64,000 nucleotides of DNA from a virus: IMG/VR virus record IMGVR_UViG_3300046642_000423, positions 1 to 64,000 of that record; one strand, written 5' to 3'. Below the pieces are notes generated by a model, which saw nothing but the letters and a program-made list of their open reading frames with translations, did not search any database and had not been told where the DNA came from. A program made the translations under genes and the position numbers. Shown here piece by piece: positions 1-64,000 of the stretch. How positions within the stretch are numbered: position 1 is the first letter of the stretch; each line of letters opens with the position of its first letter.

Positions 1-2
1 TC

Positions 3-98
3 GATAATTGGTTTAGTATACGCGAGCCAATGCTAGGAACGACCGGTTTCAGCTACTACAACACGCTTGCTGGAGTCGCAGGACCTTATGGCGGATAA
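3..98 (+). CDS. C-terminal end of an upstream gene (partial)
   Basis: The third frame is open from the window edge and closes at TAA 96-98, giving about 31 residues that end in LAGVAGPYGG. The composition (Ser/Gly/Tyr rich, with FSYYNTLAG) looks like the tail of a virion protein, but no family is recognisable from so little. It overlaps the next start (ATG at 88) by 11 bases, the stop-start packing seen throughout this strand, which supports it being a real reading frame. Confidence 0.5.
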   Translation, partial: DNWFSIREPMLGTTGFSYYNTLAGVAGPYGG

Positions 99-1398
99 CG
101 AACTCACTTTCCAACGCATGGAATTTGCCATGCCCGACGTACCGATCGCACTCGTCCCGCGTCCATACGAAACCGCCTACGGCACGCAGAAGATGATGTC
201 CACCGCCGAGGCGCTGCGCATCGTCGATGAGTTCTCTCTTGCTCCCTCTGATGATTGGCTGGACATTTCCAACTACGCTTCTGCTCTCTACGTCTGCCAG
301 CGCGATCACGAAGCTCTCATCGCAGCCGAGCGTGTTGTATCGCTCGAGCGGAACTCCTCCACTCTGCTCAATCTAGCCATCATTCTCGAGACATTCAGCC
401 GATTCGATGATGCTTTCGTCATCATTAAGGAAGCCTTCGACATGGACCCATGCAACGAATTGGTTGGCAGCACCTATTCCGACGCGCTGATTCGCATGGG
501 ACGATGGGAAGATGGTTGGCCGTTGCATGAGCACTATCACGCCGACTGGGGATGGCTGACGCAGATCATTAAACTGTGGGAAGGACCGCATCAGCCACTC
601 GCAGGCAAGAGCATTCTCGTGCTCGATGGCGGTGGCTTCGGTGACAACCTCATTTTCTTGCGCTGGATGGAGCGCTTGAAGCGGGAGGGCGCGCGCGTCT
701 CATACGTGTGCCCACACCTGCTTGCACCTTTACTTCGTAACAATCCTTATATCGATGAAATCATTCCCAATCATAACTATCAATGGGCGGTCAATCCATC
801 TGACTTTGATTACTTCGTCCCCTTACTTGGTTTAGCGCATCGCTTTGGCGCAACTGCTCCGATGCATCTCTGGCATGGACCGTACGTGTTCGCCGACGCC
901 AACAAATCTCATCTGCGTAGCATGTGCATTGATCGTTCGTCCGGTGTTCCGTTGGTCGGCATCTGCACAAAAGCAGGTGAGGGCGCCTATCCGCGCAAGT
1001 ACAAAACACTCTCGAAGTCCCAAGCACGCCAACTTCTGCAAGCGTCCACGCCTGCCGGTATTCAGTGGGTATCGTTGCAATACGATGAGCCCTTGCCCAC
1101 CGAGGATAAGGTCATCGTGTTAGAACCAGCTATCAAGGATTGGTCAGATACTGCTGCAATCATCGATAATCTCGATCTCGTTATCACCGTAGATACAGGT
1201 GTCGCGCATCTGGCAGGGGCGATGGGCAAGCCTACCTGGCTGATGCTCCCCGGCCGCTCCTCGTGGCCATTTCTACTTAAGCGAATGGACTCACCGTTCT
1301 ATCCCACGATGCGACTGTTCCGCAACGAGTCACTCGGCCTTGAGCACACGGTGAATTCTGTGGTCGCTGCGCTCGAACATTACAAGGTTCACAAATGA
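88..1398 (+). CDS. TPR-containing GT9-like glycosyltransferase
   Basis: 436 residues. The first ~140 residues are helical and TPR-like (paired helices around 65-140). A heptosyltransferase-type (GT9, GT-B) fold follows: a Gly-rich first strand motif VLDGGGFGDN near residues 180-187, and the nucleotide-sugar site VDTGVAHLAGAMGKP near 367-381. This arrangement is known from TPR-glycosyltransferase proteins of environmental bacteria and phages. The acceptor is unknown; the cell surface or the phage's own fibres are both possible. ATG 88 is preferred over TTG 67 because AGGA lies just upstream. It overlaps the next gene by ATGA, as the first member of a four-gene sugar/methyl transfer cassette. 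Confidence 0.8.
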   Translation: MADNELTFQRMEFAMPDVPIALVPRPYETAYGTQKMMSTAEALRIVDEFSLAPSDDWLDISNYASALYVCQRDHEALIAAERVVSLERNSSTLLNLAIILETFSRFDDAFVIIKEAFDMDPCNELVGSTYSDALIRMGRWEDGWPLHEHYHADWGWLTQIIKLWEGPHQPLAGKSILVLDGGGFGDNLIFLRWMERLKREGARVSYVCPHLLAPLLRNNPYIDEIIPNHNYQWAVNPSDFDYFVPLLGLAHRFGATAPMHLWHGPYVFADANKSHLRSMCIDRSSGVPLVGICTKAGEGAYPRKYKTLSKSQARQLLQASTPAGIQWVSLQYDEPLPTEDKVIVLEPAIKDWSDTAAIIDNLDLVITVDTGVAHLAGAMGKPTWLMLPGRSSWPFLLKRMDSPFYPTMRLFRNESLGLEHTVNSVVAALEHYKVHK

Positions 1399-2006
1399 GC
1401 ACAGCCATCACCTTCCCTGATATCTCCGAGTGGTACACGCCCGAGCGGATTGCCGCCGAGGAACCATCATGGCGAGCAGGTGGAGAGCGGAACGCTTATA
1501 AAATCTCAGCACTCCAAGGACAGTTTCCTATCCAGACCATCGTCGAGTGCGGCTGCGGTACAGGGTGGGTGCCGTACTTTCTCAGTCCCACCCATCCATA
1601 CATTGGACTCGATAAGAACGCTCACATGCTTGGCTACGCACGCGTGCGAAATCCTTCTCTTTCCTTTATCCAAGGAGATATTCATAACGCCGCACATCTG
1701 AGCGTATCCGCTGACCTCGTGTGCAGCTTCTCCGTGCTCAAGCATTTCAGTCTAACTGACTGGCCGGTCTGCCTGCGCAACATCCTCTCAGTAGGACGAT
1801 ATGCCCTGTTCACTCAGCACATTCTTCCCAATGATCGCGAGCCGATGGACATAGGTACTGAATGGCACGAAAGCTGGCCAACTCGCAGCATGGTCGAACA
1901 AGTAATAGCAGACGCAGGCCATGAAATCATCGCCGAGGACGCCTCCCATATGAACGAAGCAGTCGGCGCACCAGAAGTCTATCTAACCACAAGGAGAAAA
2001 TCGTGA
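1395..2006 (+). CDS. class I SAM-dependent methyltransferase
   Basis: 203 residues. Motif I ECGCGTG at residues 51-57, an acidic ribose-binding residue in YIGLDKNAHM near 70-79, then QGDIHN for the adenine pocket. This is the Rossmann methyltransferase pattern. Substrate cannot be read from the sequence. Stop-start overlap (ATGA) with the glycosyltransferase upstream and GTGA with the methyltransferase downstream make co-translation likely, so a role in decorating the same glycan is a reasonable inference. Confidence 0.8.
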   Translation: MSTAITFPDISEWYTPERIAAEEPSWRAGGERNAYKISALQGQFPIQTIVECGCGTGWVPYFLSPTHPYIGLDKNAHMLGYARVRNPSLSFIQGDIHNAAHLSVSADLVCSFSVLKHFSLTDWPVCLRNILSVGRYALFTQHILPNDREPMDIGTEWHESWPTRSMVEQVIADAGHEIIAEDASHMNEAVGAPEVYLTTRRKS

Positions 2007-2695
2007 GCGAGACTGCAACCATCCTTGCAGAGTTCGGTTTGATCCCAGCTGGTACCGAAGATACCATTTTCGGTTCAAAGCTGGTTCGTGCAGCGCGTCA
2101 AATTCGTGATCTCTATCCAACTTTGGACTATGACCACCGTCCCGACTCACCGGAATGGGACCTCAAGTTCCCTTACTTGATGACCGAACAGTTCCGCCGG
2201 GGCTATGCGTGCTTCAAGTTTGCTGTCTCGCATGTTATTCAACCACGAACGATCTGTGAAATAGGCGTCGGCGCCGGTACGGCAGCTCGTGCGTTCCTTG
2301 CAGCTTCTCCTGGCGCGCATTACATCGGCATCGATGATGGTTCAAAGGATCGTGGAGACGATGTTCATCTAATCGATTACACGCGCGATCTGATGGAGAA
2401 GAATGGTCAGTCGCATGAGTTCATCTTGCAAGACAGCATGACCTTGCAGTCGGTACCGTGCGTGGATCTGTTCCATGTGGATGGCAATCACTCCTTCAAC
2501 AACGCATTCAACGATACGCGCCTAGCCTGCGAGTCCGGTTCTGAATGGATTCTCATTGACGACTCGCGCGATATGGTCGTGGCAGCCGCTGCGATGATGG
2601 CTGCCTATTCCGTCCGAGGTTCGGTGATGCACCACTGGGCGACCTTTGAGGACACTTGGACCGGATCCATTCTCCTCCATCGGGCGGATCTATGA
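2003..2695 (+). CDS. class I methyltransferase, Methyltransf_24-like
   Basis: 230 residues, GTG start after a good AAGGAG. Motif I CEIGVGAGT at residues 85-93, acidic GIDDGS at 109-114, and VDLFHVDGNHS at 154-164. The last pattern (D-x-hydrophobic-D-G-x-H-S) is typical of the Methyltransf_24/cephalosporin-hydroxylase-like family that commonly sits in polysaccharide clusters. A similar protein is encoded at 54462-55019. Coupled to its neighbours by 4-base overlaps on both sides. Confidence 0.75.
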   Translation: MSETATILAEFGLIPAGTEDTIFGSKLVRAARQIRDLYPTLDYDHRPDSPEWDLKFPYLMTEQFRRGYACFKFAVSHVIQPRTICEIGVGAGTAARAFLAASPGAHYIGIDDGSKDRGDDVHLIDYTRDLMEKNGQSHEFILQDSMTLQSVPCVDLFHVDGNHSFNNAFNDTRLACESGSEWILIDDSRDMVVAAAAMMAAYSVRGSVMHHWATFEDTWTGSILLHRADL

Positions 2696-3639
2696 AGTTC
2701 ATACTTCCCACCGGGATAGGCGACTCTGTATGGGCTCTGCACAAGATAAAAAGCGTGCGCGACCAGCATGATCCATCCGGTCCCATTGATATCTACCTTG
2801 CCGGGACCGACAGTGAAATAGAAACACGCGCGCTGGACTTCCTGCGGCGATTTGACTTTGTCAACTCTGTAGAGATGCGCGATTGGGGATTGCTTGGTGA
2901 TCCCGTGACCACTCCAGACGGTTACTTTAATTACGTCGAGGACGGTATGTATGAGTTCAAGGGAGAGCAGGTCTGTGCGCTAATCCCCAACGCTGCCCTT
3001 GAGCGTGGAATCCGCCTTGAGGATTGGCTGCCGAATCATCAGATCGACTGGGATATCTTCAAACACTTCGATATCACTTACAAGGAACGCGCAGCAGCCG
3101 AGCGAATCGCTTCCGCTGGCCCTTACGCCGTGTTCTATCCAGGTCCGCTACAAGGAAACACAGTCAATGGTCACAATCGCGGGATGATGTGGAAGCCACA
3201 GGAGTGGATTGACCTCGGACGACGCATCCACAATGAATTCGGATTGAATATCGTCGTGGTCGGTGCGCCATACGATTCTTCTTACTATGATCTGTTCATT
3301 AGCACCGCTCTCAATGGCGACGGTTCCTACTGGAACAATCAAATCGGCCATACGAAACTCGGTGAACTGTTCTCCATTACTAATAACGCTGAATTTGTCA
3401 TCTCCTACCAAGCCGGCGTGGGCATCGTATCTACCTACCTGAACACTCCGACGGCAATATTCTGGCGCCCGCGCGGCAATTCCATTTCGCCTGACCGATA
3501 TATCTCATTCGAGGAGTCGATGGCATCGGCATGGGTGCCTCCCAGCATTCTATTTCAGGAAACTCATCTTCCACTAATCTACGGCAGACATAAAGTGGAC
3601 GATATAATGAGCGAAATTACTCAGCGAGGGTGGGCTTGA
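2692..3639 (+). CDS. glycosyltransferase, GT9-like
   Basis: 315 residues from ATG 2692, which overlaps the preceding TGA. N-terminus MKFILPTGIGDSVWALHK matches the first strand/loop of heptosyltransferase-like GT-B enzymes (G-x-G-D). The C-terminal half has FVISYQAGVGIVSTYL and a nearby Pro-Thr-Ala segment, equivalent to the DTG-H-A sugar-nucleotide loop, with YQAG in place of the usual DTG. Catalysis may therefore differ from LPS heptosyltransferases. Last gene of the cassette; the signal-peptide fibre gene begins at the next base. Confidence 0.65.
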   Translation: MKFILPTGIGDSVWALHKIKSVRDQHDPSGPIDIYLAGTDSEIETRALDFLRRFDFVNSVEMRDWGLLGDPVTTPDGYFNYVEDGMYEFKGEQVCALIPNAALERGIRLEDWLPNHQIDWDIFKHFDITYKERAAAERIASAGPYAVFYPGPLQGNTVNGHNRGMMWKPQEWIDLGRRIHNEFGLNIVVVGAPYDSSYYDLFISTALNGDGSYWNNQIGHTKLGELFSITNNAEFVISYQAGVGIVSTYLNTPTAIFWRPRGNSISPDRYISFEESMASAWVPPSILFQETHLPLIYGRHKVDDIMSEITQRGWA

Positions 3640-6600
3640 ATGCGAAGATTCCTACATCTATTGTGGTTGCTGCCACTGCTGCTATTCTCCGCAGCGCCTG
3701 CGCACGCGACCAACGAAGCCGCGCATGGCTGGTGCGAGGATGGCAATCAACAAGTCATCCTGTCCGGTCTGATGTCCACCACGCTCGCGCAGGAATCGTT
3801 CCCACAATGCACCATCTACGTCTATAACCATGGTGGCGGGCTCGCAACGATCTACTCTGATGAGAACAACACTCCGCTTGCTAATCCATTCACCGCGAAC
3901 ACGAATGGCCAGTGGATCTTCTACGCAAATGATGGGCGATATGACGTCAATATGTCTGGCGGGACTCCGATCGCATTCCCCGGCCCAGTAACGATATCCG
4001 ATATTACTCTGGGAGGATCTGGAGGCGGGTCAGGCGTAGGCCGACGAGTCTGCATTATGCGTGCAGGTTCCGATGATGGATCTGCCCTTACTAACGCTCA
4101 GATTGCACCGCAGACCATTCAATGCGAAATCACAGATGATGCGACAGTGATTGAGGTAGATGTGACCGCTGATGGCGGCACGCCCACAACGATCGCCTCG
4201 CGTATTCGTGGGGGAGCATCCGTTGACCTTGTATCCTCCACGCTTACGACTGGCGCAGTAGGAGCCCTGGCCTGTTCCAACGCAACAGGCAGTTTGGGCA
4301 TTGATGGAACAACCACCTGCGCGATGACTCTCCAGAACACGACCCTCGCAGCAGGTGATTATCTCTACACGCGCACGGCGACCGCAGGTGGGGTTGCCAA
4401 AGTATTCACTGTTTCTGTTGTATTCACGCAGGCCGGCGGTGGTGGAGGTGGTGGAGGCACAGGACTGACCAGTATTGGCCTGACGATGCCATCCTGGCTC
4501 ACCGTTGCGAATTCTCCATTAACCTCGAATGGTACACTCGCCGTGACGCCGACAGCTGGCCAGTCTTCACACCTCGTCATTGGCACCTGCAATGCCGCTA
4601 CGACCTTTGCACCGTGCTTACTTGTAGCGGCTGATCTGCCCAACACAGCCGTATCTCCAGGTTCCTACACGAATGCGAATATTACTGTGGATGCGCAAGG
4701 ACGACTTACCGCTGCATCAAACGGCGCCAGTGGAGGTATAGGCACTCCCGGCATGCCAACTACAAGTGTCCAGTTCAACTGTGCAGGCGCGTTCTGTGGC
4801 GATGCTGCAATGATTTGGGATAACACAGCGAAGTCCTTGAATCTTTCAAATGGTTCTCTCGGTGCATCCGAAGCCACCTTAGATTTATCTGGGAGTGGTG
4901 CAGGGACTTCCTTTCAAGGATTCCCTGCAATTTTAGCGGTGCGTGCTCCAGATGAGAATGGTCCTTGGGGGCAGGTATGGACGAATGAAGTATACAAAGC
5001 GTCTACTGGTGGAGCCGCGGGACAATTTTGGGAATTATTCATAAACGATGCTGGAGATACATTCTTTCAATGGGGTGGTGGCACCGGACCAGGAGTAAGC
5101 GATCAAGGTATTCAATTTTATCATAACGGCGAAGTAGAAACGGGTGGACCGCTTCAGATAGACGACCTTGTAAACGCAGCAAACGGTGCTTTTGGCATAG
5201 CGTTAGATCCTAATGGAATTGGAGCATTTACGTTTTCTGAGGCTTTTGATTCAGTGCATGGCGTAACGCCAACTCTGGGCATTCCTTCTTATGCGACTGA
5301 CCCAAACACTGCTGGATGGGGGGCAGGCCAAAAGGGGCGCGAATGGTTTAACTCCACTGGCAACGTCGTAAAATATTGGAACGGGTCATCGGTGCAGACA
5401 CTCGGAACTGGCGCGAGCACGCCTTGCACCTCTACTGCGCTCTCCATCCAATATAACCTCGCTGGAGCCTTCGCCTGCACACCGATGACCTATACGGTCG
5501 GCTCAACCACGCTTGCGACTAATGCAATCACGGTCGATGCGAGCTTAGCGACCTCGGTTAAGCTGCCTTATCTGTGGATCGTCAATTCTTCTGCTCCGTC
5601 TGCTATCTCGGGCAACTCGATCTGCTACGCGACGACAACGAATATCAACTGCTCGATCAACGGTGGTGGATTCAACGCGATCAATATCGGAGTTACTCCA
5701 GTTACTCTCGGTGGGACGGGCTTGGCGACGCTCACTGCGCATGCACTTATCGCTGGAAATGGAACCTCAGCCGTAACGGTACTCGGAACAGGAACCCTTA
5801 ATGACTGTCTGCTGTCTGCTGGTGCTGGCGCTGACCCAGCATTCGGAGCTTGCCCAGGCAGCGGTACGATCACCTCGTTCAGTGCGGGCAATCTCTCACC
5901 ATTATTCACCTCGAGTGTGGCGACCGCGACCACGACTCCAGCGCTTACCTTCGCATTGACCAGCGCGGCAGGCGGTACGGTGTTCGGACGCTCAGCCGGG
6001 ACCACCGGAGCTCCAGCCTACACCTCGACTCCCGTGCTGGGTATCCCGACCAGCGTAATTGGCACACTGGGATTCGCGGGGAACACTTCCGGCACGGCAA
6101 CGATCACTCCGCAGGCAGCTGCTGGGACGCCGAACCTGGTCCTGCCAATCTTGTCCGGCACGTTCGCGGTCAGCGCGACCGCTCCAGTCACATTAAACAC
6201 GACCACCGGCGACATCGGCTGCGCGACCTGCTTCCGCACAGATGCCAATGGGACCTCGGGCGCGTTCGTCTACACTTTCGCAGCCGCTACCTCCATCGTT
6301 CCTATGCGCGTAGCGGCCGGGGCCACCGTGGCAGCGAATGGACAAATGGCTTTCGATACGACCAACAATAATCTCCATTTCTATAACGGCAACGATCGAG
6401 TCGTGGCGGTATTCGACGGCACCGCGCAGGTGAATGGCGGCTGCTTGCAAGCTACTGTGGCCGCTTCCAAGGTGGAAGTGACCAATACCGGCGTGAATTG
6501 CAACGGCGCGGGCAGCGTGGCGTTCAGTGCTCTCACCAGTTCAACCAACACGACTGCAACGATGCACGTCGGCACGGGTGCGACACTTGATACATCCGGT

Positions 6601-7758
6601 TCGGGCGTATTGAATGCCAACGAAATCAGTGCGACCACAATCCCAGCAACCTCTACCGCCGATCAGGTTCTCCAGACGACTGCATCTGCGACTGGCGCAT
6701 GGAAATCTGTTCCTCTTTGCACAGACACTGGCGGACAGCACTTGAACTATGACACCTCCACGCATACCTGGTCCTGCGGAACGTCCGGCACATCTGGTCC
6801 ATCTGCGCTCTCCAGCATCACGGCGATGACCACCAATGCAACCATCAACAATGGTGACAATCCTCTGCGTTGGAATTGGGATGGAACGACCTCTGGGCGG
6901 GTAGGATTCCTTGTCTCTGAGAACATCGCATCGACCTCAGCCGGCACGCCAGTCTTATTTGCCGTCCGAGCCATCGCATCCTCAACCATGAATCCCTTTG
7001 AGGCGTCCTTCAATGGCTTGGGCGTGCGCATGAATACTTCCGGTGTGTTGCAAGCAGTCAGCACAGGCGGCATCGACTGGCCAGCGTTGCTCAACTACCC
7101 TTCTGCTTGTGTCAACCAGTTCATCCGTGCGCTGTCCGACACGCCGACCTGCGCTACGGTTAGTCTGACCGCCGATGTGTCAGGCATTCTCCCGCAAGCA
7201 AACGGTGGAACGAACACTGCGAACGCGCCGATCAAGCGTGCGTACTTCCAATTCGCAGGAAACAACGCGACCACGGTAGGCGCCGGCTGGGATCTCCCAG
7301 TGACCACTCCAATGGTCGCCACCTCCAAGATTGACGGAACGAATGGTACCGTTCAGGGCACGCTCAACGCCGCCGATGGCCAGATCGCCTACGCAACCTG
7401 GATCATCCCAGACGACTTCACCTCATTTAATTCGGCCAAGATTCGCTTTACTACGACCGATACCACGAACGGACACACGATCATCTTCAATATCGCGACA
7501 GCCTGTACCAACCCGAACGCTACTGTTACCGACACGCCGAATTATAACGTCGCCAACGCCTTCACCACCGTGACGATCGCTGGTGGGGCGGTGGCGAACG
7601 CGGCTTATTCGACCACAGCGGGCACAGTGACCGCGACAGGCTGCGCGGCAGGCTATATACTGCACATGAAATTGACGCGCGCGACGGATACTGCAACGGA
7701 TACAGCGGTTGCGCTCACCGGAGGACTCTTGTTGGCCTACAATGGATCATACCAGTGA
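3640..7758 (+). CDS. giant fibre/appendage protein with Sec signal peptide
   Basis: 1372 residues. Residues 1-23 form a textbook Sec signal peptide: MRR, a Leu-rich core and an AHA cleavage site before T24. The rest is Thr/Ser/Gly/Ala rich and beta-structured. It has a poly-Gly linker near residue 267-273, repeated GGTG segments (LGGTGLATLTAHALIAGNGT near 690-710; ANGGTN near 1190) and a SAGNLSPLFTSSVAT-type segment near 750 that is common in environmental phage fibre proteins. Tail fibre or virion appendage is the likely role, but a cytoplasmically assembled fibre would not need a signal peptide, so export is a real alternative. It ends by overlapping the next signal-peptide protein. Confidence 0.7.
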   Translation: MRRFLHLLWLLPLLLFSAAPAHATNEAAHGWCEDGNQQVILSGLMSTTLAQESFPQCTIYVYNHGGGLATIYSDENNTPLANPFTANTNGQWIFYANDGRYDVNMSGGTPIAFPGPVTISDITLGGSGGGSGVGRRVCIMRAGSDDGSALTNAQIAPQTIQCEITDDATVIEVDVTADGGTPTTIASRIRGGASVDLVSSTLTTGAVGALACSNATGSLGIDGTTTCAMTLQNTTLAAGDYLYTRTATAGGVAKVFTVSVVFTQAGGGGGGGGTGLTSIGLTMPSWLTVANSPLTSNGTLAVTPTAGQSSHLVIGTCNAATTFAPCLLVAADLPNTAVSPGSYTNANITVDAQGRLTAASNGASGGIGTPGMPTTSVQFNCAGAFCGDAAMIWDNTAKSLNLSNGSLGASEATLDLSGSGAGTSFQGFPAILAVRAPDENGPWGQVWTNEVYKASTGGAAGQFWELFINDAGDTFFQWGGGTGPGVSDQGIQFYHNGEVETGGPLQIDDLVNAANGAFGIALDPNGIGAFTFSEAFDSVHGVTPTLGIPSYATDPNTAGWGAGQKGREWFNSTGNVVKYWNGSSVQTLGTGASTPCTSTALSIQYNLAGAFACTPMTYTVGSTTLATNAITVDASLATSVKLPYLWIVNSSAPSAISGNSICYATTTNINCSINGGGFNAINIGVTPVTLGGTGLATLTAHALIAGNGTSAVTVLGTGTLNDCLLSAGAGADPAFGACPGSGTITSFSAGNLSPLFTSSVATATTTPALTFALTSAAGGTVFGRSAGTTGAPAYTSTPVLGIPTSVIGTLGFAGNTSGTATITPQAAAGTPNLVLPILSGTFAVSATAPVTLNTTTGDIGCATCFRTDANGTSGAFVYTFAAATSIVPMRVAAGATVAANGQMAFDTTNNNLHFYNGNDRVVAVFDGTAQVNGGCLQATVAASKVEVTNTGVNCNGAGSVAFSALTSSTNTTATMHVGTGATLDTSGSGVLNANEISATTIPATSTADQVLQTTASATGAWKSVPLCTDTGGQHLNYDTSTHTWSCGTSGTSGPSALSSITAMTTNATINNGDNPLRWNWDGTTSGRVGFLVSENIASTSAGTPVLFAVRAIASSTMNPFEASFNGLGVRMNTSGVLQAVSTGGIDWPALLNYPSACVNQFIRALSDTPTCATVSLTADVSGILPQANGGTNTANAPIKRAYFQFAGNNATTVGAGWDLPVTTPMVATSKIDGTNGTVQGTLNAADGQIAYATWIIPDDFTSFNSAKIRFTTTDTTNGHTIIFNIATACTNPNATVTDTPNYNVANAFTTVTIAGGAVANAAYSTTAGTVTATGCAAGYILHMKLTRATDTATDTAVALTGGLLLAYNGSYQ

Positions 7759-9317
7759 AACGGATAATTCTGATTTCACTGTTTCTGTTATGTGCATCGA
7801 GTGCTCATGCGACTACCTACTACTGGGCGCAGACGGCAGCCTCGCAGACCTGTAATGGCGGTACGCATACTACCGTCACAACCTCCACGATTCTCTCGAC
7901 CACGCTGGCTCCAGATGATGTGGTGGTGCAGTGCGGAACGATAACTTTCTCTGCCAATGATTTTGCGTTTGCCTTCGGTCAGAGTGGAACGAGTGGGCAC
8001 GTCATTACACTTATGGGTGAATCTGGCGCGCATTTATTAACATCCCCTGCGTGGAATCCTAACGGTGCAATCAGTCTTGGCGGACGTTCATTTGTTCGCG
8101 TTACAAACATGAATCTCACTGCGACAGCGAATGGCAGCGGATTAGCCAATCAGCTCAACTCGATGGGCATTCAGATGTCGGGAGCAAGTGATTACGAGAT
8201 TGATCACAACTCAATCACGCATCTCTATGATCACACGTCCACGACGGACGTGACTCCTGACGTGCAAGTTGCCGGATGCTTATATGCAAACGGCGTAGGC
8301 AACAATATTCTCATTCACGACAATACTCTCAGCGATGGCCCATGGTGCATCAATCTGCAATTCAGCGCGCCTGCATCTAACTTACAAATCTACAACAACG
8401 ATATTTCTCGTGTGCCTCATGCCATCGTCTTAGGAGGCACAAGCAGCTCTCCAGGTGGAGCGCTATCCAACGTCAAAATTTACGGCAATTATGTGCATGA
8501 CAATGGGAATTGGGGAACGACCACGGGCAGTTATCACATCGCGGGATTCCACTTCTATGGAGTTCCTGGGAATACTTCCATCAGCGGGCTCCAAGTCTAT
8601 AATAATAAGTTTGATGGAACGTGGGGAAATGCGGCCTGCCCAACCGACCCTGGTAGTTGCATCACCGCATTCGTATTTGAGGAAGCAGGAACTTCCGAGG
8701 CAAGCATTTCAGGACAAGCATTCTTTAACAATCTCGGGATATCCGATGCGCCGATCAACAACGGTATCTTCGGCATCTACAGTGGTTCCGGCAGCATCAT
8801 CGTAAACAATACAATGATTTGCTCGACCACCACCACTGGGATATGTTTCGGGACCAACACAAATCTGACTGGATTGGTATTCCGAAACAACGTGATGACC
8901 ACAGCAAATCAGTTGATTCTGTCCGTCGCCACCTATGCATCGCTCTCTCCGAATAAAAATGTGTACGCTAATGGCGGTGGAAACGCCTTCGTCTGCAATG
9001 GGAATTTCTATACGTTCGGACAGTTCACAAACTGGAAGTCCTGTGTAGGTTCGGCTGGAGATGCATTATCGCTTGCTCCGGTCACAGCGACGCTGAGTTC
9101 AGTAGGAGTTCCACAGACTGGCTCCGTAGCTATCGGCCTGGGAGATAATCTGACATCTACCTACTGTGGAACGTATGCAGCGATGTGTTCGGATATCAAT
9201 GGCAGCGCGCGTCCGTCAGGTTCCACTGCATGGGATTCTGGGGCACTTAATTCAGGTGGTGCGCCGCCGCCGACGCCAGCGCCGCCAACAGGATTGCACG
9301 TCATCTCGATTCAATAG
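7755..9317 (+). CDS. right-handed beta-helix protein with Sec signal peptide
   Basis: 520 residues. Signal peptide MKRIILISLFLLCASSAHA with predicted cleavage before T20. Residues ~95-400 hold parallel beta-helix repeats of the pectate-lyase/tailspike type, recognisable from recurring YEIDHNSITH, ILIHDNTLSD, LQIYNNDISR and VKIYGNYVHD strand turns. The C-terminus has a Pro-rich stretch (PPPTPAPP) near 503-510. Beta helices of this kind in phages are usually tailspike depolymerases or fibre modules; catalytic residues cannot be assigned by eye. Overlaps the upstream fibre gene by 4 bases, so the two are probably made together. Confidence 0.75.
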   Translation: MKRIILISLFLLCASSAHATTYYWAQTAASQTCNGGTHTTVTTSTILSTTLAPDDVVVQCGTITFSANDFAFAFGQSGTSGHVITLMGESGAHLLTSPAWNPNGAISLGGRSFVRVTNMNLTATANGSGLANQLNSMGIQMSGASDYEIDHNSITHLYDHTSTTDVTPDVQVAGCLYANGVGNNILIHDNTLSDGPWCINLQFSAPASNLQIYNNDISRVPHAIVLGGTSSSPGGALSNVKIYGNYVHDNGNWGTTTGSYHIAGFHFYGVPGNTSISGLQVYNNKFDGTWGNAACPTDPGSCITAFVFEEAGTSEASISGQAFFNNLGISDAPINNGIFGIYSGSGSIIVNNTMICSTTTTGICFGTNTNLTGLVFRNNVMTTANQLILSVATYASLSPNKNVYANGGGNAFVCNGNFYTFGQFTNWKSCVGSAGDALSLAPVTATLSSVGVPQTGSVAIGLGDNLTSTYCGTYAAMCSDINGSARPSGSTAWDSGALNSGGAPPPTPAPPTGLHVISIQ

Positions 9318-9325
9318 GAGGCATC

Positions 9326-9535
9326 ATGGCATACGAACCAAATCCATTTGGGCCAGTAAGAGATAAGACTTATCCATCGGAGATCGCGGCGGAGCGTCCT
9401 GCACTCGCAACGCGCATTCATTGCGTAGAGGACTTCGAGGAGCGCGATCCGCGCAATTCGATTCGTGGAAATGAAGAAGATGATCGATGCGCGGAGTTCA
9501 ATCGACAACTGCGTAAGGGAGCACCGGATGCCTAA
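9326..9535 (+). CDS. small acidic/basic phage protein, unknown
   Basis: 69 residues. Strong AGGAGG at 9317-9322 before the ATG. Charged, without membrane segments or a recognisable motif. Its last codons are overlapped by the start of the homing endonuclease at 9528. The next small genes (9977, 10140) are likewise short and charged and lie between fibre genes and the adaptor-like protein, so it is probably a minor virion or assembly protein; that is inference from position only. Confidence 0.65.
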   Translation: MAYEPNPFGPVRDKTYPSEIAAERPALATRIHCVEDFEERDPRNSIRGNEEDDRCAEFNRQLRKGAPDA

Positions 9536-9992
9536 GTCGGAAATTGAAAAGGCATACTTAGCTGGGATACTTGACGGAGAAGGATGCTTTAATATTCATA
9601 AGAACACAAATAAAGTTTCCTTCACGGCTAGGATAATGGTTGGTATGAGTGATCCTAGAATTTTAAAACTGTTTCACGATGAATACGGTGGAAATATTCA
9701 ATTCTATGAAAGCAAGACCATAAAACACAAGGATGCATGGATGTGGTATGCCACTGGAAATACTCTTGAGAAGTTATTGGTAGATGTTATGCCTTACCTG
9801 ATTATCAAAAAACCGCAAGCAGAAATAGTTTTAGAATTAAGAAATAGCATGAAAACTCATGTGCATTTTGTGCGAGGGAAAAAGGGTACTCAATGTGTTC
9901 CGCAAGATATTATGGAGTATCGTCAAGGTCTTAAGAACAAGATAAATTTCTTAAATAGAACAGGAAAGGCTGATATATGCCTCGCTTCTTAG
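9528..9992 (+). CDS. LAGLIDADG homing endonuclease
   Basis: 154 residues. The single LAGLIDADG helix reads YLAGILDGEGCF near residues 9-20, with the catalytic Asp/Glu in DGEG. A second core strand region (WMWYATGNTLEKL) and a Lys-rich C-terminal half fit a dimer-forming single-motif enzyme. Start ATG 9528 follows AAGGGA. The codons are clearly A/T richer than those of both neighbours, a sign of recent acquisition. It overlaps the end of the upstream gene by 8 bases and runs 16 bases into the next, so it is a free-standing homing gene wedged between two small phage genes rather than an intron gene. Confidence 0.85.
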   Translation: MPKSEIEKAYLAGILDGEGCFNIHKNTNKVSFTARIMVGMSDPRILKLFHDEYGGNIQFYESKTIKHKDAWMWYATGNTLEKLLVDVMPYLIIKKPQAEIVLELRNSMKTHVHFVRGKKGTQCVPQDIMEYRQGLKNKINFLNRTGKADICLAS

Positions 9993-10147
9993 AGGAACGT
10001 CTCAAGAAAGAATATGGCTCCGACAGTAAAGTTCCTTATATGGTTATGAATAAACTCGGAGCTATGCGCGGCAACAAGGAAACCGCAAAAGGACGTGCGA
10101 TGGAGAAGAAGCACGCCGCTGATAAGCGAGGAGGAAAACGTGGCTGA
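9977..10147 (+). CDS. small basic phage protein
   Basis: 56 residues, too short for usual gene callers. Begins MPRFLEERLKKEYG and contains GAMRGNKETAKGRAM, a Lys/Arg/Gly-rich pattern I have seen in small conserved phage proteins near head-tail genes. ATG 9977 lies inside the end of the homing endonuclease; GGAAAGG is upstream. Its end overlaps the GTG of the next small gene. Likely a minor structural or nucleic-acid-binding protein, function unknown. Confidence 0.65.
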   Translation: MPRFLEERLKKEYGSDSKVPYMVMNKLGAMRGNKETAKGRAMEKKHAADKRGGKRG

Positions 10148-10322
10148 ACATTTCATCCAAGAGGCCCGCGAGAAGATGGAAGAGAAGGGTACGGTAGGTA
10201 AGTTCGGCAAGGCGACCGAGAAGAAGATTGCCGCTGGTAAGAAAGCTGGTGGTGTGCGTAAGAAAGAAGCAATCTTCGCGCAGAACATGAAAAAGATCGC
10301 AGCCAAGCGTTCATCTAAATAA
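10140..10322 (+). CDS. small Lys-rich phage protein
   Basis: 60 residues from GTG 10140. A near-perfect AGGAGG five bases upstream decides this start over the longer in-frame ORF beginning at 10095. Very rich in Lys, Ala and Gly (KKIAAGKKAGGVRKKEA), like a histone tail. Possible DNA-binding or internal virion protein; no family recognised. Companion of the preceding gene by an 8-base overlap. Confidence 0.65.
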   Translation: MAEHFIQEAREKMEEKGTVGKFGKATEKKIAAGKKAGGVRKKEAIFAQNMKKIAAKRSSK

Positions 10323-10334
10323 AGAGGATAGTGA

Positions 10335-11696
10335 TTGCCGACCTACACATACGCGACCCTCACCTTTGCTCGGCAGCAGCTCGCCGACCGCTTGTACGAT
10401 GCTGGCATGGTCTTTTGGTCGCAGAGCGAGTTGACACTATACATTCAAGAGGCATTACGGACGTGGAACGCTCTAACTGCATTCTGGCGTGGGGACTTCA
10501 TCTTTCCATCGCAGCCGGGAGTTACCTGGTACGACCTTACATCTACAGTCGATATGCCCAACACACTGCGGCCTCTGACAATTACTGACCGCGACCTCTA
10601 CACAATCATCCAGTATCACCTGCTCGAGCCCATTGCGTGGGATCCATGGACGGGCGCATCGCTGCAATTCACTCAGGACGATCTGCTTGAGGCGGTGCAG
10701 CGGCGCCGGGATGAGATATTGTCAGCAACAGGGTGCACGCAGACACGTTCGACGGTCCCCGCGGTCGCTGGGCGCATTACCCTGAACGATAAGGTCATCG
10801 ACATTCGCCGGATGGCATATCTGCCGAACCTGCCTGGTACACCGTCCACGGTATGGGCTGACGATGATTGGGCTGAGCAGTCCTTCGAGCCGTTCTATAC
10901 GATTACTCCCACGGGAGTGTCGCGGCCATCGACCTACCTGCAATCTGCCGAGCCTCCGATCTCATTCGATACGAACCAGCCTCCTGCATATGCCGGCAAC
11001 TATGAGTTGCTGACCGTGAACGCTGGCGATGCGCTCAATCCAGCCATTCCGACGATCATGCCGATCGCCGACGATTGGACGCATGTCATCAAGTGGGGAG
11101 CATTGGCAGACCTGTTCTCGCGGGAATCGAACGCTAAGGATCTCCTACGGGCAGCCTACTGTGAGCAACGCTACCAGATGGGCGTTAAGCTGCTCTCCGA
11201 CGCTCCTGCGCTGCTTTGGATGCGAGTTGATAAGGTACCCCTGCAAATCGATTCTGTGCGCTCTGCGGACCTCTACAACGCCACCTGGCAGACTCTAGCC
11301 GCTGCTAAGCCATCTACCTGTCTGCACTCCGGCCTGAACCTTGTCGCGCTCACTCCAGCCGCGGATACCCCCTCCGGTGGACCTTATTCACTGACTGCCA
11401 TGGTGGTGATGAACGCGCCTGTGCCTGTCAATAATACTGACTTTATTCAACTTTCGCGCAACGACCTCGATGCCGTTATCGACTACGCGCAACACCTCGC
11501 CGCGCTCAAGATGGGCGGGGCTGAGTTCACCGCGACCATTCCACTGTTCCAGCGATTCATGGCTCAGGCCGCTCTCTACAATTCCAAGCTGCTCGAGCTG
11601 GGTGAGTTCACCTCCACCATTCTTGGCCTGTCACAACGCGAGAATCAGATGAATCCAGTCGCCCAGCCAATGGAATCGTTGCGAGGCGGTGAGTAA
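10335..11696 (+). CDS. putative adaptor/neck virion protein
   Basis: 453 residues, TTG start with AGAGGA upstream. Soluble, mixed alpha/beta, rich in Trp/Tyr (TLYIQEALRTWNALTAFWRGDF near residues 30-50). It overlaps by TAATG a 1347-residue nozzle-like protein. Size, position after the fibre genes and order (adaptor then nozzle) resemble the neck of short-tailed phages. No specific family is certain from reading alone. Confidence 0.55.
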   Translation: MPTYTYATLTFARQQLADRLYDAGMVFWSQSELTLYIQEALRTWNALTAFWRGDFIFPSQPGVTWYDLTSTVDMPNTLRPLTITDRDLYTIIQYHLLEPIAWDPWTGASLQFTQDDLLEAVQRRRDEILSATGCTQTRSTVPAVAGRITLNDKVIDIRRMAYLPNLPGTPSTVWADDDWAEQSFEPFYTITPTGVSRPSTYLQSAEPPISFDTNQPPAYAGNYELLTVNAGDALNPAIPTIMPIADDWTHVIKWGALADLFSRESNAKDLLRAAYCEQRYQMGVKLLSDAPALLWMRVDKVPLQIDSVRSADLYNATWQTLAAAKPSTCLHSGLNLVALTPAADTPSGGPYSLTAMVVMNAPVPVNNTDFIQLSRNDLDAVIDYAQHLAALKMGGAEFTATIPLFQRFMAQAALYNSKLLELGEFTSTILGLSQRENQMNPVAQPMESLRGGE

Positions 11697-14600
11697 TGGC
11701 TGACTTCATGCGGCCAAAAGACGGGTTCCGCTATCAGTTCGGTGGTATCAATATCAACTCTGCGCCGGATGCCATCCCACCTACAAAGTATCCCGTTGCC
11801 CAGAACATCCGTTCTTACTCAGGTAATTCTGTCGAGGGTCGCCCAGGCCAGGCGCAAAAGTTCATCACTGGCGGCGCTGCGGTCACGGACCTATGCTCCT
11901 ACACGACGCTCAACTCCGATGAGATCCCACGATACCTTGCACGCGACGTCAACGACGCCATCTGGCTTGATACGGCTGCGCAGGTAGGCATGCTCGCACC
12001 TGGAGGGCTTGGCGCGACCATGATTCCCGTTCGCCCAGGCGCATCTCCTGTTCCCTACCTGTATATGGCGAATGGTGCTGACTATCAGAAGTTCTCCGCG
12101 CCTACAGGTGGAGTAGTCGTACAGTCCAAGGTCGGTATTGCCGAGCCCCAGACGGCACCGGACGCAGCTCCCTATATCGACGAGGTCGCATACTTCGCTG
12201 ATACTGACAATGTGAGTTGGGCAGCCGCCGGGACAGCTGGAGCAATATCCGCTGGGACGCGCGTCACTGAGCCAATCACATCGGTTCTTACTGATCCTGC
12301 CAACGCTAATTTATATAGCCTTGCGGTGACGCTATCCTATCAGCGTCTGATGGCGTTCACCGTCACCGAACTTCCAACGCTGTTGGCATTCGTGCAGGAC
12401 GTTTATGCAGGTTTCGATGCCATTGCCATCAACTCGATCTATTACTTCTCAGGAACGACAGGTCGCTGCGTCATCGTTCCAGCCAACCTTACGACTGGCC
12501 CAGGGGATTCCGGCACCTCTATCAACACGCAGAACATCATGGCAGCGCTGCGCCGAGGGTCCATCATTCAAGTTGGCACAGAAGGTTGTTTAGTGTGGAG
12601 CGTTACGTCCGGCCCTGACGGATCCATCTCCATTGAGACATCAACGAATCTCACACATACCACTGCGGATAAGTTGGCAGGAGTGTCGAGTATATCGGTA
12701 CTGTCTCCACAAACGCTCATTGTTGGCCAGACGATCAACTGTGCGGATATCTCTTATCAAGTCACTGCTGGCGTGGGAAGCGTCTCGGAGACAATCGCCA
12801 ATCCATTCGGCGCAGGGGGAACCTTCGAGCGCCGGCAGCCGTCAGCGTTCATTTCTCCAACTCCTGGGGCAACCAATGGATTCATAAATATAGCGAATGC
12901 TTACGATGGCAATCCAAACACGTATGCCGAAGGCGTTAGCGTTCCCATCGCCACGGTGGGCACTCAGTGGACTGGATTCGCTGCGGGTAGTGGTCCTTAC
13001 AATGTTCTCTATTTGCATGTTCTTATGTCGGTGGTGATGGTTCATCCGGCGATGGAAAATGATGGAGTCGCCAATATATCCTATTCGCTGGATGGTGGAG
13101 CTACATTTCTCACTCCACCTTCGCTGATCTTTACTAATGATGTTCCCAAGCAGGATTTCATCATCTCTCTACCGCCTGGCCAGGACCTGACGCAGCTGCG
13201 CGTGATTGCCGCGGGAGGCTTCACAGGACCAAACGTCTCGAGCGTTACTGTGGATGTCTTTGAAATATTCACCGAGGGTTCGCTGTCAGGTGGAACCATA
13301 TTTTCGTTTCAGCCGGACGATTATCTGTCGATCGGACTCAACGTAGATAATCCTGCCAATCTGACGGAGATGAAGATCGTCATCGACGTTGGCGATGGCA
13401 GTTTCACGAAGGATTATTTCTACTATACCGTGCGTCCATCTGACCTGACGCAGAGCGTTGCAAATACCGCGTCGCAGCTCGCCAATGCACAGACCGTCCA
13501 GCAGCGAGCCATCATTGATGCATCCACGCCTACCATAGACGGCGGAGCGCTCAGCACGGATTCAGGCGCGCAGCTGGTCCCCGGTTCCACGCAATGGTCA
13601 CAGGTTGTCTTTCCTATATCCGCGCTTACCCGTGTAGGCAACGATCAGACGAAATCTCTGCGTACGATGAACGCGACGCAGATTCTATGGAATGCTGCCG
13701 GGACCATCAACGTATTACAGGCAGCAGGGATCGTGTTTGGTACAGGCCAGCCAGATGTCGGGGATATTGGCGCGCCATTGCAGTATCGCGTGCGGCCGCG
13801 GTCTTCGGTGACGGGCGTGCGTGGGAATCCCTCTCCGGTATCGCGTTATGGGATTAACCCTCGCCGCCAACAATGCATCGTCATTCTACCCTCGGCTTCC
13901 TATGATCCACAGATCGATACTTGGGACATCTTCCGCTATGGTGGTGCGGTTACATCATTCCGATATATTGGTTCAACGCCCAGTACGAACACTCAGTTTG
14001 TTGATAACTATGACGATGCGGCCGCAGAGGCTGGGGAAGCGCTGGACTTCGATAACCTCGAGCCATGGCCGAGCATCGACCTGCCGAACAATGGCAGCGC
14101 CATCTCCGTCACGGGAACCACGGCGATTGTCGTTCCTTCCAATCCATCGAACAATATTTTGAGCTATCTCCCTGGCACGCTAGTTCGTATCGGCAGCTTG
14201 AACGCCTACACACTCTATAATCGTCCGACGTCCCTGGCTGGTGGACAGTACCTATTGCAGTTCGCAGAGAACGCAGGCTCGAGCACTGGATTGCTCTACA
14301 ACATCCAAGAGCCGATCATCGCCAATCAGAAGCTGCCATATATGTTTGGGCAGGATGCATCAGGAACTGTATTCGCTTGCGGGGATCCGCTGCGGCTGGG
14401 AACACTCTATTTCTCGAAGAACTATATTCCTGACTCAGCTCCCGATAAGTACAACATTGAAATCACGCCTCCATCTGAACCACTGCTCGGCGGAGAGGTT
14501 ATCGATGGACTGGCATTCGTCGGATCACCAGAGCGTTGGTGGGCGTTGTATCCGCAGCCTAACAATGAAGCTCAGCGATACGCGGTTGTGCAGCAGCCAT

Positions 14601-15739
14601 TTACGCGGGGGCTCGCCGCACCACTGGGGCATTGCACCGATGGACAATCAATCTTCTGGTGGGCGAAGGATTCGATTCAATCTTCCACGAAGGCATCGTT
14701 GACGGATGGGGATCTCTACAATCTGTTCCCGCATGATGGCGTCCCAGGTAAGGACATCATCTACAACGGCGTGACGCTGCACGCACCGGACTACTCTCGC
14801 GCTGGGACTTTCCGGCTGGCGTATGCGAACTCTTATCTCTACGCAACCTATCAGGACTCAGAGGGAATATATCGCCAGCTTGTGCTGGACATGCCGCAGA
14901 TGGCTTGGTCGGTTGATGAGTACACGCCAAAGGTGACGGCGTTCTATCACCCACCGCAGCCTGCGGGGACATTGCTCACCTCTACCATTCGATACGATGA
15001 GTTGGTCATGGCGAACGTCGGTGGGGTCATCTCGAAGCAACAATCAAACACGAATGACCTTGGTGGAGGAATCGTCTGCAAGATCGCAGCGTTCGAGTTT
15101 GATGGCGGGGACTTGCGGGCGCCCAAGCAATGGGGCGATTTCTTCCTTGATCTGACACCAGAAGCTGCGGTTACAGCTACTCCACTGTCGTTAGGACTCG
15201 CGGTAGCCGCACCGACCGTTGTTCCAGCCAGTGCTGCCCGCGTGCGTAGCCCTGTAAGCGTTGGCGGCGTGGTGGTCAGTGATTTCCTTGGAATGATGCT
15301 CGCCTGGACGGATGATTATGGAAGCCAGTCCGGCCCTACAGAGGTCAATACTTGGCATCCCAGCTTTGTCATTCAGCCTGCCAGCACGATCGGCTGGGCG
15401 ACGTTCGGCACGTCCTACGGTCAGTCTGGGTATATGCATATCCGCGAGATGGTAATTGCGTACGTGTCCAGCGCGGATATCACGCTGACGATTGTTAGTT
15501 ACGATGGGCAGTCACCTCAGATTGTCACGCTGCCATCCACGGGTGGGCTGTACAAGAAGGTATTGTTCCCGCTCACCGCCAATAAAGGGCAGCTCTATAA
15601 GTTCCAAGCGACCTGCGCCGCGACATTCCAAATATTCGAGGATGACTCAGAAGTGAGAGTAGGCGCGTGGGGACGTACCGACGCCTATGCGTTGATGAAG
15701 AGACTGGGAGGCCCAAATGTCGCCAACGCCCCAATCTAG
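11696..15739 (+). CDS. very large tail nozzle/hub-like structural protein
   Basis: 1347 residues. The N-terminus (FRYQFGGININSAPDAIPP ... NIRSYSGNSVEGRPG) has the pattern of phage nozzle/stabilisation proteins of the T7 gp12 and P22 gp10 type: 'my genes are hung on a list of fields, here is a Gly-Gly-Ile start'. The rest is beta-rich with many aromatic repeats and no membrane segments. At nearly twice the usual family length it may carry added receptor-binding or decoration domains (residues ~380-560 look like an inserted jelly-roll). Assignment rests on the N-terminus and context. Confidence 0.55.
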   Translation: MADFMRPKDGFRYQFGGININSAPDAIPPTKYPVAQNIRSYSGNSVEGRPGQAQKFITGGAAVTDLCSYTTLNSDEIPRYLARDVNDAIWLDTAAQVGMLAPGGLGATMIPVRPGASPVPYLYMANGADYQKFSAPTGGVVVQSKVGIAEPQTAPDAAPYIDEVAYFADTDNVSWAAAGTAGAISAGTRVTEPITSVLTDPANANLYSLAVTLSYQRLMAFTVTELPTLLAFVQDVYAGFDAIAINSIYYFSGTTGRCVIVPANLTTGPGDSGTSINTQNIMAALRRGSIIQVGTEGCLVWSVTSGPDGSISIETSTNLTHTTADKLAGVSSISVLSPQTLIVGQTINCADISYQVTAGVGSVSETIANPFGAGGTFERRQPSAFISPTPGATNGFINIANAYDGNPNTYAEGVSVPIATVGTQWTGFAAGSGPYNVLYLHVLMSVVMVHPAMENDGVANISYSLDGGATFLTPPSLIFTNDVPKQDFIISLPPGQDLTQLRVIAAGGFTGPNVSSVTVDVFEIFTEGSLSGGTIFSFQPDDYLSIGLNVDNPANLTEMKIVIDVGDGSFTKDYFYYTVRPSDLTQSVANTASQLANAQTVQQRAIIDASTPTIDGGALSTDSGAQLVPGSTQWSQVVFPISALTRVGNDQTKSLRTMNATQILWNAAGTINVLQAAGIVFGTGQPDVGDIGAPLQYRVRPRSSVTGVRGNPSPVSRYGINPRRQQCIVILPSASYDPQIDTWDIFRYGGAVTSFRYIGSTPSTNTQFVDNYDDAAAEAGEALDFDNLEPWPSIDLPNNGSAISVTGTTAIVVPSNPSNNILSYLPGTLVRIGSLNAYTLYNRPTSLAGGQYLLQFAENAGSSTGLLYNIQEPIIANQKLPYMFGQDASGTVFACGDPLRLGTLYFSKNYIPDSAPDKYNIEITPPSEPLLGGEVIDGLAFVGSPERWWALYPQPNNEAQRYAVVQQPFTRGLAAPLGHCTDGQSIFWWAKDSIQSSTKASLTDGDLYNLFPHDGVPGKDIIYNGVTLHAPDYSRAGTFRLAYANSYLYATYQDSEGIYRQLVLDMPQMAWSVDEYTPKVTAFYHPPQPAGTLLTSTIRYDELVMANVGGVISKQQSNTNDLGGGIVCKIAAFEFDGGDLRAPKQWGDFFLDLTPEAAVTATPLSLGLAVAAPTVVPASAARVRSPVSVGGVVVSDFLGMMLAWTDDYGSQSGPTEVNTWHPSFVIQPASTIGWATFGTSYGQSGYMHIREMVIAYVSSADITLTIVSYDGQSPQIVTLPSTGGLYKKVLFPLTANKGQLYKFQATCAATFQIFEDDSEVRVGAWGRTDAYALMKRLGGPNVANAPI

Positions 15740-16028
15740 TCGGTGGTATCCAACCAGCGAGCAGGTGAAGGATCCTGCGTCGGTGCAGCGCACACTCAAG
15801 CAGGTTCTCGATCAGTTCTATGCGTTGCAGGATCGGCATGCAGAGTTGCAATCGCAGATGCAAACGACTGTCAAGGGAACTACGCAATCGAAGGGCGCGC
15901 TGGCCGGATCAGGGCCGACCGATACGATGTTGCTTGGTCTGCGCGTGGCGCCAGTGGACACCTCCACGCTAATTGATGGCGTGAAACTTACCTATGTGAA
16001 AGCACAAGGGAGATTCGAGTTCATTTAG
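15717..16028 (+). CDS. small virion protein, unknown
   Basis: 103 residues; ATG 15717 lies 23 bases inside the end of the nozzle-like gene. The centre is a short amphipathic helix (QVLDQFYALQDRHAELQSQM, residues ~29-48) likely to be a coiled coil. No family recognised. Tight coupling to the nozzle-like gene suggests a tail-associated or trimerising role (inference). Confidence 0.6.
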   Translation: MSPTPQSSRWYPTSEQVKDPASVQRTLKQVLDQFYALQDRHAELQSQMQTTVKGTTQSKGALAGSGPTDTMLLGLRVAPVDTSTLIDGVKLTYVKAQGRFEFI

Positions 16029-16055
16029 TATACTCAGCAGCCAAGGAGATATCGA

Positions 16056-16502
16056 ATGGCAAACACAGTTTTGCAAGACCGCAATGGACCGGATTGGCCG
16101 CTGGGGTTTATCAACGTCGTAACTCCCGGTACGCCGGTGAATATTATGTCGCTGGTGGACGCGACGAACGTGAACGACCCGGCGACGGCGACTCCGGGTA
16201 CGGCTGGCGCGAATGAGTACACTCCGCGCGCCTATCAAATCAATTTCACTGGAGTTCGCCTCGGCGCCTCGCACGGCCTGCGCGATAACCAAGCCAATGC
16301 GTACGTGGTCAGGTTCGCAGCGAAGGGCGCAGGGTCGGGGAACTATGACGATCCGGGCGTGATTGTCGCAGTCATCAAACCAGGACAGACATTCGTGCTG
16401 ACCGCCGCTGCGCTCAATCGCAATGTGTTCTCGCCGTATCGATATTACATCGATGCAGATACGGCTTCGGATGGCGCACTGGTAACTATGTTGATCCAGT
16501 GA
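16056..16502 (+). CDS. beta-rich virion protein, copy A of a paralogous pair
   Basis: 148 residues, AAGGAGAT before ATG. Shares with the protein at 50838-51275 the N-terminal block [21 protein letters not shown], a central EYTPR segment, and the C-terminus D-A-DG-LVTM-IQ. Both follow a short structural gene. Probably a beta-sandwich decoration or fibre-attachment protein that has been duplicated between the tail and head regions; function not known. Confidence 0.7.
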   Translation: MANTVLQDRNGPDWPLGFINVVTPGTPVNIMSLVDATNVNDPATATPGTAGANEYTPRAYQINFTGVRLGASHGLRDNQANAYVVRFAAKGAGSGNYDDPGVIVAVIKPGQTFVLTAAALNRNVFSPYRYYIDADTASDGALVTMLIQ

Positions 16503-18097
16503 GACGATTCCTTCTCATCCTCGGATTGGTTGGACTGTATGCGCTGCCTGTCAGTGCGAGCTATCCATATCTTCCCATCGTGCAGACTTCCGTTGGACGT
16601 ACTACCTGTATATTTCCTAACAATGTAACCAGTGGGGACATCATCATCGTGTCCACGAGTTGGGAGACGGCTACAAGTGCACCATCCTACACGGACACGC
16701 TCAGCACAATGTACGTGCAGAAGGCATTCGATGTATCGCACTCAGTGCGTATTGCTGTTTATGGTGGAGTTGCTACGTCAGGTGGAGCTGACACAATCAC
16801 CTTTACCTTAGCGACCTCTGGATTTGTTCAAACACAATGCTCGGAGTATCGCCCAACCGACCTTACGCTTACCGTGGACGATTCCAATGTGACGGCGTTT
16901 ATTGCGCCCGTGACAATCAGCACAGGAAATCTGACGACCACTCGCAACGATGATTTCATCTACACGCATGCAGGTGGATTCCAAACCAATGGAAGTTTCG
17001 TGGTGCATGCGCCGGACATTCAGACGGGAATGAATAACCTTTCGGACTCAGCTGCATCGGCAATGAAGTTCGCAGGCGCTCCCGGTGTATATACAACCAC
17101 CTGGGATAGCTCAGTCAATGCGCAGGCTACGCTGGCAGCGGTAGCTTTCCAATCGCCTAGCGGGATAGTAATCCGTAGTCCGACGACGCTGCCGGATGGC
17201 TCGCTTACCAATGCCTATAACTATTGCCTGCGTGCGACGGGTGGAGTGAGCACCTACACATGGTCGATCACCGCAGGTGGATTGCAGAGTGGGCTGTCGC
17301 TCAATACGAGCACAGGCTGCATCACAGGCACGCCAACGGCTGGGCCAGTCAATACAATCACGTTCCATGTGACTGACGGAACAAATACGGCCAATCTGAC
17401 CACGAGCTTGAAGGTAAGCCTAACGCCGAATACTCCCACGCTCATTCAATCCAAGACCTATGGATCATCTGGTACATCGGTCACGTTTACCTCGAATGTC
17501 ACCTCGGGAAGCATGCTCACGGTGACACGCGGGCCGATTGACGCTGGCACGATCGCGGTATGCACCGATACCCTTGGTACAGTATTTCAGATCGTTACGG
17601 CTGCCTACACCTACGCGCAGGTTGGCGGTGGAGGATCATTCGCCGCGCAGACTTGGGTCTACACGGGTACGGCACCGTCGAGTGGTGCTGACACGATAAA
17701 CTGCGATGTGAACATGCAATACATTGCGGAATGGTCTGGCGTGCAATCGTTCGGCAACGATAACATTCTGAACACGACTGGCTCGGGGCTCGTGTCTCCA
17801 GCTACGTCGAATCCCATGACGACACTGGTCCCTGGCGAGCTGATCTATGGGACCAACGCTAGCGATACATCGGGACAACACTTTCTGATTCAATCGCCTT
17901 ACACTGCGCTGGGAACGTCCACCACGGGCAGCCTGAACGATGGATATAAGCTCTCTCCGACCGTCACAACGAACACGGTGACGTTTACCATGTCTGGACC
18001 GGGAACATTTCTATGGTCGCTGCTGATGGTGGGATTCCGGCCGAGTGGTGGCGCGCCCGCACCGGGGGCGGTTAAGCACGCAGCACAGGAGTATTGA
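16499..18097 (+). CDS. Ig-like/beta-sandwich protein with Sec signal peptide
   Basis: 532 residues, GTG start overlapping the upstream TGA. Signal peptide MRRFLLILGLVGLYALPVSA. Residues ~25-215 and ~320-520 are related beta-sandwich modules (each carrying a -SG--TI----T-G---W--TG-A-SGAD-I pattern). Between them, residues ~222-300 match a putative-Ig (He_PIG) domain: LPDGSLTNAYNYCLRATGG ... GLSLNTSTGCITGTPTAG. He_PIG domains occur in surface adhesins. Together with 3640 and 7755 this is a third exported-looking, adhesin-like protein in the tail region. Confidence 0.7.
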   Translation: MRRFLLILGLVGLYALPVSASYPYLPIVQTSVGRTTCIFPNNVTSGDIIIVSTSWETATSAPSYTDTLSTMYVQKAFDVSHSVRIAVYGGVATSGGADTITFTLATSGFVQTQCSEYRPTDLTLTVDDSNVTAFIAPVTISTGNLTTTRNDDFIYTHAGGFQTNGSFVVHAPDIQTGMNNLSDSAASAMKFAGAPGVYTTTWDSSVNAQATLAAVAFQSPSGIVIRSPTTLPDGSLTNAYNYCLRATGGVSTYTWSITAGGLQSGLSLNTSTGCITGTPTAGPVNTITFHVTDGTNTANLTTSLKVSLTPNTPTLIQSKTYGSSGTSVTFTSNVTSGSMLTVTRGPIDAGTIAVCTDTLGTVFQIVTAAYTYAQVGGGGSFAAQTWVYTGTAPSSGADTINCDVNMQYIAEWSGVQSFGNDNILNTTGSGLVSPATSNPMTTLVPGELIYGTNASDTSGQHFLIQSPYTALGTSTTGSLNDGYKLSPTVTTNTVTFTMSGPGTFLWSLLMVGFRPSGGAPAPGAVKHAAQEY

Positions 18098-18142
18098 TTT
18101 GGCGAGTCAAGTGAATGTGGTATGCTCCCGGCAGGAGGTTCG

Positions 18143-18532
18143 ATGAAATCCATCCACGTCGTAACCATAATCAGTCTGGCACTAGGACTAACAATCGGAA
18201 TGTTTGCATATGCTTATAAGATGAAATCATCGGTACATTCAGAAGCCCTTACATGCGTCGGCACCTTGCAAGAACAATGCGCCAGCGAAGATTTCCTGCG
18301 CGGCTGGGATCATTGGAATGCGCTGCGGCTTGAACTGGGGAGTTCTAATGGGAAGGAATCGGTGGCTGAGCGTGAACAGTTGAGCGATGAGTTCGGTGGG
18401 CTCACACAGCGATTGCAGGGCATGGTGCCCAAGGGATCCCAGTGGGATGAGAAGAAGCGAAGGTTTGTGCTGATTACTCCAAGTAATCCGCCCACTTCGC
18501 CTGTGGTTGCGCCACCGTTACCTGCGAAATAA
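18143..18532 (+). CDS. membrane-anchored small protein
   Basis: 129 residues from ATG 18143, chosen because AGGAGG sits six bases upstream; an upstream in-frame ATG (18122) lacks such a site. One N-terminal transmembrane helix (VVTIISLALGLTIGMFAYAY, residues ~6-25), then a soluble part with Cys residues near 36 and 44 and a Pro-rich end. Topology is like an inner-membrane spanin or a virion protein with a membrane anchor; neither is proven. Confidence 0.55.
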   Translation: MKSIHVVTIISLALGLTIGMFAYAYKMKSSVHSEALTCVGTLQEQCASEDFLRGWDHWNALRLELGSSNGKESVAEREQLSDEFGGLTQRLQGMVPKGSQWDEKKRRFVLITPSNPPTSPVVAPPLPAK

Positions 18533-18535
18533 ACC

Positions 18536-18946
18536 ATGGAAGACGTCACATATCGCTGGATTGATGGTCCCACGGCAACGGATGAAGAGTGGGATTTGGT
18601 TGAGTCCATATTGGCCACTCGGGGATGGATGTCTCTGAACCGCATGACCACATCAATTCGTGTTGCGCTCGATAAGGAAGGTCATCTGCTGGGATTCCAT
18701 GTGATTCAACTCGTTCCTAGTGCTGGTCCTCTCTGGGTGAAACCATCGATGCGCGCGACGGGCATCGCCGAGCATCTCGCGGACGATATGTTCGAGTTGT
18801 TCGTCCAAGCGCATGCACGCGGCTGGATGGTCGTGGCGGATAATCCCTCCGCTGCAAAGCTATGCGAGGCCCGCGGCATGCACAAGCTTGAGTCCCCTGT
18901 GTTTACGACAGAAGTTCTGGGAGGTGGATCATCGGAGGCTTCTTAG
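18536..18946 (+). CDS. GNAT-fold acetyltransferase-like protein
   Basis: 136 residues. The order of elements (GHLLGFHVIQLV strand, PLWVKPSMRATGIAEHLADDM helix start, then NPSAAKLCEARGMHKLESPVF) follows the GNAT motif A/B layout. R-A-T-G-I-A stands where Q/R-x-x-G-x-A/G binds acetyl-CoA pyrophosphate. Phage GNAT-like proteins of this length occur among virion-assembly genes. Substrate unknown; loss of enzymatic activity cannot be excluded. Confidence 0.55.
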   Translation: MEDVTYRWIDGPTATDEEWDLVESILATRGWMSLNRMTTSIRVALDKEGHLLGFHVIQLVPSAGPLWVKPSMRATGIAEHLADDMFELFVQAHARGWMVVADNPSAAKLCEARGMHKLESPVFTTEVLGGGSSEAS

Positions 18947-19596
18947 GTATTGGCACTCCCAAGGTAGTCAAGCAGGCCGAGGGCAATCTCCAGAACGTAT
19001 TCAACACTGGAATTAACAGGTCTGGTGAGTTGAATACTGCTGGCACTGCGACCACGAACACTGGACTCGGCACACTGTCGGGAACACTCAACAACGCAAA
19101 CGCTAATTTCAACCAGGCACGCAATACCACGAACTCTACGCTTCCCATGTGGCAGCGGTTGGCTTCCGGCAATCGTCCAGCGGTACAGCAGGCGGTGGCG
19201 CCTGAGACGAATCAAGTCCTTGGACAGACTGATGCCTTCCGGCGCATGGAAGCCAACATGGGGACGATGCGCGGCGGTGGGAATGCGGGCTCGAATGTCA
19301 ACGCCAACCAAGACGCGATGGCGAAGATTGACAATCTGATATTTGGTGCGCGTCCGGCCGCGGCCCAACAGGTAGAAGGCATCGGCGCACAGGATGCCGG
19401 GATCGCAGGCGCACAGGCAGGAGTTGGGACACAGGTAGGCGGTGAGCAAGCCAGTGTGGGACAAAATGAGATCGCACAGGCTCTACAAGCGCTCGGGCTA
19501 GGCGCATCAGCTACCGGCAAGGCTGGGGATATTCGGAACACTTCCACCGCGAATAATCAGAAGGCGTTCCAAGACTTCCTTGGATGGGCGGTTTAG
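18931..19596 (+). CDS. Gly/Asn/Ala-rich virion protein, probable non-AUG start
   Basis: The frame is open and clearly protein-like from about 18931 (GGFLGIGTPKVVKQ...), but the first ordinary start, TTG 19030, would cut 33 such residues. No ATG, GTG or TTG exists upstream before the stop at 18889. An AUC codon at 18931 is preceded by GGGAGGTGG at 18919-18927 with good spacing, so an AUC start (221 residues) is my preferred call; 19030 (188 residues) is the conservative one. The protein is Ala/Gly/Asn/Gln rich, low in hydrophobics, and sits first in a run of three putative internal virion proteins. Confidence 0.6.
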   Translation: MGGFLGIGTPKVVKQAEGNLQNVFNTGINRSGELNTAGTATTNTGLGTLSGTLNNANANFNQARNTTNSTLPMWQRLASGNRPAVQQAVAPETNQVLGQTDAFRRMEANMGTMRGGGNAGSNVNANQDAMAKIDNLIFGARPAAAQQVEGIGAQDAGIAGAQAGVGTQVGGEQASVGQNEIAQALQALGLGASATGKAGDIRNTSTANNQKAFQDFLGWAV

Positions 19597-21297
19597 ATGG
19601 GCATTCTAGGCGATCTGTTGATGGAACGTGTTCGCGCGAATAACCAGCGCCGGAACGCTATTCAGGAAGCTCAGGCGAATGGCCTTATCGCTAACATGAG
19701 CAAGTACGGACGTCAGATGCCTGATGGGACTGTAGATTATTCTAAGTTGGCACTCGACGATGCCGCACGACAGTCTGCACAGGATCAGATCGATAAGTTG
19801 GTAGGCCACAAGGGCAGCGATCCGGTGGCCAAGGATCAAGGGCGCATTCTGGATGTGTTCCATAAGGTAGTGAACACGCTGCATGGTCATGCAAATACTC
19901 TGGGTGGACAGCCAGCGGCAGGTGCGTCCACACCACCGCCTCCACCGCCAAGCGGTATTCCTCCAATGCCTTCCAGCACACAGCTTGAGAGTGGCGCGGC
20001 GCCGCTTCCGCAGGTAGCGAATACGCAGATTCCACCCATGCCGCCACCGACATCGTTCGCAGAGATTATGGGGCAGGGAGGCGCGGGTGAATCATTACCT
20101 GCCAAAGCAGCCGAGGAAGTACGTCAGATTGCTCCCAAGGCTGCTGCAACGACTTCTGCGACTATCACTACACGCAAATCGGAAGCCGACGCGGCAGGAT
20201 TAGAAGAAGGCACGCCACAACGTCAATATTACATGGCAACTGGAAACATGATGCCTGTGTCATCCCTGGGACTTAACAAGACGATGTATGACACGGACAC
20301 TGGCGAAGAGTTCATTGTGCGTGGGATTGGTCCGCATGGTGGTCCGACTGATGCCAAAGACATTGAGCATATGAATTATCGGGCTGGCTACTCCGGTGAT
20401 GTCAGTGAAATTCCCAAGTTGCAATCGCCTCCAGGTGGTGGTGCTCCCACTGGTGTATCGATCGGTCCAAAGGGATGGGTGGATGGCGATCCTGATATGC
20501 CACCGAAGGCTAAAGCTGCGCTCAAGGCTGGACAGGATTCCTATAAGAGTCATCAACAGGATTTGACTGAGCGTGTTCTTTCATCGGCTCGCGCACGAGC
20601 TGAATATCAAGCGAAGTATCGCGTAACTCCCATTATCGACAAGGACGGAAACGCTACCGTTGCCAGTGCATGGGACATCATCTCTCACCCTGAGAACTAC
20701 CCCGCCAATTTCAACGAGGGTGACAAGTTGATGTTGCGTAGGGGACAGTTTACAGAAATGCACCAAGCCATCGATCAACTTACCAATGCGGTAGAGAATA
20801 TGCCAGAGGAAGGATTCACCGGAACGCAACGCGCTCAGATGATCTTGGCAATGAGGTCCACCGATCCAAAATCTGCCATTGAGTCATGGATCAAATCACA
20901 AGCTGCTGGAACTTTATCGCAGGCTCAGCAGGATTATGCACAGAGTGTGGCTTCTGCGCAGGAATCCATGATGGTATTACGTGGCGTCGGTGGTATGGGA
21001 AATGCTACCGATAAGGTTCGCGATGCCATCGGTGGAATGACTCCTGACTTTCCCATTTCCAAGGAATATGCCAAAGGACAGATTAGCAAGATCAATAAGC
21101 AGATGAATACGCTGGAGTCTGCGCAGCCGGGGATCAAGAAGATTGCACCGAGGATTCCTGCGTTGCCTGCTGCTGGGGGTGGCGCAACGAGTGGCGGCAC
21201 CGTGAAAATGATGTACAAGGGTAAAGCGTGGGATGTGCCGAATGATCCTAAGAAGATTCAGGCTGCCAAGGATCGCGGCGCAACGATGGTGCAATAA
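19597..21297 (+). CDS. putative internal virion/ejection protein
   Basis: 566 residues, starting one base after the upstream stop. Helical, charged N-terminus (DLLMERVRANNQRRNAIQEA), a Pro-rich linker (PPPPPPSGIPPMP near 113-125), and a helical C-terminal half. No enzyme motif was found. In short-tailed phages, two or three large helical proteins following nozzle genes are typically ejected with the DNA; position and composition suggest this, without direct proof. Confidence 0.45.
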   Translation: MGILGDLLMERVRANNQRRNAIQEAQANGLIANMSKYGRQMPDGTVDYSKLALDDAARQSAQDQIDKLVGHKGSDPVAKDQGRILDVFHKVVNTLHGHANTLGGQPAAGASTPPPPPPSGIPPMPSSTQLESGAAPLPQVANTQIPPMPPPTSFAEIMGQGGAGESLPAKAAEEVRQIAPKAAATTSATITTRKSEADAAGLEEGTPQRQYYMATGNMMPVSSLGLNKTMYDTDTGEEFIVRGIGPHGGPTDAKDIEHMNYRAGYSGDVSEIPKLQSPPGGGAPTGVSIGPKGWVDGDPDMPPKAKAALKAGQDSYKSHQQDLTERVLSSARARAEYQAKYRVTPIIDKDGNATVASAWDIISHPENYPANFNEGDKLMLRRGQFTEMHQAIDQLTNAVENMPEEGFTGTQRAQMILAMRSTDPKSAIESWIKSQAAGTLSQAQQDYAQSVASAQESMMVLRGVGGMGNATDKVRDAIGGMTPDFPISKEYAKGQISKINKQMNTLESAQPGIKKIAPRIPALPAAGGGATSGGTVKMMYKGKAWDVPNDPKKIQAAKDRGATMVQ

Positions 21298-22742
21298 TGC
21301 CACAAGCTACCACGGATGATCTGTCGGATCTGGGAGCGAAGCCTTCGGTTAGTGATGATCTTTCGGATCTTGGAGCAGTTGAGTCCGCTGCGTCATCCAA
21401 ACCTCCCGGCACTCCTGGTGCGTTTCAGGCTCGTCCAGGTGGTCCTGTACTAAATTCCAATGATCTAGGCACGACGCCTATCCAGTACGACACGATGGGT
21501 GCGGCGGTGTCAGGTGCGAAGGCTCGCGCTGCAATGCCTGACTTTCCATCTCAAGTAAAATCTGCCAAGAATAACGAAGCTGGATTCCTCCCAGGGATTG
21601 GCGCGACTGTTGGTGGGACTGTTGGCGGCCCTGGCGGTGCAGGTATGGGTGCAGCCGCCGGAGTACTCGGAAAGCCTTTCTTGACAGATGAGCCAGCCAA
21701 TCTAAACGAGGCCGCTACGACTGGATTGGAATACGCTGCGGCACAAAAGGGCGGCGATCTGGCTGTGCAAGGGATTGGCAAGGGACTTGGCTGGATGATT
21801 GGTCCCAAAATTCAGAGTGCAGTAGAAGGAATCTTCCGCGCAGTCCCATCAGAGAATCCCAACTATCGGGATAACGTAGTCGCAGCACTTGGGGATCTTC
21901 AAAACATGGTTAAGAGTGGTGCGATTCCTGAACGTACCAAAGGTGGAATCCTAAATCCTGAGATGTACTTTCGACAGGTCAATGAAGCGATTGACCAGCG
22001 CTTGAAGGATATGTTCAATAACGAGTATATGGGTCAGATTAACATTGCCAAGAAGGCAGGCGCACAGATTGGTTTGACTGAAAATCCGCAAGTCATGCAG
22101 CAAGCGCTTAAGTATATCGCACGAACACAGACGGCTGATTCTGGCGCCCGCGCAGCAGCTCTTAAATTAGCGGGAAATCCTACCGCGCAGGTTCCTATTG
22201 AGGATGCTGCGGAACTTGCACGAGCAGTCAATGCACATCTACGAGAGTTGTCGGCAGCGCGGCCGGAGGCAGCATATGTGTCCGCGCAGAAGTCTGCTAC
22301 TAAGGCAAGTCTGCAACGACTAGATAGCGCTCTCAGTGACAGTATAAATGGAAAACTACAATCGCTAGATCAACCAGGTGTTGCCGGATACGAACGTCGT
22401 TATGCAGCTCTGTCAGCAATCAATCGGCAAATAGAAAGTGGAATGAACTCGCTTGAACGTCAGCGATTAGAGATTCGCCCTCGTGCTGGAGTCAGTTTGA
22501 AAGGTAGAGGATGGGCATCTGGAGTAGCCAATATATTCAAGGGGAATGCTGGTGCAGACCTTGAAGATGCATTACTCGCACTTAAGAACTCGCCAGATAT
22601 TCCTACCCCAGTAGCGGGTCCGAGAGTTGTCCTTCAAGGACAATATGCTGGACAGGCAGGCGCGCCTAGTTCCTCACCTGCAATAGTCAAACAGATTCCA
22701 CGAACACCTGTATGGGCACAGTTGCCGCCGCCTAAACCATGA
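21297..22742 (+). CDS. putative internal virion protein with Gly-rich hydrophobic segments
   Basis: 481 residues, TAATG overlap with the preceding gene. Two copies of DDLSDLGA at residues 7-14 and 20-27, a Gly/Ala-rich hydrophobic segment (GIGATVGGTVGGPGGAGMGAAAG, in parts, near 98-122), then long helices. Gly/Ala-rich segments that can insert into membranes are a feature of ejection proteins. The repeated acidic N-terminal octapeptide may be a binding peptide for another virion protein. Both points are inference. Confidence 0.45.
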   Translation: MPQATTDDLSDLGAKPSVSDDLSDLGAVESAASSKPPGTPGAFQARPGGPVLNSNDLGTTPIQYDTMGAAVSGAKARAAMPDFPSQVKSAKNNEAGFLPGIGATVGGTVGGPGGAGMGAAAGVLGKPFLTDEPANLNEAATTGLEYAAAQKGGDLAVQGIGKGLGWMIGPKIQSAVEGIFRAVPSENPNYRDNVVAALGDLQNMVKSGAIPERTKGGILNPEMYFRQVNEAIDQRLKDMFNNEYMGQINIAKKAGAQIGLTENPQVMQQALKYIARTQTADSGARAAALKLAGNPTAQVPIEDAAELARAVNAHLRELSAARPEAAYVSAQKSATKASLQRLDSALSDSINGKLQSLDQPGVAGYERRYAALSAINRQIESGMNSLERQRLEIRPRAGVSLKGRGWASGVANIFKGNAGADLEDALLALKNSPDIPTPVAGPRVVLQGQYAGQAGAPSSSPAIVKQIPRTPVWAQLPPPKP

Positions 22743-23734
22743 TCCTCTCCGCGACGGCGCTCACGCACTTTCAAGATTGCCGCCGCCGTCACCTCATCGA
22801 ATTAGATTGGTATGCCCATCATCATCGTCCAAAGACGCTATTCGATCGGCTCCTCTCTCGTGCCATCTATAAGCTATCGAATGGCGGAGATCCGGTAGCG
22901 GAAGCTGACGAAGCGCGCACGCAGTTCCTTGAGGCTGCGGCTAACCCCGGCCTCGATCAGCCGTATGGAACGAATACCTATCAGGTAGCGAAGGATTGGT
23001 GCGCGATGCTGGAGACGATACCGCGCGCGGTTGCAACGTTGGTGCTGCTTACGGTCAAGCCGGCGGGAGTGGTCTTTCTGGATGATCTGACCTCGTGGCA
23101 GACAACCTCATGGATGGACGATTCAGGCACGCTACATCGCTGGATTACCGTGGACAAATGGAATGAGGATGCGCTGGCACGGGAGATGCACGGCTGGCAT
23201 GCGTTTGGGGATATGGCGGTGCTGCGGGCGCCGATGATGCTGCATGTCATAGAGATTGGGCAGATGCGCAAGGGTAGGCGTGCAAGCCAGTGGGCCCGGG
23301 GCTGGCGGCATCCCAGTGTGGCGAATATCCACGGCGTGCATTTCAAGCATAAGGACGGCTCGTCCTATCAAAAGTGGACGCCACTGTATTTGGCTGACGC
23401 AGGAGATATCACCCCAGAAGATTGGGTTGAGGCGATGATCAGAGATAGGGTAATCGATGACGTCGTGCATCATGTGACGGTGAATGCGCCTAGTGATGCC
23501 GTGTGTGAGGATACCGTGCGGCAGATGTTGGCTGAGGCACGGCGCATGCGGGCGATGGAGAGGGAAGGGTACGACTGGACGGAGATACCCATGTCCCGCG
23601 GCGCCTGTGACGGACTAGTACCCTGCATCTGGCAGGATGCTTGTTATGCCGTGGGCGCATCGAAAGTCGTTGATTTAATTACCATTGGCCTGTATACACG
23701 TAAGGAGAATGTTGTAGAAGGAGTTAAGGTTTGA
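22739..23734 (+). CDS. Cas4/RecB-like Fe-S PD-(D/E)XK protein with altered active site
   Basis: 331 residues; ATGA overlap upstream. It opens with [20 protein letters not shown], the first-helix-and-Cys signature of Cas4/AddB-type nucleases, and near the C-terminus has C-x(6)-C-x(5)-C ([15 protein letters not shown]). Together these are the four cysteines expected for a 4Fe-4S cluster. The catalytic D...E-x-K strands are not evident: the best candidate is [15 protein letters not shown], which lacks the D and the proper E-x-K. Unlike the intact homologue at 36658, it lies among virion genes, suggesting a structural or DNA-end-binding role. Confidence 0.6.
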
Positions 23735-24258
23735 GACGCTCATTTGAGTTGGCAACTCTAGCTCTTATATTAGCTCTTATATATACCCTTCCAGTCTCCG
23801 CCCAGCATGCGGTGAATATCGGCTGGACACTGGGAGTGCAGCCTAGCGGGATCACCACGACTGGACAGAAGGTGCGCCGAGATGGGGTCGTGCTGGCCAC
23901 TGTAGCCGCTAACACCGCAGTGTACTCGGATCCCAATGTGATTGCTGGCAGCACGTATGTGTATACCGTGGTGGCGGTCACAACGGCCGGGGATAGCATA
24001 CCTAGCAATGCAGTCAGTGCGACGGTGCCGAGTGGAACGGTGGGACCGCCTGGGCCTCCAGGGCCACAGGGGCCAGCTGGGCCAACGGGTCCTACCGGCG
24101 CTACCGGAGCGACGGGTGCCACGGGAGCACAAGGTCCGATCGGTCCGCAAGGTCCTATTGGCGCTACCGGGGCGACTGGTCCTCAAGGTCCGGCTGGAAC
24201 GATGGTCTGCGTGAAGACTGACGCAACGCATTGCAAGATTACGATAACGATCCAGTGA
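23731..24258 (+). CDS. FN3 plus collagen-like repeat protein with signal peptide
   Basis: 175 residues, TTG start with GGAG upstream and TTGA overlap. Signal peptide [24 protein letters not shown]. Residues ~26-100 look like one fibronectin type III domain (VNIGWTLG ... [18 protein letters not shown]). Residues ~103-155 are uninterrupted Gly-X-Y collagen triplets ([16 protein letters not shown]...). The C-terminal cap has two Cys. It probably forms a trimeric rod. Fourth Sec-signal protein of the window; surface display or fibre role. Confidence 0.75.
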
Positions 24259-24266
24259 ACTAAGCG

Positions 24267-24287
24267 GCAGCCGCCATCCTCGGCTGC
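24267..24287 (+). terminator. hairpin between fibre and lysis modules
   Basis: Perfect 7-bp stem (GCAGCCG / CGGCTGC) with a 7-base loop, directly after the collagen-like gene and followed by a pyrimidine-rich TCTCATCT stretch. The U tract is weak, so it may be a partial terminator or a processing/stability element separating structural from lysis transcripts. Confidence 0.45.
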
Positions 24288-24316
24288 TCTCATCTACGTG
24301 AACACGGAGGATGGTA

Positions 24317-24745
24317 ATGGATATCAGCAATGTGGCGATGACCCAGTTCACGTCGTCTGCGGTCGTTGTATTTCTGATGCAGAAGCTCAAATCCGCCAAG
24401 TGGTTTCCTCTCGTAGAACAAGGTCGCGCTACCCTCAATCGAGTTGTCAGCATCGTCGCTGCTGCTGCTGTGTCGCTTGGGATCGAGTGGTCTTGGACGA
24501 AGGACGCATCTACCGGGACTCATACTCTTATCATTATGAACATTGGCATTTGGACTTTGCTGCATGGCGGGTGGCACTGGCTCAACCAGTACGCTTTACA
24601 GGAGACGGTGTATCAGGCAACTACGAATAAGCCGGGAATTGTGTCAGCAGCGATCGCTGGTCCTTCCATTCCCGCGCGGGTCGATGCTTCTGGCAATGTT
24701 GTCGTTCCACAAGCTGCCTTGGGTGAATCTAATAAGGGCGGGTAA
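24317..24745 (+). CDS. holin-like membrane protein
   Basis: 142 residues from ATG 24317; GGAGG ends six bases before it, so the in-frame ATG at 24311 is too close to the ribosome site. Hydrophobic stretches near residues 8-25, 43-60 and 70-90 indicate two or three membrane helices, with a soluble C-terminus. It is the first gene of the lysis module and has holin-like size and topology. Holin identity is inferred from topology and the nearby endolysin. Confidence 0.6.
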   Translation: MDISNVAMTQFTSSAVVVFLMQKLKSAKWFPLVEQGRATLNRVVSIVAAAAVSLGIEWSWTKDASTGTHTLIIMNIGIWTLLHGGWHWLNQYALQETVYQATTNKPGIVSAAIAGPSIPARVDASGNVVVPQAALGESNKGG

Positions 24746-24785
24746 GCTGGCCCAAATATTGCCCTCAGAATGGTGGCGATGAGCC

Positions 24786-24974
24786 TTGAATCAGAACGCC
24801 CTAAAAAGGAACCCGGAGGACGAATTGAAGGAGATGGAAAGGATACTGGAGGGGAAGAATACCGAAGCGAGCCGTCAGCTATTAGAGCTGTTCCATACGA
24901 TCTACGACAAGATCACATTTCTCCAGCAACGATCAGACTCCAGAATCCTTTCCGAAAAGCCGGGCAGCGATTAG
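24786..24974 (+). CDS. small charged helical protein
   Basis: 62 residues from TTG 24786. Highly charged amphipathic helix pattern (EDELKEMERILEGKNTEASRQLLELF). It competes with an overlapping frame from 24770 whose N-terminal ~68 residues are Arg/Pro/Ser-rich and look non-coding; this frame has the better composition. TAG overlaps the GTG of the next gene by one base. Possibly a regulator of the following membrane protein. Confidence 0.5.
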   Translation: MNQNALKRNPEDELKEMERILEGKNTEASRQLLELFHTIYDKITFLQQRSDSRILSEKPGSD

Positions 24975-25249
24975 TGTCCGATCCAACACAGATTCAGGAG
25001 CTTTACTGGTTGTCCAGAAGGCTCGATGAAGTCATTGATCTAGTGGCACAGCTTTCACTCGACGTTGAGGAGATTAAGCGGGATCGCGCAGTGGAGAAGG
25101 CAGCCGATACGTTTAAAGAGGAGACGTTGCAGGGCGGCAAGCGTCGCTGGGAGTGGATTGAGCGTGCCGTGCTGGGCATGGCGCTGGGCGCGGTCGGCTG
25201 GATCTTACGTGAGATTATTGGGCCCATTCTGACGCATCTTAGGAGATAA
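24974..25249 (+). CDS. coiled-coil plus single-TM lysis-module protein
   Basis: 91 residues from GTG 24974. A heptad-like helix (RRLDEVIDLVAQLSLDVEEI, residues ~13-32) is followed by a transmembrane helix (AVLGMALGAVGWILREIIG, residues ~66-84). Coiled coil plus one membrane span near a holin resembles small phage holin/antiholin proteins. No specific family assigned. Confidence 0.55.
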   Translation: MSDPTQIQELYWLSRRLDEVIDLVAQLSLDVEEIKRDRAVEKAADTFKEETLQGGKRRWEWIERAVLGMALGAVGWILREIIGPILTHLRR

Positions 25250-25251
25250 AT

Positions 25252-25401
25252 TTGATCATCTTACTCATCGTTCTGATTCTTCTGATCGGTGGTGGAGGCT
25301 TAGGCTATACCAACTGGGGGCCGGGTGGTGGAGCGGGAGTAGTCGGAACCTTGCTCATCATCATTCTGATTCTTTACCTACTGGGAATGATTAGAGTATA
25401 A
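25252..25401 (+). CDS. DUF3309-like tiny membrane protein
   Basis: 49 residues from TTG 25252, with AGGAG six bases upstream; below the length cut-off of common callers. Two Leu/Ile-rich helices flank a Gly/Tyr/Trp turn (GGGGLGYTNWGPGGGAG). This layout matches the DUF3309 family of very small bacterial membrane proteins. Its placement in a phage lysis cassette suggests it helps permeabilise or condition the inner membrane; inference. Confidence 0.65.
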   Translation: MIILLIVLILLIGGGGLGYTNWGPGGGAGVVGTLLIIILILYLLGMIRV

Positions 25402-25410
25402 GGAGAATTC

Positions 25411-25596
25411 ATGTTCGCATTGTTACAGTTGACTGAACGCACAGGTGGTGGGGCTCCTCTCAATTTGATCTTTCGAGTATTTGCCCTAGTTCTATTTGCT
25501 ATCGCTGGATTCGGATGGCCTGCTCCAGTAGAACCATATCGTACCAAGCTAATTGGGTTGGGATTGTTCTTCTTAGTTCTGGCAAGTTTCTTCTAG
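25411..25596 (+). CDS. small membrane protein of the lysis module
   Basis: 61 residues, AAGGAG before ATG. Two hydrophobic helices (residues ~18-34 and ~47-60) joined by a short charged loop, ending at the membrane without a tail. Third of four adjacent small membrane proteins; one of them is likely the pinholin or antiholin, which cannot be decided here. Confidence 0.6.
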   Translation: MFALLQLTERTGGGAPLNLIFRVFALVLFAIAGFGWPAPVEPYRTKLIGLGLFFLVLASFF

Positions 25597-25600
25597 GAAT

Positions 25601-26053
25601 ATGTTCTTCGATCACAGGTACGAACGTAAGATCATTCAGCTACTCGAGGAGGAGGTTCGTCTCCTCAGACATATTGCTCATTGTGTTTGCAAGCATCGCG
25701 CAGTCTCGGCCACACTTAAATTCATCGATTCAAAAGGAGAACCCATGCCGGTCACAGTGCATTTGAACGAAGATCCTGGAGTAGCGGTATTCACTGAATT
25801 CAGCCTACCCAATGGACGGGGGATTGTCGTACCGCCAGTGGGGAAGGTAACGTATACGTCGGACAATCCAGCGGTGGCGACGGTTGATCCTGCCAGTGGA
25901 CAGCTAACGTATGTCGCGGCCGGCGTGGCCAACATTTCCGGCGCGGACGATGGGAACGGCCTGACCGCATCGGATTCGCTGACGGTGAGCGCGGTGACGG
26001 CTCAGAGCGCGACACTGGTTATCAACGTACCGACACCAACGCCAGTAGTATAA
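25601..26053 (+). CDS. bacterial Ig-like (BID_2) domain protein
   Basis: 150 residues from ATG 25601; the N-terminal ~40 residues are helical (IIQLLEEEVRLLRHIAHCV). Residues ~80-135 match a BID_2 Ig-like domain (VTYTSDNPAVATVDPASGQL ... SDSLTVSA). An internal ATG at 25745 (MPVTVHLNEDPG) has a much better AAGGAG, so two products, or a shorter real gene of 102 residues, are possible. BID_2 domains occur in phage virion and surface proteins. No signal peptide is visible. Confidence 0.65.
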   Translation: MFFDHRYERKIIQLLEEEVRLLRHIAHCVCKHRAVSATLKFIDSKGEPMPVTVHLNEDPGVAVFTEFSLPNGRGIVVPPVGKVTYTSDNPAVATVDPASGQLTYVAAGVANISGADDGNGLTASDSLTVSAVTAQSATLVINVPTPTPVV

Positions 26054-26064
26054 AAGGAGACTCA

Positions 26065-26460
26065 ATGAAGCGTTTATTGATAGCGCCAGTGCTGCTATGT
26101 GTGCTGGCGCTTACCGGATGTACCCCAGTTGAGCGTGATGCCTACGATATCATCGTGACCAGTAAAGCGGCTCTCGTTTCATTCCGCTCGCAGCATCCCG
26201 AGTGCATGTTCGATGCCACGAGTGGAATCAGCAAGGTGGTTACGGCGCAACCCTGTCTAGCGAATAACAAGCTCACCGCTGCCAAGGATACGTTGATTGA
26301 CGCGACCGAGGTCTACTGTTCCAGTCCTGCATTTGAATCAGGAGGCGCATGTACTCCGCCAGCCAAGGGCACGCCCGCGTTACAGCAGGCCACCGATAAA
26401 CTCAAGGCTGCTATTGCTAATTACAACCAGACCGCAGCGGACCTCAAGGGGGTAATTTAA
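26065..26460 (+). CDS. lipoprotein in lysis cassette
   Basis: 131 residues; AAAGGAG before ATG. Signal peptide MKRLLIAPVLLCVLALTGC with a lipobox (LTGC, lipidated Cys 19). The mature part is helical with paired Cys residues and a C-terminal helix. In Gram-negative phages an outer-membrane lipoprotein beside the endolysin may be an o-spanin, but this one is longer than Rz1-type proteins and is not nested in another gene. Superinfection exclusion is another option. Confidence 0.6.
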   Translation: MKRLLIAPVLLCVLALTGCTPVERDAYDIIVTSKAALVSFRSQHPECMFDATSGISKVVTAQPCLANNKLTAAKDTLIDATEVYCSSPAFESGGACTPPAKGTPALQQATDKLKAAIANYNQTAADLKGVI

Positions 26461-26633
26461 TGATTCTCGCTATTGAACTCGCACTCGCCCTTGCTAAACC
26501 GCTACTCGCTCAGCTGGTCAAGTCCAAAGCTCCCCAAGATATTATTGACGCGACCTCTGCGGCGATCGATGCATGGGATAAGCATCGCGCTGACTTGATA
26601 ACCAAACCCGCACTTGAAGCGCAGCGCGGATAG
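26460..26633 (+). CDS. small helical protein upstream of endolysin
   Basis: 57 residues, too short for the usual cut-off. TAATG overlap with the lipoprotein and its TAG touches the endolysin ATG, so it is translationally coupled on both sides. N-terminal half hydrophobic and amphipathic (MILAIELALALAKPLLAQLV), the rest charged. Possibly membrane-associated; function unknown. Confidence 0.55.
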   Translation: MILAIELALALAKPLLAQLVKSKAPQDIIDATSAAIDAWDKHRADLITKPALEAQRG

Positions 26634-27104
26634 ATGGATCCCTTCACAGAAGAACGATTGAAGCTGGTGCATCCGGTCTTAGCCGATCGGGTGCATAAGC
26701 TCATCAGTGCGCTAGAGGGAGAAGGATTCACGCCGCGCGTCACGCGGGGGCTTGCCAGTGTAGCTGATCAGGATGCGATCTGGCAGAAGGGGAGGGATGC
26801 GAACGGTAATAAGATCGGCGTGACGTACACCAACGCAAAGGGCGCACAGTCGAATCATGTTCTAGGTTATGCGGTCGATTTCACGTTTCTGGTAGATGGC
26901 AAAGCAGATTGGACAAGTAAAGGATTCGACAGGCTGGTTGCGCTTGCGCCTTCATTCGGATTACGTAGCGGTGCTAGTTGGAAGGATACGCCACACGTCG
27001 AGCTGAGTGAGGTTCCTGCCAAGCCGACCGATGAGATGCAGCAAACCTACCGGGACGCCGGCGTGGATGAAGTGTGGAAGCAGTTTCCAATCGACTGGGT
27101 ATGA
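26634..27104 (+). CDS. endolysin, peptidase M15 family
   Basis: 156 residues. Zinc-binding pattern of M15 D-Ala/L-alanyl-D-glutamate peptidases: S-N-H(75)-x(6)-D(82) in QSNHVLGYAVDF and H(121)VEL near the end, with the upstream RGLASVADQDAIWQ helix typical of phage VanY-like endolysins. It cleaves peptide cross-links or stems in peptidoglycan. It has no signal peptide, so it needs a holin to reach the wall. Last gene of the left rightward block; the reverse-strand early block ends 17 bases later. Confidence 0.85.
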   Translation: MDPFTEERLKLVHPVLADRVHKLISALEGEGFTPRVTRGLASVADQDAIWQKGRDANGNKIGVTYTNAKGAQSNHVLGYAVDFTFLVDGKADWTSKGFDRLVALAPSFGLRSGASWKDTPHVELSEVPAKPTDEMQQTYRDAGVDEVWKQFPIDWV

Positions 27105-27120
27105 GCTTCACTCCTGCGGC

Positions 27121-28197
27121 TTAGCCAGAACCTTCCCCATCTCTTTGAATCTCTTCACTATACCCACTGGGGGCCGCCACATCTGTGCTTCTTGGAGGAA
27201 CAGGTGGGCTATAAGTGACACCCCCAATGGATTCTTTAAGTAGATCGTCACGCATCAATCTTACCTGGGAAATAACCGCCCCCCTATCAACTTGGTTCGG
27301 AACGCAACATATTTGCATGGATTGCAACATATGAATTACGGAATCATATGCCCGCGCCCCGGCATCCTTCTCGCGCTGCGCCAACAGTTCGGTGGAGGAG
27401 GGGAGTGCGCGTAGACGATGATGTGCCTTATTGAAGAAGTTACAAACTCCGTCGTGATAGCCTTCCTCTTGATCCGCATTGATGCACGTATCTGGTGGAA
27501 TGGAAAAGTCGGATACTTCCTCTAGTACCCTACATACCGCCTCCCGCCACGCCGCTTCGCGTAGGGCGAGTTCTGCATCCACTTTCTCCTTAGATGTTGT
27601 GTCGGTGCGAGCCTTTACTACGTCAGCCCAATTTGTCGGACACATAGATAAATCAGCCGCCTCAGTTTCTAGTGGCTTTAGCGCCGTACTTATTTCCTCC
27701 ACGGCAGCGCCAAACTCTTTCATCCAACGGTCGTCGTCCCATTCGTAAGGCCCTCGACTCTCGCCAAGCCAATCACGCCCGTCGAGAACTTTCTTGATTG
27801 CGGTTACACCATCGGCAAGAATGCTACGGAACTTTTCGAGCGCCAACTCGTACGGCTTCCGTATCTCCGCGTCATGCTGCTCCACTAAGCTGGCGTCGCG
27901 AGGAATGGCGTGGATGGCTTGAGCAATCATAGAATAATTCGCAATTCTGTATACTGCTTCGCTGTTAATGGCTGGTTCAAGACAGGCAATCTTATCGTTT
28001 AATATTTTCTCTGCCGCTCCCAGCGCAATCCCCACGCGCAGGGCGAGTTCGCGGTCAAAGTCCGATTGGATGATTGGAAGAACAAAGTTTGTTAGTGCTA
28101 CGGCAGCCTTCCCGTCTTGCCAGAGTTTGAATGCTTCTGGTTGGTCTAGCGCATCAAGGATGCGTTCTACCAATGAATCCAGCTTCGGTTCGCTCAT
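27121..28197 (-). CDS. early protein of unknown function
   Basis: 358 residues; GGGAGG upstream of the ATG. Mainly helical, acidic, with scattered Cys (Cys near 194, 228, 245 and a CC pair near 308) but no clear metal-site spacing. No membrane helix or enzyme motif seen. Largest gene of the distal early block and last in transcription order, running toward the endolysin end. Confidence 0.6.
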   Translation of the reverse strand: MSEPKLDSLVERILDALDQPEAFKLWQDGKAAVALTNFVLPIIQSDFDRELALRVGIALGAAEKILNDKIACLEPAINSEAVYRIANYSMIAQAIHAIPRDASLVEQHDAEIRKPYELALEKFRSILADGVTAIKKVLDGRDWLGESRGPYEWDDDRWMKEFGAAVEEISTALKPLETEAADLSMCPTNWADVVKARTDTTSKEKVDAELALREAAWREAVCRVLEEVSDFSIPPDTCINADQEEGYHDGVCNFFNKAHHRLRALPSSTELLAQREKDAGARAYDSVIHMLQSMQICCVPNQVDRGAVISQVRLMRDDLLKESIGGVTYSPPVPPRSTDVAAPSGYSEEIQRDGEGSG

Positions 28198-28238
28198 TTT
28201 TTCAATCCTCCCGCTTCGCTCTCGTCCTGGCGTGTCCG

Positions 28239-28457
28239 CTAAGTCAATTTTCCACCAATGAATCTTTTCAATGCTGGCTTAGGTAATTCTGCCCAAGCTA
28301 AAACCGTAGCTGTTTCTGGACTATCGTTGTTAACCCAGTAACCTTTTGCCGAGTTCCAATGACGAATACCGACCCATACGAAGCCATCCTGTTCCAGTGT
28401 TACCAGTTTTCTTGAATCGCCACCGTCTGCTGGTCTGATTCCATATTGCCATTCCAT
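28239..28457 (-). CDS. DUF551-like small protein
   Basis: 72 residues. The spacing of W-x-G-I-R-H-W-N near residues 28-36 and the C-terminal ATVLAWAELPKP resemble DUF551-type phage proteins, which end in a TxWxPLPxPP motif. Function of that family is unknown. It follows the coiled-coil gene after three bases. Confidence 0.5.
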   Translation of the reverse strand: MEWQYGIRPADGGDSRKLVTLEQDGFVWVGIRHWNSAKGYWVNNDSPETATVLAWAELPKPALKRFIGGKLT

Positions 28458-28460
28458 CCC

Positions 28461-28742
28461 TTACCTCGCTTCGCTCTCTTGGATTTGACGGCAGATGGCC
28501 AGTTGGCGTGCGAGTTCGTCGCGCTCGTCTGTAATCTTCCCAGTCAATGCCAAGAGTTCATCGTTAACTTTTTCTAAATCGCTAAAAGTACTATCCGCCT
28601 CAGCCAGCTTCGCGGTGAGTTCTTCGTGGGAGGCGAGGAGGGTCGTTATATCCGCACCTACGCTGGACGGAACTATTGTGCTTGTGCGGTCTATGTTCAA
28701 CCGTTCCTTCGCCGCAGCTACCTCGTTAGGATTCGTTGGCAT
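28461..28742 (-). CDS. coiled-coil early protein
   Basis: 93 residues from the second of two adjacent ATG codons (better spacing from GAGGA). Residues ~30-90 form an almost continuous charged heptad pattern (HEELTAKLAEADSTFSDLEK ... TDERDELARQLA). Its start overlaps the end of the zinc-ribbon gene upstream. Function unknown. Confidence 0.6.
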   Translation of the reverse strand: MPTNPNEVAAAKERLNIDRTSTIVPSSVGADITTLLASHEELTAKLAEADSTFSDLEKVNDELLALTGKITDERDELARQLAICRQIQESEAR

Positions 28743-28899
28743 CATCTTCCTCGCAATTCACGCAAATACAATTATTTCCGGCCACGCAACAATCGAATCC
28801 GTAGCCACCACACCGGGGACACTGGTATTCGTGAGCGTCGTTGGACTTACGTTCGTCGCCACACATGGGACATACAGCTACCTCGGATGGTTCAGTCAT
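28726..28899 (-). CDS. zinc-ribbon early protein
   Basis: 57 residues from ATG 28899, which overlaps the stop of the Lar-like gene by ATGA; an upstream in-frame start is not needed. Cysteines: CPMC-x(14)-CPRC and a further C-x(7)... CICVNC cluster, so one or two zinc sites. Small zinc-ribbon proteins are frequent in phage early regions; role unknown. Confidence 0.6.
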   Translation of the reverse strand: MTEPSEVAVCPMCGDERKSNDAHEYQCPRCGGYGFDCCVAGNNCICVNCEEDDANES

Positions 28900-29126
28900 T
28901 TCGTCTCCGGGGAAGCTGCGCGCTCTTCCCAAAAATGTTCTGCATTTAATTTGTCGGCGCAAACGTTAGTCGCGCACTGCAAATTACAAAATGGATTCCC
29001 GCAAGAAATGCGCCAATGCATCATAGTTGTGTTATCTGCTAACCGAGCCTGTTCGATTGCTGCCGTACCGCAAAATGGACAAATCTTCAAATCATTCCGC
29101 TGTCGTGTATGTGCCCATTCACTCAT
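28896..29126 (-). CDS. Lar-like restriction alleviation family protein
   Basis: 76 residues. Contains CPFCG at residues 16-20, a Trp in MHWRISC and a second Cys pair (C-GNPF-C), the layout of the Lar_restr_allev zinc-finger family found in prophages such as Rac. Founding members relieve EcoK restriction, but most relatives are untested. It sits beside an Acb2-like gene and near a Dam-like methylase, consistent with an anti-defence role. Confidence 0.6.
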   Translation of the reverse strand: MSEWAHTRQRNDLKICPFCGTAAIEQARLADNTTMMHWRISCGNPFCNLQCATNVCADKLNAEHFWEERAASPETK

Positions 29127-29143
29127 GGCCTACCTCGGATGGT

Positions 29144-29263
29144 TCAGGATTTGGCATCGTCGTCCTCGCGGTCGTTCATGCGCTTTAATTCCTTGTATAT
29201 GTTGTAAATCCCTATATCGATCATGGCTGCAAAAATAACGAAGGATATAACGACAAGAACCAT
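29144..29263 (-). CDS. tiny single-TM early protein
   Basis: 39 residues, below normal calling length. Strong GGAGGAAACGGAC before ATG. N-terminal membrane helix (MVLVVISFVIFAAMIDIGI) followed by a charged tail (KELKRMNDREDDDAKS). The strong ribosome site and clean topology argue that it is real. Such micro-proteins often modify host membrane proteins; function unknown. Confidence 0.6.
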   Translation of the reverse strand: MVLVVISFVIFAAMIDIGIYNIYKELKRMNDREDDDAKS

Positions 29264-29309
29264 GTCCGTTTCCTCCAAATGACTAGCGCACTCAGTCCAC
29301 CGAGCACGA

Positions 29310-29501
29310 TCATCGTCCTATTTCGCGTTTGGTTAGCGGGCGCATTCTGACTTCGTACTCCACGTGGTTCAAAGTATCGAACCATCGCTTGCCCTTTTCT
29401 TCTGCATTACCAATGTTCGTTTCCTTGACAAGTTTTACCGGATATTCAGAACTTTGGTCGCGCACCATGACTACTTGTCCTATTCTAAACTTGGTCTTCA
29501 T
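29310..29501 (-). CDS. small early protein, unknown
   Basis: 63 residues; ATGA overlap with the Acb2-like gene. Starts MKTKFRIGQVVMVRD, reminiscent of small SH3-like beta barrels (hydrophobic-G-hydrophobic at residues 8-12), then charged. Function unknown; co-translation with the Acb2-like protein is likely. Confidence 0.55.
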   Translation of the reverse strand: MKTKFRIGQVVMVRDQSSEYPVKLVKETNIGNAEEKGKRWFDTLNHVEYEVRMRPLTKREIGR

Positions 29502-29719
29502 GCTTGATTTTCCGGTACGTTTGCCATGCTCTTTTTGGCGAAGAAGCAGGCTTCCTCTAGTTTAGTTTTTACGATGGCCAACTCACGCCCTTGAGGGCAG
29601 AGCGATCCAAAAGTTGAAGATGTTATCGCCATCAAACAGTTGTCGAATGCCTGAGCAATATCATTGGCCTTCTGCTTGCCTGTCTCGTTCAACATATGAA
29701 CTTCAAATAGTGAGTCCAT
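29498..29719 (-). CDS. Acb2/Tad1-domain cyclic-nucleotide sponge candidate
   Basis: 73 residues, AAGGAGAT before ATG. The sequence follows the Acb2/Tad1 hairpin pattern: an N-terminal H-x(4)-E-x-G stretch, a helix, then CPQGRELAIVKTKLEEACFF and KKSMA. This corresponds to the family signature P-x-x-RE--L-LTKLEEA-FWANA-IA. Acb2 proteins of Pseudomonas and T4-like phages form oligomers that bind CBASS (and some Thoeris) signal nucleotides and so block abortive immunity. Identification is by motif reading only; residues in the last helix differ (KKS for NAA). Confidence 0.7.
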   Translation of the reverse strand: MDSLFEVHMLNETGKQKANDIAQAFDNCLMAITSSTFGSLCPQGRELAIVKTKLEEACFFAKKSMANVPENQA

Positions 29720-30230
29720 TTGTATCTCCTTTCAATTTGTACAGTATTGCTAAAAGTCCCAGTCCAGCCAACACTAGCCCAATCTCGCTTGGCTCGGGCG
29801 TGGAGACAGGCACATCCGGTGGATCAGTGACGATTAAACTCCCCGAACTCGCCGTGGCGCTGCCATTGGGAAAGTAGAATGCCCCGTTGTACTTCCACAG
29901 CTCAAACAACGCTCCCGTCGTCCACTCGCCCACCATATCGAATGCCGCGAATATGCCATGGTCATGCGGATAAAATTGTAGGTAGCCCAAGTCGCCTAGC
30001 CATGTGGCACGGGTAGGGCTAATAGATGCCAGCGTGAGTGCGCCTATGCCTGTGTCCTGTGTGGTCATGGTATCGGCTACAAGGCTCTCGGTGGTTACAT
30101 CCCAGTTGAAGGCCGTTTGGAAGGTGGCTTGATTGCCCCAGGCACCAGAGAGTTCAATGTGATTGATTTGATCGGCATGCGCGGCCGGCGCGAACATAAT
30201 GAGTAATGCAATAGACAATAGATATTTCAT
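29703..30230 (-). CDS. PEP-CTERM sorting-signal protein
   Basis: 175 residues, AAGGAG before ATG. Residues 1-19 are a signal peptide (MKYLLSIALLIMFAPAAHA). Residues ~20-140 are a Trp/Phe-rich beta domain resembling host PEP-CTERM cargo. The C-terminus carries TPEPSEIGLVLAGLGLLAI (Pro-Glu-Pro at 145-147), a hydrophobic helix, and a KLK basic stop. This is the tripartite signal recognised by exosortase in EPS-producing Gram-negative bacteria. It implies export and processing by host exosortase. The tail after the helix (about 12 residues) is longer than usual. Very unusual cargo for a lytic phage early region. Confidence 0.8.
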   Translation of the reverse strand: MKYLLSIALLIMFAPAAHADQINHIELSGAWGNQATFQTAFNWDVTTESLVADTMTTQDTGIGALTLASISPTRATWLGDLGYLQFYPHDHGIFAAFDMVGEWTTGALFELWKYNGAFYFPNGSATASSGSLIVTDPPDVPVSTPEPSEIGLVLAGLGLLAILYKLKGDTNGLTI

Positions 30231-30241
30231 ACGAATACTCC

Positions 30242-30499
30242 TTACTTTAAGTTATCCATATCTGGTTTCTTGGATTGCGTGGGACGGTTGCCGCGGATAC
30301 GCAACTCTTTCACGACCTCAACGATGCACTCAGAGCAGATGTCTAGATCATCAGACATGCCATCAAATCCTGGGATAAGATCATCCAACTTTTGCAATAA
30401 CTCTTCTCCACATTGTTCGATGATGGCCCCTTCTTCGGGTACACCTTCCTTGGTGTACATATACTTGTCACAAACATCGCAACATTTTCGCAGGCTCAT
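30242..30499 (-). CDS. small Cys-rich (zinc-binding?) early protein
   Basis: 85 residues from ATG 30499; the longer frame upstream is Arg/Ala-rich shadow sequence. N-terminal CCDVC at residues 6-10 and a later C-x2-C (CSEC) near residues 60-63 could form one zinc site. ATGA overlap with the next upstream gene. Function unknown. Confidence 0.6.
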   Translation of the reverse strand: MSLRKCCDVCDKYMYTKEGVPEEGAIIEQCGEELLQKLDDLIPGFDGMSDDLDICSECIVEVVKELRIRGNRPTQSKKPDMDNLK

Positions 30500-30834
30500 T
30501 GTTTTCTCGCCTGCTCTAGCCGATCGAGCAGCTGATCGCTTGCAGTTGAATCCACCACGCACAGGAAGTCTCCCAGCACCGCCTCTCGCCGCTGATCGAC
30601 ACCTCCAATAGGCACGCGGATCGCCAGGATGAGCATAGGAGGGTTGTCGTTGTTGACGAGTGTGGGCTCGATAACATCGATCACATGGACAGGAAGTTCC
30701 TTGCTGAGCCACCAGAGCATGGCGCCCTTGGATATCTTTGTTCCAAACTTATCGAGCATCGGCATTATCTCCCATTCTTTTTCGGCGATTCTTCTGAATA
30801 ATACAAGCACATTTTCTGCAGTGACGTTCTCCAT
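30496..30834 (-). CDS. early protein of unknown function
   Basis: 112 residues. Mixed alpha/beta, no motif recognised; hydrophobic strand region ([14 protein letters not shown]) near residues 65-78. The first 86 bases are overlapped by the end of the HNH endonuclease gene, which was probably inserted just upstream. Confidence 0.55.
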
Positions 30835-31222
30835 TATTCGGATTGATGTAAGTATTCACCTCATTAAAAGCATGACCACGAATGCAATGTGTCTGCCTTG
30901 CTTGCCTAGCGCAAAAGTTTTCTCCACGCATAGTATTTTCCCGGCTCGTAACTACTTCTAAATGATCTGGATTTACACAACGTCGATTGCGACAAAGATG
31001 ATCTAGCTGCTTACCTACTGGAATCCTTCTTCTTGCAATAACTAACCAAGCCACACGATGTGCATAGAATATCTTGCGATGTTTGAGAGTGAATCTACCG
31101 TATCCAGTTTTTCCAAGTAAGCCAGTCCACTCCCAGCATCCATTGGGAGAAATAGCCACACGAGCATTGAAATGTTTCTCAATACCCTTACGATCTAAGG
31201 GTATTCTTTTAGGACTTATCAT
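30749..31222 (-). CDS. HNH homing endonuclease
   Basis: 157 residues from ATG 31222 (31225 also possible). HNH signature: CWEWTG near 29-34, YAHRVAW near 55-61, [17 protein letters not shown] near 75-91 (catalytic His pair and Asn) and a C-terminal zinc-like THCIRGH-x(n)-CRKC near 115-145. These match the HNH_3/'GYGRF' family of phage free-standing homing enzymes. It starts inside the end of the gene upstream and ends deep in the next gene, like the LAGLIDADG element at 9.5 kb. Confidence 0.85.
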
Positions 31223-31475
31223 CATCTTGAAATGCCTCAGGGTAACGGCGGCGAGCTTCGATGATTCCTTTTTCAAGGTTCCCCGCAAAGAACTGATCTG
31301 CAATGAGCTGTTCGACACGTAGGCGCAAGGCGTAGTCATCACGCATGTTGTAGGCAGCCTGACGGCGGGCAGACTCGGATACAGGTCCATACGGGCTCAT
31401 AATGATTGGAGGTATAGCTGGTTGTTTATTCGTGATCTTGTCGAATGCGTCTGTAACCTTTTTGATTAGATCCAT
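31209..31475 (-). CDS. early protein of unknown function
   Basis: 88 residues, AAGGA before ATG. Helical; [25 protein letters not shown] near 41-65 and an acidic end (QDDDKS). The HNH gene begins inside its last codons. No family recognised. Confidence 0.6.
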
Positions 31476-31509
31476 GGGAGTATCCTTTCAATGATTTGAC
31501 ATTGCATGC

Positions 31510-31743
31510 TTATGCGCTTGCAGCCATTCCCGGTGCTTCGGTTTCCATCACCCTCTGTGCTTCCATTTGTGCTTTCGTACGACGCTTCTTACGGATCACT
31601 TTGTCCTTGATCTTCGTTGTGTTGCCACCCATACGTGCTTCCATGATCTCTTTCACGATCGTGAGCGCAACACGTGCTTCATCAATATCGGTTTCTCGAA
31701 AGAACTGACAGACTCTACCTATTCTGCTGCCTCGTGCTGCCAT
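31510..31743 (-). CDS. small basic early protein
   Basis: 77 residues from ATG 31743, six bases after AAGGAGG; an in-frame ATG 18 bases upstream lacks spacing. Has a helix (ARVALTIVKEIMEARM) followed by a strongly basic patch (KIKDKVIRKKRRTKAQ), suggesting nucleic-acid contact. Function unknown. Confidence 0.6.
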   Translation of the reverse strand: MAARGSRIGRVCQFFRETDIDEARVALTIVKEIMEARMGGNTTKIKDKVIRKKRRTKAQMEAQRVMETEAPGMAASA

Positions 31744-31757
31744 GAATCCTCCTTGAA

Positions 31758-32009
31758 TCACTTCCGTTTGAATTTATCCTTCAATATTGCGACTTCCTTC
31801 TTGAGTTGTTTCGCTGTGAACTTCGCCCAGCTGACCACACGCTTTTTCGGACTCGGCGGAGGTTCTAAACCACTGCCAGTTCCGTCCGTACGCGGGACAT
31901 TATCGGTAGTTCCAGTCCAGTGGTGATGCCGCAATCTGGTAATGGCACCTATGTGAATGTGCCCACCGATGTGGCCACCACCCTTAAACAGCACATTGTC
32001 AAATGTCAT
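31758..32009 (-). CDS. His-rich small early protein
   Basis: 83 residues from ATG 32009 after GGGAGAG. The N-terminal half is His/Gly-rich (GGGHIGGHIHIGAITRLRHHHW), a candidate metal-binding stretch. The C-terminal half is a basic helix (KFTAKQLKKEVAILKDKFKRK). No family known to me. Confidence 0.55.
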   Translation of the reverse strand: MTFDNVLFKGGGHIGGHIHIGAITRLRHHHWTGTTDNVPRTDGTGSGLEPPPSPKKRVVSWAKFTAKQLKKEVAILKDKFKRK

Positions 32010-32070
32010 TTGCTCTCCCTGAGAGTATGAAGCCGATAGCCTCCCACCGCTCGGCCCCCACACGGTACCT

Positions 32071-32093
32071 CTACTCCAATAGGAATGGAGTAG
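32071..32093 (-). other. perfect intergenic hairpin
   Basis: 8-bp stem (CTACTCCA / TGGAGTAG) with a 7-base loop, in the 93-base gap between the genes ending at 32103 and starting at 32009. No U tract follows on either strand, so it is not an ordinary terminator. One of several such hairpins between early genes. Confidence 0.45.
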
Positions 32094-32102
32094 GGGAGCT
32101 TG

Positions 32103-32453
32103 TTATTTACTAATATTTAAAACCGCAGGATTTAGAATTCCTCCAGATTGGTTGGCACGTTCTCCTTCATCACCTATCTGAGTATCCAAGTTATGCCAGA
32201 GGCGAAGGTCCTCACCATAAATCCAGCAAGCTGCCAACGTGGATACCGCACAGCCATACATGAATCCTGTGATTCCTTCGGTATCGGCCTCGTGTGAGGT
32301 ATCCTTGGCAATTGCTGTTAGAGGCTTACCTTCCTCTATTTCTTTCTCCATTAACTCAGCCCAAGCCTTGGCGTAGTCGAATACAGCGCGACCGTAAGGA
32401 TCAGTGTTGTTGGCGAGTCCCTTATTCCATAGCGCTTCATCTTTTAGTTTCAT
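32103..32453 (-). CDS. early protein of unknown function
   Basis: 116 residues. MKLKDEALWNKGLANNTDPYGRAVFDYAKAW opens like a family of phage proteins of unknown role that begin with 'K-x-x-A-W-x-K-x-x-x-x-N-x-D-x-Y-G' and end with a Trp/Leu-rich helix (ACWIYGEDLRLWHN). Fairly conserved-looking, not further identified. Confidence 0.6.
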   Translation of the reverse strand: MKLKDEALWNKGLANNTDPYGRAVFDYAKAWAELMEKEIEEGKPLTAIAKDTSHEADTEGITGFMYGCAVSTLAACWIYGEDLRLWHNLDTQIGDEGERANQSGGILNPAVLNISK

Positions 32454-32468
32454 TTGGACAAACGTCTC

Positions 32469-32639
32469 CTATTTGATATCAATACGGATCACTTCCTTCA
32501 CCCAATATCCCGTCACCTTCAAATTGATCTCTGGCAAGGTCTTCTCTCCGCGGCTGGCATGGCCAACGATGAGCATCCGTAAGACCTCGGCAATGCCCTC
32601 GGTGACTAGTTGATCGATATGCTCTTCCACTACGCTCAT
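32469..32639 (-). CDS. small early protein, unknown
   Basis: 56 residues, short for gene callers. ATGA overlap with the upstream gene supports it. An N-terminal helix (VVEEHIDQLVTEGIAEVLRM) and C-terminal beta strands (INLKVTGYWVKEVIRIDI) suggest a small folded domain. Function unknown. Confidence 0.6.
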   Translation of the reverse strand: MSVVEEHIDQLVTEGIAEVLRMLIVGHASRGEKTLPEINLKVTGYWVKEVIRIDIK

Positions 32640-32992
32640 TTGGCCGCCTCAACCATCGGAATATCTTCTATGGTTGTTTCAGTGGTTGATTCGGGTGGCT
32701 CGATAGCACGAACTTTGTCGATGAGTTCATCGAAGGTCATTTCTCCCCTACTAACACCGAAGTACCATTTGCTAATCGTCCACCGGAAGGATTTATAAAA
32801 TTCGCTTTCATTGGGACTCTTGGGATCTATATCCTCGAGCCAAGGAAATCGTTCCGTTGCTTCTATACCCCGATGTCCTTTCTCAATTCCAAATGCCGCC
32901 ATGCCTATACCGACAGCGCATGATTCAAACGAATAGGCATCGCCCGGTACCTCGATCGTCCTTCCCAGTGCCATTGCATCACTTAGTCTCAT
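32636..32992 (-). CDS. early protein of unknown function
   Basis: 118 residues; one-base overlap with the RHH gene stop. Contains SFESCAVGIGMAAFG and a Trp-rich middle (RFPWLED, FRWTISKWYFG). Acidic C-terminus (EPPESTTETTIEDIP). Possibly co-expressed with the RHH regulator from the 33.2 kb promoter. Confidence 0.55.
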   Translation of the reverse strand: MRLSDAMALGRTIEVPGDAYSFESCAVGIGMAAFGIEKGHRGIEATERFPWLEDIDPKSPNESEFYKSFRWTISKWYFGVSRGEMTFDELIDKVRAIEPPESTTETTIEDIPMVEAAK

Positions 32993-33183
32993 CAGAATAT
33001 CCTTCCCTCTTGCTCTACCTTCTCCACTCCCCGCAGGATCATCAACCGCACCGCTTCCCCTGGGGACTGTCCCAGCTTTACCGCCGCACGATCAAGCCGC
33101 GTCATCACGCGAGCGCTGAGCCTTACCGTGATTCGTTCTGACTTCGGTTCAAAGTTTGGATTGCTATCTCGTAGTGTTGGCAT
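32992..33183 (-). CDS. ribbon-helix-helix regulator candidate
   Basis: 63 residues. ERITVRLSARVMTRLDRAAVKLGQSPGEAVRLMIL has the strand-helix-helix layout of Arc/MetJ-type DNA-binding proteins (strand at ~17-22, turn LGQSPGEA between the two helices). It is the only obvious transcription factor of the early block. Its promoter (33190-33219) would start transcription at its own ATG, leaving no leader. Targets are unknown; the palindromes near 44.6 kb or its own promoter are candidates. Confidence 0.65.
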   Translation of the reverse strand: MPTLRDSNPNFEPKSERITVRLSARVMTRLDRAAVKLGQSPGEAVRLMILRGVEKVEQEGRIF

Positions 33184-33189
33184 GGAATG

Positions 33190-33219
33190 AATATATCTCC
33201 GTCAGCAAGTGGCTGTCAA
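33190..33219 (-). promoter_or_regulatory. sigma70-like promoter, leaderless start
   Basis: On the reverse strand TTGACA (33219-33214), an 18-base spacer, then TATATT (33195-33190). The expected transcription start, 6-7 bases on, coincides with the ATG of the RHH gene at 33183. No room remains for a normal ribosome site. Confidence 0.65.
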
Positions 33220-33223
33220 GTGC

Positions 33224-33574
33224 TTACCGTGAAATAGATGGCCTCTTGCGTGCGATGCGCTCATTGCGTATGCGTGGTGCGTCCAGTTCAGCGCGGGCTT
33301 CGCGTTTAAGTAGAGACTGCGCGTGTTCTAAGTGGTATCTGCGTTCAGCTTGGACGTAGATGGCGCCTACACGCTCGGTGAACTCGGCGATACGAACGAT
33401 ATTGCCTAAACGTTCAGTGAGTTTCTCGCGTTCATGCACAGTACCATCGTCATCCTCAGTTGAGGTAACATCCCGCTCGAACAGATCAGATTCATATTCG
33501 ATAACGAGATCGGCGATGGATTGTGCTTCATGTGCGAGTAGGCGGATCATTTCAATTTGCCTCACCTGTATCAT
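33224..33574 (-). CDS. early protein of unknown function
   Basis: 116 residues. All-helical, highly charged (LAHEAQSIADLVIEYESDLFERD ... KREARAELDAPRIRNERIARKR). Overlaps its upstream neighbour by 23 bases. Coiled-coil tendency; no family recognised. Confidence 0.55.
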   Translation of the reverse strand: MIQVRQIEMIRLLAHEAQSIADLVIEYESDLFERDVTSTEDDDGTVHEREKLTERLGNIVRIAEFTERVGAIYVQAERRYHLEHAQSLLKREARAELDAPRIRNERIARKRPSISR

Positions 33575-33815
33575 TGATGAGAGAGATTGGAGTCACCTGA
33601 TTTTCCGCATCTCTCTGTCTACGCTGGTGCATGGTCAATGAATGGAACTCAACTTCCAGCACATCATCCAGGCTGACTGCGATCACTCCCAGCGCTTCCT
33701 CAGTGACCTTGAGCTCCGCATAGCCGATGGTGGCGCCCTCGATCGACAGCCGCACTCTGCGCCGCTTGTCGATGTAGTTGGCCCCACTTTCAATAGCGAT
33801 TACCCTTGCGATCAT
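33552..33815 (-). CDS. early protein of unknown function
   Basis: 87 residues from ATG 33815, six bases after TGGAGGG; the extra upstream residues belong to the neighbouring micro-gene in another frame. Beta-rich first half (ARVIAIESGANYIDKRRRVRL). Start overlaps the stop of the 33-residue gene upstream by ATGA. Confidence 0.55.
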   Translation of the reverse strand: MIARVIAIESGANYIDKRRRVRLSIEGATIGYAELKVTEEALGVIAVSLDDVLEVEFHSLTMHQRRQRDAENQVTPISLINDTGEAN

Positions 33816-33913
33816 GGCTTCCCTCCATTCGCTCTCAGCTTTATGATCCGTTCTCTCGTATCCTCTGCCCATGTCTTACGGTAAGGGAACAACATACTGA
33901 GTATCCAAGTCAT
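33812..33913 (-). CDS. micro-protein, unknown
   Basis: 33 residues from the second of two ATG codons (six bases after GGGAGG). MTWILSMLFPYRKTWAEDTRERI: a short hydrophobic start then a charged helix. Overlap ATGA with the following gene. Small but with a strong ribosome site. Confidence 0.5.
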   Translation of the reverse strand: MTWILSMLFPYRKTWAEDTRERIIKLRANGGKP

Positions 33914-33950
33914 CATTCGCCTCCCGGCGGGGGATTCCGCTCAAGACTGG

Positions 33951-33963
33951 GCCTTCGGCCCAT
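33951..33963. other. compact GC hairpin in leader
   Basis: GGGCC-TTC-GGCCC, a perfect 5-bp stem, located about 40 bases upstream of the micro-gene start at 33913. No U tract. Could shield the 5' end of a processed transcript or be an operator. Confidence 0.4.
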
Positions 33964-34041
33964 GAGCGGGAGTTTATTCCCCAAGACGCAAGCGGAGTTC
34001 CAAACCTGATATAATGCAAGTCCCATTGCAAGGTGGTTCGC

Positions 34042-34101
34042 GGCGGCATCGTCTTGGTTGTGGGTTACTCTCCAGTAGAGCCCACGAGCTCCGATGCCGC
34101 C
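34042..34101. other. long-stem intergenic RNA/DNA element
   Basis: Perfect 10-bp inverted repeat (GGCGGCATCG at 34042-34051; CGATGCCGCC at 34092-34101) enclosing 40 bases. Inside is GTGGG...CCCAC with CTC...GAG, making a nested second stem. It lies directly downstream of the 34112 gene's stop. No U tract, so it is not a plain terminator. Same architecture as the element at 34788-34869. Confidence 0.5.
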
Positions 34102-34111
34102 ACGAGATCGA

Positions 34112-34744
34112 CTAGGCCGATTTCGCTTTCTTGGGAACTTTATTCGCCATGGTTTCCGATGGAGCAAACTTGGTAACTCCGTAAAACCATTTGCTCCATC
34201 CTTCTCCGGTAGCGAAGTAAGTGTCCATCAAATCCTTGGGAACCTCCTTGGTGTAACCACTGGCAGGATCCTTGCGAAAGATGCTCAACAGCACATCGCA
34301 TGCTGATTCAGTGATCGTGGAAACATCAATCCCACCACCGTCCGACTTCTGGAAGTCCTGATCCTTGTTGAGCGCCTTCTCGAGCGATCCGATCTCCCCC
34401 GCCTTGATGTATTCATTCTGCGCCTGACCATCCGGCCACTTGCCGTTCTTATACTGCGCGGCCATGGCCTTGAGCTCCGCCAAGCGCTCATCGTCGAAGA
34501 ACGCTTCGGCATTGTAATAAACCGAATAGTTCACGTACTTGACCGGGGGATTCTGATCTGCATCCACGACCGCCAGGCAAATTTGCAGCTGATGAATGCC
34601 AGGCTTGTCGGTGGCGCGGTCCTGCGTGGTAAAGGTAATGCCATTATTTGGCAGCGTGTAATCCGGTACGACCGATGCCGCATACCACCCACGCTTCCAA
34701 GGTTTAATTGGTTGCTGCTCCATGCCTTCTGTGCGTCTTCCCAT
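34112..34744 (-). CDS. early protein next to RecT, possible ssDNA-binding partner
   Basis: 210 residues from ATG 34744 (GGAGG upstream; ATG 34762 precedes that site). Beta-rich first half (GWYAASVVPDYTL ... ITFTTQD ... HQLQICLAVVD) could be an OB-like fold, followed by acidic helices. It sits immediately after the RecT-like gene, separated by a structured gap. Role in recombination, e.g. single-strand binding, is guessed from position only. Confidence 0.5.
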   Translation of the reverse strand: MGRRTEGMEQQPIKPWKRGWYAASVVPDYTLPNNGITFTTQDRATDKPGIHQLQICLAVVDADQNPPVKYVNYSVYYNAEAFFDDERLAELKAMAAQYKNGKWPDGQAQNEYIKAGEIGSLEKALNKDQDFQKSDGGGIDVSTITESACDVLLSIFRKDPASGYTKEVPKDLMDTYFATGEGWSKWFYGVTKFAPSETMANKVPKKAKSA

Positions 34745-34787
34745 TGTCTTTCTAACCTCCATTTGAATTTACTTCTAGAAATGGATG

Positions 34788-34869
34788 GCGGGGATCGTCC
34801 AGCTATACTTTCTTAAGCTCTAACCGCGTTGCCTGGTAACAATTCAGGAGCACGGCAGGCGATCCCCGC
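34788..34869. other. structured 82-nt intergenic element
   Basis: A perfect 10-bp inverted repeat (GCGGGGATCG 34788-34797; CGATCCCCGC 34860-34869) closes an 82-base element between the RecT-like gene and the 34744 start. Inner stems AGCT...AGCT (34801-34804/34816-34819) and GCCTG...CAGGC (about 34831-34835/34856-34860, partly competing with P1) suggest a multibranch fold. It lies in the leader of the following gene. Not a tRNA: no T-loop sequence. Confidence 0.55.
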
Positions 34870-34877
34870 AGAAACCT

Positions 34878-35654
34878 TTACTTACTTCCTTGACGCATGG
34901 CCACCGAGTCTTCTGCGTTAGGATAAAGAACATCGGCGGCCTTGTTGAAAATATTTGCACTCGTTGGTGGAATGTTCTTCGGAGCGACCACCTCCGTCTT
35001 TGCAATCTTCGGTTCCGGCTGGCTCTCCGCTCCCGTTTCCTGGCTAACGGATATGCCCGTACCGAATGCCAGAGCGTGCGACTCCGCGCGCACCATGAGC
35101 ATATGCGTGCGCCGTGACCACCAGTTTGGGTTATATGGCATGAACCACTCAGTGAACCAGGCGGTATAAACGGAAGGCTCCCCGTCCACTAGGATCGTGC
35201 ATTCAATGCCGGGATCAAAGTCGAGCTTGAAGTCGATTAGATCCGTCCCACCCTTAGCTGGATTTTTCCTCTGCATCAGCATCCCCGCCGGCCACGGCCG
35301 CTCCACTGGCTTAAACTGCGGCACTCCCAGCTTATGACCTTCCTTCTTTGCCAGCTTGAGCTCCCCCTCGAGCGAGATGCCGATCTTCCCACTCGGCAGA
35401 ATGTAGATTTCACCCTTGTACGGTTCGAGCCCAGTCGCCTTCCAATAGAGAGCCAGCACCAAGGACTGCTCGAGTGATATGAACCCTCCAGAAGGATTCT
35501 GAATGGTACGGCTCATAAGGGTCGCCATGGCCATGGGTGAGTTATTGGAGAACTCATAGTCGGTGATACCTTGCAGAGCTTGATTACGATCCTGTGTCAT
35601 CTGCGTCTGTGCGCTACGCTCCGCTGCCAGTATTCCCTTCACATCATCGGTCAT
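34878..35654 (-). CDS. recT-like: RecT-like single-strand annealing protein
   Basis: 258 residues, AAGGAATCAAA before ATG. Core features of RecT/Redbeta-type annealing proteins: SLEQSLVLALYWKATGLEPYKGEIYILPSG near 60-90, YTAWFTEWFMPYNPNWWS near 160-178, and HMLMVRAESHALAFGTG near 182-198. Together with the exonuclease at 36658 it would form an exo/annealing recombination pair acting on phage DNA ends and replication intermediates. Acidic/Pro-rich C-terminal tail may bind partners. Confidence 0.7.
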   Translation of the reverse strand: MTDDVKGILAAERSAQTQMTQDRNQALQGITDYEFSNNSPMAMATLMSRTIQNPSGGFISLEQSLVLALYWKATGLEPYKGEIYILPSGKIGISLEGELKLAKKEGHKLGVPQFKPVERPWPAGMLMQRKNPAKGGTDLIDFKLDFDPGIECTILVDGEPSVYTAWFTEWFMPYNPNWWSRRTHMLMVRAESHALAFGTGISVSQETGAESQPEPKIAKTEVVAPKNIPPTSANIFNKAADVLYPNAEDSVAMRQGSK

Positions 35655-35932
35655 TTTGATTCCTTCCTTAAATCCGCAAGGATTGATTCAGTGGTGGGAC
35701 GTTTCCAACTACCGGGTTGCATAAACTCTTTTGCCGCCGCCATCGTCTCTTCCCGATTGCACTTTGCACGTTCCTCTACGAGTTTCTCCAGTTCATATTG
35801 AACCGCATTGTATTCTTCCGATGCTTTCAGATGGCGCTGGTATAGTTCATCGGAAAGTTCAATCTCGCCGTCTGGTTCCAAATCAACATAGTAGTCCGGC
35901 CATCGTTCATCTCTTCCAATGCGTACTTTCAT
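35651..35932 (-). CDS. early protein of unknown function
   Basis: 93 residues. Starts with a short beta unit (MKVRIGRDERWPDYYVDLEP), continues as charged helix (NAVQYELEKLVEERAKCNRE). ATGA overlaps on both sides couple it to the methylase upstream and RecT downstream. Possibly an accessory of the recombination set. Confidence 0.55.
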   Translation of the reverse strand: MKVRIGRDERWPDYYVDLEPDGEIELSDELYQRHLKASEEYNAVQYELEKLVEERAKCNREETMAAAKEFMQPGSWKRPTTESILADLRKESK

Positions 35933-36336
35933 TTCTCTCCTCCATTAAATTCAAATATAACCACCATACTCGGAAACGGAGCGCAGTTAACTGCATCCCC
36001 AAACTTCAATCGGCCCTTAATGAATCGAATCTCTGTAGCCTTTGGTAACACAATCTCATGGAACCAGCGTGTATCTGTGCGAGCGGGGAGTAAGAACACT
36101 GCAACTTCCGCTGCTAGGCCAAGGAGTAGCCAATTCTTAATACCGGGGCCATATGGTGGATTGCAGAATGCTCGTTTACCACTCCAATGAACAAACAGTG
36201 TGGCTAGGCCATTTGTAGTTCCATCTAATGGGCACGGGTCAAAATTGAAATGAAATTCAGCATCCAGTCCATCGTATACATCGGTTGGTGTAGCCCATCG
36301 ATCTGTTGCCGAACTGAAATGAACTGTAGTATCCAT
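35929..36336 (-). CDS. phage Dam-like DNA N6-adenine methyltransferase
   Basis: 135 residues, compact. Contains FNFDPCPLDGT near 30-40 and the catalytic FCNPPYG near 58-64 (N-P-P-Y, motif IV), then FLLPARTDTRWFHE near 82-95. This is the pattern of the phage DNA N-6-adenine-methyltransferase (Dam) family, whose motif order starts with a short N-terminus. Likely protects phage DNA from host restriction. Confidence 0.8.
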   Translation of the reverse strand: MDTTVHFSSATDRWATPTDVYDGLDAEFHFNFDPCPLDGTTNGLATLFVHWSGKRAFCNPPYGPGIKNWLLLGLAAEVAVFLLPARTDTRWFHEIVLPKATEIRFIKGRLKFGDAVNCAPFPSMVVIFEFNGGEK

Positions 36337-36337
36337 T

Positions 36338-36661
36338 TTAAGGTTCTATGTAAGAAATTGGTTTGTTCATTTCCACGGCAATCTTTATTTCTGCTTGAAC
36401 ACCAACAGATTCGTTCCATCCATCCATCATTGCTATAAATACCTTGCTAGAAACCGATATGAACTCTCTATCTATCTTTTCCCAAAACTCCCAATTTCGC
36501 GGCAATTCCCACACAACCGCTATTGGGTGCATGTGAACTATTGGGGAGAATACAACTTCTCCAGCAGCCATTAATTTACCAACCAGCTTGCAGGTTTCTT
36601 TAAAACGCATTTCCATTATCGTCGTGTCTTTATGTGTGTATGGCGTTGCTAGATAAATCAC
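36338..36661 (-). CDS. DUF1937 nucleoside-deoxyribosyltransferase-like protein
   Basis: 107 residues, GTG start overlapping the exonuclease stop. YLATPYTHKD at the N-terminus, VVFSPIVHMHPIA in the middle and DGWNESVGVQAEI near residues 80-92 match DUF1937, which has the nucleoside 2-deoxyribosyltransferase fold. Possible role in nucleotide metabolism, or hydrolysis of nucleotide signals; untested. Confidence 0.75.
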   Translation of the reverse strand: MIYLATPYTHKDTTIMEMRFKETCKLVGKLMAAGEVVFSPIVHMHPIAVVWELPRNWEFWEKIDREFISVSSKVFIAMMDGWNESVGVQAEIKIAVEMNKPISYIEP

Positions 36662-37587
36662 AACGCTACCCTCACAAACTCATCCGCAGCCTTTTTCTGA
36701 TCGCAAATGGATACGAAGTCACAAGCTGAATACTTTCCTTCACACGCATCCCGATTCATAGGCCAAGGCACAGCATCCCTCACTGTCTGGATATAATTCA
36801 CCATCTCAGATATGGCCCAGTTCATTTGCTGTAAGAACCGTTCATGCTGAGCGAATACCGCATCGGTTATATCCAGCTCCACCAGATCAGGTTCCGATCC
36901 CTTATACGGCCGCACTACCGCTTCGATAATCACCTTCTCAATCTCAATCTTGTTCCTGCGGCACCATTCGAGGTAGAAGTTCATCTGTGGCTTACGGATA
37001 TTGGATTCTTTCTCTTTCACTTTCCAATCACGGGATACGGGAGTGACGGTCTTGGTGTCGACCAACTTACCGTCAGAGATGCGGTCAATGATGCCGGTAC
37101 AGAGTACGATATCGTTCTGGTCGCATCGGAATTGGATGATCTTCTCATTCACATTAGCGCGTGTGGAACTAGATTTTTCATGTGCCGTTCCATGATGTGA
37201 AAAGTAGTGCGTCGTCAGTTTAGCCAATGAATCCAATCGTTCGTTCCATTTATCGATTTCCTTAGCTGATAGTTGTGCTCGATCAAGAAAGGAATTACGA
37301 GCCAGCAAGCCATGAGGATAAACCACGGTAGTGTAAGGAGACTCTTCAGTTTCAAATTTCACCTTCCATTCCGCTTCCGTTTTATCGTACAGAGCCGGCT
37401 GTACCGCCCAAGAGAAAGCCTTCTCGTATTCCCAACCCGCCCAGTAAGCGAATGCCATGCGGTGAATGCAGGAACCGAACGCCATAAATACGGAAGGATG
37501 GGCGGATGGGCCGAGTAAGTAGGATTGACGATAAGATTCCCTACAATTTGCCCAGGTGGTTAATTGCGATGGAGAGATGTAGATCAT
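36658..37587 (-). CDS. PD-(D/E)XK exonuclease with Cas4-like Fe-S cluster
   Basis: 309 residues. ISPSQLTTWANCRESYRQSY supplies the first cluster Cys (15). GIIDRISDGKLVDTKT near 165-180 carries the active-site D...D-x-K, and CEGKYSACDFVSIC near 282-295 supplies the other three Cys. This is the full RecB/Cas4-type 5'-3' exonuclease layout. With the RecT-like protein three genes downstream it probably resects DNA ends for annealing. Overlap (ATGA) with its upstream neighbour. Confidence 0.85.
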   Translation of the reverse strand: MIYISPSQLTTWANCRESYRQSYLLGPSAHPSVFMAFGSCIHRMAFAYWAGWEYEKAFSWAVQPALYDKTEAEWKVKFETEESPYTTVVYPHGLLARNSFLDRAQLSAKEIDKWNERLDSLAKLTTHYFSHHGTAHEKSSSTRANVNEKIIQFRCDQNDIVLCTGIIDRISDGKLVDTKTVTPVSRDWKVKEKESNIRKPQMNFYLEWCRRNKIEIEKVIIEAVVRPYKGSEPDLVELDITDAVFAQHERFLQQMNWAISEMVNYIQTVRDAVPWPMNRDACEGKYSACDFVSICDQKKAADEFVRVAL

Positions 37588-37853
37588 TTCTTCTCTATTG
37601 CCGCATGAGATTCCGCTATTGCTTTCTCGGCTGATTTTTTATCCTTGCCGAAAACCAGTCTTATAAAATCATCGTGTGACTGTAGACTTGAACGATAGCC
37701 AAGCCATTGGTTTTTATTGTTAGCGATAAGTTCAGTTGAAGATTCAAATCCAAATACCAACATGGACATAAAAGAAAACATTGCTGGTCTGCAAAAGATA
37801 ACTTCTACCCTTCCATCCGGTAACTTGTTTATTAAGTTTTTCGTTTTCTTCAT
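37584..37853 (-). CDS. early protein of unknown function
   Basis: 89 residues. Basic N-terminus (MKKTKNLINKL), hydrophobic middle (MFSFMSMLVFGF) and charged end. Co-translated with the exonuclease by ATGA. Might be an accessory subunit; no family recognised. Confidence 0.5.
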   Translation of the reverse strand: MKKTKNLINKLPDGRVEVIFCRPAMFSFMSMLVFGFESSTELIANNKNQWLGYRSSLQSHDDFIRLVFGKDKKSAEKAIAESHAAIEKK

Positions 37854-37875
37854 AAGAACCTCACCGAGATGTAGA

Positions 37876-37986
37876 TCACAGTTTTCCCTTCCATAGAGCC
37901 CTTGCTAGTGCTACTAAGACTACGCATAATCCAAATAACAACATCCCCAGACAGATCAACATGAAGGAAGCAGCGTAATCGGTCAT
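37876..37986 (-). CDS. tiny single-TM early protein
   Basis: 36 residues; ATGA overlap with the RusA-like gene and GTGAGG upstream. One membrane helix (FMLICLGMLLFGLCVVLVALA) then ARALWKGKL. Below normal calling length. One of several small membrane proteins in the early block; possibly membrane takeover or exclusion. Confidence 0.55.
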   Translation of the reverse strand: MTDYAASFMLICLGMLLFGLCVVLVALARALWKGKL

Positions 37987-38417
37987 AGAAACCTCACCGT
38001 GATCTCCACTCCCTCATTCCCCGGCGCACACCAATGCTTGGAACAGCTCCCCAACATGGCTCTGTTATCGTCTATGAACAGCAGCCTCTTGATCGCATCC
38101 TCTGCCGACTTCACAAGGTTGGAGGTATCGGGATCCTGCCCATGCAGATCGCCAGGATGGATCTTTTTGCAATTCTCAGGATGTAAGCCGACCACCTTGC
38201 ACATTCTTGATTCCGGTATGGGAAAGCTAAAGTACATGCTCTCTTCCACAAACCCTTCATAAGGCTGGAATGCCGCTCCCGCGGCCGCCTGTGCCGCCAA
38301 CGCCACCGTCTTCTCCCACCGTTTCACATGCGCCTTCATATACTGATGACCGCCCTTGGAGAAGCCATAGGTTTTACCGATCGGAACGCCTAGGACGAAA
38401 AATGTGAGAGAGTTCAT
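37983..38417 (-). CDS. RusA-like Holliday junction resolvase
   Basis: 144 residues from ATG 38417, which overlaps the upstream stop by ATGA; an in-frame upstream ATG (38462) is not needed. Core motif DPDTSNLVKSAEDAIKRLLF followed by DDNRAM fits the RusA pattern of D-x-D-N-x-x-K and a downstream D-D. Cleaves four-way junctions in recombination-dependent replication. An Asp sits where the second catalytic Asn usually is, a minor variation. Confidence 0.75.
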   Translation of the reverse strand: MNSLTFFVLGVPIGKTYGFSKGGHQYMKAHVKRWEKTVALAAQAAAGAAFQPYEGFVEESMYFSFPIPESRMCKVVGLHPENCKKIHPGDLHGQDPDTSNLVKSAEDAIKRLLFIDDNRAMLGSCSKHWCAPGNEGVEITVRFL

Positions 38418-38617
38418 AAGATCGGCGGGCGCCCTCTTTTGCCGGCTTTCCATGGTTCGCACCCCAGCGCCTTCCTCTTTCGTTCCCTCTCCATCTTCCG
38501 GTGCTTACCGCACATGCTCGAACCCTTCGATTTCACTCCACAGAAGATGCACAACCCAAGCGCGCGCCGCATGTCCCTGCGAGTTCTTAACGCTTTCAGA
38601 TATTGTGGTTTCACCAT
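38414..38617 (-). CDS. small zinc-binding protein, first gene of recombination operon
   Basis: 67 residues. C-x2-C ... C-x2-H (CIFCGVKSKGSSMCGKH, residues ~23-39) forms a likely zinc knuckle; flanks are very basic (KMERERKRKALG). The promoter 10 bases upstream leaves a leader of at most ~3 bases, so translation is probably leaderless. DNA or RNA binding is likely. Confidence 0.7.
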   Translation of the reverse strand: MVKPQYLKALRTRRDMRRALGLCIFCGVKSKGSSMCGKHRKMERERKRKALGCEPWKAGKRGRPPIL

Positions 38618-38626
38618 ACGGGGAGA

Positions 38627-38656
38627 GTTATACGCCTAGACAAGAATATCTGTCAA
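38627..38656 (-). promoter_or_regulatory. sigma70-like promoter, near-leaderless start
   Basis: Reverse strand: TTGACA (38656-38651), an 18-base spacer, then TATAAC (38632-38627). Predicted transcription start is about 38620, three bases from the ATG at 38617. Drives the RusA/exonuclease/RecT/methylase operon. Confidence 0.7.
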
Positions 38657-38761
38657 GGGGAATAACAGGAAAATAGGAAAATAGTTGAGATAGCTGTGGA
38701 TAACTGCTGATAGCCGCATAAACATTGAGTATTAGTACATAACGTTAGTCCATTTTGTCTG
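38657..38761. other. candidate replication origin
   Basis: A 105-base divergent gap holds a perfect consensus DnaA box (TGTGGATAA, 38695-38703), an A-rich direct repeat (two copies of GGAAAATA next to each other, about 38668-38683) and flanking outward promoters. The helicase gene begins on its right. DnaA box plus an easily melted A-rich stretch next to a replicative helicase is an origin-like arrangement; only one box is seen, so this is a candidate. Confidence 0.45.
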
Positions 38762-38789
38762 TTGACAAGCCTTGGATAGGGTGTAGAGT
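38762..38789 (+). promoter_or_regulatory. promoter for helicase gene
   Basis: TTGACA (38762-38767), a 16-base spacer, TAGAGT (38784-38789). Predicted transcript start near 38796 gives a leader of about 76 bases before the TTG at 38872. Confidence 0.55.
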
Positions 38790-38838
38790 GTTCCCGGTAT
38801 CAACGTGCGGTCGCAAAGGGGCGGGGGCGCCGCGAACG

Positions 38839-38864
38839 CTCCCGCCTTCACTCTTTCGCGGGAG
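38839..38864 (+). promoter_or_regulatory. hairpin sequestering the helicase ribosome site
   Basis: Perfect 7-bp stem CTCCCGC (38839-38845) / GCGGGAG (38858-38864) with a 12-base loop. The right arm contains the GGGAG ribosome site that serves TTG 38872. When folded, the site is closed, so helicase output could be controlled translationally. Confidence 0.5.
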
Positions 38865-38871
38865 AGTTCCA

Positions 38872-39747
38872 TTGGATGAGCCTAAATCAACGCCAGCACT
38901 GCAAGTTGTGGCTGGTGGCATCAAGCGCAACCTACCGATTTCCCTCCAGCAGCTCCTCAATAAGACATTCGATGAGAACATAAATGCCATCATCAGTTGT
39001 GGATTGCTCAACAAGGGCTCTCTGATGATCCTCGCCGGCCCTCCCAAGTCCTATAAGAGTTTCATCTTCAACTCATTTTGCTACCACCTGGCGACAGGGA
39101 CGCCCTTATTTGGCGTTACCAAGGCGGTACGGGAAAAGGAGCGGACTCCCACGTTCCTGGTCAATGGCAGCAAGCGAGTTCTCATGCTGGAGCAGGAAAT
39201 AGGCGAATACGACCTGCAAATACGATTCCGGCAACTACTGGCAACCCTTCCTTCTCCCGAGCGGACCTTATGCCTGGAAAAGATATTCACCCACAGTTGT
39301 GACCACTCGATGCAGCTCGACACCATTCCCGGCCGTGATCACATCGCCAAGTTGATTGACAGCGTATCGCCAGATGTAGTGGCCTTCGATCCCTTAATTG
39401 AGTTCCATACCGGGGATGAGAACAGCGCCCAGGACATGAGTCGCGCGATGCATGGGCTTGACTGGCTGCGCGAGCGGTTCGAGTTTGGCAGCATGATCAG
39501 CCATCACACTGCGAAGCCACAGAAGGATTCCGACCGGATCGGCCCCGACAACCTCCGAGGATCCTCCGCGATCTACGGTAAGGGTGACACCTTCATTATG
39601 ATTCGTCCCTCCGGCAAGAACATTCCCAAGGGTCAGATCCGGGTAGATTTTACCCTTCGCCGCGGCAAGCCCATTCATCCCCTCTACCTGAAAGTGAATA
39701 CCGACACCCTCAAAACCGAGTTTTGCGAGTGGGTAATTGGGGGGTAA
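38872..39747 (+). CDS. RepA/AAA_25-like replicative helicase or loader
   Basis: 291 residues from TTG 38872 (GGGAGAG at the correct spacing; the frame upstream to 38755 covers the promoter). Walker A AGPPKSYKS at 55-63, Walker B VVAFDPLIEF at 169-178, sensor-like SHHTAKP at 210-216 and LRGSSAI at 228-234 are the RepA/AAA_25 (RecA-fold hexameric helicase) signatures. Only + strand replication gene inside the reverse block, adjacent to the putative origin. No C-terminal primase is present. Confidence 0.8.
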   Translation: MDEPKSTPALQVVAGGIKRNLPISLQQLLNKTFDENINAIISCGLLNKGSLMILAGPPKSYKSFIFNSFCYHLATGTPLFGVTKAVREKERTPTFLVNGSKRVLMLEQEIGEYDLQIRFRQLLATLPSPERTLCLEKIFTHSCDHSMQLDTIPGRDHIAKLIDSVSPDVVAFDPLIEFHTGDENSAQDMSRAMHGLDWLRERFEFGSMISHHTAKPQKDSDRIGPDNLRGSSAIYGKGDTFIMIRPSGKNIPKGQIRVDFTLRRGKPIHPLYLKVNTDTLKTEFCEWVIGG

Positions 39748-39777
39748 AAAGTATTCGCTTTTCTTACGCGGTACTAC

Positions 39778-39817
39778 GGCGCGGAGCACAGGAACTGGTA
39801 CTAGGGTGGTCCGCGCC
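39778..39817. other. stem-loop element, copy 1 of a tandem pair
   Basis: 8-bp stem GGCGCGGA (39778-39785) / TCCGCGCC (39810-39817). Its left arm is part of a 14-base sequence (GGCGCGGAGCACAG) repeated exactly at 39851-39864. It lies between convergent genes (helicase ending 39747, membrane micro-gene ending 39907). No U tract. Confidence 0.5.
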
Positions 39818-39849
39818 TTAAGATGCCTATTATTATGAGATAGATAGAA

Positions 39850-39907
39850 GGGCGCGGAGCACAGAATAATTCCCCCTATATAGGAAAGGGGGCTGAGGTC
39901 CGCGCCC
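39850..39907. other. stem-loop element, copy 2 of a tandem pair
   Basis: 9-bp stem GGGCGCGGA (39850-39858) / TCCGCGCCC (39899-39907), with an inner CCCCC...GGGGG hairpin. Shares the 14-base repeat and the GGTCCGCGCC right arm with copy 1 but has a different, longer interior, implying duplication followed by divergence with the arms conserved. Confidence 0.5.
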
Positions 39908-39999
39908 TAAATGATGGTTTCAAAAATGAGGGCAATGAGACTGAAAATTGTGAGCACTGCCGTCCATAAAAGGAAGCGGGCGATCTGTCGGCTGCTCAT
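39907..39999 (-). CDS. tiny single-TM early protein
   Basis: 30 residues. ATG overlaps the stop of the preceding 38-residue gene (ATGA). Basic start (MSSRQIARF) then a membrane helix (LLWTAVLTIFSLIALIF). Ends exactly at the arm of the tandem stem-loop. Too short for usual calling. Confidence 0.5.
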   Translation of the reverse strand: MSSRQIARFLLWTAVLTIFSLIALIFETII

Positions 40000-40112
40000 A
40001 GTGCCGCCACGAGGCCGAGCAGTGCGATCAGCCAGCACAGGCTGCCCAGTACAGGTTTATAGACCGCGAACAACAGCACTCCCAGCACACCGAATACGAT
40101 GAACACCAGCAT
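39996..40112 (-). CDS. tiny two-helix membrane protein
   Basis: 38 residues, with a near-perfect GAGGAGG seven bases before ATG. Almost entirely hydrophobic: MLVFIVFGVLGVLLFAV, a YKP turn, then a second helix (LCWLIALLGLVAAL). Paired with the 30-residue gene that follows. Confidence 0.6.
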   Translation of the reverse strand: MLVFIVFGVLGVLLFAVYKPVLGSLCWLIALLGLVAAL

Positions 40113-40196
40113 GATTTACCTCCTCTTCACTTGATTGCACCAATAACGGGCATTACCTGTATTGCGTTTACCTGCCTACCTTGCATATCCTCTCAG

Positions 40197-40469
40197 ATGG
40201 AGGCATCCCATCCGATGACCTGTCCAAACTGTCCTCACCTGCTTGCTCTGCACGATCACGATGGCTGTACGCTCGTCCTGTGCCAATGCTCGACGCGCCC
40301 GCCGCGGTCGGTCCCACCGTTCCATCCCCCGGCCGAATGGGAGCTGGATGCGCTACTCGCGGAAGCGCACCGCCGTACGCATATCACCAGGCACGCTAGG
40401 GTGCCCGCCAGCACATCCGCTGGGCGCCTGCCAGTACAAAGTGGCTACCGGACCCAGCGAACGCTCTGA
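40197..40469 (+). CDS. small zinc-binding protein on the opposite strand
   Basis: 90 residues from ATG 40197 (ATG 40215, after GGAGG with 11-base spacing, is an alternative). CPNCPHLLALHDHDGCTLVLCQC gives C-x2-C ... H-x-H-x2-C ... C-x-C, like phage small zinc proteins with an HDxDGC core; the rest is Pro/Arg/His rich. It lies alone on the + strand among reverse genes, and no promoter was evident, so confidence is moderate. Confidence 0.5.
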   Translation: MEASHPMTCPNCPHLLALHDHDGCTLVLCQCSTRPPRSVPPFHPPAEWELDALLAEAHRRTHITRHARVPASTSAGRLPVQSGYRTQRTL

Positions 40470-40475
40470 GAGGCT

Positions 40476-40808
40476 CTAATAGCCTAATGGGCCCCTATAG
40501 CCTGATAGAACGAAATAGACAGCCCCTGCCAGCATTACCAGCGCGCCGACCACCCAGGCAGTCTCCTGAATGGCTGCTCCATGCCTATACCACCACAACC
40601 GCCGGCGGATCGCCCGCTGCTCGTATTCGCGTTCATATTCGAGGCGCAGCTCGCGTTCTTCTCGATCTTCCAGTTCCAGTTCGTATTCGATCATTGTGTG
40701 ACCTTCCTCTCTTGGCACAGTTAATGGAGTCAAAACATCTCCAAATCCATTGTCTCTCATAATCTTGCGACCACGTTCTATGATCCTGCGTTCTTCTTCA
40801 CGATTCAT
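40476..40808 (-). CDS. charged helical membrane protein
   Basis: 110 residues. Long Glu/Arg-rich helix (ELELEDREERELRLEYEREYE, in parts, near 42-63), then a transmembrane segment (WVVGALVMLAGAVYFVL, near 85-101). An internal ATG at 40694 has a good GAGGAAGG and may give a 72-residue form. A membrane-anchored coiled coil. Confidence 0.6.
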   Translation of the reverse strand: MNREEERRIIERGRKIMRDNGFGDVLTPLTVPREEGHTMIEYELELEDREERELRLEYEREYEQRAIRRRLWWYRHGAAIQETAWVVGALVMLAGAVYFVLSGYRGPLGY

Positions 40809-40811
40809 GGC

Positions 40812-40985
40812 TTATTCCTTCGCCACCATCCGCGCGACGATAGCGTGCACTTCATCGTCAATCGCCTGCGCCACAGAGAAGTCCAAGCTACGTGCGGCTT
40901 GGTTACGCGCTGCCCCCAGCAGCAGGACAAGGAAGTCCATTTCGGATAGCGTCATCACTTTACGATTGATGGGAATAGGTTTCAT
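40812..40985 (-). CDS. small early protein, unknown
   Basis: 57 residues. MKPIPINRKVMTLSEMDFLVLLLGAARNQAARSLDF: a short strand then helices. ATGA overlap with the upstream gene. Looks folded; function unknown. Confidence 0.6.
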   Translation of the reverse strand: MKPIPINRKVMTLSEMDFLVLLLGAARNQAARSLDFSVAQAIDDEVHAIVARMVAKE

Positions 40986-41374
40986 GATTCACCCTCGCAG
41001 CAAGCCTTCACAAACGATGTAGGACACACCCATTTATACTCTGTTTCCGTTCGCGTGATCGTGGGAGCCTTCCAGTATTCCCGATCCACAACCTCGCGGG
41101 TTCCTGTTTTAACGCGCGTGCACACCTGATAATGCCACCACTCAACTTTCAAGGTGATAGGACCGAATTTACGCTCCAGCCCAATGGTATTGCGCTTGTT
41201 AATCTTGCGGCACTTACCGAGCATTTTTGCGTGGTCGCCAATTTCAGATGTGGGTACCTTGGCCCCACGTAGAAAGGTAATTGTTTTATTCTTGGGTGGA
41301 ACGTAGAAGTCAGGATTAGATTCCAGGAAGTCCGCCAGGTCCCGCAATCCTGCAATGAAGTTGTTTCGACTCAT
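40982..41374 (-). CDS. early protein of unknown function
   Basis: 130 residues. N-terminal FIAGLRDLADFLESNPDFYVP resembles a helix found at the start of several actinobacteriophage early proteins ('L-R-x-L-A-D-F-L-E-x-N/H-P'). The rest is basic and beta-rich (GPITLKVEWWHYQVCTRV). ATGA overlap on both sides. Confidence 0.6.
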   Translation of the reverse strand: MSRNNFIAGLRDLADFLESNPDFYVPPKNKTITFLRGAKVPTSEIGDHAKMLGKCRKINKRNTIGLERKFGPITLKVEWWHYQVCTRVKTGTREVVDREYWKAPTITRTETEYKWVCPTSFVKACCEGES

Positions 41375-41571
41375 GGCTTACCCTCGTTGAGCATGTCTCT
41401 AATCATCTGCGCGTGCAGCTGCCGCACACGATACAGTGTCGCCTCATGCCCTGTGAGTTTTTCAGCTTCCGTTATCGCTGCGTCCAGCTCGGCCAGCTCC
41501 CGCTCGCATGGTTCCGGCTCATTGACTTGGCTCCAGTCCTGCAACTGTTGAATATGCGGATCGTCATTCAT
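41371..41571 (-). CDS. small acidic helical early protein
   Basis: 66 residues from ATG 41571, six bases after TGGAGG. Two helices (ERELAELDAAITEAEKL and ATLYRVRQLHAQMIRDML). Function unknown. Start lies in the last codons of the gene upstream. Confidence 0.6.
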   Translation of the reverse strand: MNDDPHIQQLQDWSQVNEPEPCERELAELDAAITEAEKLTGHEATLYRVRQLHAQMIRDMLNEGKP

Positions 41572-41728
41572 GGCTATCCTCCATTCGAGCAAAGGGAATG
41601 TCAGATAAGGCAGTTTCTTCGATGTGCCAAATGCCACCATTGACGCGCCATTTGCGAAATACGGTGCCATCTTCCCTTTTAGTCCACCGTTCTTCGATTG
41701 TGACGCGCGGATCGTCTTGACTGTTCAT
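41564..41728 (-). CDS. small early protein, unknown
   Basis: 54 residues, TGGAGGAAGCC before ATG. Beta-hairpin-like centre (VTIEERWTKREDGTVFRKWRV, in parts). Overlaps the next gene by 8 bases. Function unknown. Confidence 0.6.
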   Translation of the reverse strand: MNSQDDPRVTIEERWTKREDGTVFRKWRVNGGIWHIEETALSDIPFARMEDSHE

Positions 41729-41762
41729 GGCTTCCTCCAGGGATCACGTTCTTTTGGATATG

Positions 41763-41873
41763 TCATCGCATTAACCCCCATCCTAGAATAGCCACGCTCA
41801 CACCCCACGCAGCCCACAGCAGGAAACGTACGCGGACAGATTGCGCTCCGTTGCTTCCGCTTCGTTCGCTCAT
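41763..41873 (-). CDS. tiny single-TM early protein
   Basis: 36 residues; ATGA overlap with the upstream gene and GGAAGG nearby. Polar basic start, then a membrane helix (VRFLLWAAWGVSVAILGWGLM). Further member of the micro membrane-protein set. Confidence 0.5.
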   Translation of the reverse strand: MSERSGSNGAQSVRVRFLLWAAWGVSVAILGWGLMR

Positions 41874-42088
41874 CGCGTCACCTTCCCGCCATTCGGCCCA
41901 CACTCACCAGCGATGTAGGCCAGCCAGCGTTTGCGGTTGAAACGTGGGTTCTGCGACTGGCAGAAGTCGGCCAGCACGTTGATGTTTTGCAGGCTGAAAC
42001 GGTATCCCTTCATTGTAGAATCATTTTCGGCAGTTCTGTTTGCATCTTTAATTCGATCCGCCAGCGCAATAAAGTGTTTCTTAGTCAT
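41870..42088 (-). CDS. small conserved-type early phage protein
   Basis: 72 residues from ATG 42088 after GGAGATGCG. MTKKHFIALADRIKDANR ... FSLQNINVLADFCQSQNPRFNRKRWLAYI follows a pattern frequent in phage early proteins (T-x-K-H-F-x-x-L-A at the start and N-P-x-F-x-x-x-R-F/W near the end). Function unknown in that family. Confidence 0.65.
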   Translation of the reverse strand: MTKKHFIALADRIKDANRTAENDSTMKGYRFSLQNINVLADFCQSQNPRFNRKRWLAYIAGECGPNGGKVTR

Positions 42089-42140
42089 GTCGCATCTCCT
42101 ATCGTGCATCCCGTCTTCCCCGCGCGGGTTGCGGTAGATG

Positions 42141-42416
42141 TCAATCCTTCTTATCCTTGCGAGCTTCGATTTCAGCCAGTACGTCCGTGTTAAACCAATC
42201 TTCTAACTTTCGGCACGCAGCTTTATAATTCTCTTCACACTCAGCCATTGCCTTTTCAAATTTAGATTGAATGATGTCTACACTTTCTGTCACCAAGCTA
42301 TACATTTTTCCATTGTCAATCCTTGCAATTGGCCTATGGGTATTCGATAATTCCGCGTGGCCGTGCTTGCTCGTCACACGCCAGAACGTATAGCGAAATG
42401 GCGGTTTAACTTTCAT
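42141..42416 (-). CDS. early protein of unknown function
   Basis: 91 residues from ATG 42416 (ATGA overlap). Beta-rich start (PPFRYTFWRVTSKHG), then a long helix (IIQSKFEKAMAECEENYKAA). No family recognised. Confidence 0.55.
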   Translation of the reverse strand: MKVKPPFRYTFWRVTSKHGHAELSNTHRPIARIDNGKMYSLVTESVDIIQSKFEKAMAECEENYKAACRKLEDWFNTDVLAEIEARKDKKD

Positions 42417-42805
42417 TGATCTAGGCACGAGGCTCCACGTTGTGTGAACTGACGCAGATAGCTTGCATCGTGGCATCCCCACGCGCCCGTACCGCGATTG
42501 CGAAACTGCGCGATGCGTTCTAGGTAACTGTCACATTGTTTTCTGCCGGCAATGGGAACACGCAAGCTAATACGGATGTGTAGTGCTTTGCGGAATTGGC
42601 GATACCAGACTTTTGCGTCCGTTGAACTGTCTACAGCGCACGCTTGCAAACGTGGTTTCACATAGGAAAGGTAATCGCCTACAAGCTGGTATTCGCGCCA
42701 CGGCGTCAGTCGCACAAACTGACGTTCGTTATCAGCGCGACATTCCGGGCAGTTATTGTGACTAATGTGCTGCGCGATGTGTGCTTTGTGTCCTACAGAT
42801 TGCAT
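42413..42805 (-). CDS. early protein with zinc-like motif
   Basis: 130 residues. N-terminal H-x3-H-x3-H...C-P-E-C (HIAQHISHNNCPEC) could bind zinc. Rest basic and mixed (WREYQLVGDYLSYVKPRLQ). The start has weak SD. Function unknown. Confidence 0.55.
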   Translation of the reverse strand: MQSVGHKAHIAQHISHNNCPECRADNERQFVRLTPWREYQLVGDYLSYVKPRLQACAVDSSTDAKVWYRQFRKALHIRISLRVPIAGRKQCDSYLERIAQFRNRGTGAWGCHDASYLRQFTQRGASCLDQ

Positions 42806-42839
42806 GTTCCATCCCTCCCAATCGGCCAGTTAATCCAGC

Positions 42840-43058
42840 CTATCGTTCGCGTCCAATATTCCCGTTGACCACATCCCGATACAAATCTTGATCCTCGTGA
42901 AACACTGACAGCGCGTACAGTTCAGCCTCAACAATCTTTTCCTCTGTCCACATGGGAGCGGTGCATCGTTTGCGAATATCGGCCCGCACCGCATTATCGG
43001 ACGTTGAAACGTGCATACGTCCTACCAGCCAACTAATCTGTCCTTTGGGTATGTCCAT
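42840..43058 (-). CDS. small early protein, unknown
   Basis: 72 residues from ATG 43058, eight bases after TTGGAGG; an ATG five codons upstream lies in that site. MDIPKGQISWLVGRMHVSTSD then EEKIVEAELYALSVFHEDQDLY helix. Function unknown. Confidence 0.6.
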   Translation of the reverse strand: MDIPKGQISWLVGRMHVSTSDNAVRADIRKRCTAPMWTEEKIVEAELYALSVFHEDQDLYRDVVNGNIGRER

Positions 43059-43101
43059 GTTCGTGCCCTCCAATTCGAGTTAGGCCATCAATCCAGCCTA
43101 G

Positions 43102-43123
43102 TCTGCCCACCGTAGCGGGCAGA
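43102..43123 (-). other. perfect intergenic hairpin
   Basis: 7-bp stem TCTGCCC / GGGCAGA with an 8-base loop in the gap between genes 43134 (stop) and 43058 (start). No U tract. Same position relative to a TGGAGG leader as the other early hairpins. Confidence 0.45.
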
Positions 43124-43133
43124 ATGCGCGGGA

Positions 43134-43379
43134 CTAATCCCACTGAATCAATTCATACTTGCCATTGGACACATCCGCACGCGCAGCCGGATGGCAGACT
43201 CCAATACGCTCAAACTTGCCAGTGGTCTTACGGCGAGCGGACACCACGTAGTACGAACAGCATTCTTCTTCGACTAGCGTAAAGCGCACCTTGCGTGCTT
43301 TCGCCTGTCGCGTACGTCCTAGTGACTTTCCCTCTTTAACATTCGCATCATAAGCAGCATGTTCACTTGTATTGTCCAT
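43134..43379 (-). CDS. small basic early protein
   Basis: 81 residues from ATG 43379 after TGGAGGCCGCAA. SLGRTRQAKARKVRFTLVEEECCSYYVVSARR: a basic stretch then beta strands with a CC pair. Shares a short LGRT-basic segment with the neighbouring gene. Function unknown. Confidence 0.6.
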   Translation of the reverse strand: MDNTSEHAAYDANVKEGKSLGRTRQAKARKVRFTLVEEECCSYYVVSARRKTTGKFERIGVCHPAARADVSNGKYELIQWD

Positions 43380-43578
43380 TTGCGGCCTCCATTTCATCGG
43401 TCCAATACGCAGACGCTACAGCATCCTGTAACTTAGCGCGTTGGTTGTTCCGCGCACGTGCGGCCTTGGAATCAGAATACGTATACTTGTTGCCGTGTTC
43501 AGCCTCAAAGAGTTTTAGTGCGGCCTTGGCTTGCTCGAATACTTCACGCTGCGTACGTCCTAGTTTGGGAGTATTCAC
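43363..43578 (-). CDS. small basic helical early protein
   Basis: 71 residues from GTG 43578, which overlaps the upstream stop (GTGA); the frame extends upstream without a need. KLGRTQREVFEQAKAALKLFEAEHG then DSKAARARNNQRAKLQDAVAS. Charged helices, possibly nucleic-acid binding. Confidence 0.55.
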   Translation of the reverse strand: MNTPKLGRTQREVFEQAKAALKLFEAEHGNKYTYSDSKAARARNNQRAKLQDAVASAYWTDEMEAANGQYK

Positions 43579-43784
43579 TGTGCACCATCCTTGGCCACGC
43601 CATCGGCACACTGACTGCAACGATTATTGGCATAATGCACAGTCATTCCAAGGTAACGGTCAATCTTCCCGCTAGGGAACAATTCACCGCACAGACAGTA
43701 GATCAACCCTTGAATAACTAGAGCTTGCCTCTGCGCTTCAAGTAAGCGGGCATGAGCTTGTTGGAATGCGACAAGTGTATTCAT
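43575..43784 (-). CDS. small zinc-binding early protein
   Basis: 69 residues. C-x-C-x(n)-C-x2-C (CLCG near 30-33, CSQC near 56-59) indicates one zinc site. N-terminal helix of Gln/Ala/Leu. Overlaps its neighbour upstream by 4 bases. Confidence 0.6.
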   Translation of the reverse strand: MNTLVAFQQAHARLLEAQRQALVIQGLIYCLCGELFPSGKIDRYLGMTVHYANNRCSQCADGVAKDGAQ

Positions 43785-43981
43785 GGCCGCACCACGCCAT
43801 CGGGCACGTATTCGACACGCTGTACTGGATTCTTACAATACTTCCCGTGGTGCGAACGATAGATGTGCATGCAAACTGTCTCGCCACACTTCTCACAGGA
43901 CTTGGAATCCCGTGTGCCGAACATACACATAGAACATAGACCACTGAGATATTTAGGCAATGTGTGCTTTAGCGTTTCCAT
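43781..43981 (-). CDS. small Cys/His-rich zinc protein
   Basis: 66 residues, CTGGAGGG before ATG. CSMC-x(9)-CEKC-x(5)-C-x-H...HH-x3-C: two possible zinc sites across residues 16-50. Function unknown; one of several small zinc proteins in the early block. Confidence 0.65.
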   Translation of the reverse strand: METLKHTLPKYLSGLCSMCMFGTRDSKSCEKCGETVCMHIYRSHHGKYCKNPVQRVEYVPDGVVRP

Positions 43982-44017
43982 TGCGTTCCCTCCAGTTCAA
44001 TTTGAATCTACTCCACT

Positions 44018-44040
44018 GAGCGCACCACGCGGATGCGCTC
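44018..44040 (-). other. perfect intergenic hairpin
   Basis: 7-bp stem GAGCGCA / TGCGCTC with a 9-base loop, right after the first early gene and before the CTGGAGGG leader of the second. No U tract. Probably mRNA processing or polarity control rather than termination. Confidence 0.45.
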
Positions 44041-44051
44041 TAGCAGTAGAC

Positions 44052-44384
44052 TCAGGACAGGTAAAGAATGGCGTCCTTATCGCCAGACACGAGCTCGTCA
44101 TAATCCGGCTGCAATTGTGGTATTTCAGAATCTTTGACAAGGTCGGTTAGGCTGAACTGGTGAACACCAGACCAACACAGTTCGTCAAGGTAGGTTTCAA
44201 TCGTGGTATCTTCATCGGAATCGCCTTGCAGGGCATCCTTAGCCGCATCGCGCATAGCCGACATAGCGGCCGTACGGACCTTGTGCGCGTCATTGCCGAC
44301 AATGCGCGTGAATGGATCATTGTCGCGCCACCAGCATGCAGCCACGAACACTGTCACATCCTTTACTGTCTGTTTCGTTTGCAT
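44052..44384 (-). CDS. first gene of the leftward early operon, unknown
   Basis: 110 residues from ATG 44384 (CTGGAGGG at 44391-44398). Mixed fold with a Trp-rich strand (VFVAACWWRDNDPF) and acidic C-terminal half. First gene after promoter 44440-44468, hence probably expressed earliest and most strongly, as host-takeover proteins often are. No family recognised. Confidence 0.65.
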   Translation of the reverse strand: MQTKQTVKDVTVFVAACWWRDNDPFTRIVGNDAHKVRTAAMSAMRDAAKDALQGDSDEDTTIETYLDELCWSGVHQFSLTDLVKDSEIPQLQPDYDELVSGDKDAILYLS

Positions 44385-44439
44385 CTTGTTACCCTCCAGT
44401 TCAGATTGACTACTATGTCTGCCATATGCTGACAGTGCG

Positions 44440-44468
44440 ATTCTGCCATTATGCATTATTCTTGTCAA
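44440..44468 (-). promoter_or_regulatory. leftward early promoter
   Basis: Reverse strand: TTGACA (44468-44463), 17-base spacer, CAGAAT (44445-44440). Unlike the 33.2 and 38.6 kb promoters it leaves a ~50-base leader with a normal ribosome site before ATG 44384. Confidence 0.65.
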
Positions 44469-44922
44469 TAGTTAATTGATGTTATAGAGAATATAGTTGG
44501 AATGCGACGTGCTTAGAGATACGCATATGGGTAGAAAGGTTACCAAAGAGAAAAACATTTCCATAGTGGTCCGATGTTACATAACTACCCAGATGGGATA
44601 GTTTCGTTACATCCACCATATATGGTAGTTCTACCGTATGTGGTGGCGCATAGTCCGAGTACATTGTCCGCGCATGTGAACTGGCGACGAGGAGCACATA
44701 CCTACACTCGGGATCACGCGCTCAATGCGCCTACGCATACACGCGCTCACTGCGCCGACAATGCTCATTAATAGGCTAACGGTAGGCGCTGTCCGCGCAT
44801 AGGCCAGCATAGTCGCTGAGTTGTCCGTATCCCATAGAGAGTGATGACGGAGACGTGCTATTTCCCTGTGCGCTCATTTTTTATTTTTTTACATTTTTCT
44901 GTATATTTTTTCACATTCAATA
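44469..44922. promoter_or_regulatory. divergent control region without genes
   Basis: About 450 bases with no credible gene. Contents: an imperfect inverted repeat near 44583-44603 (AACTACCC ... GGGATAGTT); perfect palindrome ACCATATATGGT (44615-44626) and a variant ACCGTATGTGGT (44633-44644), 18 bases apart centre to centre; repeats of GTCCGCGCAT (44666-44675, 44791-44800); near-identical 16-base repeats ACGCGCTCA(A/C)TGCGCC (44716-44731, 44741-44756); and an A/T-rich run just before the + promoter. It separates leftward early from rightward late genes, so these are likely operator or switch sites. Confidence 0.6.
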
Positions 44923-44953
44923 TTGACTTTCCTTAATTGATAGTGTATATAAT
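44923..44953 (+). promoter_or_regulatory. rightward promoter, leaderless start
   Basis: TTGACT (44923-44928) with either TATATA at 17 bases (44946-44951) or TATAAT at 19 bases (44948-44953). Transcription should begin at 44959-44961; ATG is at 44961. No ribosome site fits, so translation is probably leaderless. Confidence 0.75.
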
Positions 44954-44960
44954 ATGGATT

Positions 44961-45953
44961 ATGAATAACGAGGTGGATCCGATCGATTGCATTGTGCAGG
45001 AGCTGACCGGCATGGAGCCGGAAGCGTCCACGGAACCGCCGCAATCAACTGATTACACATACCTTTACGATAGATTGACTACTCTAAAGACGCACCAAGC
45101 GTCCATTACCCGTGACATCGCCAGCATTGAATATAAACTCGGCATCTCGAAGGATGCGCGGACGGAATGGAAATGCTTACGCTGCCATCATCGCTGGCAA
45201 GGTGGCTCCCTTCCGCCTACTCGCTGCCAACGTTGCAAATCACCATGCTGGTTCAAAGCGCCGCGCACCATGCGCGATCGCCATCCAGAGGATAAGCCTG
45301 CCAAATCTTGGTACAAGCCAACTGGGCGCCCTCGAGGTCGTCCTCCTGGGACTCCTAATAAACGTGTCTATTTTGCCACACCTGTCGAGGTTCCCACTCA
45401 GCCTGGGCCATCGCAGCTTCCACCGCTGGACCTGCCGCGACTGGGAAATGCGCCCGCGGCGCGCGCGCCGGCTAACCTTGCTGCTTCGGCAGCATCTCTA
45501 CCTCCTCTACCAGCTCCATCCGTACCCTTGCCGGCGCCTACGTACGAGTATCATCTCTATTCGTCACCCGCGCGACCGCTTGCCGAACGCTTGCGCCAAC
45601 TCTCACAGGAACCGCCGCAACCGGAACATTCATCCAGTTTCAGTGATGAATATATGAAAAGCGCAATAAAAGAAGGCAATCGTCTAATCGCCGAGGAAAT
45701 TATTCGCATTGGTGGAGTTTCTGATGAGCCGCCTGCACAGCCTGAATCATTCGGACCTGGCCAGCTATATTCCAATCCACCTGCTTATATCCAGAACGTA
45801 GAATCCCCAACCGAGGTTACTGATGAGCCCGTCAACATTGAAACCGTCGTCGAAGGGTGGGATGCGCGCATGGAAGAACGACCGTCCGACCTTCCCGACG
45901 TCCCAGATCCCCTCTCCGACGACCTACCCGACGATACCGATCGCAGCGACTAA
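44961..45953 (+). CDS. zinc-ribbon and AT-hook DNA-binding protein
   Basis: 330 residues from ATG 44961 at the predicted transcript start. Residues ~72-97 form a zinc ribbon (CLRCHHRW ... CQRCKSPCW). Residues ~119-134 carry an AT-hook (TGRPRGRPPGTPNKR). The remainder is Pro/Ala/Glu-rich and disordered with an acidic C-terminus. First gene of the rightward operon. Roles to consider: regulator of the A/T-rich control region, or a DNA-recognition factor for packaging. Family not recognised. Confidence 0.65.
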   Translation: MNNEVDPIDCIVQELTGMEPEASTEPPQSTDYTYLYDRLTTLKTHQASITRDIASIEYKLGISKDARTEWKCLRCHHRWQGGSLPPTRCQRCKSPCWFKAPRTMRDRHPEDKPAKSWYKPTGRPRGRPPGTPNKRVYFATPVEVPTQPGPSQLPPLDLPRLGNAPAARAPANLAASAASLPPLPAPSVPLPAPTYEYHLYSSPARPLAERLRQLSQEPPQPEHSSSFSDEYMKSAIKEGNRLIAEEIIRIGGVSDEPPAQPESFGPGQLYSNPPAYIQNVESPTEVTDEPVNIETVVEGWDARMEERPSDLPDVPDPLSDDLPDDTDRSD

Positions 45954-45972
45954 CTGTTCCTGGTCCCTGCGT

Positions 45973-46302
45973 TTGCTCATCTCCAATCGTTGGGAGCATT
46001 GCTGGCGTGCCATCTGCACTGCCCATGCGCGCCGCTTCCACGATCCCACCGCCCATCTCCACGCCCTGCGTGAGCTCCATGCCCAGCGCATCATTGCCCT
46101 TACGCGCGCCGACATCCGTCAGAAAACTATCTTCCGTTTCGATCTCGACTCGCCCACCATCTCCGATGAAGAGTTCCAACACGAACTCGACTGGGCCGTC
46201 AAGCGCCGCATCATGTATGCCGAGCATGGTAGAATCCGCAAAGTGAAAGGGAAAATCGCACAATGCCAACCAATAACGAACGCATCGCCAACACCGCTCT
46301 AA
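45973..46302 (+). CDS. unknown protein of late operon start
   Basis: 109 residues if begun at TTG 45973; start uncertain, since codons upstream overlap the preceding gene. Helical and His/Arg-rich first half (TAHARRFHDPTAHLHALRELHAQR), then FDLDSPTISDEEFQHELDWAVKRR. Overlaps the next gene by 40 bases. Function unknown. Confidence 0.5.
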   Translation: MLISNRWEHCWRAICTAHARRFHDPTAHLHALRELHAQRIIALTRADIRQKTIFRFDLDSPTISDEEFQHELDWAVKRRIMYAEHGRIRKVKGKIAQCQPITNASPTPL

Positions 46303-46766
46303 GCGGAGGTGAAGTCAAGCAACTCATCCGTGCCGACTGCGACACTCTGCTCGCTGCTGAGGGCATGCTCTCCGATTATGTCGCCTACGGCCGTATGGGT
46401 TACCGCCTCACCCTCGCTCTCTACATCGATAACCCACATCACCCGCGCTCGGAATCTCACATCGTTTCGCGCCCGCATGCTACCGCTGAGATTGCTATCA
46501 ACCCTCCACTCGCCGCGGTGGAAACGCCTCCCCTCACATCGCCATCAGAGGAATCCGCTATAGGTGCAACCTCTCTCTCGCGCAACATTTCCTCGCCCAA
46601 TGCGGAGCGACTGCGCGCCAACCTACCCATTCCCGTCGCCGTCCTTCAGCAAGACGGCACAACCATCATCAACATGGTTCGTTATCCCGCCAATGCCAAC
46701 GTGGATCCGGGTGATATTGTGATTGATGATGTGACGGAAGCTGCCCTGGCAGAGTGGAAGCGCTGA
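46263..46766 (+). CDS. unknown late-operon protein
   Basis: 167 residues. Helical start (SGGEVKQLIRADCDTLLAAEG), then IDNPHHPRSE and a Pro/Ser-rich middle, and a beta-rich end (TTIINMVRYPANANVDPGDIVI). Ends with a TGATG overlap. No family known. Confidence 0.55.
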   Translation: MPTNNERIANTALSGGEVKQLIRADCDTLLAAEGMLSDYVAYGRMGYRLTLALYIDNPHHPRSESHIVSRPHATAEIAINPPLAAVETPPLTSPSEESAIGATSLSRNISSPNAERLRANLPIPVAVLQQDGTTIINMVRYPANANVDPGDIVIDDVTEAALAEWKR

Positions 46767-46996
46767 TGGCTCTATTCGCCAGTCTGCGTGCCGTTGTCTA
46801 CTTCCGCCGTGGCGTACGTGCGCTCGAGCGCCTAGCCGATGCGACCGAATCCCTCGCACGCATTGCCGAATCGGATCACAAAGTGAAGACAACTGTGCGC
46901 AAGCCGCGTCCCACTGAGTTCTTTCAAATGGACACCAAGGCTGCCGAAGAAATCTATGAACGTGACCGTGCGGAACGGGAAGCTGAGTTAAGCTGA
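46766..46996 (+). CDS. small helical protein
   Basis: 76 residues from ATG 46766, overlapping the upstream TGA. LERLADATESLARIAESDHKV suggests an amphipathic coiled coil; N-terminal Arg-rich. Coupled to the following 45-residue gene by TGATG. Confidence 0.6.
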   Translation: MALFASLRAVVYFRRGVRALERLADATESLARIAESDHKVKTTVRKPRPTEFFQMDTKAAEEIYERDRAEREAELS

Positions 46997-47133
46997 TGAT
47001 CTATAATATCTACACGAGGTTCTGGGCAGAAATAGCTGATATGTTTAAGGTGTGTAAGCCGATTAGAAACTTTGCCCTAGTGAGAGTACATAGATATCTC
47101 AAATGGGATTTTGCAGATCCAAGAAATAACTGA
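46996..47133 (+). CDS. tiny basic/aromatic protein
   Basis: 45 residues, TGATG overlap at its start. MIYNIYTRFWAEIADMFKVCKP: aromatic, amphipathic, possibly membrane-surface. Short for calling; kept because of coupling and spacing to 47137. Lower G+C than its neighbours. Confidence 0.45.
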   Translation: MIYNIYTRFWAEIADMFKVCKPIRNFALVRVHRYLKWDFADPRNN

Positions 47134-47136
47134 GCC

Positions 47137-47382
47137 ATGGATAGACGCAGATTCTTATCGCTCACAGTAGGCGGTATAACCGCCGCCGCAGCGGTGCGCA
47201 CATTTCCATTCCGTGTGTTCAGTTTTCCATCCGATATTGTCATCCCGGCCGTCCACGAATCAACATTCGATGCAATCAATACAGCTACATTGGAAGGGCT
47301 TCGTGAAGGCGTATGGATGGATACCTTTTTTGTTGATTCTGCTTGGATAAAGCGAATGGCCGCAGATATAGGGTTAAGCTGA
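47137..47382 (+). CDS. Tat-signal protein with a capsid-like C-terminal half
   Basis: 81 residues. N-terminus MDRRRFLSLTVGGITAAAA is a twin-arginine (Tat) signal: RR-x-F-L then a mild hydrophobic core. The C-terminal half (STFDAINTATLEGLREG near 42-58, FFVDSAWIKRM near 64-74) lines up closely with the phage's major capsid protein residues 43-59 (PTFDQISATTLADLRDD) and 65-75 (FFVDTAWLRKL), at almost the same distance from the N-terminus. It could be a truncated capsid-gene copy given a new start, or an exported capsid mimic. See findings. Confidence 0.65.
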   Translation: MDRRRFLSLTVGGITAAAAVRTFPFRVFSFPSDIVIPAVHESTFDAINTATLEGLREGVWMDTFFVDSAWIKRMAADIGLS

Positions 47383-47585
47383 TGAAATACAATGAAAAAG
47401 AGTGGCAACTTGAGCTATGGAAGGTAGTCATTGCAGGTTGTTATGATCGAGTGGAAAAAGGAATCGCCACTGAGAGAGATAAGATTTACATAGAAGCATG
47501 GGAAATGGCTGAAGATCATCTTGCCGAAGCTCCTGTTGTCATTGATCGTCCATTCTTTGAGTTAATGAAAGAGAAGTGGTCATAA
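47382..47585 (+). CDS. small helical protein, unknown
   Basis: 67 residues from ATG 47382, overlapping the upstream stop (TGATG). EKEWQLELWKVVIAGCYDRVEKG and AWEMAEDHLAEAP: charged helices with Trp. Its codons are A/T richer than those of the terminase genes that follow. Function unknown. Confidence 0.55.
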   Translation: MKYNEKEWQLELWKVVIAGCYDRVEKGIATERDKIYIEAWEMAEDHLAEAPVVIDRPFFELMKEKWS

Positions 47586-47588
47586 TCC

Positions 47589-48323
47589 ATGGACCGCCGC
47601 GCTCCCATTACCCGTGATCTCTACCACAAAGCTCTCGCCAAACTCCTCGTCACGCCCACCGATGTCCAGCAGGCCCCACGCGTAACGCCTGACCTGCGTC
47701 GCATCTGTGCCGCCATTGCTGAATCTCCCATGAACATTCCTTCTGACCCATTCTATTACCTTGCCGCATCGCCCGATCCAGACGCGCGCCGTATCCTCAA
47801 TGCGAGAGAAAAACTCACTCCCGGCCAGCGTAAACTCGTTCCCATAGAAGCGCTCTGCCTCTCGGTCAACGTCGCTCCTCATCGCGTACTCGAGATGGTC
47901 ACTGCCGCTGCCGTGCGTATCGGCGCCCAAGGTGATCGCATCGTTGCCGCGGTATCCCATATGGGTGTCGTTCAACACACTGTGAAGATGGCCTTAACTC
48001 CCATGGGAATCGCCGACCGCATGGCCCTGCACAAAGCTACCGGCTTTATCGAGTCCCCCAGGGGTGCGCATACCACGGTGAACGTAGCAGCCAGTGCGCG
48101 TGCCGACGCACAATCCAGTCCTACTGTGCAGAATGCTATCGTCGCCGCTCCACCACCCGAGCGCACCATCCGCACTCTTGTCGATCGCTTCAATGAGCGC
48201 CGCGCCGCCCTTACGCCGGCCCCTGTGCGAGAACTGCCTATGCCAACCGATCCAATTCTGCCAACCGATCCAATTCCCACCCGCGAAATAGAAATGGTTC
48301 CCATTGAAGACGAAGACGAATAA
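47589..48323 (+). CDS. terS-like: putative terminase small subunit
   Basis: 244 residues, stop adjoining the TerL start. Helical middle with a possible DNA-binding turn (LCLSVNVAPHRVLEMVTAA near 92-110). A segment ADRMALHKATGFIESPRGAHTTVNV near 139-163 resembles a central piece of phage small terminases (H-x-x-x-G-F-x-x-P-x-G). The C-terminus has a two-copy PTDPI repeat. TerS assignment rests on this segment and on position next to TerL. Confidence 0.55.
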   Translation: MDRRAPITRDLYHKALAKLLVTPTDVQQAPRVTPDLRRICAAIAESPMNIPSDPFYYLAASPDPDARRILNAREKLTPGQRKLVPIEALCLSVNVAPHRVLEMVTAAAVRIGAQGDRIVAAVSHMGVVQHTVKMALTPMGIADRMALHKATGFIESPRGAHTTVNVAASARADAQSSPTVQNAIVAAPPPERTIRTLVDRFNERRAALTPAPVRELPMPTDPILPTDPIPTREIEMVPIEDEDE

Positions 48324-50549
48324 ATGTACGCCCTCAATAAAATAAGAGAGCGCATCCACGAAGCTGAACTCATCTACCAGCGTTCCTTCGAGCCTCACAC
48401 TCCCGCCGAGATCGACGACTTCGAACGTCACCTCGTTGCCTCGAACATGTACGTTTACGACTCTTACGGCAAGCCTACTTCCACGCAGAACCTCACCGAG
48501 TTTGAGTCGGACTGGATGCTCAATGAACAGGTCCTGATCCTGTGTGACGCATCCTACTTTCTCACCCGCTATGCTTTCCTCAAGGATGAAGAGAACATCA
48601 TCCACCGTTTCTCCTTCCGCGTTCCCCAGCACATCCTCTACGAAATCATCTGCGACCTTGAATCGCGCGATGCCGCCATCGAGATTATGATCCTCAAGGC
48701 GCGCCAGCTGGGCTGTTCTACCCTCATCGAACTCTTAATTGCTCATAGAGTAATCTTCTCCTACGGCATCAACGCCATCATCGGTAGCGCCGACCAAACA
48801 AAAACTGGCCTCATGGGCAACATGCTCTTCCTCGCCTACGACATGCTGCCACGATGGCTGCGCCCTGACTCGACGCGTCGAGTGGAATCCGACCGCGGCA
48901 TGTTGGTATTCGGCCACACCGCATCCGGCGTATCCTTCCAGCACGGTGCTCAGACTTCTGGCATTGCGCGCGGCACCACACCTACCATCTACCATCTCTC
49001 TGAATGCGCATCTTTCACCAATGCCGCACAGCAAATCGAAGCGTCTCTATTCAAGGCGGTTCACGCTTCTCCCAGCGTATTCGGCGTGCTTGAATCCACC
49101 GGCGAGGGTGACAAAGGCTGGTGGCCAGACACCTGGCGGCACGCCAAAGCCAACTGGTCAGACAATCGTTCGCGTCTCTGCCCTATCTTTCTGCCATGGT
49201 TCTGCGGCGTAGACATCTGGCCCACACCCACTTGGCGCCGCACTCATCCTGCTCCACCAAGTTGGCGTCCCACCAAGGAAACGCGCGAGCATGTCGCCAA
49301 GGCGGAACTCTACGTGCGTTCCAATCCCCTGCTTGAGCGCCATCTCATCAACCACCAGCGTGCCACCGGTGAACTCTCCACCGACAATAAATACCGCATG
49401 CCTTCCTATCAGCAATGGTTCTGGGAGGTCGATCACGAAGAACACAAGAACAAGGGTATCGAGTCTATTTTCCTACAAGAAATGGCAGGTGATGATGAAG
49501 AAGCGCTCCAACGCAGCAGTGAATCCGTCTTCGGACACGAGACGATCCAGTTACTCGACGACCATCGTATTCGAGACTACCGAGTATACGGTCTATCCGG
49601 CCAGTCCATTGAATCCGCTCACGAACCTCCCACGGACGACATTGATTATGATTTGGAGCGCATCCCCGTTCGCTACTCCTCCATGCGCGCAGAAACCTAC
49701 CGTTGGGAACTGATTCCACTGAGATTCTCGACTCCCTTAAATGAATCCGTTCCCGAGGATGCTTCCGGTAAGCTAATCGTCTTCCACCCACCCACTCCCG
49801 GCGTTACCTACTCCATTGGCGTGGACACATCGCAAGGCAAGGGTGCCGACTCCACGGTCATCTCCGTCTGGTCAGTCGGCGAGGGTACTCAGCAAGATCA
49901 GCAATGCGCTGAGTTCGCTTCTCCCTATGTGAACCACGTAGAAGCATTCTCCTTCATCCTCTGCATCGCTGCCTACTACGCTCAGTACATGGAGCAAGGT
50001 GTCACGCGTTGGAAAGAACCTCTGGTTTCGATCGAACAATTAGCCGCTGTAGGCGACACCGCACAGAATCAGATGAAACAAATGGGCTACAAGAACTTCA
50101 ATCGCTTCTCACGTTATGATGGTAAGAATCCCGCTAAAAGTAAGCGCATGGCGACCCGCAATGGCTGGTTCACTACTGCCTGGTCACGCCCACTTCTTCT
50201 TGTCAACTACATCACCTGCGCTAAAAACAACTGGTCGCAGATCAATTCTCCCTGGCTGATCAACGAAATGAAACATTTCGAGGTCCACGTGACCGCTACC
50301 GGCAAGGAAAAGCTCGAGCACGAGGAAGACGAGCACGATGACCGCATCTTCGCGGCCGCCATCGCCATTTTCTGCCCGCATGACATGGATAAACTCGCAT
50401 CGCGCTCTAATAACCGCCTAACCGAACTCGTCTCCGCCCCTCCTATAGACCTCTCACCCTATCGCGGCCAAGTCATCACCCAATCCCAACTCCGTAACTC
50501 CTCTGAACTCACCCTCAACGATCTCATTTACACAAATCGACGTCGGTGA
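48324..50549 (+). CDS. terL: terminase large subunit
   Basis: 741 residues. ATPase: adapted Walker [11 protein letters not shown] (125-134), Walker [11 protein letters not shown] (222-231). RNase H-like nuclease: [15 protein letters not shown] (Asp near 500) and a third acidic motif [10 protein letters not shown] near 671-680. Longer than the usual ~550-600 residues, with extra sequence between ATPase and nuclease (residues ~270-480). It threads DNA into proheads and cuts it. Anchors the packaging module: TerS upstream, portal and capsid genes 7-13 kb downstream with fibre and glycan genes between. Confidence 0.9.
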
Positions 50550-50565
50550 TATACAGTTTCCACGC

Positions 50566-50838
50566 ATGAATATCGTCTATCCGCAGCCGAAAGAGATTCG
50601 CACGATCGAAACGGTCACCACGGGTCCCGCTGGACCGATAGGACCTGCCGGCGATCGTGGTGAACCTGGAATGCCAGGAGTCAGAGGTATATCGGGCAAG
50701 GATGGCGAGCGCGGCCCGCGCGGATTCACTGGCGATCAGGGCCTTCCCGGCAAGGATGCTCCCGTCCACATCCAATACATGACCTATCTGCTCCTGATCG
50801 TTCAACTTCTTGAAATTGTTTACTTGGCGACTCGCTAA
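50566..50838 (+). CDS. collagen-like protein with C-terminal membrane helix
   Basis: 90 residues. Residues ~20-66 are Gly-X-Y triplets ([19 protein letters not shown] and on), followed by a hydrophobic helix ([19 protein letters not shown], residues 72-90). No signal peptide at the N-terminus. A trimeric collagen rod anchored in a membrane (or in a hydrophobic virion pocket) by its C-terminus is an odd design for a phage protein. TAATG overlap with the next gene. Confidence 0.7.
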
Positions 50839-51275
50839 TGGCCAACTCCATCCAGAAGAATCCCAATGGCCCTCTCTGGCCGCTCGGTTTTATTGCCGTC
50901 GTTACTCCCGGCACGCCCGTCTCGTTCATGTCTCTGGTAGATCCCACGAACGACAACGCGCCCGACGCTCCCACCTCCACAACTTCCGCCGAATACACTC
51001 CACGCTGTCAAGAGTTCATCATCACCGCTCAGAAACCCGGCGCAGCGCATGGCACGCAACTCAATACCGGCAACGTGTACATCCTCATTGCACCGACGCC
51101 CACCGGTTCAGGCAACCGCGACGACATGGGCTCGCTCATCCTACCCATGGTCCCCGGCGCGGTTTTCTTCCTCTCCTCCGCCTTCATCAACCTGAACGTA
51201 TGGTCGCCCTACAAACTCCTCGTAGACGCCGACAACGCCGGAGATGGCGTGCTCGTAACCATGGTTATCCAGTAA
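50838..51275 (+). CDS. beta-rich virion protein, copy B of a paralogous pair
   Basis: 145 residues. Shares [20 protein letters not shown] and C-terminal [15 protein letters not shown] with the protein at 16056-16502. Placed between two collagen-like proteins, whereas copy A precedes a signal-peptide Ig-like protein. Probably a decoration or fibre-joint protein. Confidence 0.7.
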
Positions 51276-51279
51276 TCCA

Positions 51280-52722
51280 ATGGGCATAACCGACTACATC
51301 GCACCGGGCGGCAGCGGCGGCGGTGGAACGCAAGGTCCCCAGGGACCGCAGGGACCGCAGGGTACGAATGGTGCCGCTGGCGCGCAAGGACCGCAAGGCG
51401 TACAGGGAGTCCAAGGAGCAACTGGATCGACTGGTTCAACTGGACCTCAAGGGGCGCAAGGGTCCACGGGAGCCCAGGGTTCTACGGGCGCTCAGGGCGC
51501 AACGGGATCAACTGGCGCGCAGGGTGCTCAAGGTAGTACTGGCGCGCAGGGCGCAACGGGCGCTCAAGGTGCGACTGGTTCACAGGGGGCCACCGGAGCC
51601 CAAGGCGCTACAGGGGTGCAAGGTGCAACCGGAGCGCAAGGCAGCACAGGCGCTCAGGGCGTACAAGGCGCACAGGGCAGCCAAGGTTCTACCGGAGGAG
51701 TCTCGCTCCTCTATACCTTCAGCACTACAACCACCACACCAACTTCCAATAACGGTCAGATCCGCTTCAACAACGCAACTTTTGGCTCGATCACGCACGT
51801 CTATATCACCCGCCAAGATCGCAACACAAACGATCTCACTGCCACACTCGCGCTCATTGTAAACGGCACCACACTCGAAACATTCCAAGAATCCACGCCC
51901 GCGACTTTCGCAACTTTCAGCGTGACCGCAGCCTCGCAGCAAACCAACTACTACGATTACACTGTCACACCACTCTCGGGCGCGATTCTCACAAACAATG
52001 CGAACTCTGCCGCCAGCTTCTCCGCTACCGGTCCACAAGGAGCACAGGGAGCGACCGGCGCACAGGGAGTTCAAGGTGTGCAAGGTGTGCAGGGAGCAAC
52101 CGGTGCTCAGGGTGCGCAGGGGGCCCAAGGTGTGCAAGGACCACAAGCCGCCGGTAACGCAGGCGACACAAAAATCTCCGCCATGTCTTCTGGCTTACCG
52201 GGCACTCTTTCCGATCAACTCGTCATCGCGCGCAGCGGTTCCAACTTCAATCTTCCATCGGCGGCATTCTTCGTGCAAGGCGCTCAGTTCTCCGCCACCG
52301 CCACTACTCCCACTTCCATTCAAGGCTGCCAAACCACGGCCGTGCTCGCTGCATCTGCGACCTACCATTTCAATGCCATCATTGGCGTGCAAGGTGTGGG
52401 CATCCAAGGCTACCAGTGGGGATTCCAATGCACGCAATCCGGCGCCCACCAAGGCAGCGCCATGAACGTAAAAGTCAGCATGGGACCGCAAGGAACGGTT
52501 GCCGCCGCCACAGGATTCCAATCCTACTTAGCTGTTGGCTTTGGCATCCAAGGCGCGCAGGGCGGTGGTGCGGTCGGCAATAGCTGGATGGAATGTGATG
52601 GTGTCTTCACGACCAATACCGTCGCGGGCAGTGTATTCGGTATCCAGATCCAAGGGAAACAAGCCACCGTTACGCCCGCCATCCTCGCCAATTCCTATCT
52701 CAAAGTGGAGCGTATCGCATGA
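51280..52722 (+). CDS. collagen-like tail fibre protein
   Basis: 480 residues. Gly-X-Y arrays at ~13-138 ([10 protein letters not shown] ... GATGAQG) and ~250-292, separated by a beta domain ([18 protein letters not shown] near 167-185). The C-terminal ~150 residues are a beta-rich head ([15 protein letters not shown] and on). Trimeric collagen-like fibre of the kind found in phage receptor-binding fibres. No signal peptide. Repeats could be substrates for the nearby glycosyltransferases. Confidence 0.75.
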
Positions 52723-52805
52723 CCACCAACACAATTCAAAAGCAGATCCGTGAACTGAAACGTATCTTCCGCGAAGCGTTCAACGCCATGTTCAAAGGAA
52801 TGTAA
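52719..52805 (+). CDS. 28-residue coupled micro-protein
   Basis: ATGA overlap with the fibre gene. Sequence is one amphipathic basic helix ([20 protein letters not shown]), regular enough to be a coiled coil or peptide that binds a partner. Far below calling limits; supported by the overlap and composition only. Confidence 0.4.
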
Positions 52806-52819
52806 GGAGAGAACCAAAG

Positions 52820-53185
52820 ATGGCAAAGACAACTCTATTCTCCCGCACCTCGCAAACTCTCGCCATCGGCTCATTCGCTTCTCCCAATCTCGTTCTCTCA
52901 GCCAATCCCTTCGACATCATCCGCATGACCTTCACTCCTACTGGAACGGTCGCTCCCAACTTCACCATGAAGGTAGGATTCTACCGTCTCGATTCCGGTA
53001 TCTTCGTGCCGATCGCATCCGTCACCGCCGATGCTGGATTCGCCACTGGAGGACCGCAATATCTCCAGTTCGGCGCGCAGCCTGTCGTGGGACAGACCAT
53101 ACAAGCGCAGCTTGTCATCGCTGGAAGCGCAGTCACCACCGCTATTCTCATCGAGGGTGGGTTAAGTTCAGACTTCCCCAGATAA
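52820..53185 (+). CDS. beta-rich virion protein, unknown
   Basis: 121 residues, AAGGAG before ATG. Alternating hydrophobic/polar strands with Thr/Ala/Gly (FTMKVGFYRLDSGIFVPIASV). Jelly-roll-like; possible head decoration or fibre knob. Adjacent to other virion genes. Confidence 0.6.
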   Translation: MAKTTLFSRTSQTLAIGSFASPNLVLSANPFDIIRMTFTPTGTVAPNFTMKVGFYRLDSGIFVPIASVTADAGFATGGPQYLQFGAQPVVGQTIQAQLVIAGSAVTTAILIEGGLSSDFPR

Positions 53186-53188
53186 CAA

Positions 53189-54472
53189 ATGGCCACCAAG
53201 CTCTTTATGAAACAGTTCCAGTCCTCCGCCAATCTGACCAATCAATTTGCGTCCAATCCAACTTACAGCTATGCCAGCGTGACCGCTCAAGTTCTCACCT
53301 TCATCACTTCCATTACCAATACCGTCGCATCCGGCACAAAAATTCAATGTACCAAGACGGCCGGCGGAGCCATCCTCCAGTTTATTTCTCCTCCCTTAGC
53401 CGCAGCCGTCACCATCTCAGGCACCATTACCAACAACTGCTGGGCACTGGAATCGAACAACCTCGCCAATGCCGGAATGCGTTGCATTCACTCTCGTTGG
53501 TCAGACGGAACCGTCATCTCTGATACTTCTAAGGGCGTTGAACTCACCACTTCCGCCGCAGTTCAGAACTGGACTGATGCTGCCCCCACCTCCACCATCA
53601 TCGGCGTCAACGACCGCATTGTAATCACCTGGTATGTCACCAACGTCGGCACGATGGGTGGCAGCCAAACCGTCACCCTCGACTATGGCGGCAAGACCGC
53701 AGCCGCTGACGGTGATACCTGGGTGCAATTCACCGAGAACATAACCTTCCAGACCGAAGCGGAGCTGGTTCAGTTTGCCAATCAAGTATTCACTTCTGTC
53801 AGCGGAAACACAGTCGCTGCATCTCTCCCCGGAATCAGCGCTGCGGGAAATCTCCTTGTGGTCAGTGGAGGCTTATCCGTCCAATCCGAAACGATGACCA
53901 TCGCCGATGATAAAGTGGACACCTTCACCGGATTTCCCGGCAATCCCACCAACTGGGGCTCTGTACAGCGTGAATACTTCTGGTACGCGCAAAACATCAT
54001 CGGAGGATCAGCCACCACTGTCACCTTAACCAAATCCGCATCGAACACCAACGGTCGCGGCGTATCCGTCGCAGAATATGGAGGCATGGCCACCAGCGCA
54101 TTCGATGCTTCTCCATCCGCGCCTAACACTGGAACAGGTACAGCCATTACCAGTAACCTGACTGCGGTTACAGCCGTTCCTTGTGAACTCATTGTCTGCA
54201 TTGAAGACGACTTAGGTGTCAGCGTCAGTGCGGGAACCAACTTTGTGAAACGACAGACCAACGCAGAAGGGCAATGCATGTTCGATCGTAGCGTGCAAGT
54301 GGGAGCTGCCTACCAAGGACTCGCAACCTTAACCACATCTGTCGCCTGGATTATGCACGTTGCCACCTTTAAATGGGCAGTTCAGCCAGCCGCAGGTCAC
54401 ATTCAAATGGAAAACAGCCTCACTGGTGGTATCGCACAGGAATCCACCGGAGACATTTCACTTGAGTACTAG
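53189..54472 (+). CDS. beta-sandwich fibre/adhesin-like protein
   Basis: 427 residues. Contains a module (GNLLVVSGGLSVQSETMTIADD ... YFWYAQNIIGGSATTVTLT ... VSVAEYGGM) also found, diverged, twice in the signal-peptide protein at 16499-18097 (SGSMLTVTRG ..., SEYRPTDLTL). No signal peptide here. Such modules are frequent in environmental phage fibres. Confidence 0.65.
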   Translation: MATKLFMKQFQSSANLTNQFASNPTYSYASVTAQVLTFITSITNTVASGTKIQCTKTAGGAILQFISPPLAAAVTISGTITNNCWALESNNLANAGMRCIHSRWSDGTVISDTSKGVELTTSAAVQNWTDAAPTSTIIGVNDRIVITWYVTNVGTMGGSQTVTLDYGGKTAAADGDTWVQFTENITFQTEAELVQFANQVFTSVSGNTVAASLPGISAAGNLLVVSGGLSVQSETMTIADDKVDTFTGFPGNPTNWGSVQREYFWYAQNIIGGSATTVTLTKSASNTNGRGVSVAEYGGMATSAFDASPSAPNTGTGTAITSNLTAVTAVPCELIVCIEDDLGVSVSAGTNFVKRQTNAEGQCMFDRSVQVGAAYQGLATLTTSVAWIMHVATFKWAVQPAAGHIQMENSLTGGIAQESTGDISLEY

Positions 54473-55019
54473 CATCCCTGGATGGATGAGCGAAAAAGAA
54501 CTCGCCTGGCTGGCTGACACTGCCAAGGGATATTTCTCTATTGTGGAAGTCGGCTCATGGCGTGGCCGCACAACGAAAGTTCTTGCCGACAACACGCGCG
54601 GGCATATCTTCGCCGTGGATACCTGGGACGACAATGCGATCGGATATGAAGACAGCTGGACCGTCGCTGACCGTGAACTCGAACTCTACTCGCGTCCTGA
54701 CTGGCTCTTGCAAGAGTTCCAATACAATTTGCGCGACCATCTCGGCGGCAAGCTCCTAGCGCTGCGCATGACTTCCAAGGCCGCAGCCAGCCTGCTCAAA
54801 TCGAACATGCTAACCTTCGACATGATCTTTCTCGATGCAGACCACTCTTACAACTCTGTGTGTGAGGACATTTTCACATGGCGACCTCTCCTGCGCCCGA
54901 CCGGACTCCTTTGTGGCCACGACTTCAACGATCCACGTTGCCCAGAAGTAGCCGCCGCGGTGCGCAGCCTTATCCCCGATGCACGAGTAGCCTGCGATAC
55001 GATTTGGTGTGCTCAGTGA
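54462..55019 (+). CDS. SAM methyltransferase, Methyltransf_24-like
   Basis: 185 residues from TTG 54462 (ATG 54486 is an alternative). Motif I VEVGSWRGRTT near 29-39, AVDTWDD near 52-58, then FDMIFLDADHSYNSVCEDI near 120-138. The D-A-D-H-S signature is shared with the methyltransferase at 2003. Overlaps the fibre gene and is coupled by GTGA to the glycosyltransferase fusion, so it probably acts on the same glycan. Confidence 0.7.
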   Translation: MSTSIPGWMSEKELAWLADTAKGYFSIVEVGSWRGRTTKVLADNTRGHIFAVDTWDDNAIGYEDSWTVADRELELYSRPDWLLQEFQYNLRDHLGGKLLALRMTSKAAASLLKSNMLTFDMIFLDADHSYNSVCEDIFTWRPLLRPTGLLCGHDFNDPRCPEVAAAVRSLIPDARVACDTIWCAQ

Positions 55020-56788
55020 GATATTCCATAATCACACCAACCGTCCTGCGCGAATCTCTACTGAAATGCTGCGAGTCAGTCGATCGTCAGACAAATAGCT
55101 CGTGGGAACATCTCATTATGGTCGATACGGAACTCTCGACCGACATCCTCGTTCGCATCGAACATCCGCAACGCCGCATCATCCGTTGCGATCGTCCACA
55201 TCGCAATTGGGGCCATACCTGCCGGCATAACGCCTACTCTCTAGTTAAGGGTGATTACATCTACCATCTAGATGACGACAACGTATTTGCCGATGACAAT
55301 GTGTTGAGAGACATGAAGTGCGTCACATCTGACTGGGCACTCTTTCCCATTGACCATGCCGATCCACAATTCGGCAAGCACTTCTTCAATGATCCACCGG
55401 GAATAATGAAAGCGGACACTGGAAGTATCTTAGTCAAGCGTGGGATTGCTCGCTGGCCAGACCTGGATCGCTATGATTGTGATGGCGTGTTCATCGAGCA
55501 ATTAGTCAAGCAATTCCCTAATTACCAAGTGTTTCCAGATATGCGTTCGATTATGGTTATGGGAGCATCCGGCAGTGTACTAGTCGAGGTGAAGTCTGGC
55601 AACCGTGTGAGCATCTACACTGCTTCACATTCCAATGCTTACCTGCGCGATACCTACGATTCCATCAAAGATCAAGACTTCCACGAATGGATCATCGCTT
55701 ACAACAACGGTGGCGTGCCCACCAACTTTGGCGATTCACGAGTCAAGCCAATGGTTCTATACAAATCCCCCGAGCGTGTCGGCGCACTGAAATCCTATGC
55801 TTGCGAACAATGCACTGGAGACATTCTTCTCGAACTCGACCATGATGATCTCCTGATGCCCACCGCGATCGCCGAGGTCCAGCACGCCTTCGAGGATGAA
55901 GCTATCGGCTTCGTCTACTCGAATTCCCTCCATGTCACCGAATCGCTCGATCCGATGCCTCGCTACGATGAATCCTTCGGCTGGCGATATCGTGAGGTCA
56001 CCTTCCGCGGCAAGAAACTCGATGAATTTGTGTCGTTCCCGCCAACCCCTGAATCTGTATCGCGCATTTGGTACGGACCCGACCACCTGCGCGCATTCCG
56101 CCGCTCCATCTACCAACAAATAGGTGGTTATGACCAGTCCATGACCATTCTCGATGACTCCGATCTCTGTTGTCGCATGTACCTTGCCACAAAGATGCTG
56201 CACATCGACAAGCCACTCTACGTCTACAGGGTTCATGGACAAAACTCATGGTTACGTTTCAACGATGATATCCAAAGAGGAGTCTATTCAGTCTACGATA
56301 AATACATCGAACGGATTGTAGATAGATGGGCTGAAATGAATAGTAAGTTCCAGTTCCCAAAACTTGAGATAGGCTGCAAATCTAGCGCACGAGATGGTTA
56401 TATCGCGACATGGACCATAGATGATTTCCCTGAAAGTTCCGCAAGTGTGATTCGCGCGACAGATTCCCTTGCTATGTTGCCAAATCCTATGCAAACAATG
56501 AAGGAAATATCCCGCGTGTTGCGTCCCGGCGGCTGGCTCATGTGCCAAGTACCATCCACCGACGGCCGCGGTGCCTACCAGGACCCTCGCCACATCACTT
56601 TCTGGAACGAAAACTCCTTCCTCTACTACATTAACCGCAACTGGGCGCAGTACATCGATACGCCCGCGCGCTTCCAAGCCACCCGACTCTACACGACCGA
56701 ACCGAACGCCAATCGAGTTTGTTGGACCGTTGCGCATCTCATCAATCTCAAGGATAACTACCGTCCTTGTGGACTAATCGACATATAG
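55016..56788 (+). CDS. GT2-GT2-methyltransferase three-domain fusion
   Basis: 590 residues from GTG 55016 (GTGA overlap). Domain 1 (1-~185): GT2 start VRYSIITPTVLRESLLKC and D-x-D-like YHLDDDNVF near 83-92. Domain 2 (~190-440): second GT2 with YTASHSNAYLRDTYDSI, ELDHDDLLMP near 273-282 and acceptor motif ILDDSDLCCR. Domain 3 (~447-590): methyltransferase C-terminal half, with EIGCKSSARDGYI and VLRPGGWLMCQVPS, but motif I altered (EIGCKSS), suggesting reduced activity. Makes and caps a short glycan in one polypeptide, by inference. Confidence 0.75.
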   Translation: MRYSIITPTVLRESLLKCCESVDRQTNSSWEHLIMVDTELSTDILVRIEHPQRRIIRCDRPHRNWGHTCRHNAYSLVKGDYIYHLDDDNVFADDNVLRDMKCVTSDWALFPIDHADPQFGKHFFNDPPGIMKADTGSILVKRGIARWPDLDRYDCDGVFIEQLVKQFPNYQVFPDMRSIMVMGASGSVLVEVKSGNRVSIYTASHSNAYLRDTYDSIKDQDFHEWIIAYNNGGVPTNFGDSRVKPMVLYKSPERVGALKSYACEQCTGDILLELDHDDLLMPTAIAEVQHAFEDEAIGFVYSNSLHVTESLDPMPRYDESFGWRYREVTFRGKKLDEFVSFPPTPESVSRIWYGPDHLRAFRRSIYQQIGGYDQSMTILDDSDLCCRMYLATKMLHIDKPLYVYRVHGQNSWLRFNDDIQRGVYSVYDKYIERIVDRWAEMNSKFQFPKLEIGCKSSARDGYIATWTIDDFPESSASVIRATDSLAMLPNPMQTMKEISRVLRPGGWLMCQVPSTDGRGAYQDPRHITFWNENSFLYYINRNWAQYIDTPARFQATRLYTTEPNANRVCWTVAHLINLKDNYRPCGLIDI

Positions 56789-56809
56789 AGTGGTATACAA
56801 AGGAGCCAC

Positions 56810-57286
56810 ATGGGAATCGCACGCAAGTTTGGCACCATCGAAACCGTTATTTTCTTTCGTAATTACGCTGATCCGACACGTCCGCAGGGTTGGCTGCTCA
56901 TGGAGCCCTATACAGGTTGTCCTACACCTCCCGGCTACGAGCGGGATGGCGCTGATTCGCTTCCCGCAGTTGATCGCCTGCATAAAACACTTCACGAGCA
57001 AGAGGTTGCCGATCGTTCCGTAGAAGTACTACATGACGAGATGGTGTTCGGGCCACACCACGATGCCGTTCGTGATCGCCTATACGCTGCATTGGTATCC
57101 TCGCAAACCTTACCCTATGAAAAAGACTTCATCCGTGAATATCTGAAATACGATATCGACAAACGTCATAAGTTCCATGCGAAATACATGGAGTTCGTCA
57201 CTTATCTGCATGCGCGTGAAATGGACACTCCGAAAGACCGTCCCGTGGATTCCGAGCGCGTCGATTTGGATCGAGTAAACTTTTAA
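56810..57286 (+). CDS. unknown protein upstream of portal
   Basis: 158 residues, AAAGGAG before ATG. Beta-rich start (IETVIFFRNYADPTRPQGWLLM) then a helical, charged C-terminal half rich in His/Asp/Arg. TAATG overlap with the next small gene. Possibly an assembly factor; no family recognised. Confidence 0.55.
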   Translation: MGIARKFGTIETVIFFRNYADPTRPQGWLLMEPYTGCPTPPGYERDGADSLPAVDRLHKTLHEQEVADRSVEVLHDEMVFGPHHDAVRDRLYAALVSSQTLPYEKDFIREYLKYDIDKRHKFHAKYMEFVTYLHAREMDTPKDRPVDSERVDLDRVNF

Positions 57287-57459
57287 TGTCGAAAGAAGAA
57301 CTCATTGAACTGATGAAATATCATCAACCTTTAGATGGTGGTTGTGGCGGCGAGAGTGGCGAGAGTGGCTGTCAATGTAACGCTAATTTATCTGAATATA
57401 CATGGCGCGGTTGGTGCGAACACATCCTTGAAGTTTTAGCAAACGGCAGGAGCGCCTGA
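57286..57459 (+). CDS. small Cys/Trp protein, possible zinc binding
   Basis: 57 residues, TAATG coupled. C-x(8)-C-x-C (CGGESGESGCQC near 20-31), then YTWRGWCEHILEVL. Cys-x-Cys plus W-x-x-H near the end is a pattern of small phage zinc proteins. Its TGA overlaps the portal ATG. Confidence 0.55.
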   Translation: MSKEELIELMKYHQPLDGGCGGESGESGCQCNANLSEYTWRGWCEHILEVLANGRSA

Positions 57460-59561
57460 TGGCCGACTGGAACGAATCCTCACCTGAGAATAAGGAGTGG
57501 CAATGTCCTCCAGCTGCTGTTCGTGAGGAACGTAAGATCGGCTGGCTCGATGAAGCCTGCGAAGAGGGCGAAGCGTGGTTGAAATCTCAGCGTGGCTTCC
57601 GCACAGGCAACTACAAGCGTGCTCTCGACGTCATTTCCGGCAATGACATCTACGGCGCCGCCGCATCCTACCGTTCCAAGGTCAATCCGAACCGTCTCAA
57701 GCGCAACATCCGCGAAGTGACCGGAACGCTCGCCAAACTCCGTCCCATGTGGGGTTACAACTCTGAGAATGCAGCCTACAAATCGCAAGCCTTGATGATG
57801 AATCAGGTTACGCGCGCGTGGTATCTGCGCGCCTTCGCCGACCGTTCCATTAAAGAGGCCCTCCAATATGCTGCCGCCACCTGCCGCGGCTGGGTTGTGC
57901 CGATGTATCGCCGTGATATGTACGGCACGGGGCGCGGTGACATCAAACTTTTCACCTACGGCGCCCCATGTATCCTTCCTCTGCAACTTCCCTCTTCCAA
58001 CGACTTCCAATCCGCCTACGCCATGACTATTCTCGACATGATGCCGGTTGCGATGGCGCATGGCATGTTTCCCAAGTTCCAATCTCGCCTGCGTCCATCC
58101 TCCTCGCGCTATTGGTTCGCCAACGATGGTGTACGCAAGGCTGCAACCGGCAACATCGTGCAGCGCATCTTCGGCAAGGGTCCGCGCGGTGATACGGGCC
58201 CGCAACTCTCCGATCTTCTCGTGCCGATTCGCCGCACCTACATCATCGATCTCTCCATCAACACAACGAAGAATCCCATCCCCATGGGCGAGCCTGGTTC
58301 CTCCTGGGCGTATACGGTTCCCTACGTTGGTCAGGACATTCCCACCGGCAGCGATCCGAAATCCGGCTCTCCTACTTACCGTAAAGCCAACGAAAATGAT
58401 GCACGTCTCTACCCTTACCGCCGTTTAATGATCGCCTCTGATCAAGTGGTCATGTATGACGGACCCGGCTTCGATTGGCATGGCATGTTCCCCGGCGTAT
58501 CCTTTGCTCTTGACGAATATCCATGGGAACCACTTGGCTTCTCTTTGGTCAACGATGGGTTCGAGATCAACGAAGCGATTAAGCAGCTCGCTCGCGGCAA
58601 TATGGATAAAGCGGCCGCGCAATTAGATATGCCCTTAGCGTTCGATTCCAACGCCGTCGCTGCCAAGGAAGCCAAAGCCTTCGATCCCATGATGCCTCGA
58701 GCGCGTATCGGTTATGACGGCTCTGCCATGGACGGCGAGCCCTTCCGACCTGTTGTACCGCCCGAGGTCTTAAAGATCACGCCCGAATCGATGGCCATGA
58801 TTCAATATCTCGAATCCGCCCTCGATTCTCAAATGGCCATCTCTGACATGCAAGCCCTTGCCAAGCTCCGCGCAGTCGGTTCCATGGACGACATCGAAAA
58901 GATCCTCGAAGCCAACGGTCCCATCATCGAAGACATGTCCCGTTCGATGGAACCGCCCATGCGCGACCTTGGTATAATGACGAAATACAATGTACTCCAG
59001 TACTACACGACACCTCGCGTAATGCAGATCGTCGGCATCGACGGCGTGACTCCGCAAGTATTTGACTATGATCCATCGCAGATTGTTCCTTCTCACTTAC
59101 CTGGTGAGAATCCAGACTTCCCCTCCATGCACGATAAAATCACACGCGCACGAGCCTTCGCCGACAATCTGGAGTTCTTCATACTCCCCAACTCTCTGCA
59201 TGAAATCACGCAGACACAGATGAAGCTCATTCTCATCCAGCTACGCAAGGCCGGCATCAAGATCGACTCACAGACGATCGCCGAAGCATGCAACGTTCCT
59301 AACTACGGTACAATTCCCGGTTCCGACGTCATGGAACGCTTCAAGAACGAACAGGAAATGGACATTCAGTTCGCCGCGCGCATGCATGAAATTGCAGAGT
59401 CAGAGGGTCTTATTCCTCCTCCCACGGCACCTGGCGGACCTCCCGGCGCACCTCCTCCGGGTGGAGGCAATCCCGAGGGTCGTCCCACAACTGGCGTAGC
59501 GCCACCGCGTGTGGTATCGAAAGACAACGGGGCCCGCTCGACCATTACCCAATCCAAATGA
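57459..59561 (+). CDS. portal protein
   Basis: 700 residues, TGATG overlap at its start. Early part (GWLDEACEEGEAWLKSQRGFRTG ... ASYRSKVNPNRLKRNIREVTGTLAKLRP) and a long helical stem followed by a Pro/Gly-rich end (PPPTAPGGPPGAPPPGGG near 655-672) are typical of short-tailed phage portals (head-tail connector size ~700). Position between terminase and scaffold/capsid confirms the role. Twelve copies would form the DNA-entry vertex. Confidence 0.75.
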   Translation: MADWNESSPENKEWQCPPAAVREERKIGWLDEACEEGEAWLKSQRGFRTGNYKRALDVISGNDIYGAAASYRSKVNPNRLKRNIREVTGTLAKLRPMWGYNSENAAYKSQALMMNQVTRAWYLRAFADRSIKEALQYAAATCRGWVVPMYRRDMYGTGRGDIKLFTYGAPCILPLQLPSSNDFQSAYAMTILDMMPVAMAHGMFPKFQSRLRPSSSRYWFANDGVRKAATGNIVQRIFGKGPRGDTGPQLSDLLVPIRRTYIIDLSINTTKNPIPMGEPGSSWAYTVPYVGQDIPTGSDPKSGSPTYRKANENDARLYPYRRLMIASDQVVMYDGPGFDWHGMFPGVSFALDEYPWEPLGFSLVNDGFEINEAIKQLARGNMDKAAAQLDMPLAFDSNAVAAKEAKAFDPMMPRARIGYDGSAMDGEPFRPVVPPEVLKITPESMAMIQYLESALDSQMAISDMQALAKLRAVGSMDDIEKILEANGPIIEDMSRSMEPPMRDLGIMTKYNVLQYYTTPRVMQIVGIDGVTPQVFDYDPSQIVPSHLPGENPDFPSMHDKITRARAFADNLEFFILPNSLHEITQTQMKLILIQLRKAGIKIDSQTIAEACNVPNYGTIPGSDVMERFKNEQEMDIQFAARMHEIAESEGLIPPPTAPGGPPGAPPPGGGNPEGRPTTGVAPPRVVSKDNGARSTITQSK

Positions 59562-59779
59562 ATCATACAAATGGACATACGGCCATAGCTCCTGTTATCG
59601 ACCATCATAAACTCGTGCGCGAGCGCGGCTTTCTTCCCTCCACTTCCCTCGCCGAAATCTGCGCGCATTTGAATGATTCCAACTCCACCGGAACCCTGAT
59701 GATCGACTTCTCGCAAGGCGCAATGAACTCCATCCGCTTCCGTGAAGAACAAAAAGTATCCTTCGACGACAACAAATAA
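59558..59779 (+). CDS. small protein after portal, unknown
   Basis: 73 residues, ATGA overlap with the portal. IDHHKLVRERGFLPSTSLAEICAHLND then NSIRFREEQKVSFDDN; looks folded and soluble. Function unknown; likely head assembly. Confidence 0.6.
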   Translation: MNHTNGHTAIAPVIDHHKLVRERGFLPSTSLAEICAHLNDSNSTGTLMIDFSQGAMNSIRFREEQKVSFDDNK

Positions 59780-59790
59780 CTAAAATCTCC

Positions 59791-59821
59791 TTGACAACCA
59801 CTAGGGTAATCATCGTACAGT
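59791..59821 (+). promoter_or_regulatory. candidate promoter inside head module
   Basis: TTGACA (59791-59796) followed by TACAGT (59816-59821) at 19 bases. Moderately good. About 115 bases later lies a strong hairpin with T tract, so the promoter could make a short RNA or feed the capsid genes past a leaky terminator. Confidence 0.4.
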
Positions 59822-59876
59822 CACATCCGTTAGCGGGATTCAAACTGGCGCAGCCTTAATTGGCGCGCGTACCAAG

Positions 59877-59935
59877 CGGCCCGCGTAGGACAGGATGGCT
59901 TCTTCCCCCATCTTCTCTTGCGCGGGCCGTTTTCT
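59877..59935 (+). terminator. rho-independent-type terminator
   Basis: 9-bp perfect stem CGGCCCGCG (59877-59885) / CGCGGGCCG (59921-59929) directly followed by TTTTCT. The 35-base loop contains a further GATGG...CCATC pairing. The best terminator in the window; lies between portal and scaffold genes. Confidence 0.65.
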
Positions 59936-59961
59936 ATTTACATCATCGATAGGAGACTCGA

Positions 59962-60018
59962 GTGAAAATCAGCAAGAAGGCGGAAATGAAAAAGGGCGGT
60001 AAAAAGGGCGGCAAATAA
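59962..60018 (+). CDS. 18-residue Lys/Gly peptide
   Basis: GTG start seven bases after TAGGAG. Sequence MKISKKAEMKKGGKKGGK: almost all Lys and Gly. It is the first coding sequence after the terminator. So short that it may be a leader peptide, but the charge matches other basic micro-proteins of the head and tail regions. Confidence 0.4.
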   Translation: MKISKKAEMKKGGKKGGK

Positions 60019-60024
60019 CTAAGG

Positions 60025-60049
60025 GGGACGGTTGAATTTATCCCGTCCC
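60025..60049 (+). other. hairpin between head micro-genes
   Basis: 7-bp stem GGGACGG (60025-60031) / CCGTCCC (60043-60049), 11-base loop. No T tract. Lies just upstream of the ribosome site for ATG 60072; could modulate expression or mark an RNA processing point. Confidence 0.4.
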
Positions 60050-60071
60050 ACACTCTCGAAGAGGTGATTCG

Positions 60072-60221
60072 ATGGCTTACGGCAAGTCCAGCAGCAAGGT
60101 TCAGAACATGGCGAAGATTGGCGGCAGCTCGAAGAAACTCTCGCTCAAGACCGATATGGGTGCAGGTATGGCTGGCTCCATTAAAAAGGGCGCGAAGTCC
60201 GGCCCGCACAAAAAGGTTTAA
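60072..60221 (+). CDS. small basic Ser/Lys/Gly protein
   Basis: 49 residues, GAGGTGAT before ATG, TAATG overlap at the end. KSSSKVQNMAKIGGSSKKLSLK ... IKKGAKSGPHKKV, in parts: strongly basic and low in hydrophobics, like a nucleic-acid-binding or packaged peptide. Confidence 0.6.
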   Translation: MAYGKSSSKVQNMAKIGGSSKKLSLKTDMGAGMAGSIKKGAKSGPHKKV

Positions 60222-60514
60222 TGGCATCTGGCGCCATTCCGGCCATGCCTAGTCCTGGTGGAGACGTTCCACCGCCGCAGGGTGGACCGACTCAGCCCGT
60301 ACAGGTGGCACCAGCTCCTGCGACTCCATCGACGGGGCAGATAAAGACGGTTCTGTTAATCAAAGCAGTACAGGCTCTACGCATGCTATCCAAAGAGGCG
60401 CCTGAGATATCGCAAGACATTATGGAAATACTCAACAGGTTACAAAAAGCGTCTGGTGCAATGCAGGAAGCATCCACTCCCGGTGAGCCGCAAGCTCCGC
60501 CGTCAGCTGGATAG
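60221..60514 (+). CDS. small head protein with Pro-rich N-terminus
   Basis: 97 residues, ATG overlapping the upstream TAA. Pro/Gly/Ala-rich first 40 residues, then a helix (TVLLIKAVQALRMLSKEAPEISQD), and a second Ala/Gln-rich region. Lies directly upstream of the scaffold gene; possibly a scaffold accessory. Confidence 0.55.
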   Translation: MASGAIPAMPSPGGDVPPPQGGPTQPVQVAPAPATPSTGQIKTVLLIKAVQALRMLSKEAPEISQDIMEILNRLQKASGAMQEASTPGEPQAPPSAG

Positions 60515-60562
60515 TGAAAGGCGACTAAAAGAAACTCCACCATCCATGGAGGAAAGTGAACA

Positions 60563-61408
60563 ATGACATACGCAGAACATCTCAAAACTCTAGGCGCAAC
60601 GCAGGAAGACATCACTCTCCTCGACACGCCTCTTGCACGCAAGGCCTTCGATAAGCAGCAAGCTGAACTCACCGCCGCCACTGAGCGAGTCGCCGCAGCC
60701 GACAAAGCCCGCACCGACGACCGCGCGACCTACGAGAAATGGCGCGACGAACAAGTCCTCCCCGAGTACGCCAAAATGCAGAACGAACTCATCGCCGAGA
60801 AGGGTGAGCGCGCCAAGGCCGAGGCCGCGATTCGCAAGATGCAGGAACTGGGATTGATCGATGTGGCGAAAACGATGGGCTACGCGCCAGCTGAACCAGA
60901 AAAGAAGACTGGCCTGCCCGAAGGATTCGATCCAACCAAGTACGTCACAATGGATCAGGTCACACAGATCGCTCAATCAGAAGGCGATGCCATCGCACTC
61001 GCGCAGGACATTGCCGCTGAACATTCCGCATTGTTCCCCGACAAGAAACTCAACTTCCGTGCTCTCCGCGCCGAGGCTCAGGCCGCTCGTCAACCTGTAG
61101 AAGCCTATTGGAAGAACAAATATGGCGTGGATGCCGCGCGCGCTGCGCGTGAATCGGCGGATAAGGCTGCTTATGAGAAGCGCCTGATGGAACAAGGTGC
61201 GAAGGAAGAACGCGAGCGTCTGGCTACGACCTACGGCAATCCCGATTTGCGCCCCTTGGCACCCTCGACCTCACCTTTCACCAAGCGTCCCGAGGCAGGC
61301 CGCGAAGCGCAACCGTGGGAAGTGGGCGACCGCTCGAACGAGCGCGTACAACGCGCCACCAAGACAATTTTAGATATGCAGTCAGGACAAGGCGGGCGAG
61401 CGAACTAG
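60563..61408 (+). CDS. scaffolding protein
   Basis: 281 residues, GGAGGAAAGTGAAC before ATG. Almost entirely charged helix (KQQAELTAATERVAAADKA ... MQNELIAEKGERAKAEAA) with a basic C-terminal third and few hydrophobics. Immediately upstream of the major capsid gene. Typical phage scaffolding organisation; would guide procapsid assembly and then leave. No protease motif seen. Confidence 0.8.
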   Translation: MTYAEHLKTLGATQEDITLLDTPLARKAFDKQQAELTAATERVAAADKARTDDRATYEKWRDEQVLPEYAKMQNELIAEKGERAKAEAAIRKMQELGLIDVAKTMGYAPAEPEKKTGLPEGFDPTKYVTMDQVTQIAQSEGDAIALAQDIAAEHSALFPDKKLNFRALRAEAQAARQPVEAYWKNKYGVDAARAARESADKAAYEKRLMEQGAKEERERLATTYGNPDLRPLAPSTSPFTKRPEAGREAQPWEVGDRSNERVQRATKTILDMQSGQGGRAN

Positions 61409-61431
61409 CTCAACGATAAAGGAGAATAACT

Positions 61432-62691
61432 GTGGCTGACAAATTTGGATATCCTGTCCGTCGAATCAGTACTCGCGTCGTCATCGACATGGAGTCGATG
61501 CAAGTTGTCGAGCGCGATTCGTACGACTATTCAGGGCCGATGGCGCTCGCCGCGGACCCGACTTTCGACCAGATCAGCGCCACGACTCTCGCAGATTTGC
61601 GCGACGACATCCTCTACGATAACTTCTTCGTAGACACTGCTTGGTTGCGCAAGCTCCGCGTTTCCGGTGCACTCGATGAGTTCCTCGGCGGCACGCTCAT
61701 GCAAACGCCATTCCAGTATGACCGCGTGAACGGCGGCGCGATCGCTCCCGGCTCTGACGTGACGGTCATGCAGAAGCAGATCCTTGCGGCGACGGCATTC
61801 GTTCCCAAGGAATACGTCGAGCAAGTTCCCTTGAACCTGTTCCAGACGAATGTCGTCCAAGGATCCGGTCCCGCGGTCAAAGTGAAGATTGTCGATGCCT
61901 ACATGTCCAACGCCGTTCAGGCGCTCAACACCGACATCGCCATCGACTTCTATCGCCACGGTCAATCGATCTCTGGCAGCAACCGCATAATCTACATCAA
62001 CGGAATCTCCGAGGCGCTCAACGATGGTGTCAATCCCTCCTGGGATGGCAACGTATTCACGACCTACGGTGGCCAGTCGCGCAACGGAGTGGTTGGCAAC
62101 ACGCTGAACTCAGTTCCGACATGGGTAGGCGACCAGGCCGGCAACACAGGTCAGATCACCTACAAGCAGATCGTCGAAGCATATCTCAACTGCGTGCAGC
62201 GCCCTGACATTGGCCTGTGCAACAAAGCTCTCTACGCCTATCTACTCGAGCGCCAGGAACCGAAACAGCGTTTTGAGATGCAGCAGGACGTATCGATCGG
62301 CATGAGCGGCCTCAAGGTACTCGACGGCATGATCTTCGAGGACAAGCTGGCTCCTTCGACCAAGTACGGGACGATCCTCCCGTCCGGCCTGTCGCAGACG
62401 ACTTCGATCAAGCCATCCACCTTCACCACGCCAACTCTCTCGGCAACCCAGTCGGCCATCTCGAACTTCCCATCCGTGACCTCTTGCAAGCCTGGTGAAC
62501 CGTTCTTCTGGCTGCGCGCCAAGGGTTGGAAGCTGCGCCCCTCGGCCGACCCAGAATACAATTTCAACTTCACGCCGCCGATCCGTTCGCAAACCAACGC
62601 GGATTTGATCGTCATGTTCCTCAAGGCGGCCTTGAATGCATACACGACCTCGCCGCGTGACAACTGGCAGTTGATCGGCGCCGGCTTCTAG
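61432..62691 (+). CDS. major capsid protein, HK97-type
   Basis: 419 residues, GTG start after AAAGGAG. An N-terminal arm of about 80 residues includes TFDQISATTLADLRDD and FFVDTAWLRKL (repeated in the Tat-signal protein at 47137). Then beta-rich P and A domains with QYDRVNGGAIAPGSDVTVM, VPKEYVEQVPLNLFQ and SIGMSGLKVLDGM. Length, position after scaffold and composition fit an HK97-fold capsid of the P22-like/large-podovirus sort. No obvious cleavage site. Confidence 0.85.
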   Translation: MADKFGYPVRRISTRVVIDMESMQVVERDSYDYSGPMALAADPTFDQISATTLADLRDDILYDNFFVDTAWLRKLRVSGALDEFLGGTLMQTPFQYDRVNGGAIAPGSDVTVMQKQILAATAFVPKEYVEQVPLNLFQTNVVQGSGPAVKVKIVDAYMSNAVQALNTDIAIDFYRHGQSISGSNRIIYINGISEALNDGVNPSWDGNVFTTYGGQSRNGVVGNTLNSVPTWVGDQAGNTGQITYKQIVEAYLNCVQRPDIGLCNKALYAYLLERQEPKQRFEMQQDVSIGMSGLKVLDGMIFEDKLAPSTKYGTILPSGLSQTTSIKPSTFTTPTLSATQSAISNFPSVTSCKPGEPFFWLRAKGWKLRPSADPEYNFNFTPPIRSQTNADLIVMFLKAALNAYTTSPRDNWQLIGAGF

Positions 62692-62737
62692 TCAGGGTAC
62701 AAACGATATTCGATTCTAAGTAAAGGAGAACTTAAAT

Positions 62738-63379
62738 ATGGCCGGCGGAATGCTCACAAAGCAGTGCGATGCTCTCACCGCGAAATACCTGAACGATGTG
62801 AACGACGCGACAGCCGGCGGAGTAGTTGTCTCCGTACCCTCTGGCGCGCCTGCGGTCAACTATTCAGCGACGCAGCCTGGGGATCGTATCGTCCTTGACG
62901 ATGCGACCGCGCTCGCTCTCTCCGACACCGTCATTGGCACGCTCTATGGCGGCGTCTACATGTACGTTGGGTTCACCACGACCACGCAAGCTGCGGTCAA
63001 GGGCCGCATTGCGTTCTGGACAGCCACGAACCTCGGCAACGGGACCTACACCGTCACTGGCGATGCGCAGCCATCCACCGCCGTGCCCACCTATATCGCG
63101 GGAATTCTCATCAACGTCATCACCTCCACCAACTTTGGTTGGATCCAGGTGGCAGGCATCGCGACTGTCTCATTCGACTCCGGTACTCTGACCGCCATCG
63201 CGGCTGGCAACTGGGTAACTGCAAAGGTTAGCGCGACCCTGGCATCGTCCGCCGACGTAGGTGCTGCGGCTGGCGTCGTCACTCTCGCCGCGCAACTCGG
63301 CGTTGCAATCGCCGCACCCGTATCGAACACAGCATCGACCGTCATCCTGACTCGCGGCAACTTCATGGGCCGTATCTAA
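62738..63379 (+). CDS. putative head decoration protein
   Basis: 213 residues, AAAGGAG before ATG. Ala/Thr/Val-rich beta protein (RIVLDDATALALSDTVIG ... VAIAAPVSNTASTVILTRG, in parts). Directly downstream of the major capsid gene, the usual place for capsid decoration or stabilising proteins. Confidence 0.55.
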   Translation: MAGGMLTKQCDALTAKYLNDVNDATAGGVVVSVPSGAPAVNYSATQPGDRIVLDDATALALSDTVIGTLYGGVYMYVGFTTTTQAAVKGRIAFWTATNLGNGTYTVTGDAQPSTAVPTYIAGILINVITSTNFGWIQVAGIATVSFDSGTLTAIAAGNWVTAKVSATLASSADVGAAAGVVTLAAQLGVAIAAPVSNTASTVILTRGNFMGRI

Positions 63380-63391
63380 GGGGAGGATTAA

Positions 63392-63778
63392 ATGGCATTT
63401 ACTGCGGGCAATCAGCCTCTGGCTGGATATCCCCAGCCAGTCGGCGCGAAGATCGAAAAGGTATTCGATCACACAGGTCCTTCCTCCTATACGCAGTTCG
63501 CTACGCCGACCACCGGAGGCGACGTTATCAACGCTTCCGACCTAGGCATTGGCGGCATTGAATCGATGGCTCCTGTGGTAGACACGACCGGCAAGGTGAT
63601 AGCCTATCCGGTGTTCAATTATGGCGGCTACGGGAATGCGGTACCATCGGTGGCCATTCAATACTGGTCGCTCGTCACCGCATCGCTCTATGGCCAGTCA
63701 CAAGTCCTCGGCACGCAAGTCGTTGCGGCCTCCGACCTGTCCGGCCTGAGCTTCCGTTTCCGCGCACTGTGCGTCTAG
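63392..63778 (+). CDS. small capsid-associated protein
   Basis: 128 residues, GGGGAGG before ATG. Gly/Ser/Tyr-rich beta protein. No motif recognised. Part of the same head transcript. Confidence 0.55.
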   Translation: MAFTAGNQPLAGYPQPVGAKIEKVFDHTGPSSYTQFATPTTGGDVINASDLGIGGIESMAPVVDTTGKVIAYPVFNYGGYGNAVPSVAIQYWSLVTASLYGQSQVLGTQVVAASDLSGLSFRFRALCV

Positions 63779-63782
63779 TCCG

Positions 63783-63980
63783 ATGGCGAGCAGCACATTG
63801 AAATCGCCATTCTCGACCAAGCCTAACAGTCATTTCGATACAGGAACCGTCACGCCACCGCTAAACGGTCCCAAACTATCGTCTAAATTATCCACCAAGA
63901 TTCCAGCAAATAACTCTCATTTCGCTCGACCGCGGCGTAAACTGATGCCCAAGCCGCGTATGCCGAAGCGAGCGTTTTAA
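63783..63980 (+). CDS. small basic Ser/Pro protein, last gene in window
   Basis: 65 residues. N-terminal Ser/Thr/Asn-rich, C-terminal strongly basic (FARPRRKLMPKPRMPKRAF). Starts four bases after the upstream stop. A DNA-contacting head protein is possible; no family assigned. The 20 bases after it hold nothing recognisable. Confidence 0.5.
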   Translation: MASSTLKSPFSTKPNSHFDTGTVTPPLNGPKLSSKLSTKIPANNSHFARPRRKLMPKPRMPKRAF

Positions 63981-64000
63981 TCGGAGCCGGGGGTGCATCA

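Follow-up and report, generated by a model that had tools for sequence, protein, structure and literature searches.

What does a phage modify when it carries glycosyltransferase and methyltransferase genes among its structural genes? The question is raised by the first four genes of the stretch of DNA analysed here, a window of 64,000 nt taken from the start (bases 1-64000) of a virus record of 65,030 nt. An earlier note, made from the letters of the window, had suggested Thr/Ser-rich fibres, collagen repeats or a modified host surface as substrates. Here, we place the genes in their genome, compare them with those of related phages, and weigh the candidate substrates against one another.

Position of the cassette in the genome

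The earlier note had described two GT9-like enzymes and two methyltransferases that overlap right before a signal-peptide fibre, and we find the same arrangement. The genes are P0001 (88-1398), P0002 (1395-2006), P0003 (2003-2695) and P0004 (2692-3639), all on the plus strand; successive genes overlap by ATGA, GTGA and ATGA, and a TGA|ATG junction leads from the last of them into the fibre ORF (3640-7758, plus strand). The first and last 127 bases of the record are identical (1-127 and 64904-65030, a perfect direct repeat) and the junction of its ends is spanned at 100% identity by three contigs from other metagenomes. Hence, the record is circular in assembly, with 64,903 bp, and the two ends of the window are adjacent. 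The cassette follows directly 3' of the gene for a connector-like protein of 328 aa (64015-65001 of the record), and the stop codon of that gene falls shortly after the start of P0001. A phage glycan cassette within a structural operon is well supported.

The circular form changes how the rest of the repertoire is placed. The GT2 gene that the earlier note put at the other side of the phage, at 55 kb, does exist, but its end at 56788 lies about 8.2 kb upstream of the cassette when measured across the junction, rather than on a far side. Its protein carries two GT2 stretches (ORF 54878-56788), so that together with P0001 and P0004 the claim of at least four glycosyltransferase domains stands. 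The likely start of this GT2-GT2 protein, which ends in a truncated methyltransferase tail, is the GTG at 55016 in a GTGA overlap and not the ATG at 54878 (55016-56788, plus strand). It belongs to a second, 6.3-kb block (50810-56788) between the terminase and the next gene, with a collagen fibre and a Methyltransf_24-type methyltransferase (54360-55019, plus strand; 60.7 bits). In the other relatives measured the gap between terminase and next gene is 482 nt or less, and the collagen-fibre/GT2 block occurs at this site only in the present phage; nor was GT2 found in the seven P0004-bearing relatives searched whole. We could thus rule out the collagen fibre as a general partner of the cassette, and collagen repeats lose ground as its substrate.

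The enzymes

P0001 starts the cassette. It passes the curated Pfam cut-off for GT9 (PF01075, 25.2 bits against 22), as a domain that follows a TPR arm at about residues 39-159. Sixteen of 18 homologues match PF01075 at E 0.001 or better, and in the alignment of all 18 the GD and D-T/S-x-x-A-H-L (DTGxxH-type) residues are invariant or nearly so. The AlphaFold model (pLDDT 85.5) matches the folds of TPR-GT-B protein transferases (bacterial OGT, SPINDLY) and of GT9 enzymes, with low TM-scores over the full length that indicate a shared architecture and imply no close kinship. The catalytic family of O-GlcNAc transferases, GT41, is absent from the Pfam results for P0001 up to E 1.

Model and fold matches fit the layout of FlmG-type protein glycosyltransferases, with a TPR arm and a GT-B domain. 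FlmG is the flagellin O-glycosyltransferase of Caulobacter, in which the TPR part binds flagellin and the isolated GT part does not (PMC7591256). Both proteins are soluble and combine an N-terminal TPR arm with a C-terminal GT-B transferase, a likeness of architecture; P0001 differs in being a phage gene with a GT9-like catalytic domain. FlmG works in the cytoplasm, where its TPR arm chooses a structural protein whose assembly takes place later and outside (PMC7591256), and we propose that P0001 might act likewise.

The two central genes encode SAM methyltransferases with intact glycine-rich motifs. P0002 is a class I enzyme (Methyltransf_25, 45.2 bits) with homologues of about 31% identity in the islands of L020, L027 and L043, and P0003 is of the Methyltransf_24 type (26.3 bits, at the cut-off), with homologues of 35-48% identity in seven of the eight P0004 islands.

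P0004, the last gene, is a divergent relative of GT9. Taken alone it falls below the cut-off of PF01075 (14.1 bits against 22), and we thus call it GT9-like; within its family eight of nine members match GT9 at E 0.1 or better, with a best E of 1.2e-5. The best PDB match of its model (pLDDT 82.9) is WaaF (1psw; E 1e-9, query TM-score 0.60), followed by other GT9 structures, WaaC and TibC. P0004 keeps G10-D11, and in all nine aligned family members SYQxGVG replaces the DTGxxH donor-site motif of GT9. TibC is an autotransporter heptosyltransferase of GT9 fold that glycosylates a protein (PMC4358343). It shares this fold with P0004 and with the catalytic domain of P0001, and so provides a precedent for protein acceptors; yet it lacks a TPR arm and forms a dodecamer with bound iron, and the donor-site motif of P0004 is a different one.

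P0004 shares 56-61% identity with its homologues in nine other islands, a conservation about equal to that of the connector. Across independent phages the P0001 and P0004 families show 34-61% identity, and non-synonymous change, where computable, amounts to about 0.16-0.2 of synonymous change. P0004 is, judging by its sequences, under purifying selection. Its family was found here almost only in phages. A genome scan with P0004 gave a single relative, on a contig of a Gemmataceae MAG (L060, 2597-4552). There a GT9 domain is fused to a P0004-like domain (43% identity), 3' of a methyltransferase-like gene and with a phage-tail-like ORF on the opposite strand. A further TPR-GT9 gene occurs in the environmental podovirus MW202512 (L012, 7407-10840), soon after the major capsid gene and accompanied by an FkbM methyltransferase and a GalT-like gene.

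A variable site between connector and fibre

We gathered about 25 related phages through the major capsid protein, the connector and the tail protein. They keep the order terminase, small gene, portal, head genes, connector and fibre, and differ in what lies between the last two. Nine of them (L015, G006, G008, G010, G013, G021, G022, G023 and G025) have a gap close to 0. It measures about 0.5 kb in two (G003, L029) and 1.9 kb in three others (G009, G011, L019); the phages that carry P0004 have 3.5-7.3 kb there. In Tunturi 1, a cultured acidobacterial podovirus, 8 nt separate connector from fibre, and at least 10 relatives, Tunturi 1 among them, have an empty slot.

Islands with P0004 are constant at their ends and variable inside. 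A TPR-GT9 gene stands at the start and P0004 at the end, usually directly 5' of the fibre gene, and in most islands the P0004 stop and the fibre start adjoin or overlap. The interior varies between C-methyltransferases, Methyltransf_24 relatives, an NAD-epimerase, a cupin resembling mannose-6-phosphate isomerase, and endonucleases. This is a hypervariable glycosyltransferase island, i.e. a variable block of about 0 to 7.3 kb that keeps to one site among the structural genes and adjoins the fibre. HNH-endonuclease-like genes lie in or beside the slot in L029 (7619-8098), L033 (7933-8385) and L022 (18936-19400), and they are a possible means of island exchange.

Tunturi 1 and 2 (PMC11924767) encode homologues, only 31-38% identical, of the terminase, portal, head protein, connector, fibre N-terminus and tail protein, and their order is the same. 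The clade is one of soil podoviruses, and from this identity we take their hosts to be probably Acidobacteriota. Tunturi 1 differs in its empty slot and in a tail protein that lacks the insert discussed below. Virion glycosylation by phages and hypervariable islands rich in glycosyltransferases are already known. In the open-licence papers searched we did not find a compact island with constant end genes in acidobacterial podoviruses, nor a P0004 family almost confined to phages, nor a co-occurring insert in the tail protein.

Candidate substrates

We take late, cytoplasmic glycosylation of virion proteins to be the best explanation, with the four genes as the compact version of an island for glycosylation, exchangeable and seated in the late (head-tail) operon, and we hold the two together to be somewhat more probable than their contrary. 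All enzymes of the island would work on virion protein in the cytoplasm, before its assembly. P0001 would dock the acceptor by its TPR arm and attach the first sugar by its GT9 domain, P0004 would attach a further sugar from a different donor, and P0002 and P0003 would methylate the sugars. The acceptor region would most likely be an extra domain in a tail protein, with the adjacent fibre as second choice. The outcome would be a strain-specific coat at the tail tip, altering adsorption or shielding the tail. By a simple hydropathy count almost all of the island proteins are free of predicted membrane segments, and the genome gave no match to the GtrA flippase (PF04138; controls were detected), to PMT_2, or to PF00303, the thymidylate synthase family, to which base hydroxymethylases belong. 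These observations fit a stepwise glycosylation in the cytoplasm, and the lack of GtrA and PMT_2 led us to reject Gtr and PMT routes. The C-methyltransferase, NAD-epimerase and cupin isomerase genes of the sister islands, which are sugar-modifying, also count for glycosylation. In mycobacteriophages, which are unrelated to the present phage, capsid and tail tube proteins are glycosylated by phage-encoded functions (Freeman 2023, as cited in PMC12619734).

One might speculate that the cassette enzymes modify phage DNA, since many phage glycosyltransferases hypermodify it (Pyle 2024, as cited in PMC12619734). But a base hydroxymethylase of the thymidylate synthase type has no match in this genome, and both the GT9 and TPR architecture and the position in the late operon are ill-suited to such a role. 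We rejected DNA modification on the PF00303 result and find it barely credible.

The main alternative is that the island modifies surface glycans of the host, masking receptors or excluding other phages. GT9 enzymes classically build the LPS core, and islands with glycosyltransferases in pelagimyophages were read as host-surface modification (PMC7029224). The latter are T4-like phages, and their host recognition cluster, with a mean of 44.6 kb and mainly GT8 enzymes, was read as modifying the host O-chain. The cluster resembles our island in being hypervariable and in placing glycosyltransferases among structural and fibre genes; the present island, at most about 7.3 kb long, differs in size and in its constant end genes. 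Against action on the host surface speak the near absence of membrane segments and of GtrA and PMT_2, which make this substrate of the earlier note less likely, and also the late head-tail operon position and the TPR arm. Moreover, the GT9-type proteins score far below the NCBIfam equivalog cut-offs for LPS heptosyltransferases I-III (32.2 against 185.3 bits, and 24.8 against 134.6). Hence, we judge this alternative quite improbable.

If virion proteins are the substrate, which one would carry the sugars? The fibre at 3640 is the immediate neighbour of the cassette, to which P0004 is joined in most islands as described above. It might be the main acceptor and receive its sugars in the cytoplasm, ahead of assembly or export, with the tail-protein insert unrelated. 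However, its conserved N-terminus is the same in relatives with and without the island. So is its Ser/Thr fraction (about 0.19-0.27, one short truncated sequence aside), which deprives Ser/Thr richness of any value as evidence for an acceptor. Short stretches aside, no part of the fibre stood out in the phyletic scan presented below. Thus, of the earlier proposal of Thr/Ser-rich fibres, the adjacent fibre stays as a possible acceptor and the argument from composition falls; that it is the main one seems to us unlikely. Sec-like signal peptides stand at the N-terminus of ORFs starting at 3640, 7755, 16499, 23731 and 26065 in the late region, and that of the 3640 fibre is kept across the clade, Tunturi 1 gp12 included. 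Such peptides are odd on virion proteins assembled in the cytoplasm.

We scanned 15 genomes for protein stretches that accompany the island and are missing from genomes that lack it. Beyond the island genes the standout was the N-terminal half of a 1347-aa tail protein (11696-15739, plus strand); a few small accessory genes also showed 7:1 patterns in the same scan. The homologue of this protein in Tunturi 1 and 2 is annotated as a virion structural protein. The 1347-aa protein has no informative Pfam, PHROG or PDB match, and we call it nozzle-like by inference only. In an alignment of 25 relatives, two conserved anchors (residues 152-542) lie 389-441 aa apart in each of the eight P0004-bearing genomes, i.e. 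there is an extra domain of 140-180 aa, and 231-266 aa apart in 15 of the 17 genomes without P0004. The two exceptions, G021 and G022, lack the island and carry a different, PA14-like insert (in G021 the PA14 match is sub-threshold only), whereas G011, with a TPR-GT9 gene and no P0004, has no insert. In the present phage the extra domain spans residues 372-529 (12809-13282, plus strand); it has no Pfam match and no Ser/Thr enrichment, and a YDGNPNTY-type motif, picked out by eye, is the basis for calling inserts of this type discoidin-like.

How far does this pattern tie the insert to the island? Fisher's test for P0004 and the insert gives 4e-5 ignoring kinship. On the core tree island state changes six times (at least four changes are forced by well supported branches), and the independent phylogenetic contrasts for the insert, nearly always concordant, number two to four, too few for the association to reach significance. 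Common ancestry, or recombination of a neighbouring block, might be all that links the two, with no functional tie and with the acceptor elsewhere. Linkage is close, with about 3.4-8 kb between the start of the fibre and the tail protein in genomes that carry P0004, contrasts are few, and other small genes have similar phyletic patterns. Yet, P0004 is a single family, whereas the phages that bear it have inserts of at least two kinds, placed at three positions, and island-bearing phages are not one clade on the core tree. We give this linkage almost an even chance of being the whole story.

The insert is still, on the comparison of genomes, our best lead for the acceptor, and we treat it as a candidate. 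In its boldest form, cytoplasmic glycosylation of virion proteins would then involve a two-part exchangeable module of acidobacterial podoviruses, in which a soluble island running from TPR-GT9 to P0004 decorates an inserted domain of the tail protein, with the type of glycan and the acceptor domain varying jointly and determining the specificity of adsorption. This is a tentative proposal, more doubtful than not. If true, tailed phages would swap genetically both a sugar coat on the tail tip and the domain that carries it, besides changing fibre sequence. The comparison gives a concrete candidate acceptor and a new GT9-like family, and the relatives with and without the island, cultured Tunturi 1 included, form a natural set for comparing virion glycans. 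Near its C-terminus (residues 1124-1325) the tail protein has a further optional stretch, of about 100 aa, where the anchors lie about 300 or 204 aa apart; P0004-bearing genomes always have the short form.

Follow-up and report, generated by a model that had tools for sequence, protein, structure and literature searches.

PEP-CTERM proteins, the substrates of exosortase (EpsH), are known from bacteria and are thought to be linked to exopolysaccharide (Haft et al. 2006, PMC1569441). In the model put forward for their sorting, the signal peptide is cleaved, a C-terminal helix retains the protein and exosortase recognises the PEP motif at the membrane face, after which the protein is cleaved and passed outward (PMC1569441). 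The protein described here, encoded within a 64 000-nucleotide stretch of viral DNA (hereafter the window), resembles these substrates in having a signal peptide, an unrelated passenger domain and a C-terminal arrangement of PEP, hydrophobic helix and basic residues, but it is encoded by a soil phage, and no exosortase genes were found in the phages searched, which points to reliance on an exosortase of the host. Each part needed by the exosortase model is present in the phage proteins. Surface-acting exclusion proteins of phages, such as T5 Llp, are lipoproteins. Like them, the window protein is a small exported phage protein, with an envelope location predicted from its signal peptide and C-terminal helix; unlike them, it is proposed to follow the exosortase route.

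The gene lies at 29703–30230 as an open reading frame of 175 aa starting with ATG, and an AAGGAG ribosome-binding site (30238–30243) precedes the start codon by 7 bases. The first-pass annotation had proposed a PEP-CTERM protein here; the reading frame is real, albeit on the minus strand, as are all features of this locus. The four parts of the anatomy proposed for it (signal peptide, body, PEP, and helix with basic end) could all be located. Residues 1–20 (30171–30230) form a Sec signal peptide with n-region, hydrophobic core and A-x-A motif (MKYLLSIALLIMFAPAAHA, followed by Asp at the predicted cleavage site), called by simple hydrophobicity rules and not by SignalP. The mature domain (residues 21–144, 29799–30170) has an acidic and aromatic body, with five Trp, no Cys and only two Lys or Arg among 122 residues. 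It is followed by the PEP motif (residues 145–147, 29790–29798) and a hydrophobic helix with lysines (IGLVLAGLGLLAILYKLK, residues 150–167, 29730–29783), such that the C-terminus runs from TPEP through a hydrophobic stretch to YKLK, the basic tail past the helix consisting of just two lysines. Structure prediction gave pLDDT values too low for use, both for this protein (family A, 44) and for a second family described below (family B, 43).

The PEP-CTERM gene is flanked by phage genes. The gene just downstream (29498–29719, minus strand) overlaps its stop codon and has a homologue, 62% identical, in a related genome (G005), while the final gene of the minus-strand block (27121–28197) has a homologue that is also near the PEP-CTERM gene in a second phage (see below). 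The same block includes genes for RusA and an exonuclease, and the earlier description of it as an early operon is thus reasonable, whereas we found no support for calling the neighbours anti-host genes. The setting amid replication genes points to expression before lysis, which would fit a surface change during infection.

Matches to the PEP-CTERM profiles are mixed for the window copy. TIGR02595 scores 17.5 bits at 29748–29801 in a profile search of the genome (cut-off 16), in keeping with the original assignment, but 14.0 bits, below the cut-off, when the ORF is analysed by hmmscan; PF07589 reaches 17.6 bits against a cut-off of 20.7. On its own, the window copy is therefore a borderline match, and the case is decided by its homologue and kin. 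The homologue, at locus L003, exceeds the TIGR02595 cut-off (16.5 bits), and with PF07589 it scores 21.3 bits in the profile search of its genome, above the cut-off, and 18.0 bits by hmmscan. The FxDxF PEP-CTERM model NF038126 matches the window protein weakly over the whole length, at 16.9 bits where the cut-off is 50, and gives 17.1 bits for the L003 protein. No match to TIGR02595 occurred in any of 14 control genomes.

Beyond the window, only two loci encoding this protein were found. One (L002) represents the same phage in an independent assembly, 99.995% identical across 19.66 kb that include the gene. The other, L003, encodes an 82% homologue on a 44-kb contig (G002) that shares with the window phage no more than some tail-locus and accessory genes. 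Terminase, portal and capsid genes are not among these, although the G002 contig may be incomplete, and the PEP-CTERM gene has therefore probably moved between unlike phages. At the gene, the DNA of the two phages can be aligned over 29791–30167, almost exactly the mature domain. Across residues 21–144, DNA identity is 86% and protein identity 93% (dN 0.057, dS 0.64, ratio 0.089), and purifying selection acts on the mature domain. DNA identity falls to 52% over residues 1–20 and to 46% over residues 145–165; even so, both ends keep their form, a signal peptide with A-x-A at one and TPEP, helix and basic residues at the other (TPEPSEIGLVLAGLGLLAILYKLK in the window protein, TPEPAEIAMICVGLLGLAAWRKR in L003), the helix differing in sequence. 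The two sorting signals appear to have been swapped, or to have diverged, with their kind retained; we infer that a swap would have taken place at the domain borders. No homologue of the window protein was found among isolated phages, plasmids or solved structures, nor in a genome collection scanned with two short patterns only.

To place the gene in its phage group, we used 27 related viral contigs gathered by a capsid scan. TIGR02595 exceeds its cut-off in three of these (G022, G027 and G029) and matches weakly in a fourth (G025). The first three have in common a second family of PEP-CTERM proteins (family B; 190–207 aa, 48–65% identical), whose mature domain shows no similarity to that of family A. 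The protein of G025 (family C) may be distantly related to the window protein, the similarity of the mature domains being weak (7 of 500 shuffles were equally good). A motif scan requiring a signal peptide, P-x-P, a helix and a basic tail picked out six strict PEP cases when run on roughly 0.9 Mb of genuine phage sequence (window, L003, G022, G025, G027 and G029), and none besides these in sixteen genomes or large fragments. Since Markov-simulated sequence gave two hits in 4.39 Mb, the PEP-CTERM anatomy is not due to chance. Among near-complete genomes of the group, the window's included, four of ten carry such a protein (G000, G025, G027 and G029); it is absent from the other six and is thus not essential. 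In the accessory operon, family B is located close to the start and families A and C close to the far end, for which reason the families look like separate acquisitions. Directly after the family C gene of G025, a further gene (L067:11068–11682) encodes a protein with a twin-arginine-like signal at its start (NRREFTGHLAMGAFVATA), and two exported proteins may therefore be co-expressed. An apparent tie between PEP-CTERM carriage and a secreted beta-helix-like gene cluster was dropped, as the clustering was loose and a similar protein is found in a non-carrier (G026).

The tag is also present in a cultured phage. In a control set of ten phages, TIGR02595 gave two matches, both in Tunturi_5 (PP885688), a 309-kb jumbo myovirus of Tunturiibacter (Acidobacteriota), and none in lambda, N4, T4, Tunturi_1–4, a Vibrio phage or a spring podovirus. 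The two proteins, gp179 (125878–126516, 23.1 bits, containing TPEPGSLVLLGTGLFGAAGMAYRRAK) and gp97 (75107–75703, 22.1 bits, ending in TPEPSTWMLLGTGLIGTIKLAVRKIRA), are both annotated as hypothetical, and the main text of the Tunturi_5 paper makes no mention of PEP-CTERM or exosortase. Like the window protein they are phage-encoded, about 200 aa long, with a signal peptide-like start, a clear PEP-CTERM end and a setting among replication genes (exonuclease, helicase and recombinase genes around gp179, helicase genes beside gp97); they differ from it in their passenger domains, in belonging to a jumbo myovirus and in having a known Acidobacteriota host. Relatives of gp179 are encoded on three long contigs (30% identity, E ~4e-21). 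A strict TPEP-x4-LLGxGL pattern retrieved 45 stretches in viral contigs (L126–L170), about 40 of which are soon followed by a stop codon and have basic residues. Several protein families, including one termed family D, recur across different contigs of this set; a terminase-like gene was found in 10 of the 23 records tested, and some of the contigs may be prophages or contain host sequence. A tblastn search of phages with a generic PEP-CTERM peptide, a short query of low complexity, returned no match, and the two proteins of Tunturi_5 indicate that this search was not sensitive. No papers on phage-encoded PEP-CTERM proteins were found in a full-text search of the open-access literature. Exosortase/PEP-CTERM surface sorting thus appears not to have been linked to phages before, and the recurrence of the tag suggests that phages use the pathway.

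The window phage itself has matches among isolates from the same host genus. Its TerL (48324–50549), portal (57459–59561) and major capsid protein (61432–62691) are about 31–32% identical to those of Tunturi_1 and Tunturi_2, isolated podoviruses of Tunturiibacter psychrotolerans (Acidobacteriota) (PMC11924767). Among isolated phages, these two are the sole matches for the capsid and the only ones to match most of the length of the terminase. Acidobacteriota are accordingly our best guess for the host; a capsid query of the genome collection gave no host match, and no tRNA genes pointing to a host were found. A tyrosine recombinase was detected in none of 14 records searched and a serine recombinase or resolvase in none of 17, from which a lytic life is likely for the window phage.

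Other genes of these phages are also predicted to encode exported or surface-related products. Sec signal peptides start large proteins of the tail-fibre locus in this group and in Tunturi_1 (gp12, gp13, gp14 and gp17). By the same simple rules, they occur in 32 of 177 tail-locus proteins of at least 150 aa, compared with 10 of 254 proteins elsewhere and 23 of 2334 internal Met positions; those in the window are at 3640–7758, 7755–9317 and 16499–18097 (plus strand). Since the cytoplasm is the usual folding site of phage tail proteins, signal peptides are unexpected here: either these proteins are secreted, or export extends to part of the virion. The pattern suggests that phages of this group export proteins as a general habit. 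The protein encoded at 54878–56788 (plus strand, 636 aa) combines domains of a family 2 glycosyltransferase (PF00535) and a methyltransferase and is possibly a further surface-modifying product; a tail fibre protein with a collagen repeat (PF01391) is encoded at 51280–52722 (plus strand). In G027, the protein at 21930–26324 (L080:1930–6324) has an internal signal-peptide-like stretch and C-terminal Ig-like ASH domains; AFPGAQGGGAASVGGRGG, following the signal-like stretch, presumably resembles pectate lyase.

Homology to the PEP-CTERM models, purifying selection, unrelated passenger families and the two Tunturi_5 cases together bear out the first-pass annotation in its central claim, that the phage encodes a putative exosortase-type substrate, and the window protein is very probably a genuine sorting-tagged phage protein. 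We consider it rather probable that the gene is a 'moron', an accessory gene whose exported product acts at the host surface, being sorted there by the host exosortase and altering the surface of the infected cell. An unlikely alternative is an ordinary inner-membrane protein with a periplasmic domain that acts without exosortase, for instance by keeping out the DNA of a second phage or by tuning lysis. Whatever the host, a protein with a signal peptide and a C-terminal helix would adopt this topology, the basic tail is weak and convergent lysis genes are nearby; however, a plain membrane anchor needs no PEP, and the motif is retained although the surrounding helix changes, and recurs on unrelated passenger domains. 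It is less probable still that the gene was captured from a host and brings the phage no benefit. Certain environmental bacteria have PEP-CTERM proteins in abundance, and presence across relatives is patchy, but selection has preserved the protein across two unlike phages, the pattern scans found no close bacterial homologue, and families B and D are repeatedly present in several phages. Slightly further down the scale, the protein might be a decoy that occupies the host exosortase, so that fewer of the host's own PEP-CTERM proteins are displayed. That the tag is the sole feature common to unrelated passengers fits such a role, yet a decoy does not need the strongly conserved mature domain, and this conservation argues instead for a function of the domain displayed. 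Finally, a chance ORF, or host DNA misjoined to a phage contig, would account for the scores below cut-off in some searches, but is largely refuted, and highly improbable, given the near-identical copy in a second assembly, the homologue in a different phage, the phage genes on both flanks and the rarity of hits in simulated sequence.

We thus favour a sorted surface protein, in the following sequence of events. The PEP-CTERM product would be made from the minus-strand replication and accessory operon, and exported by the Sec system of the host, with the PEP-CTERM helix keeping it in the inner membrane. An exosortase of the host would then recognise it, cleave it at the PEP motif and pass it on to the cell surface or the polysaccharide matrix, thereby altering the surface of the infected cell. 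Processing by a host exosortase during infection seems a somewhat better than even prospect; the exosortase in the host, the cleavage and the surface location are inferred steps, as is any exclusion role. The part in exclusion or biofilm change suggested by the first-pass annotation is plausible. The likeliest gain would be that further virions fail to adsorb, or that progeny do not bind to infected cells or debris. Exclusion of further virions accordingly comes first among the candidate roles, ahead of aggregation or matrix change and of periplasmic action without exosortase, though superinfection exclusion, while the likeliest single role, is itself doubtful.

More broadly, and tentatively, lytic phages of exosortase-bearing soil bacteria might have, as a standard accessory module, a shifting set of exosortase-tagged surface proteins, with the tag swapped between unrelated passengers and the matrix-protein sorting of the host employed to remodel or protect the surface of the infected cell. 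Were this true, the module would be a Gram-negative counterpart to sortase-anchored phage surface proteins. The idea can be put directly to the test with Tunturi_5 and its cultured host, and a 24-residue model could allow other 'hypothetical' phage genes to be re-annotated. Proteins of the PEP-CTERM type are common among certain bacteria of soils, sediments and biofilms, and for most of them the function is not known. Should phages draw on the pathway, their genes would offer small, selected substrates for the study of exosortase, and the matrix and surface of the infected cell would enter the contest between phage and host in soils.
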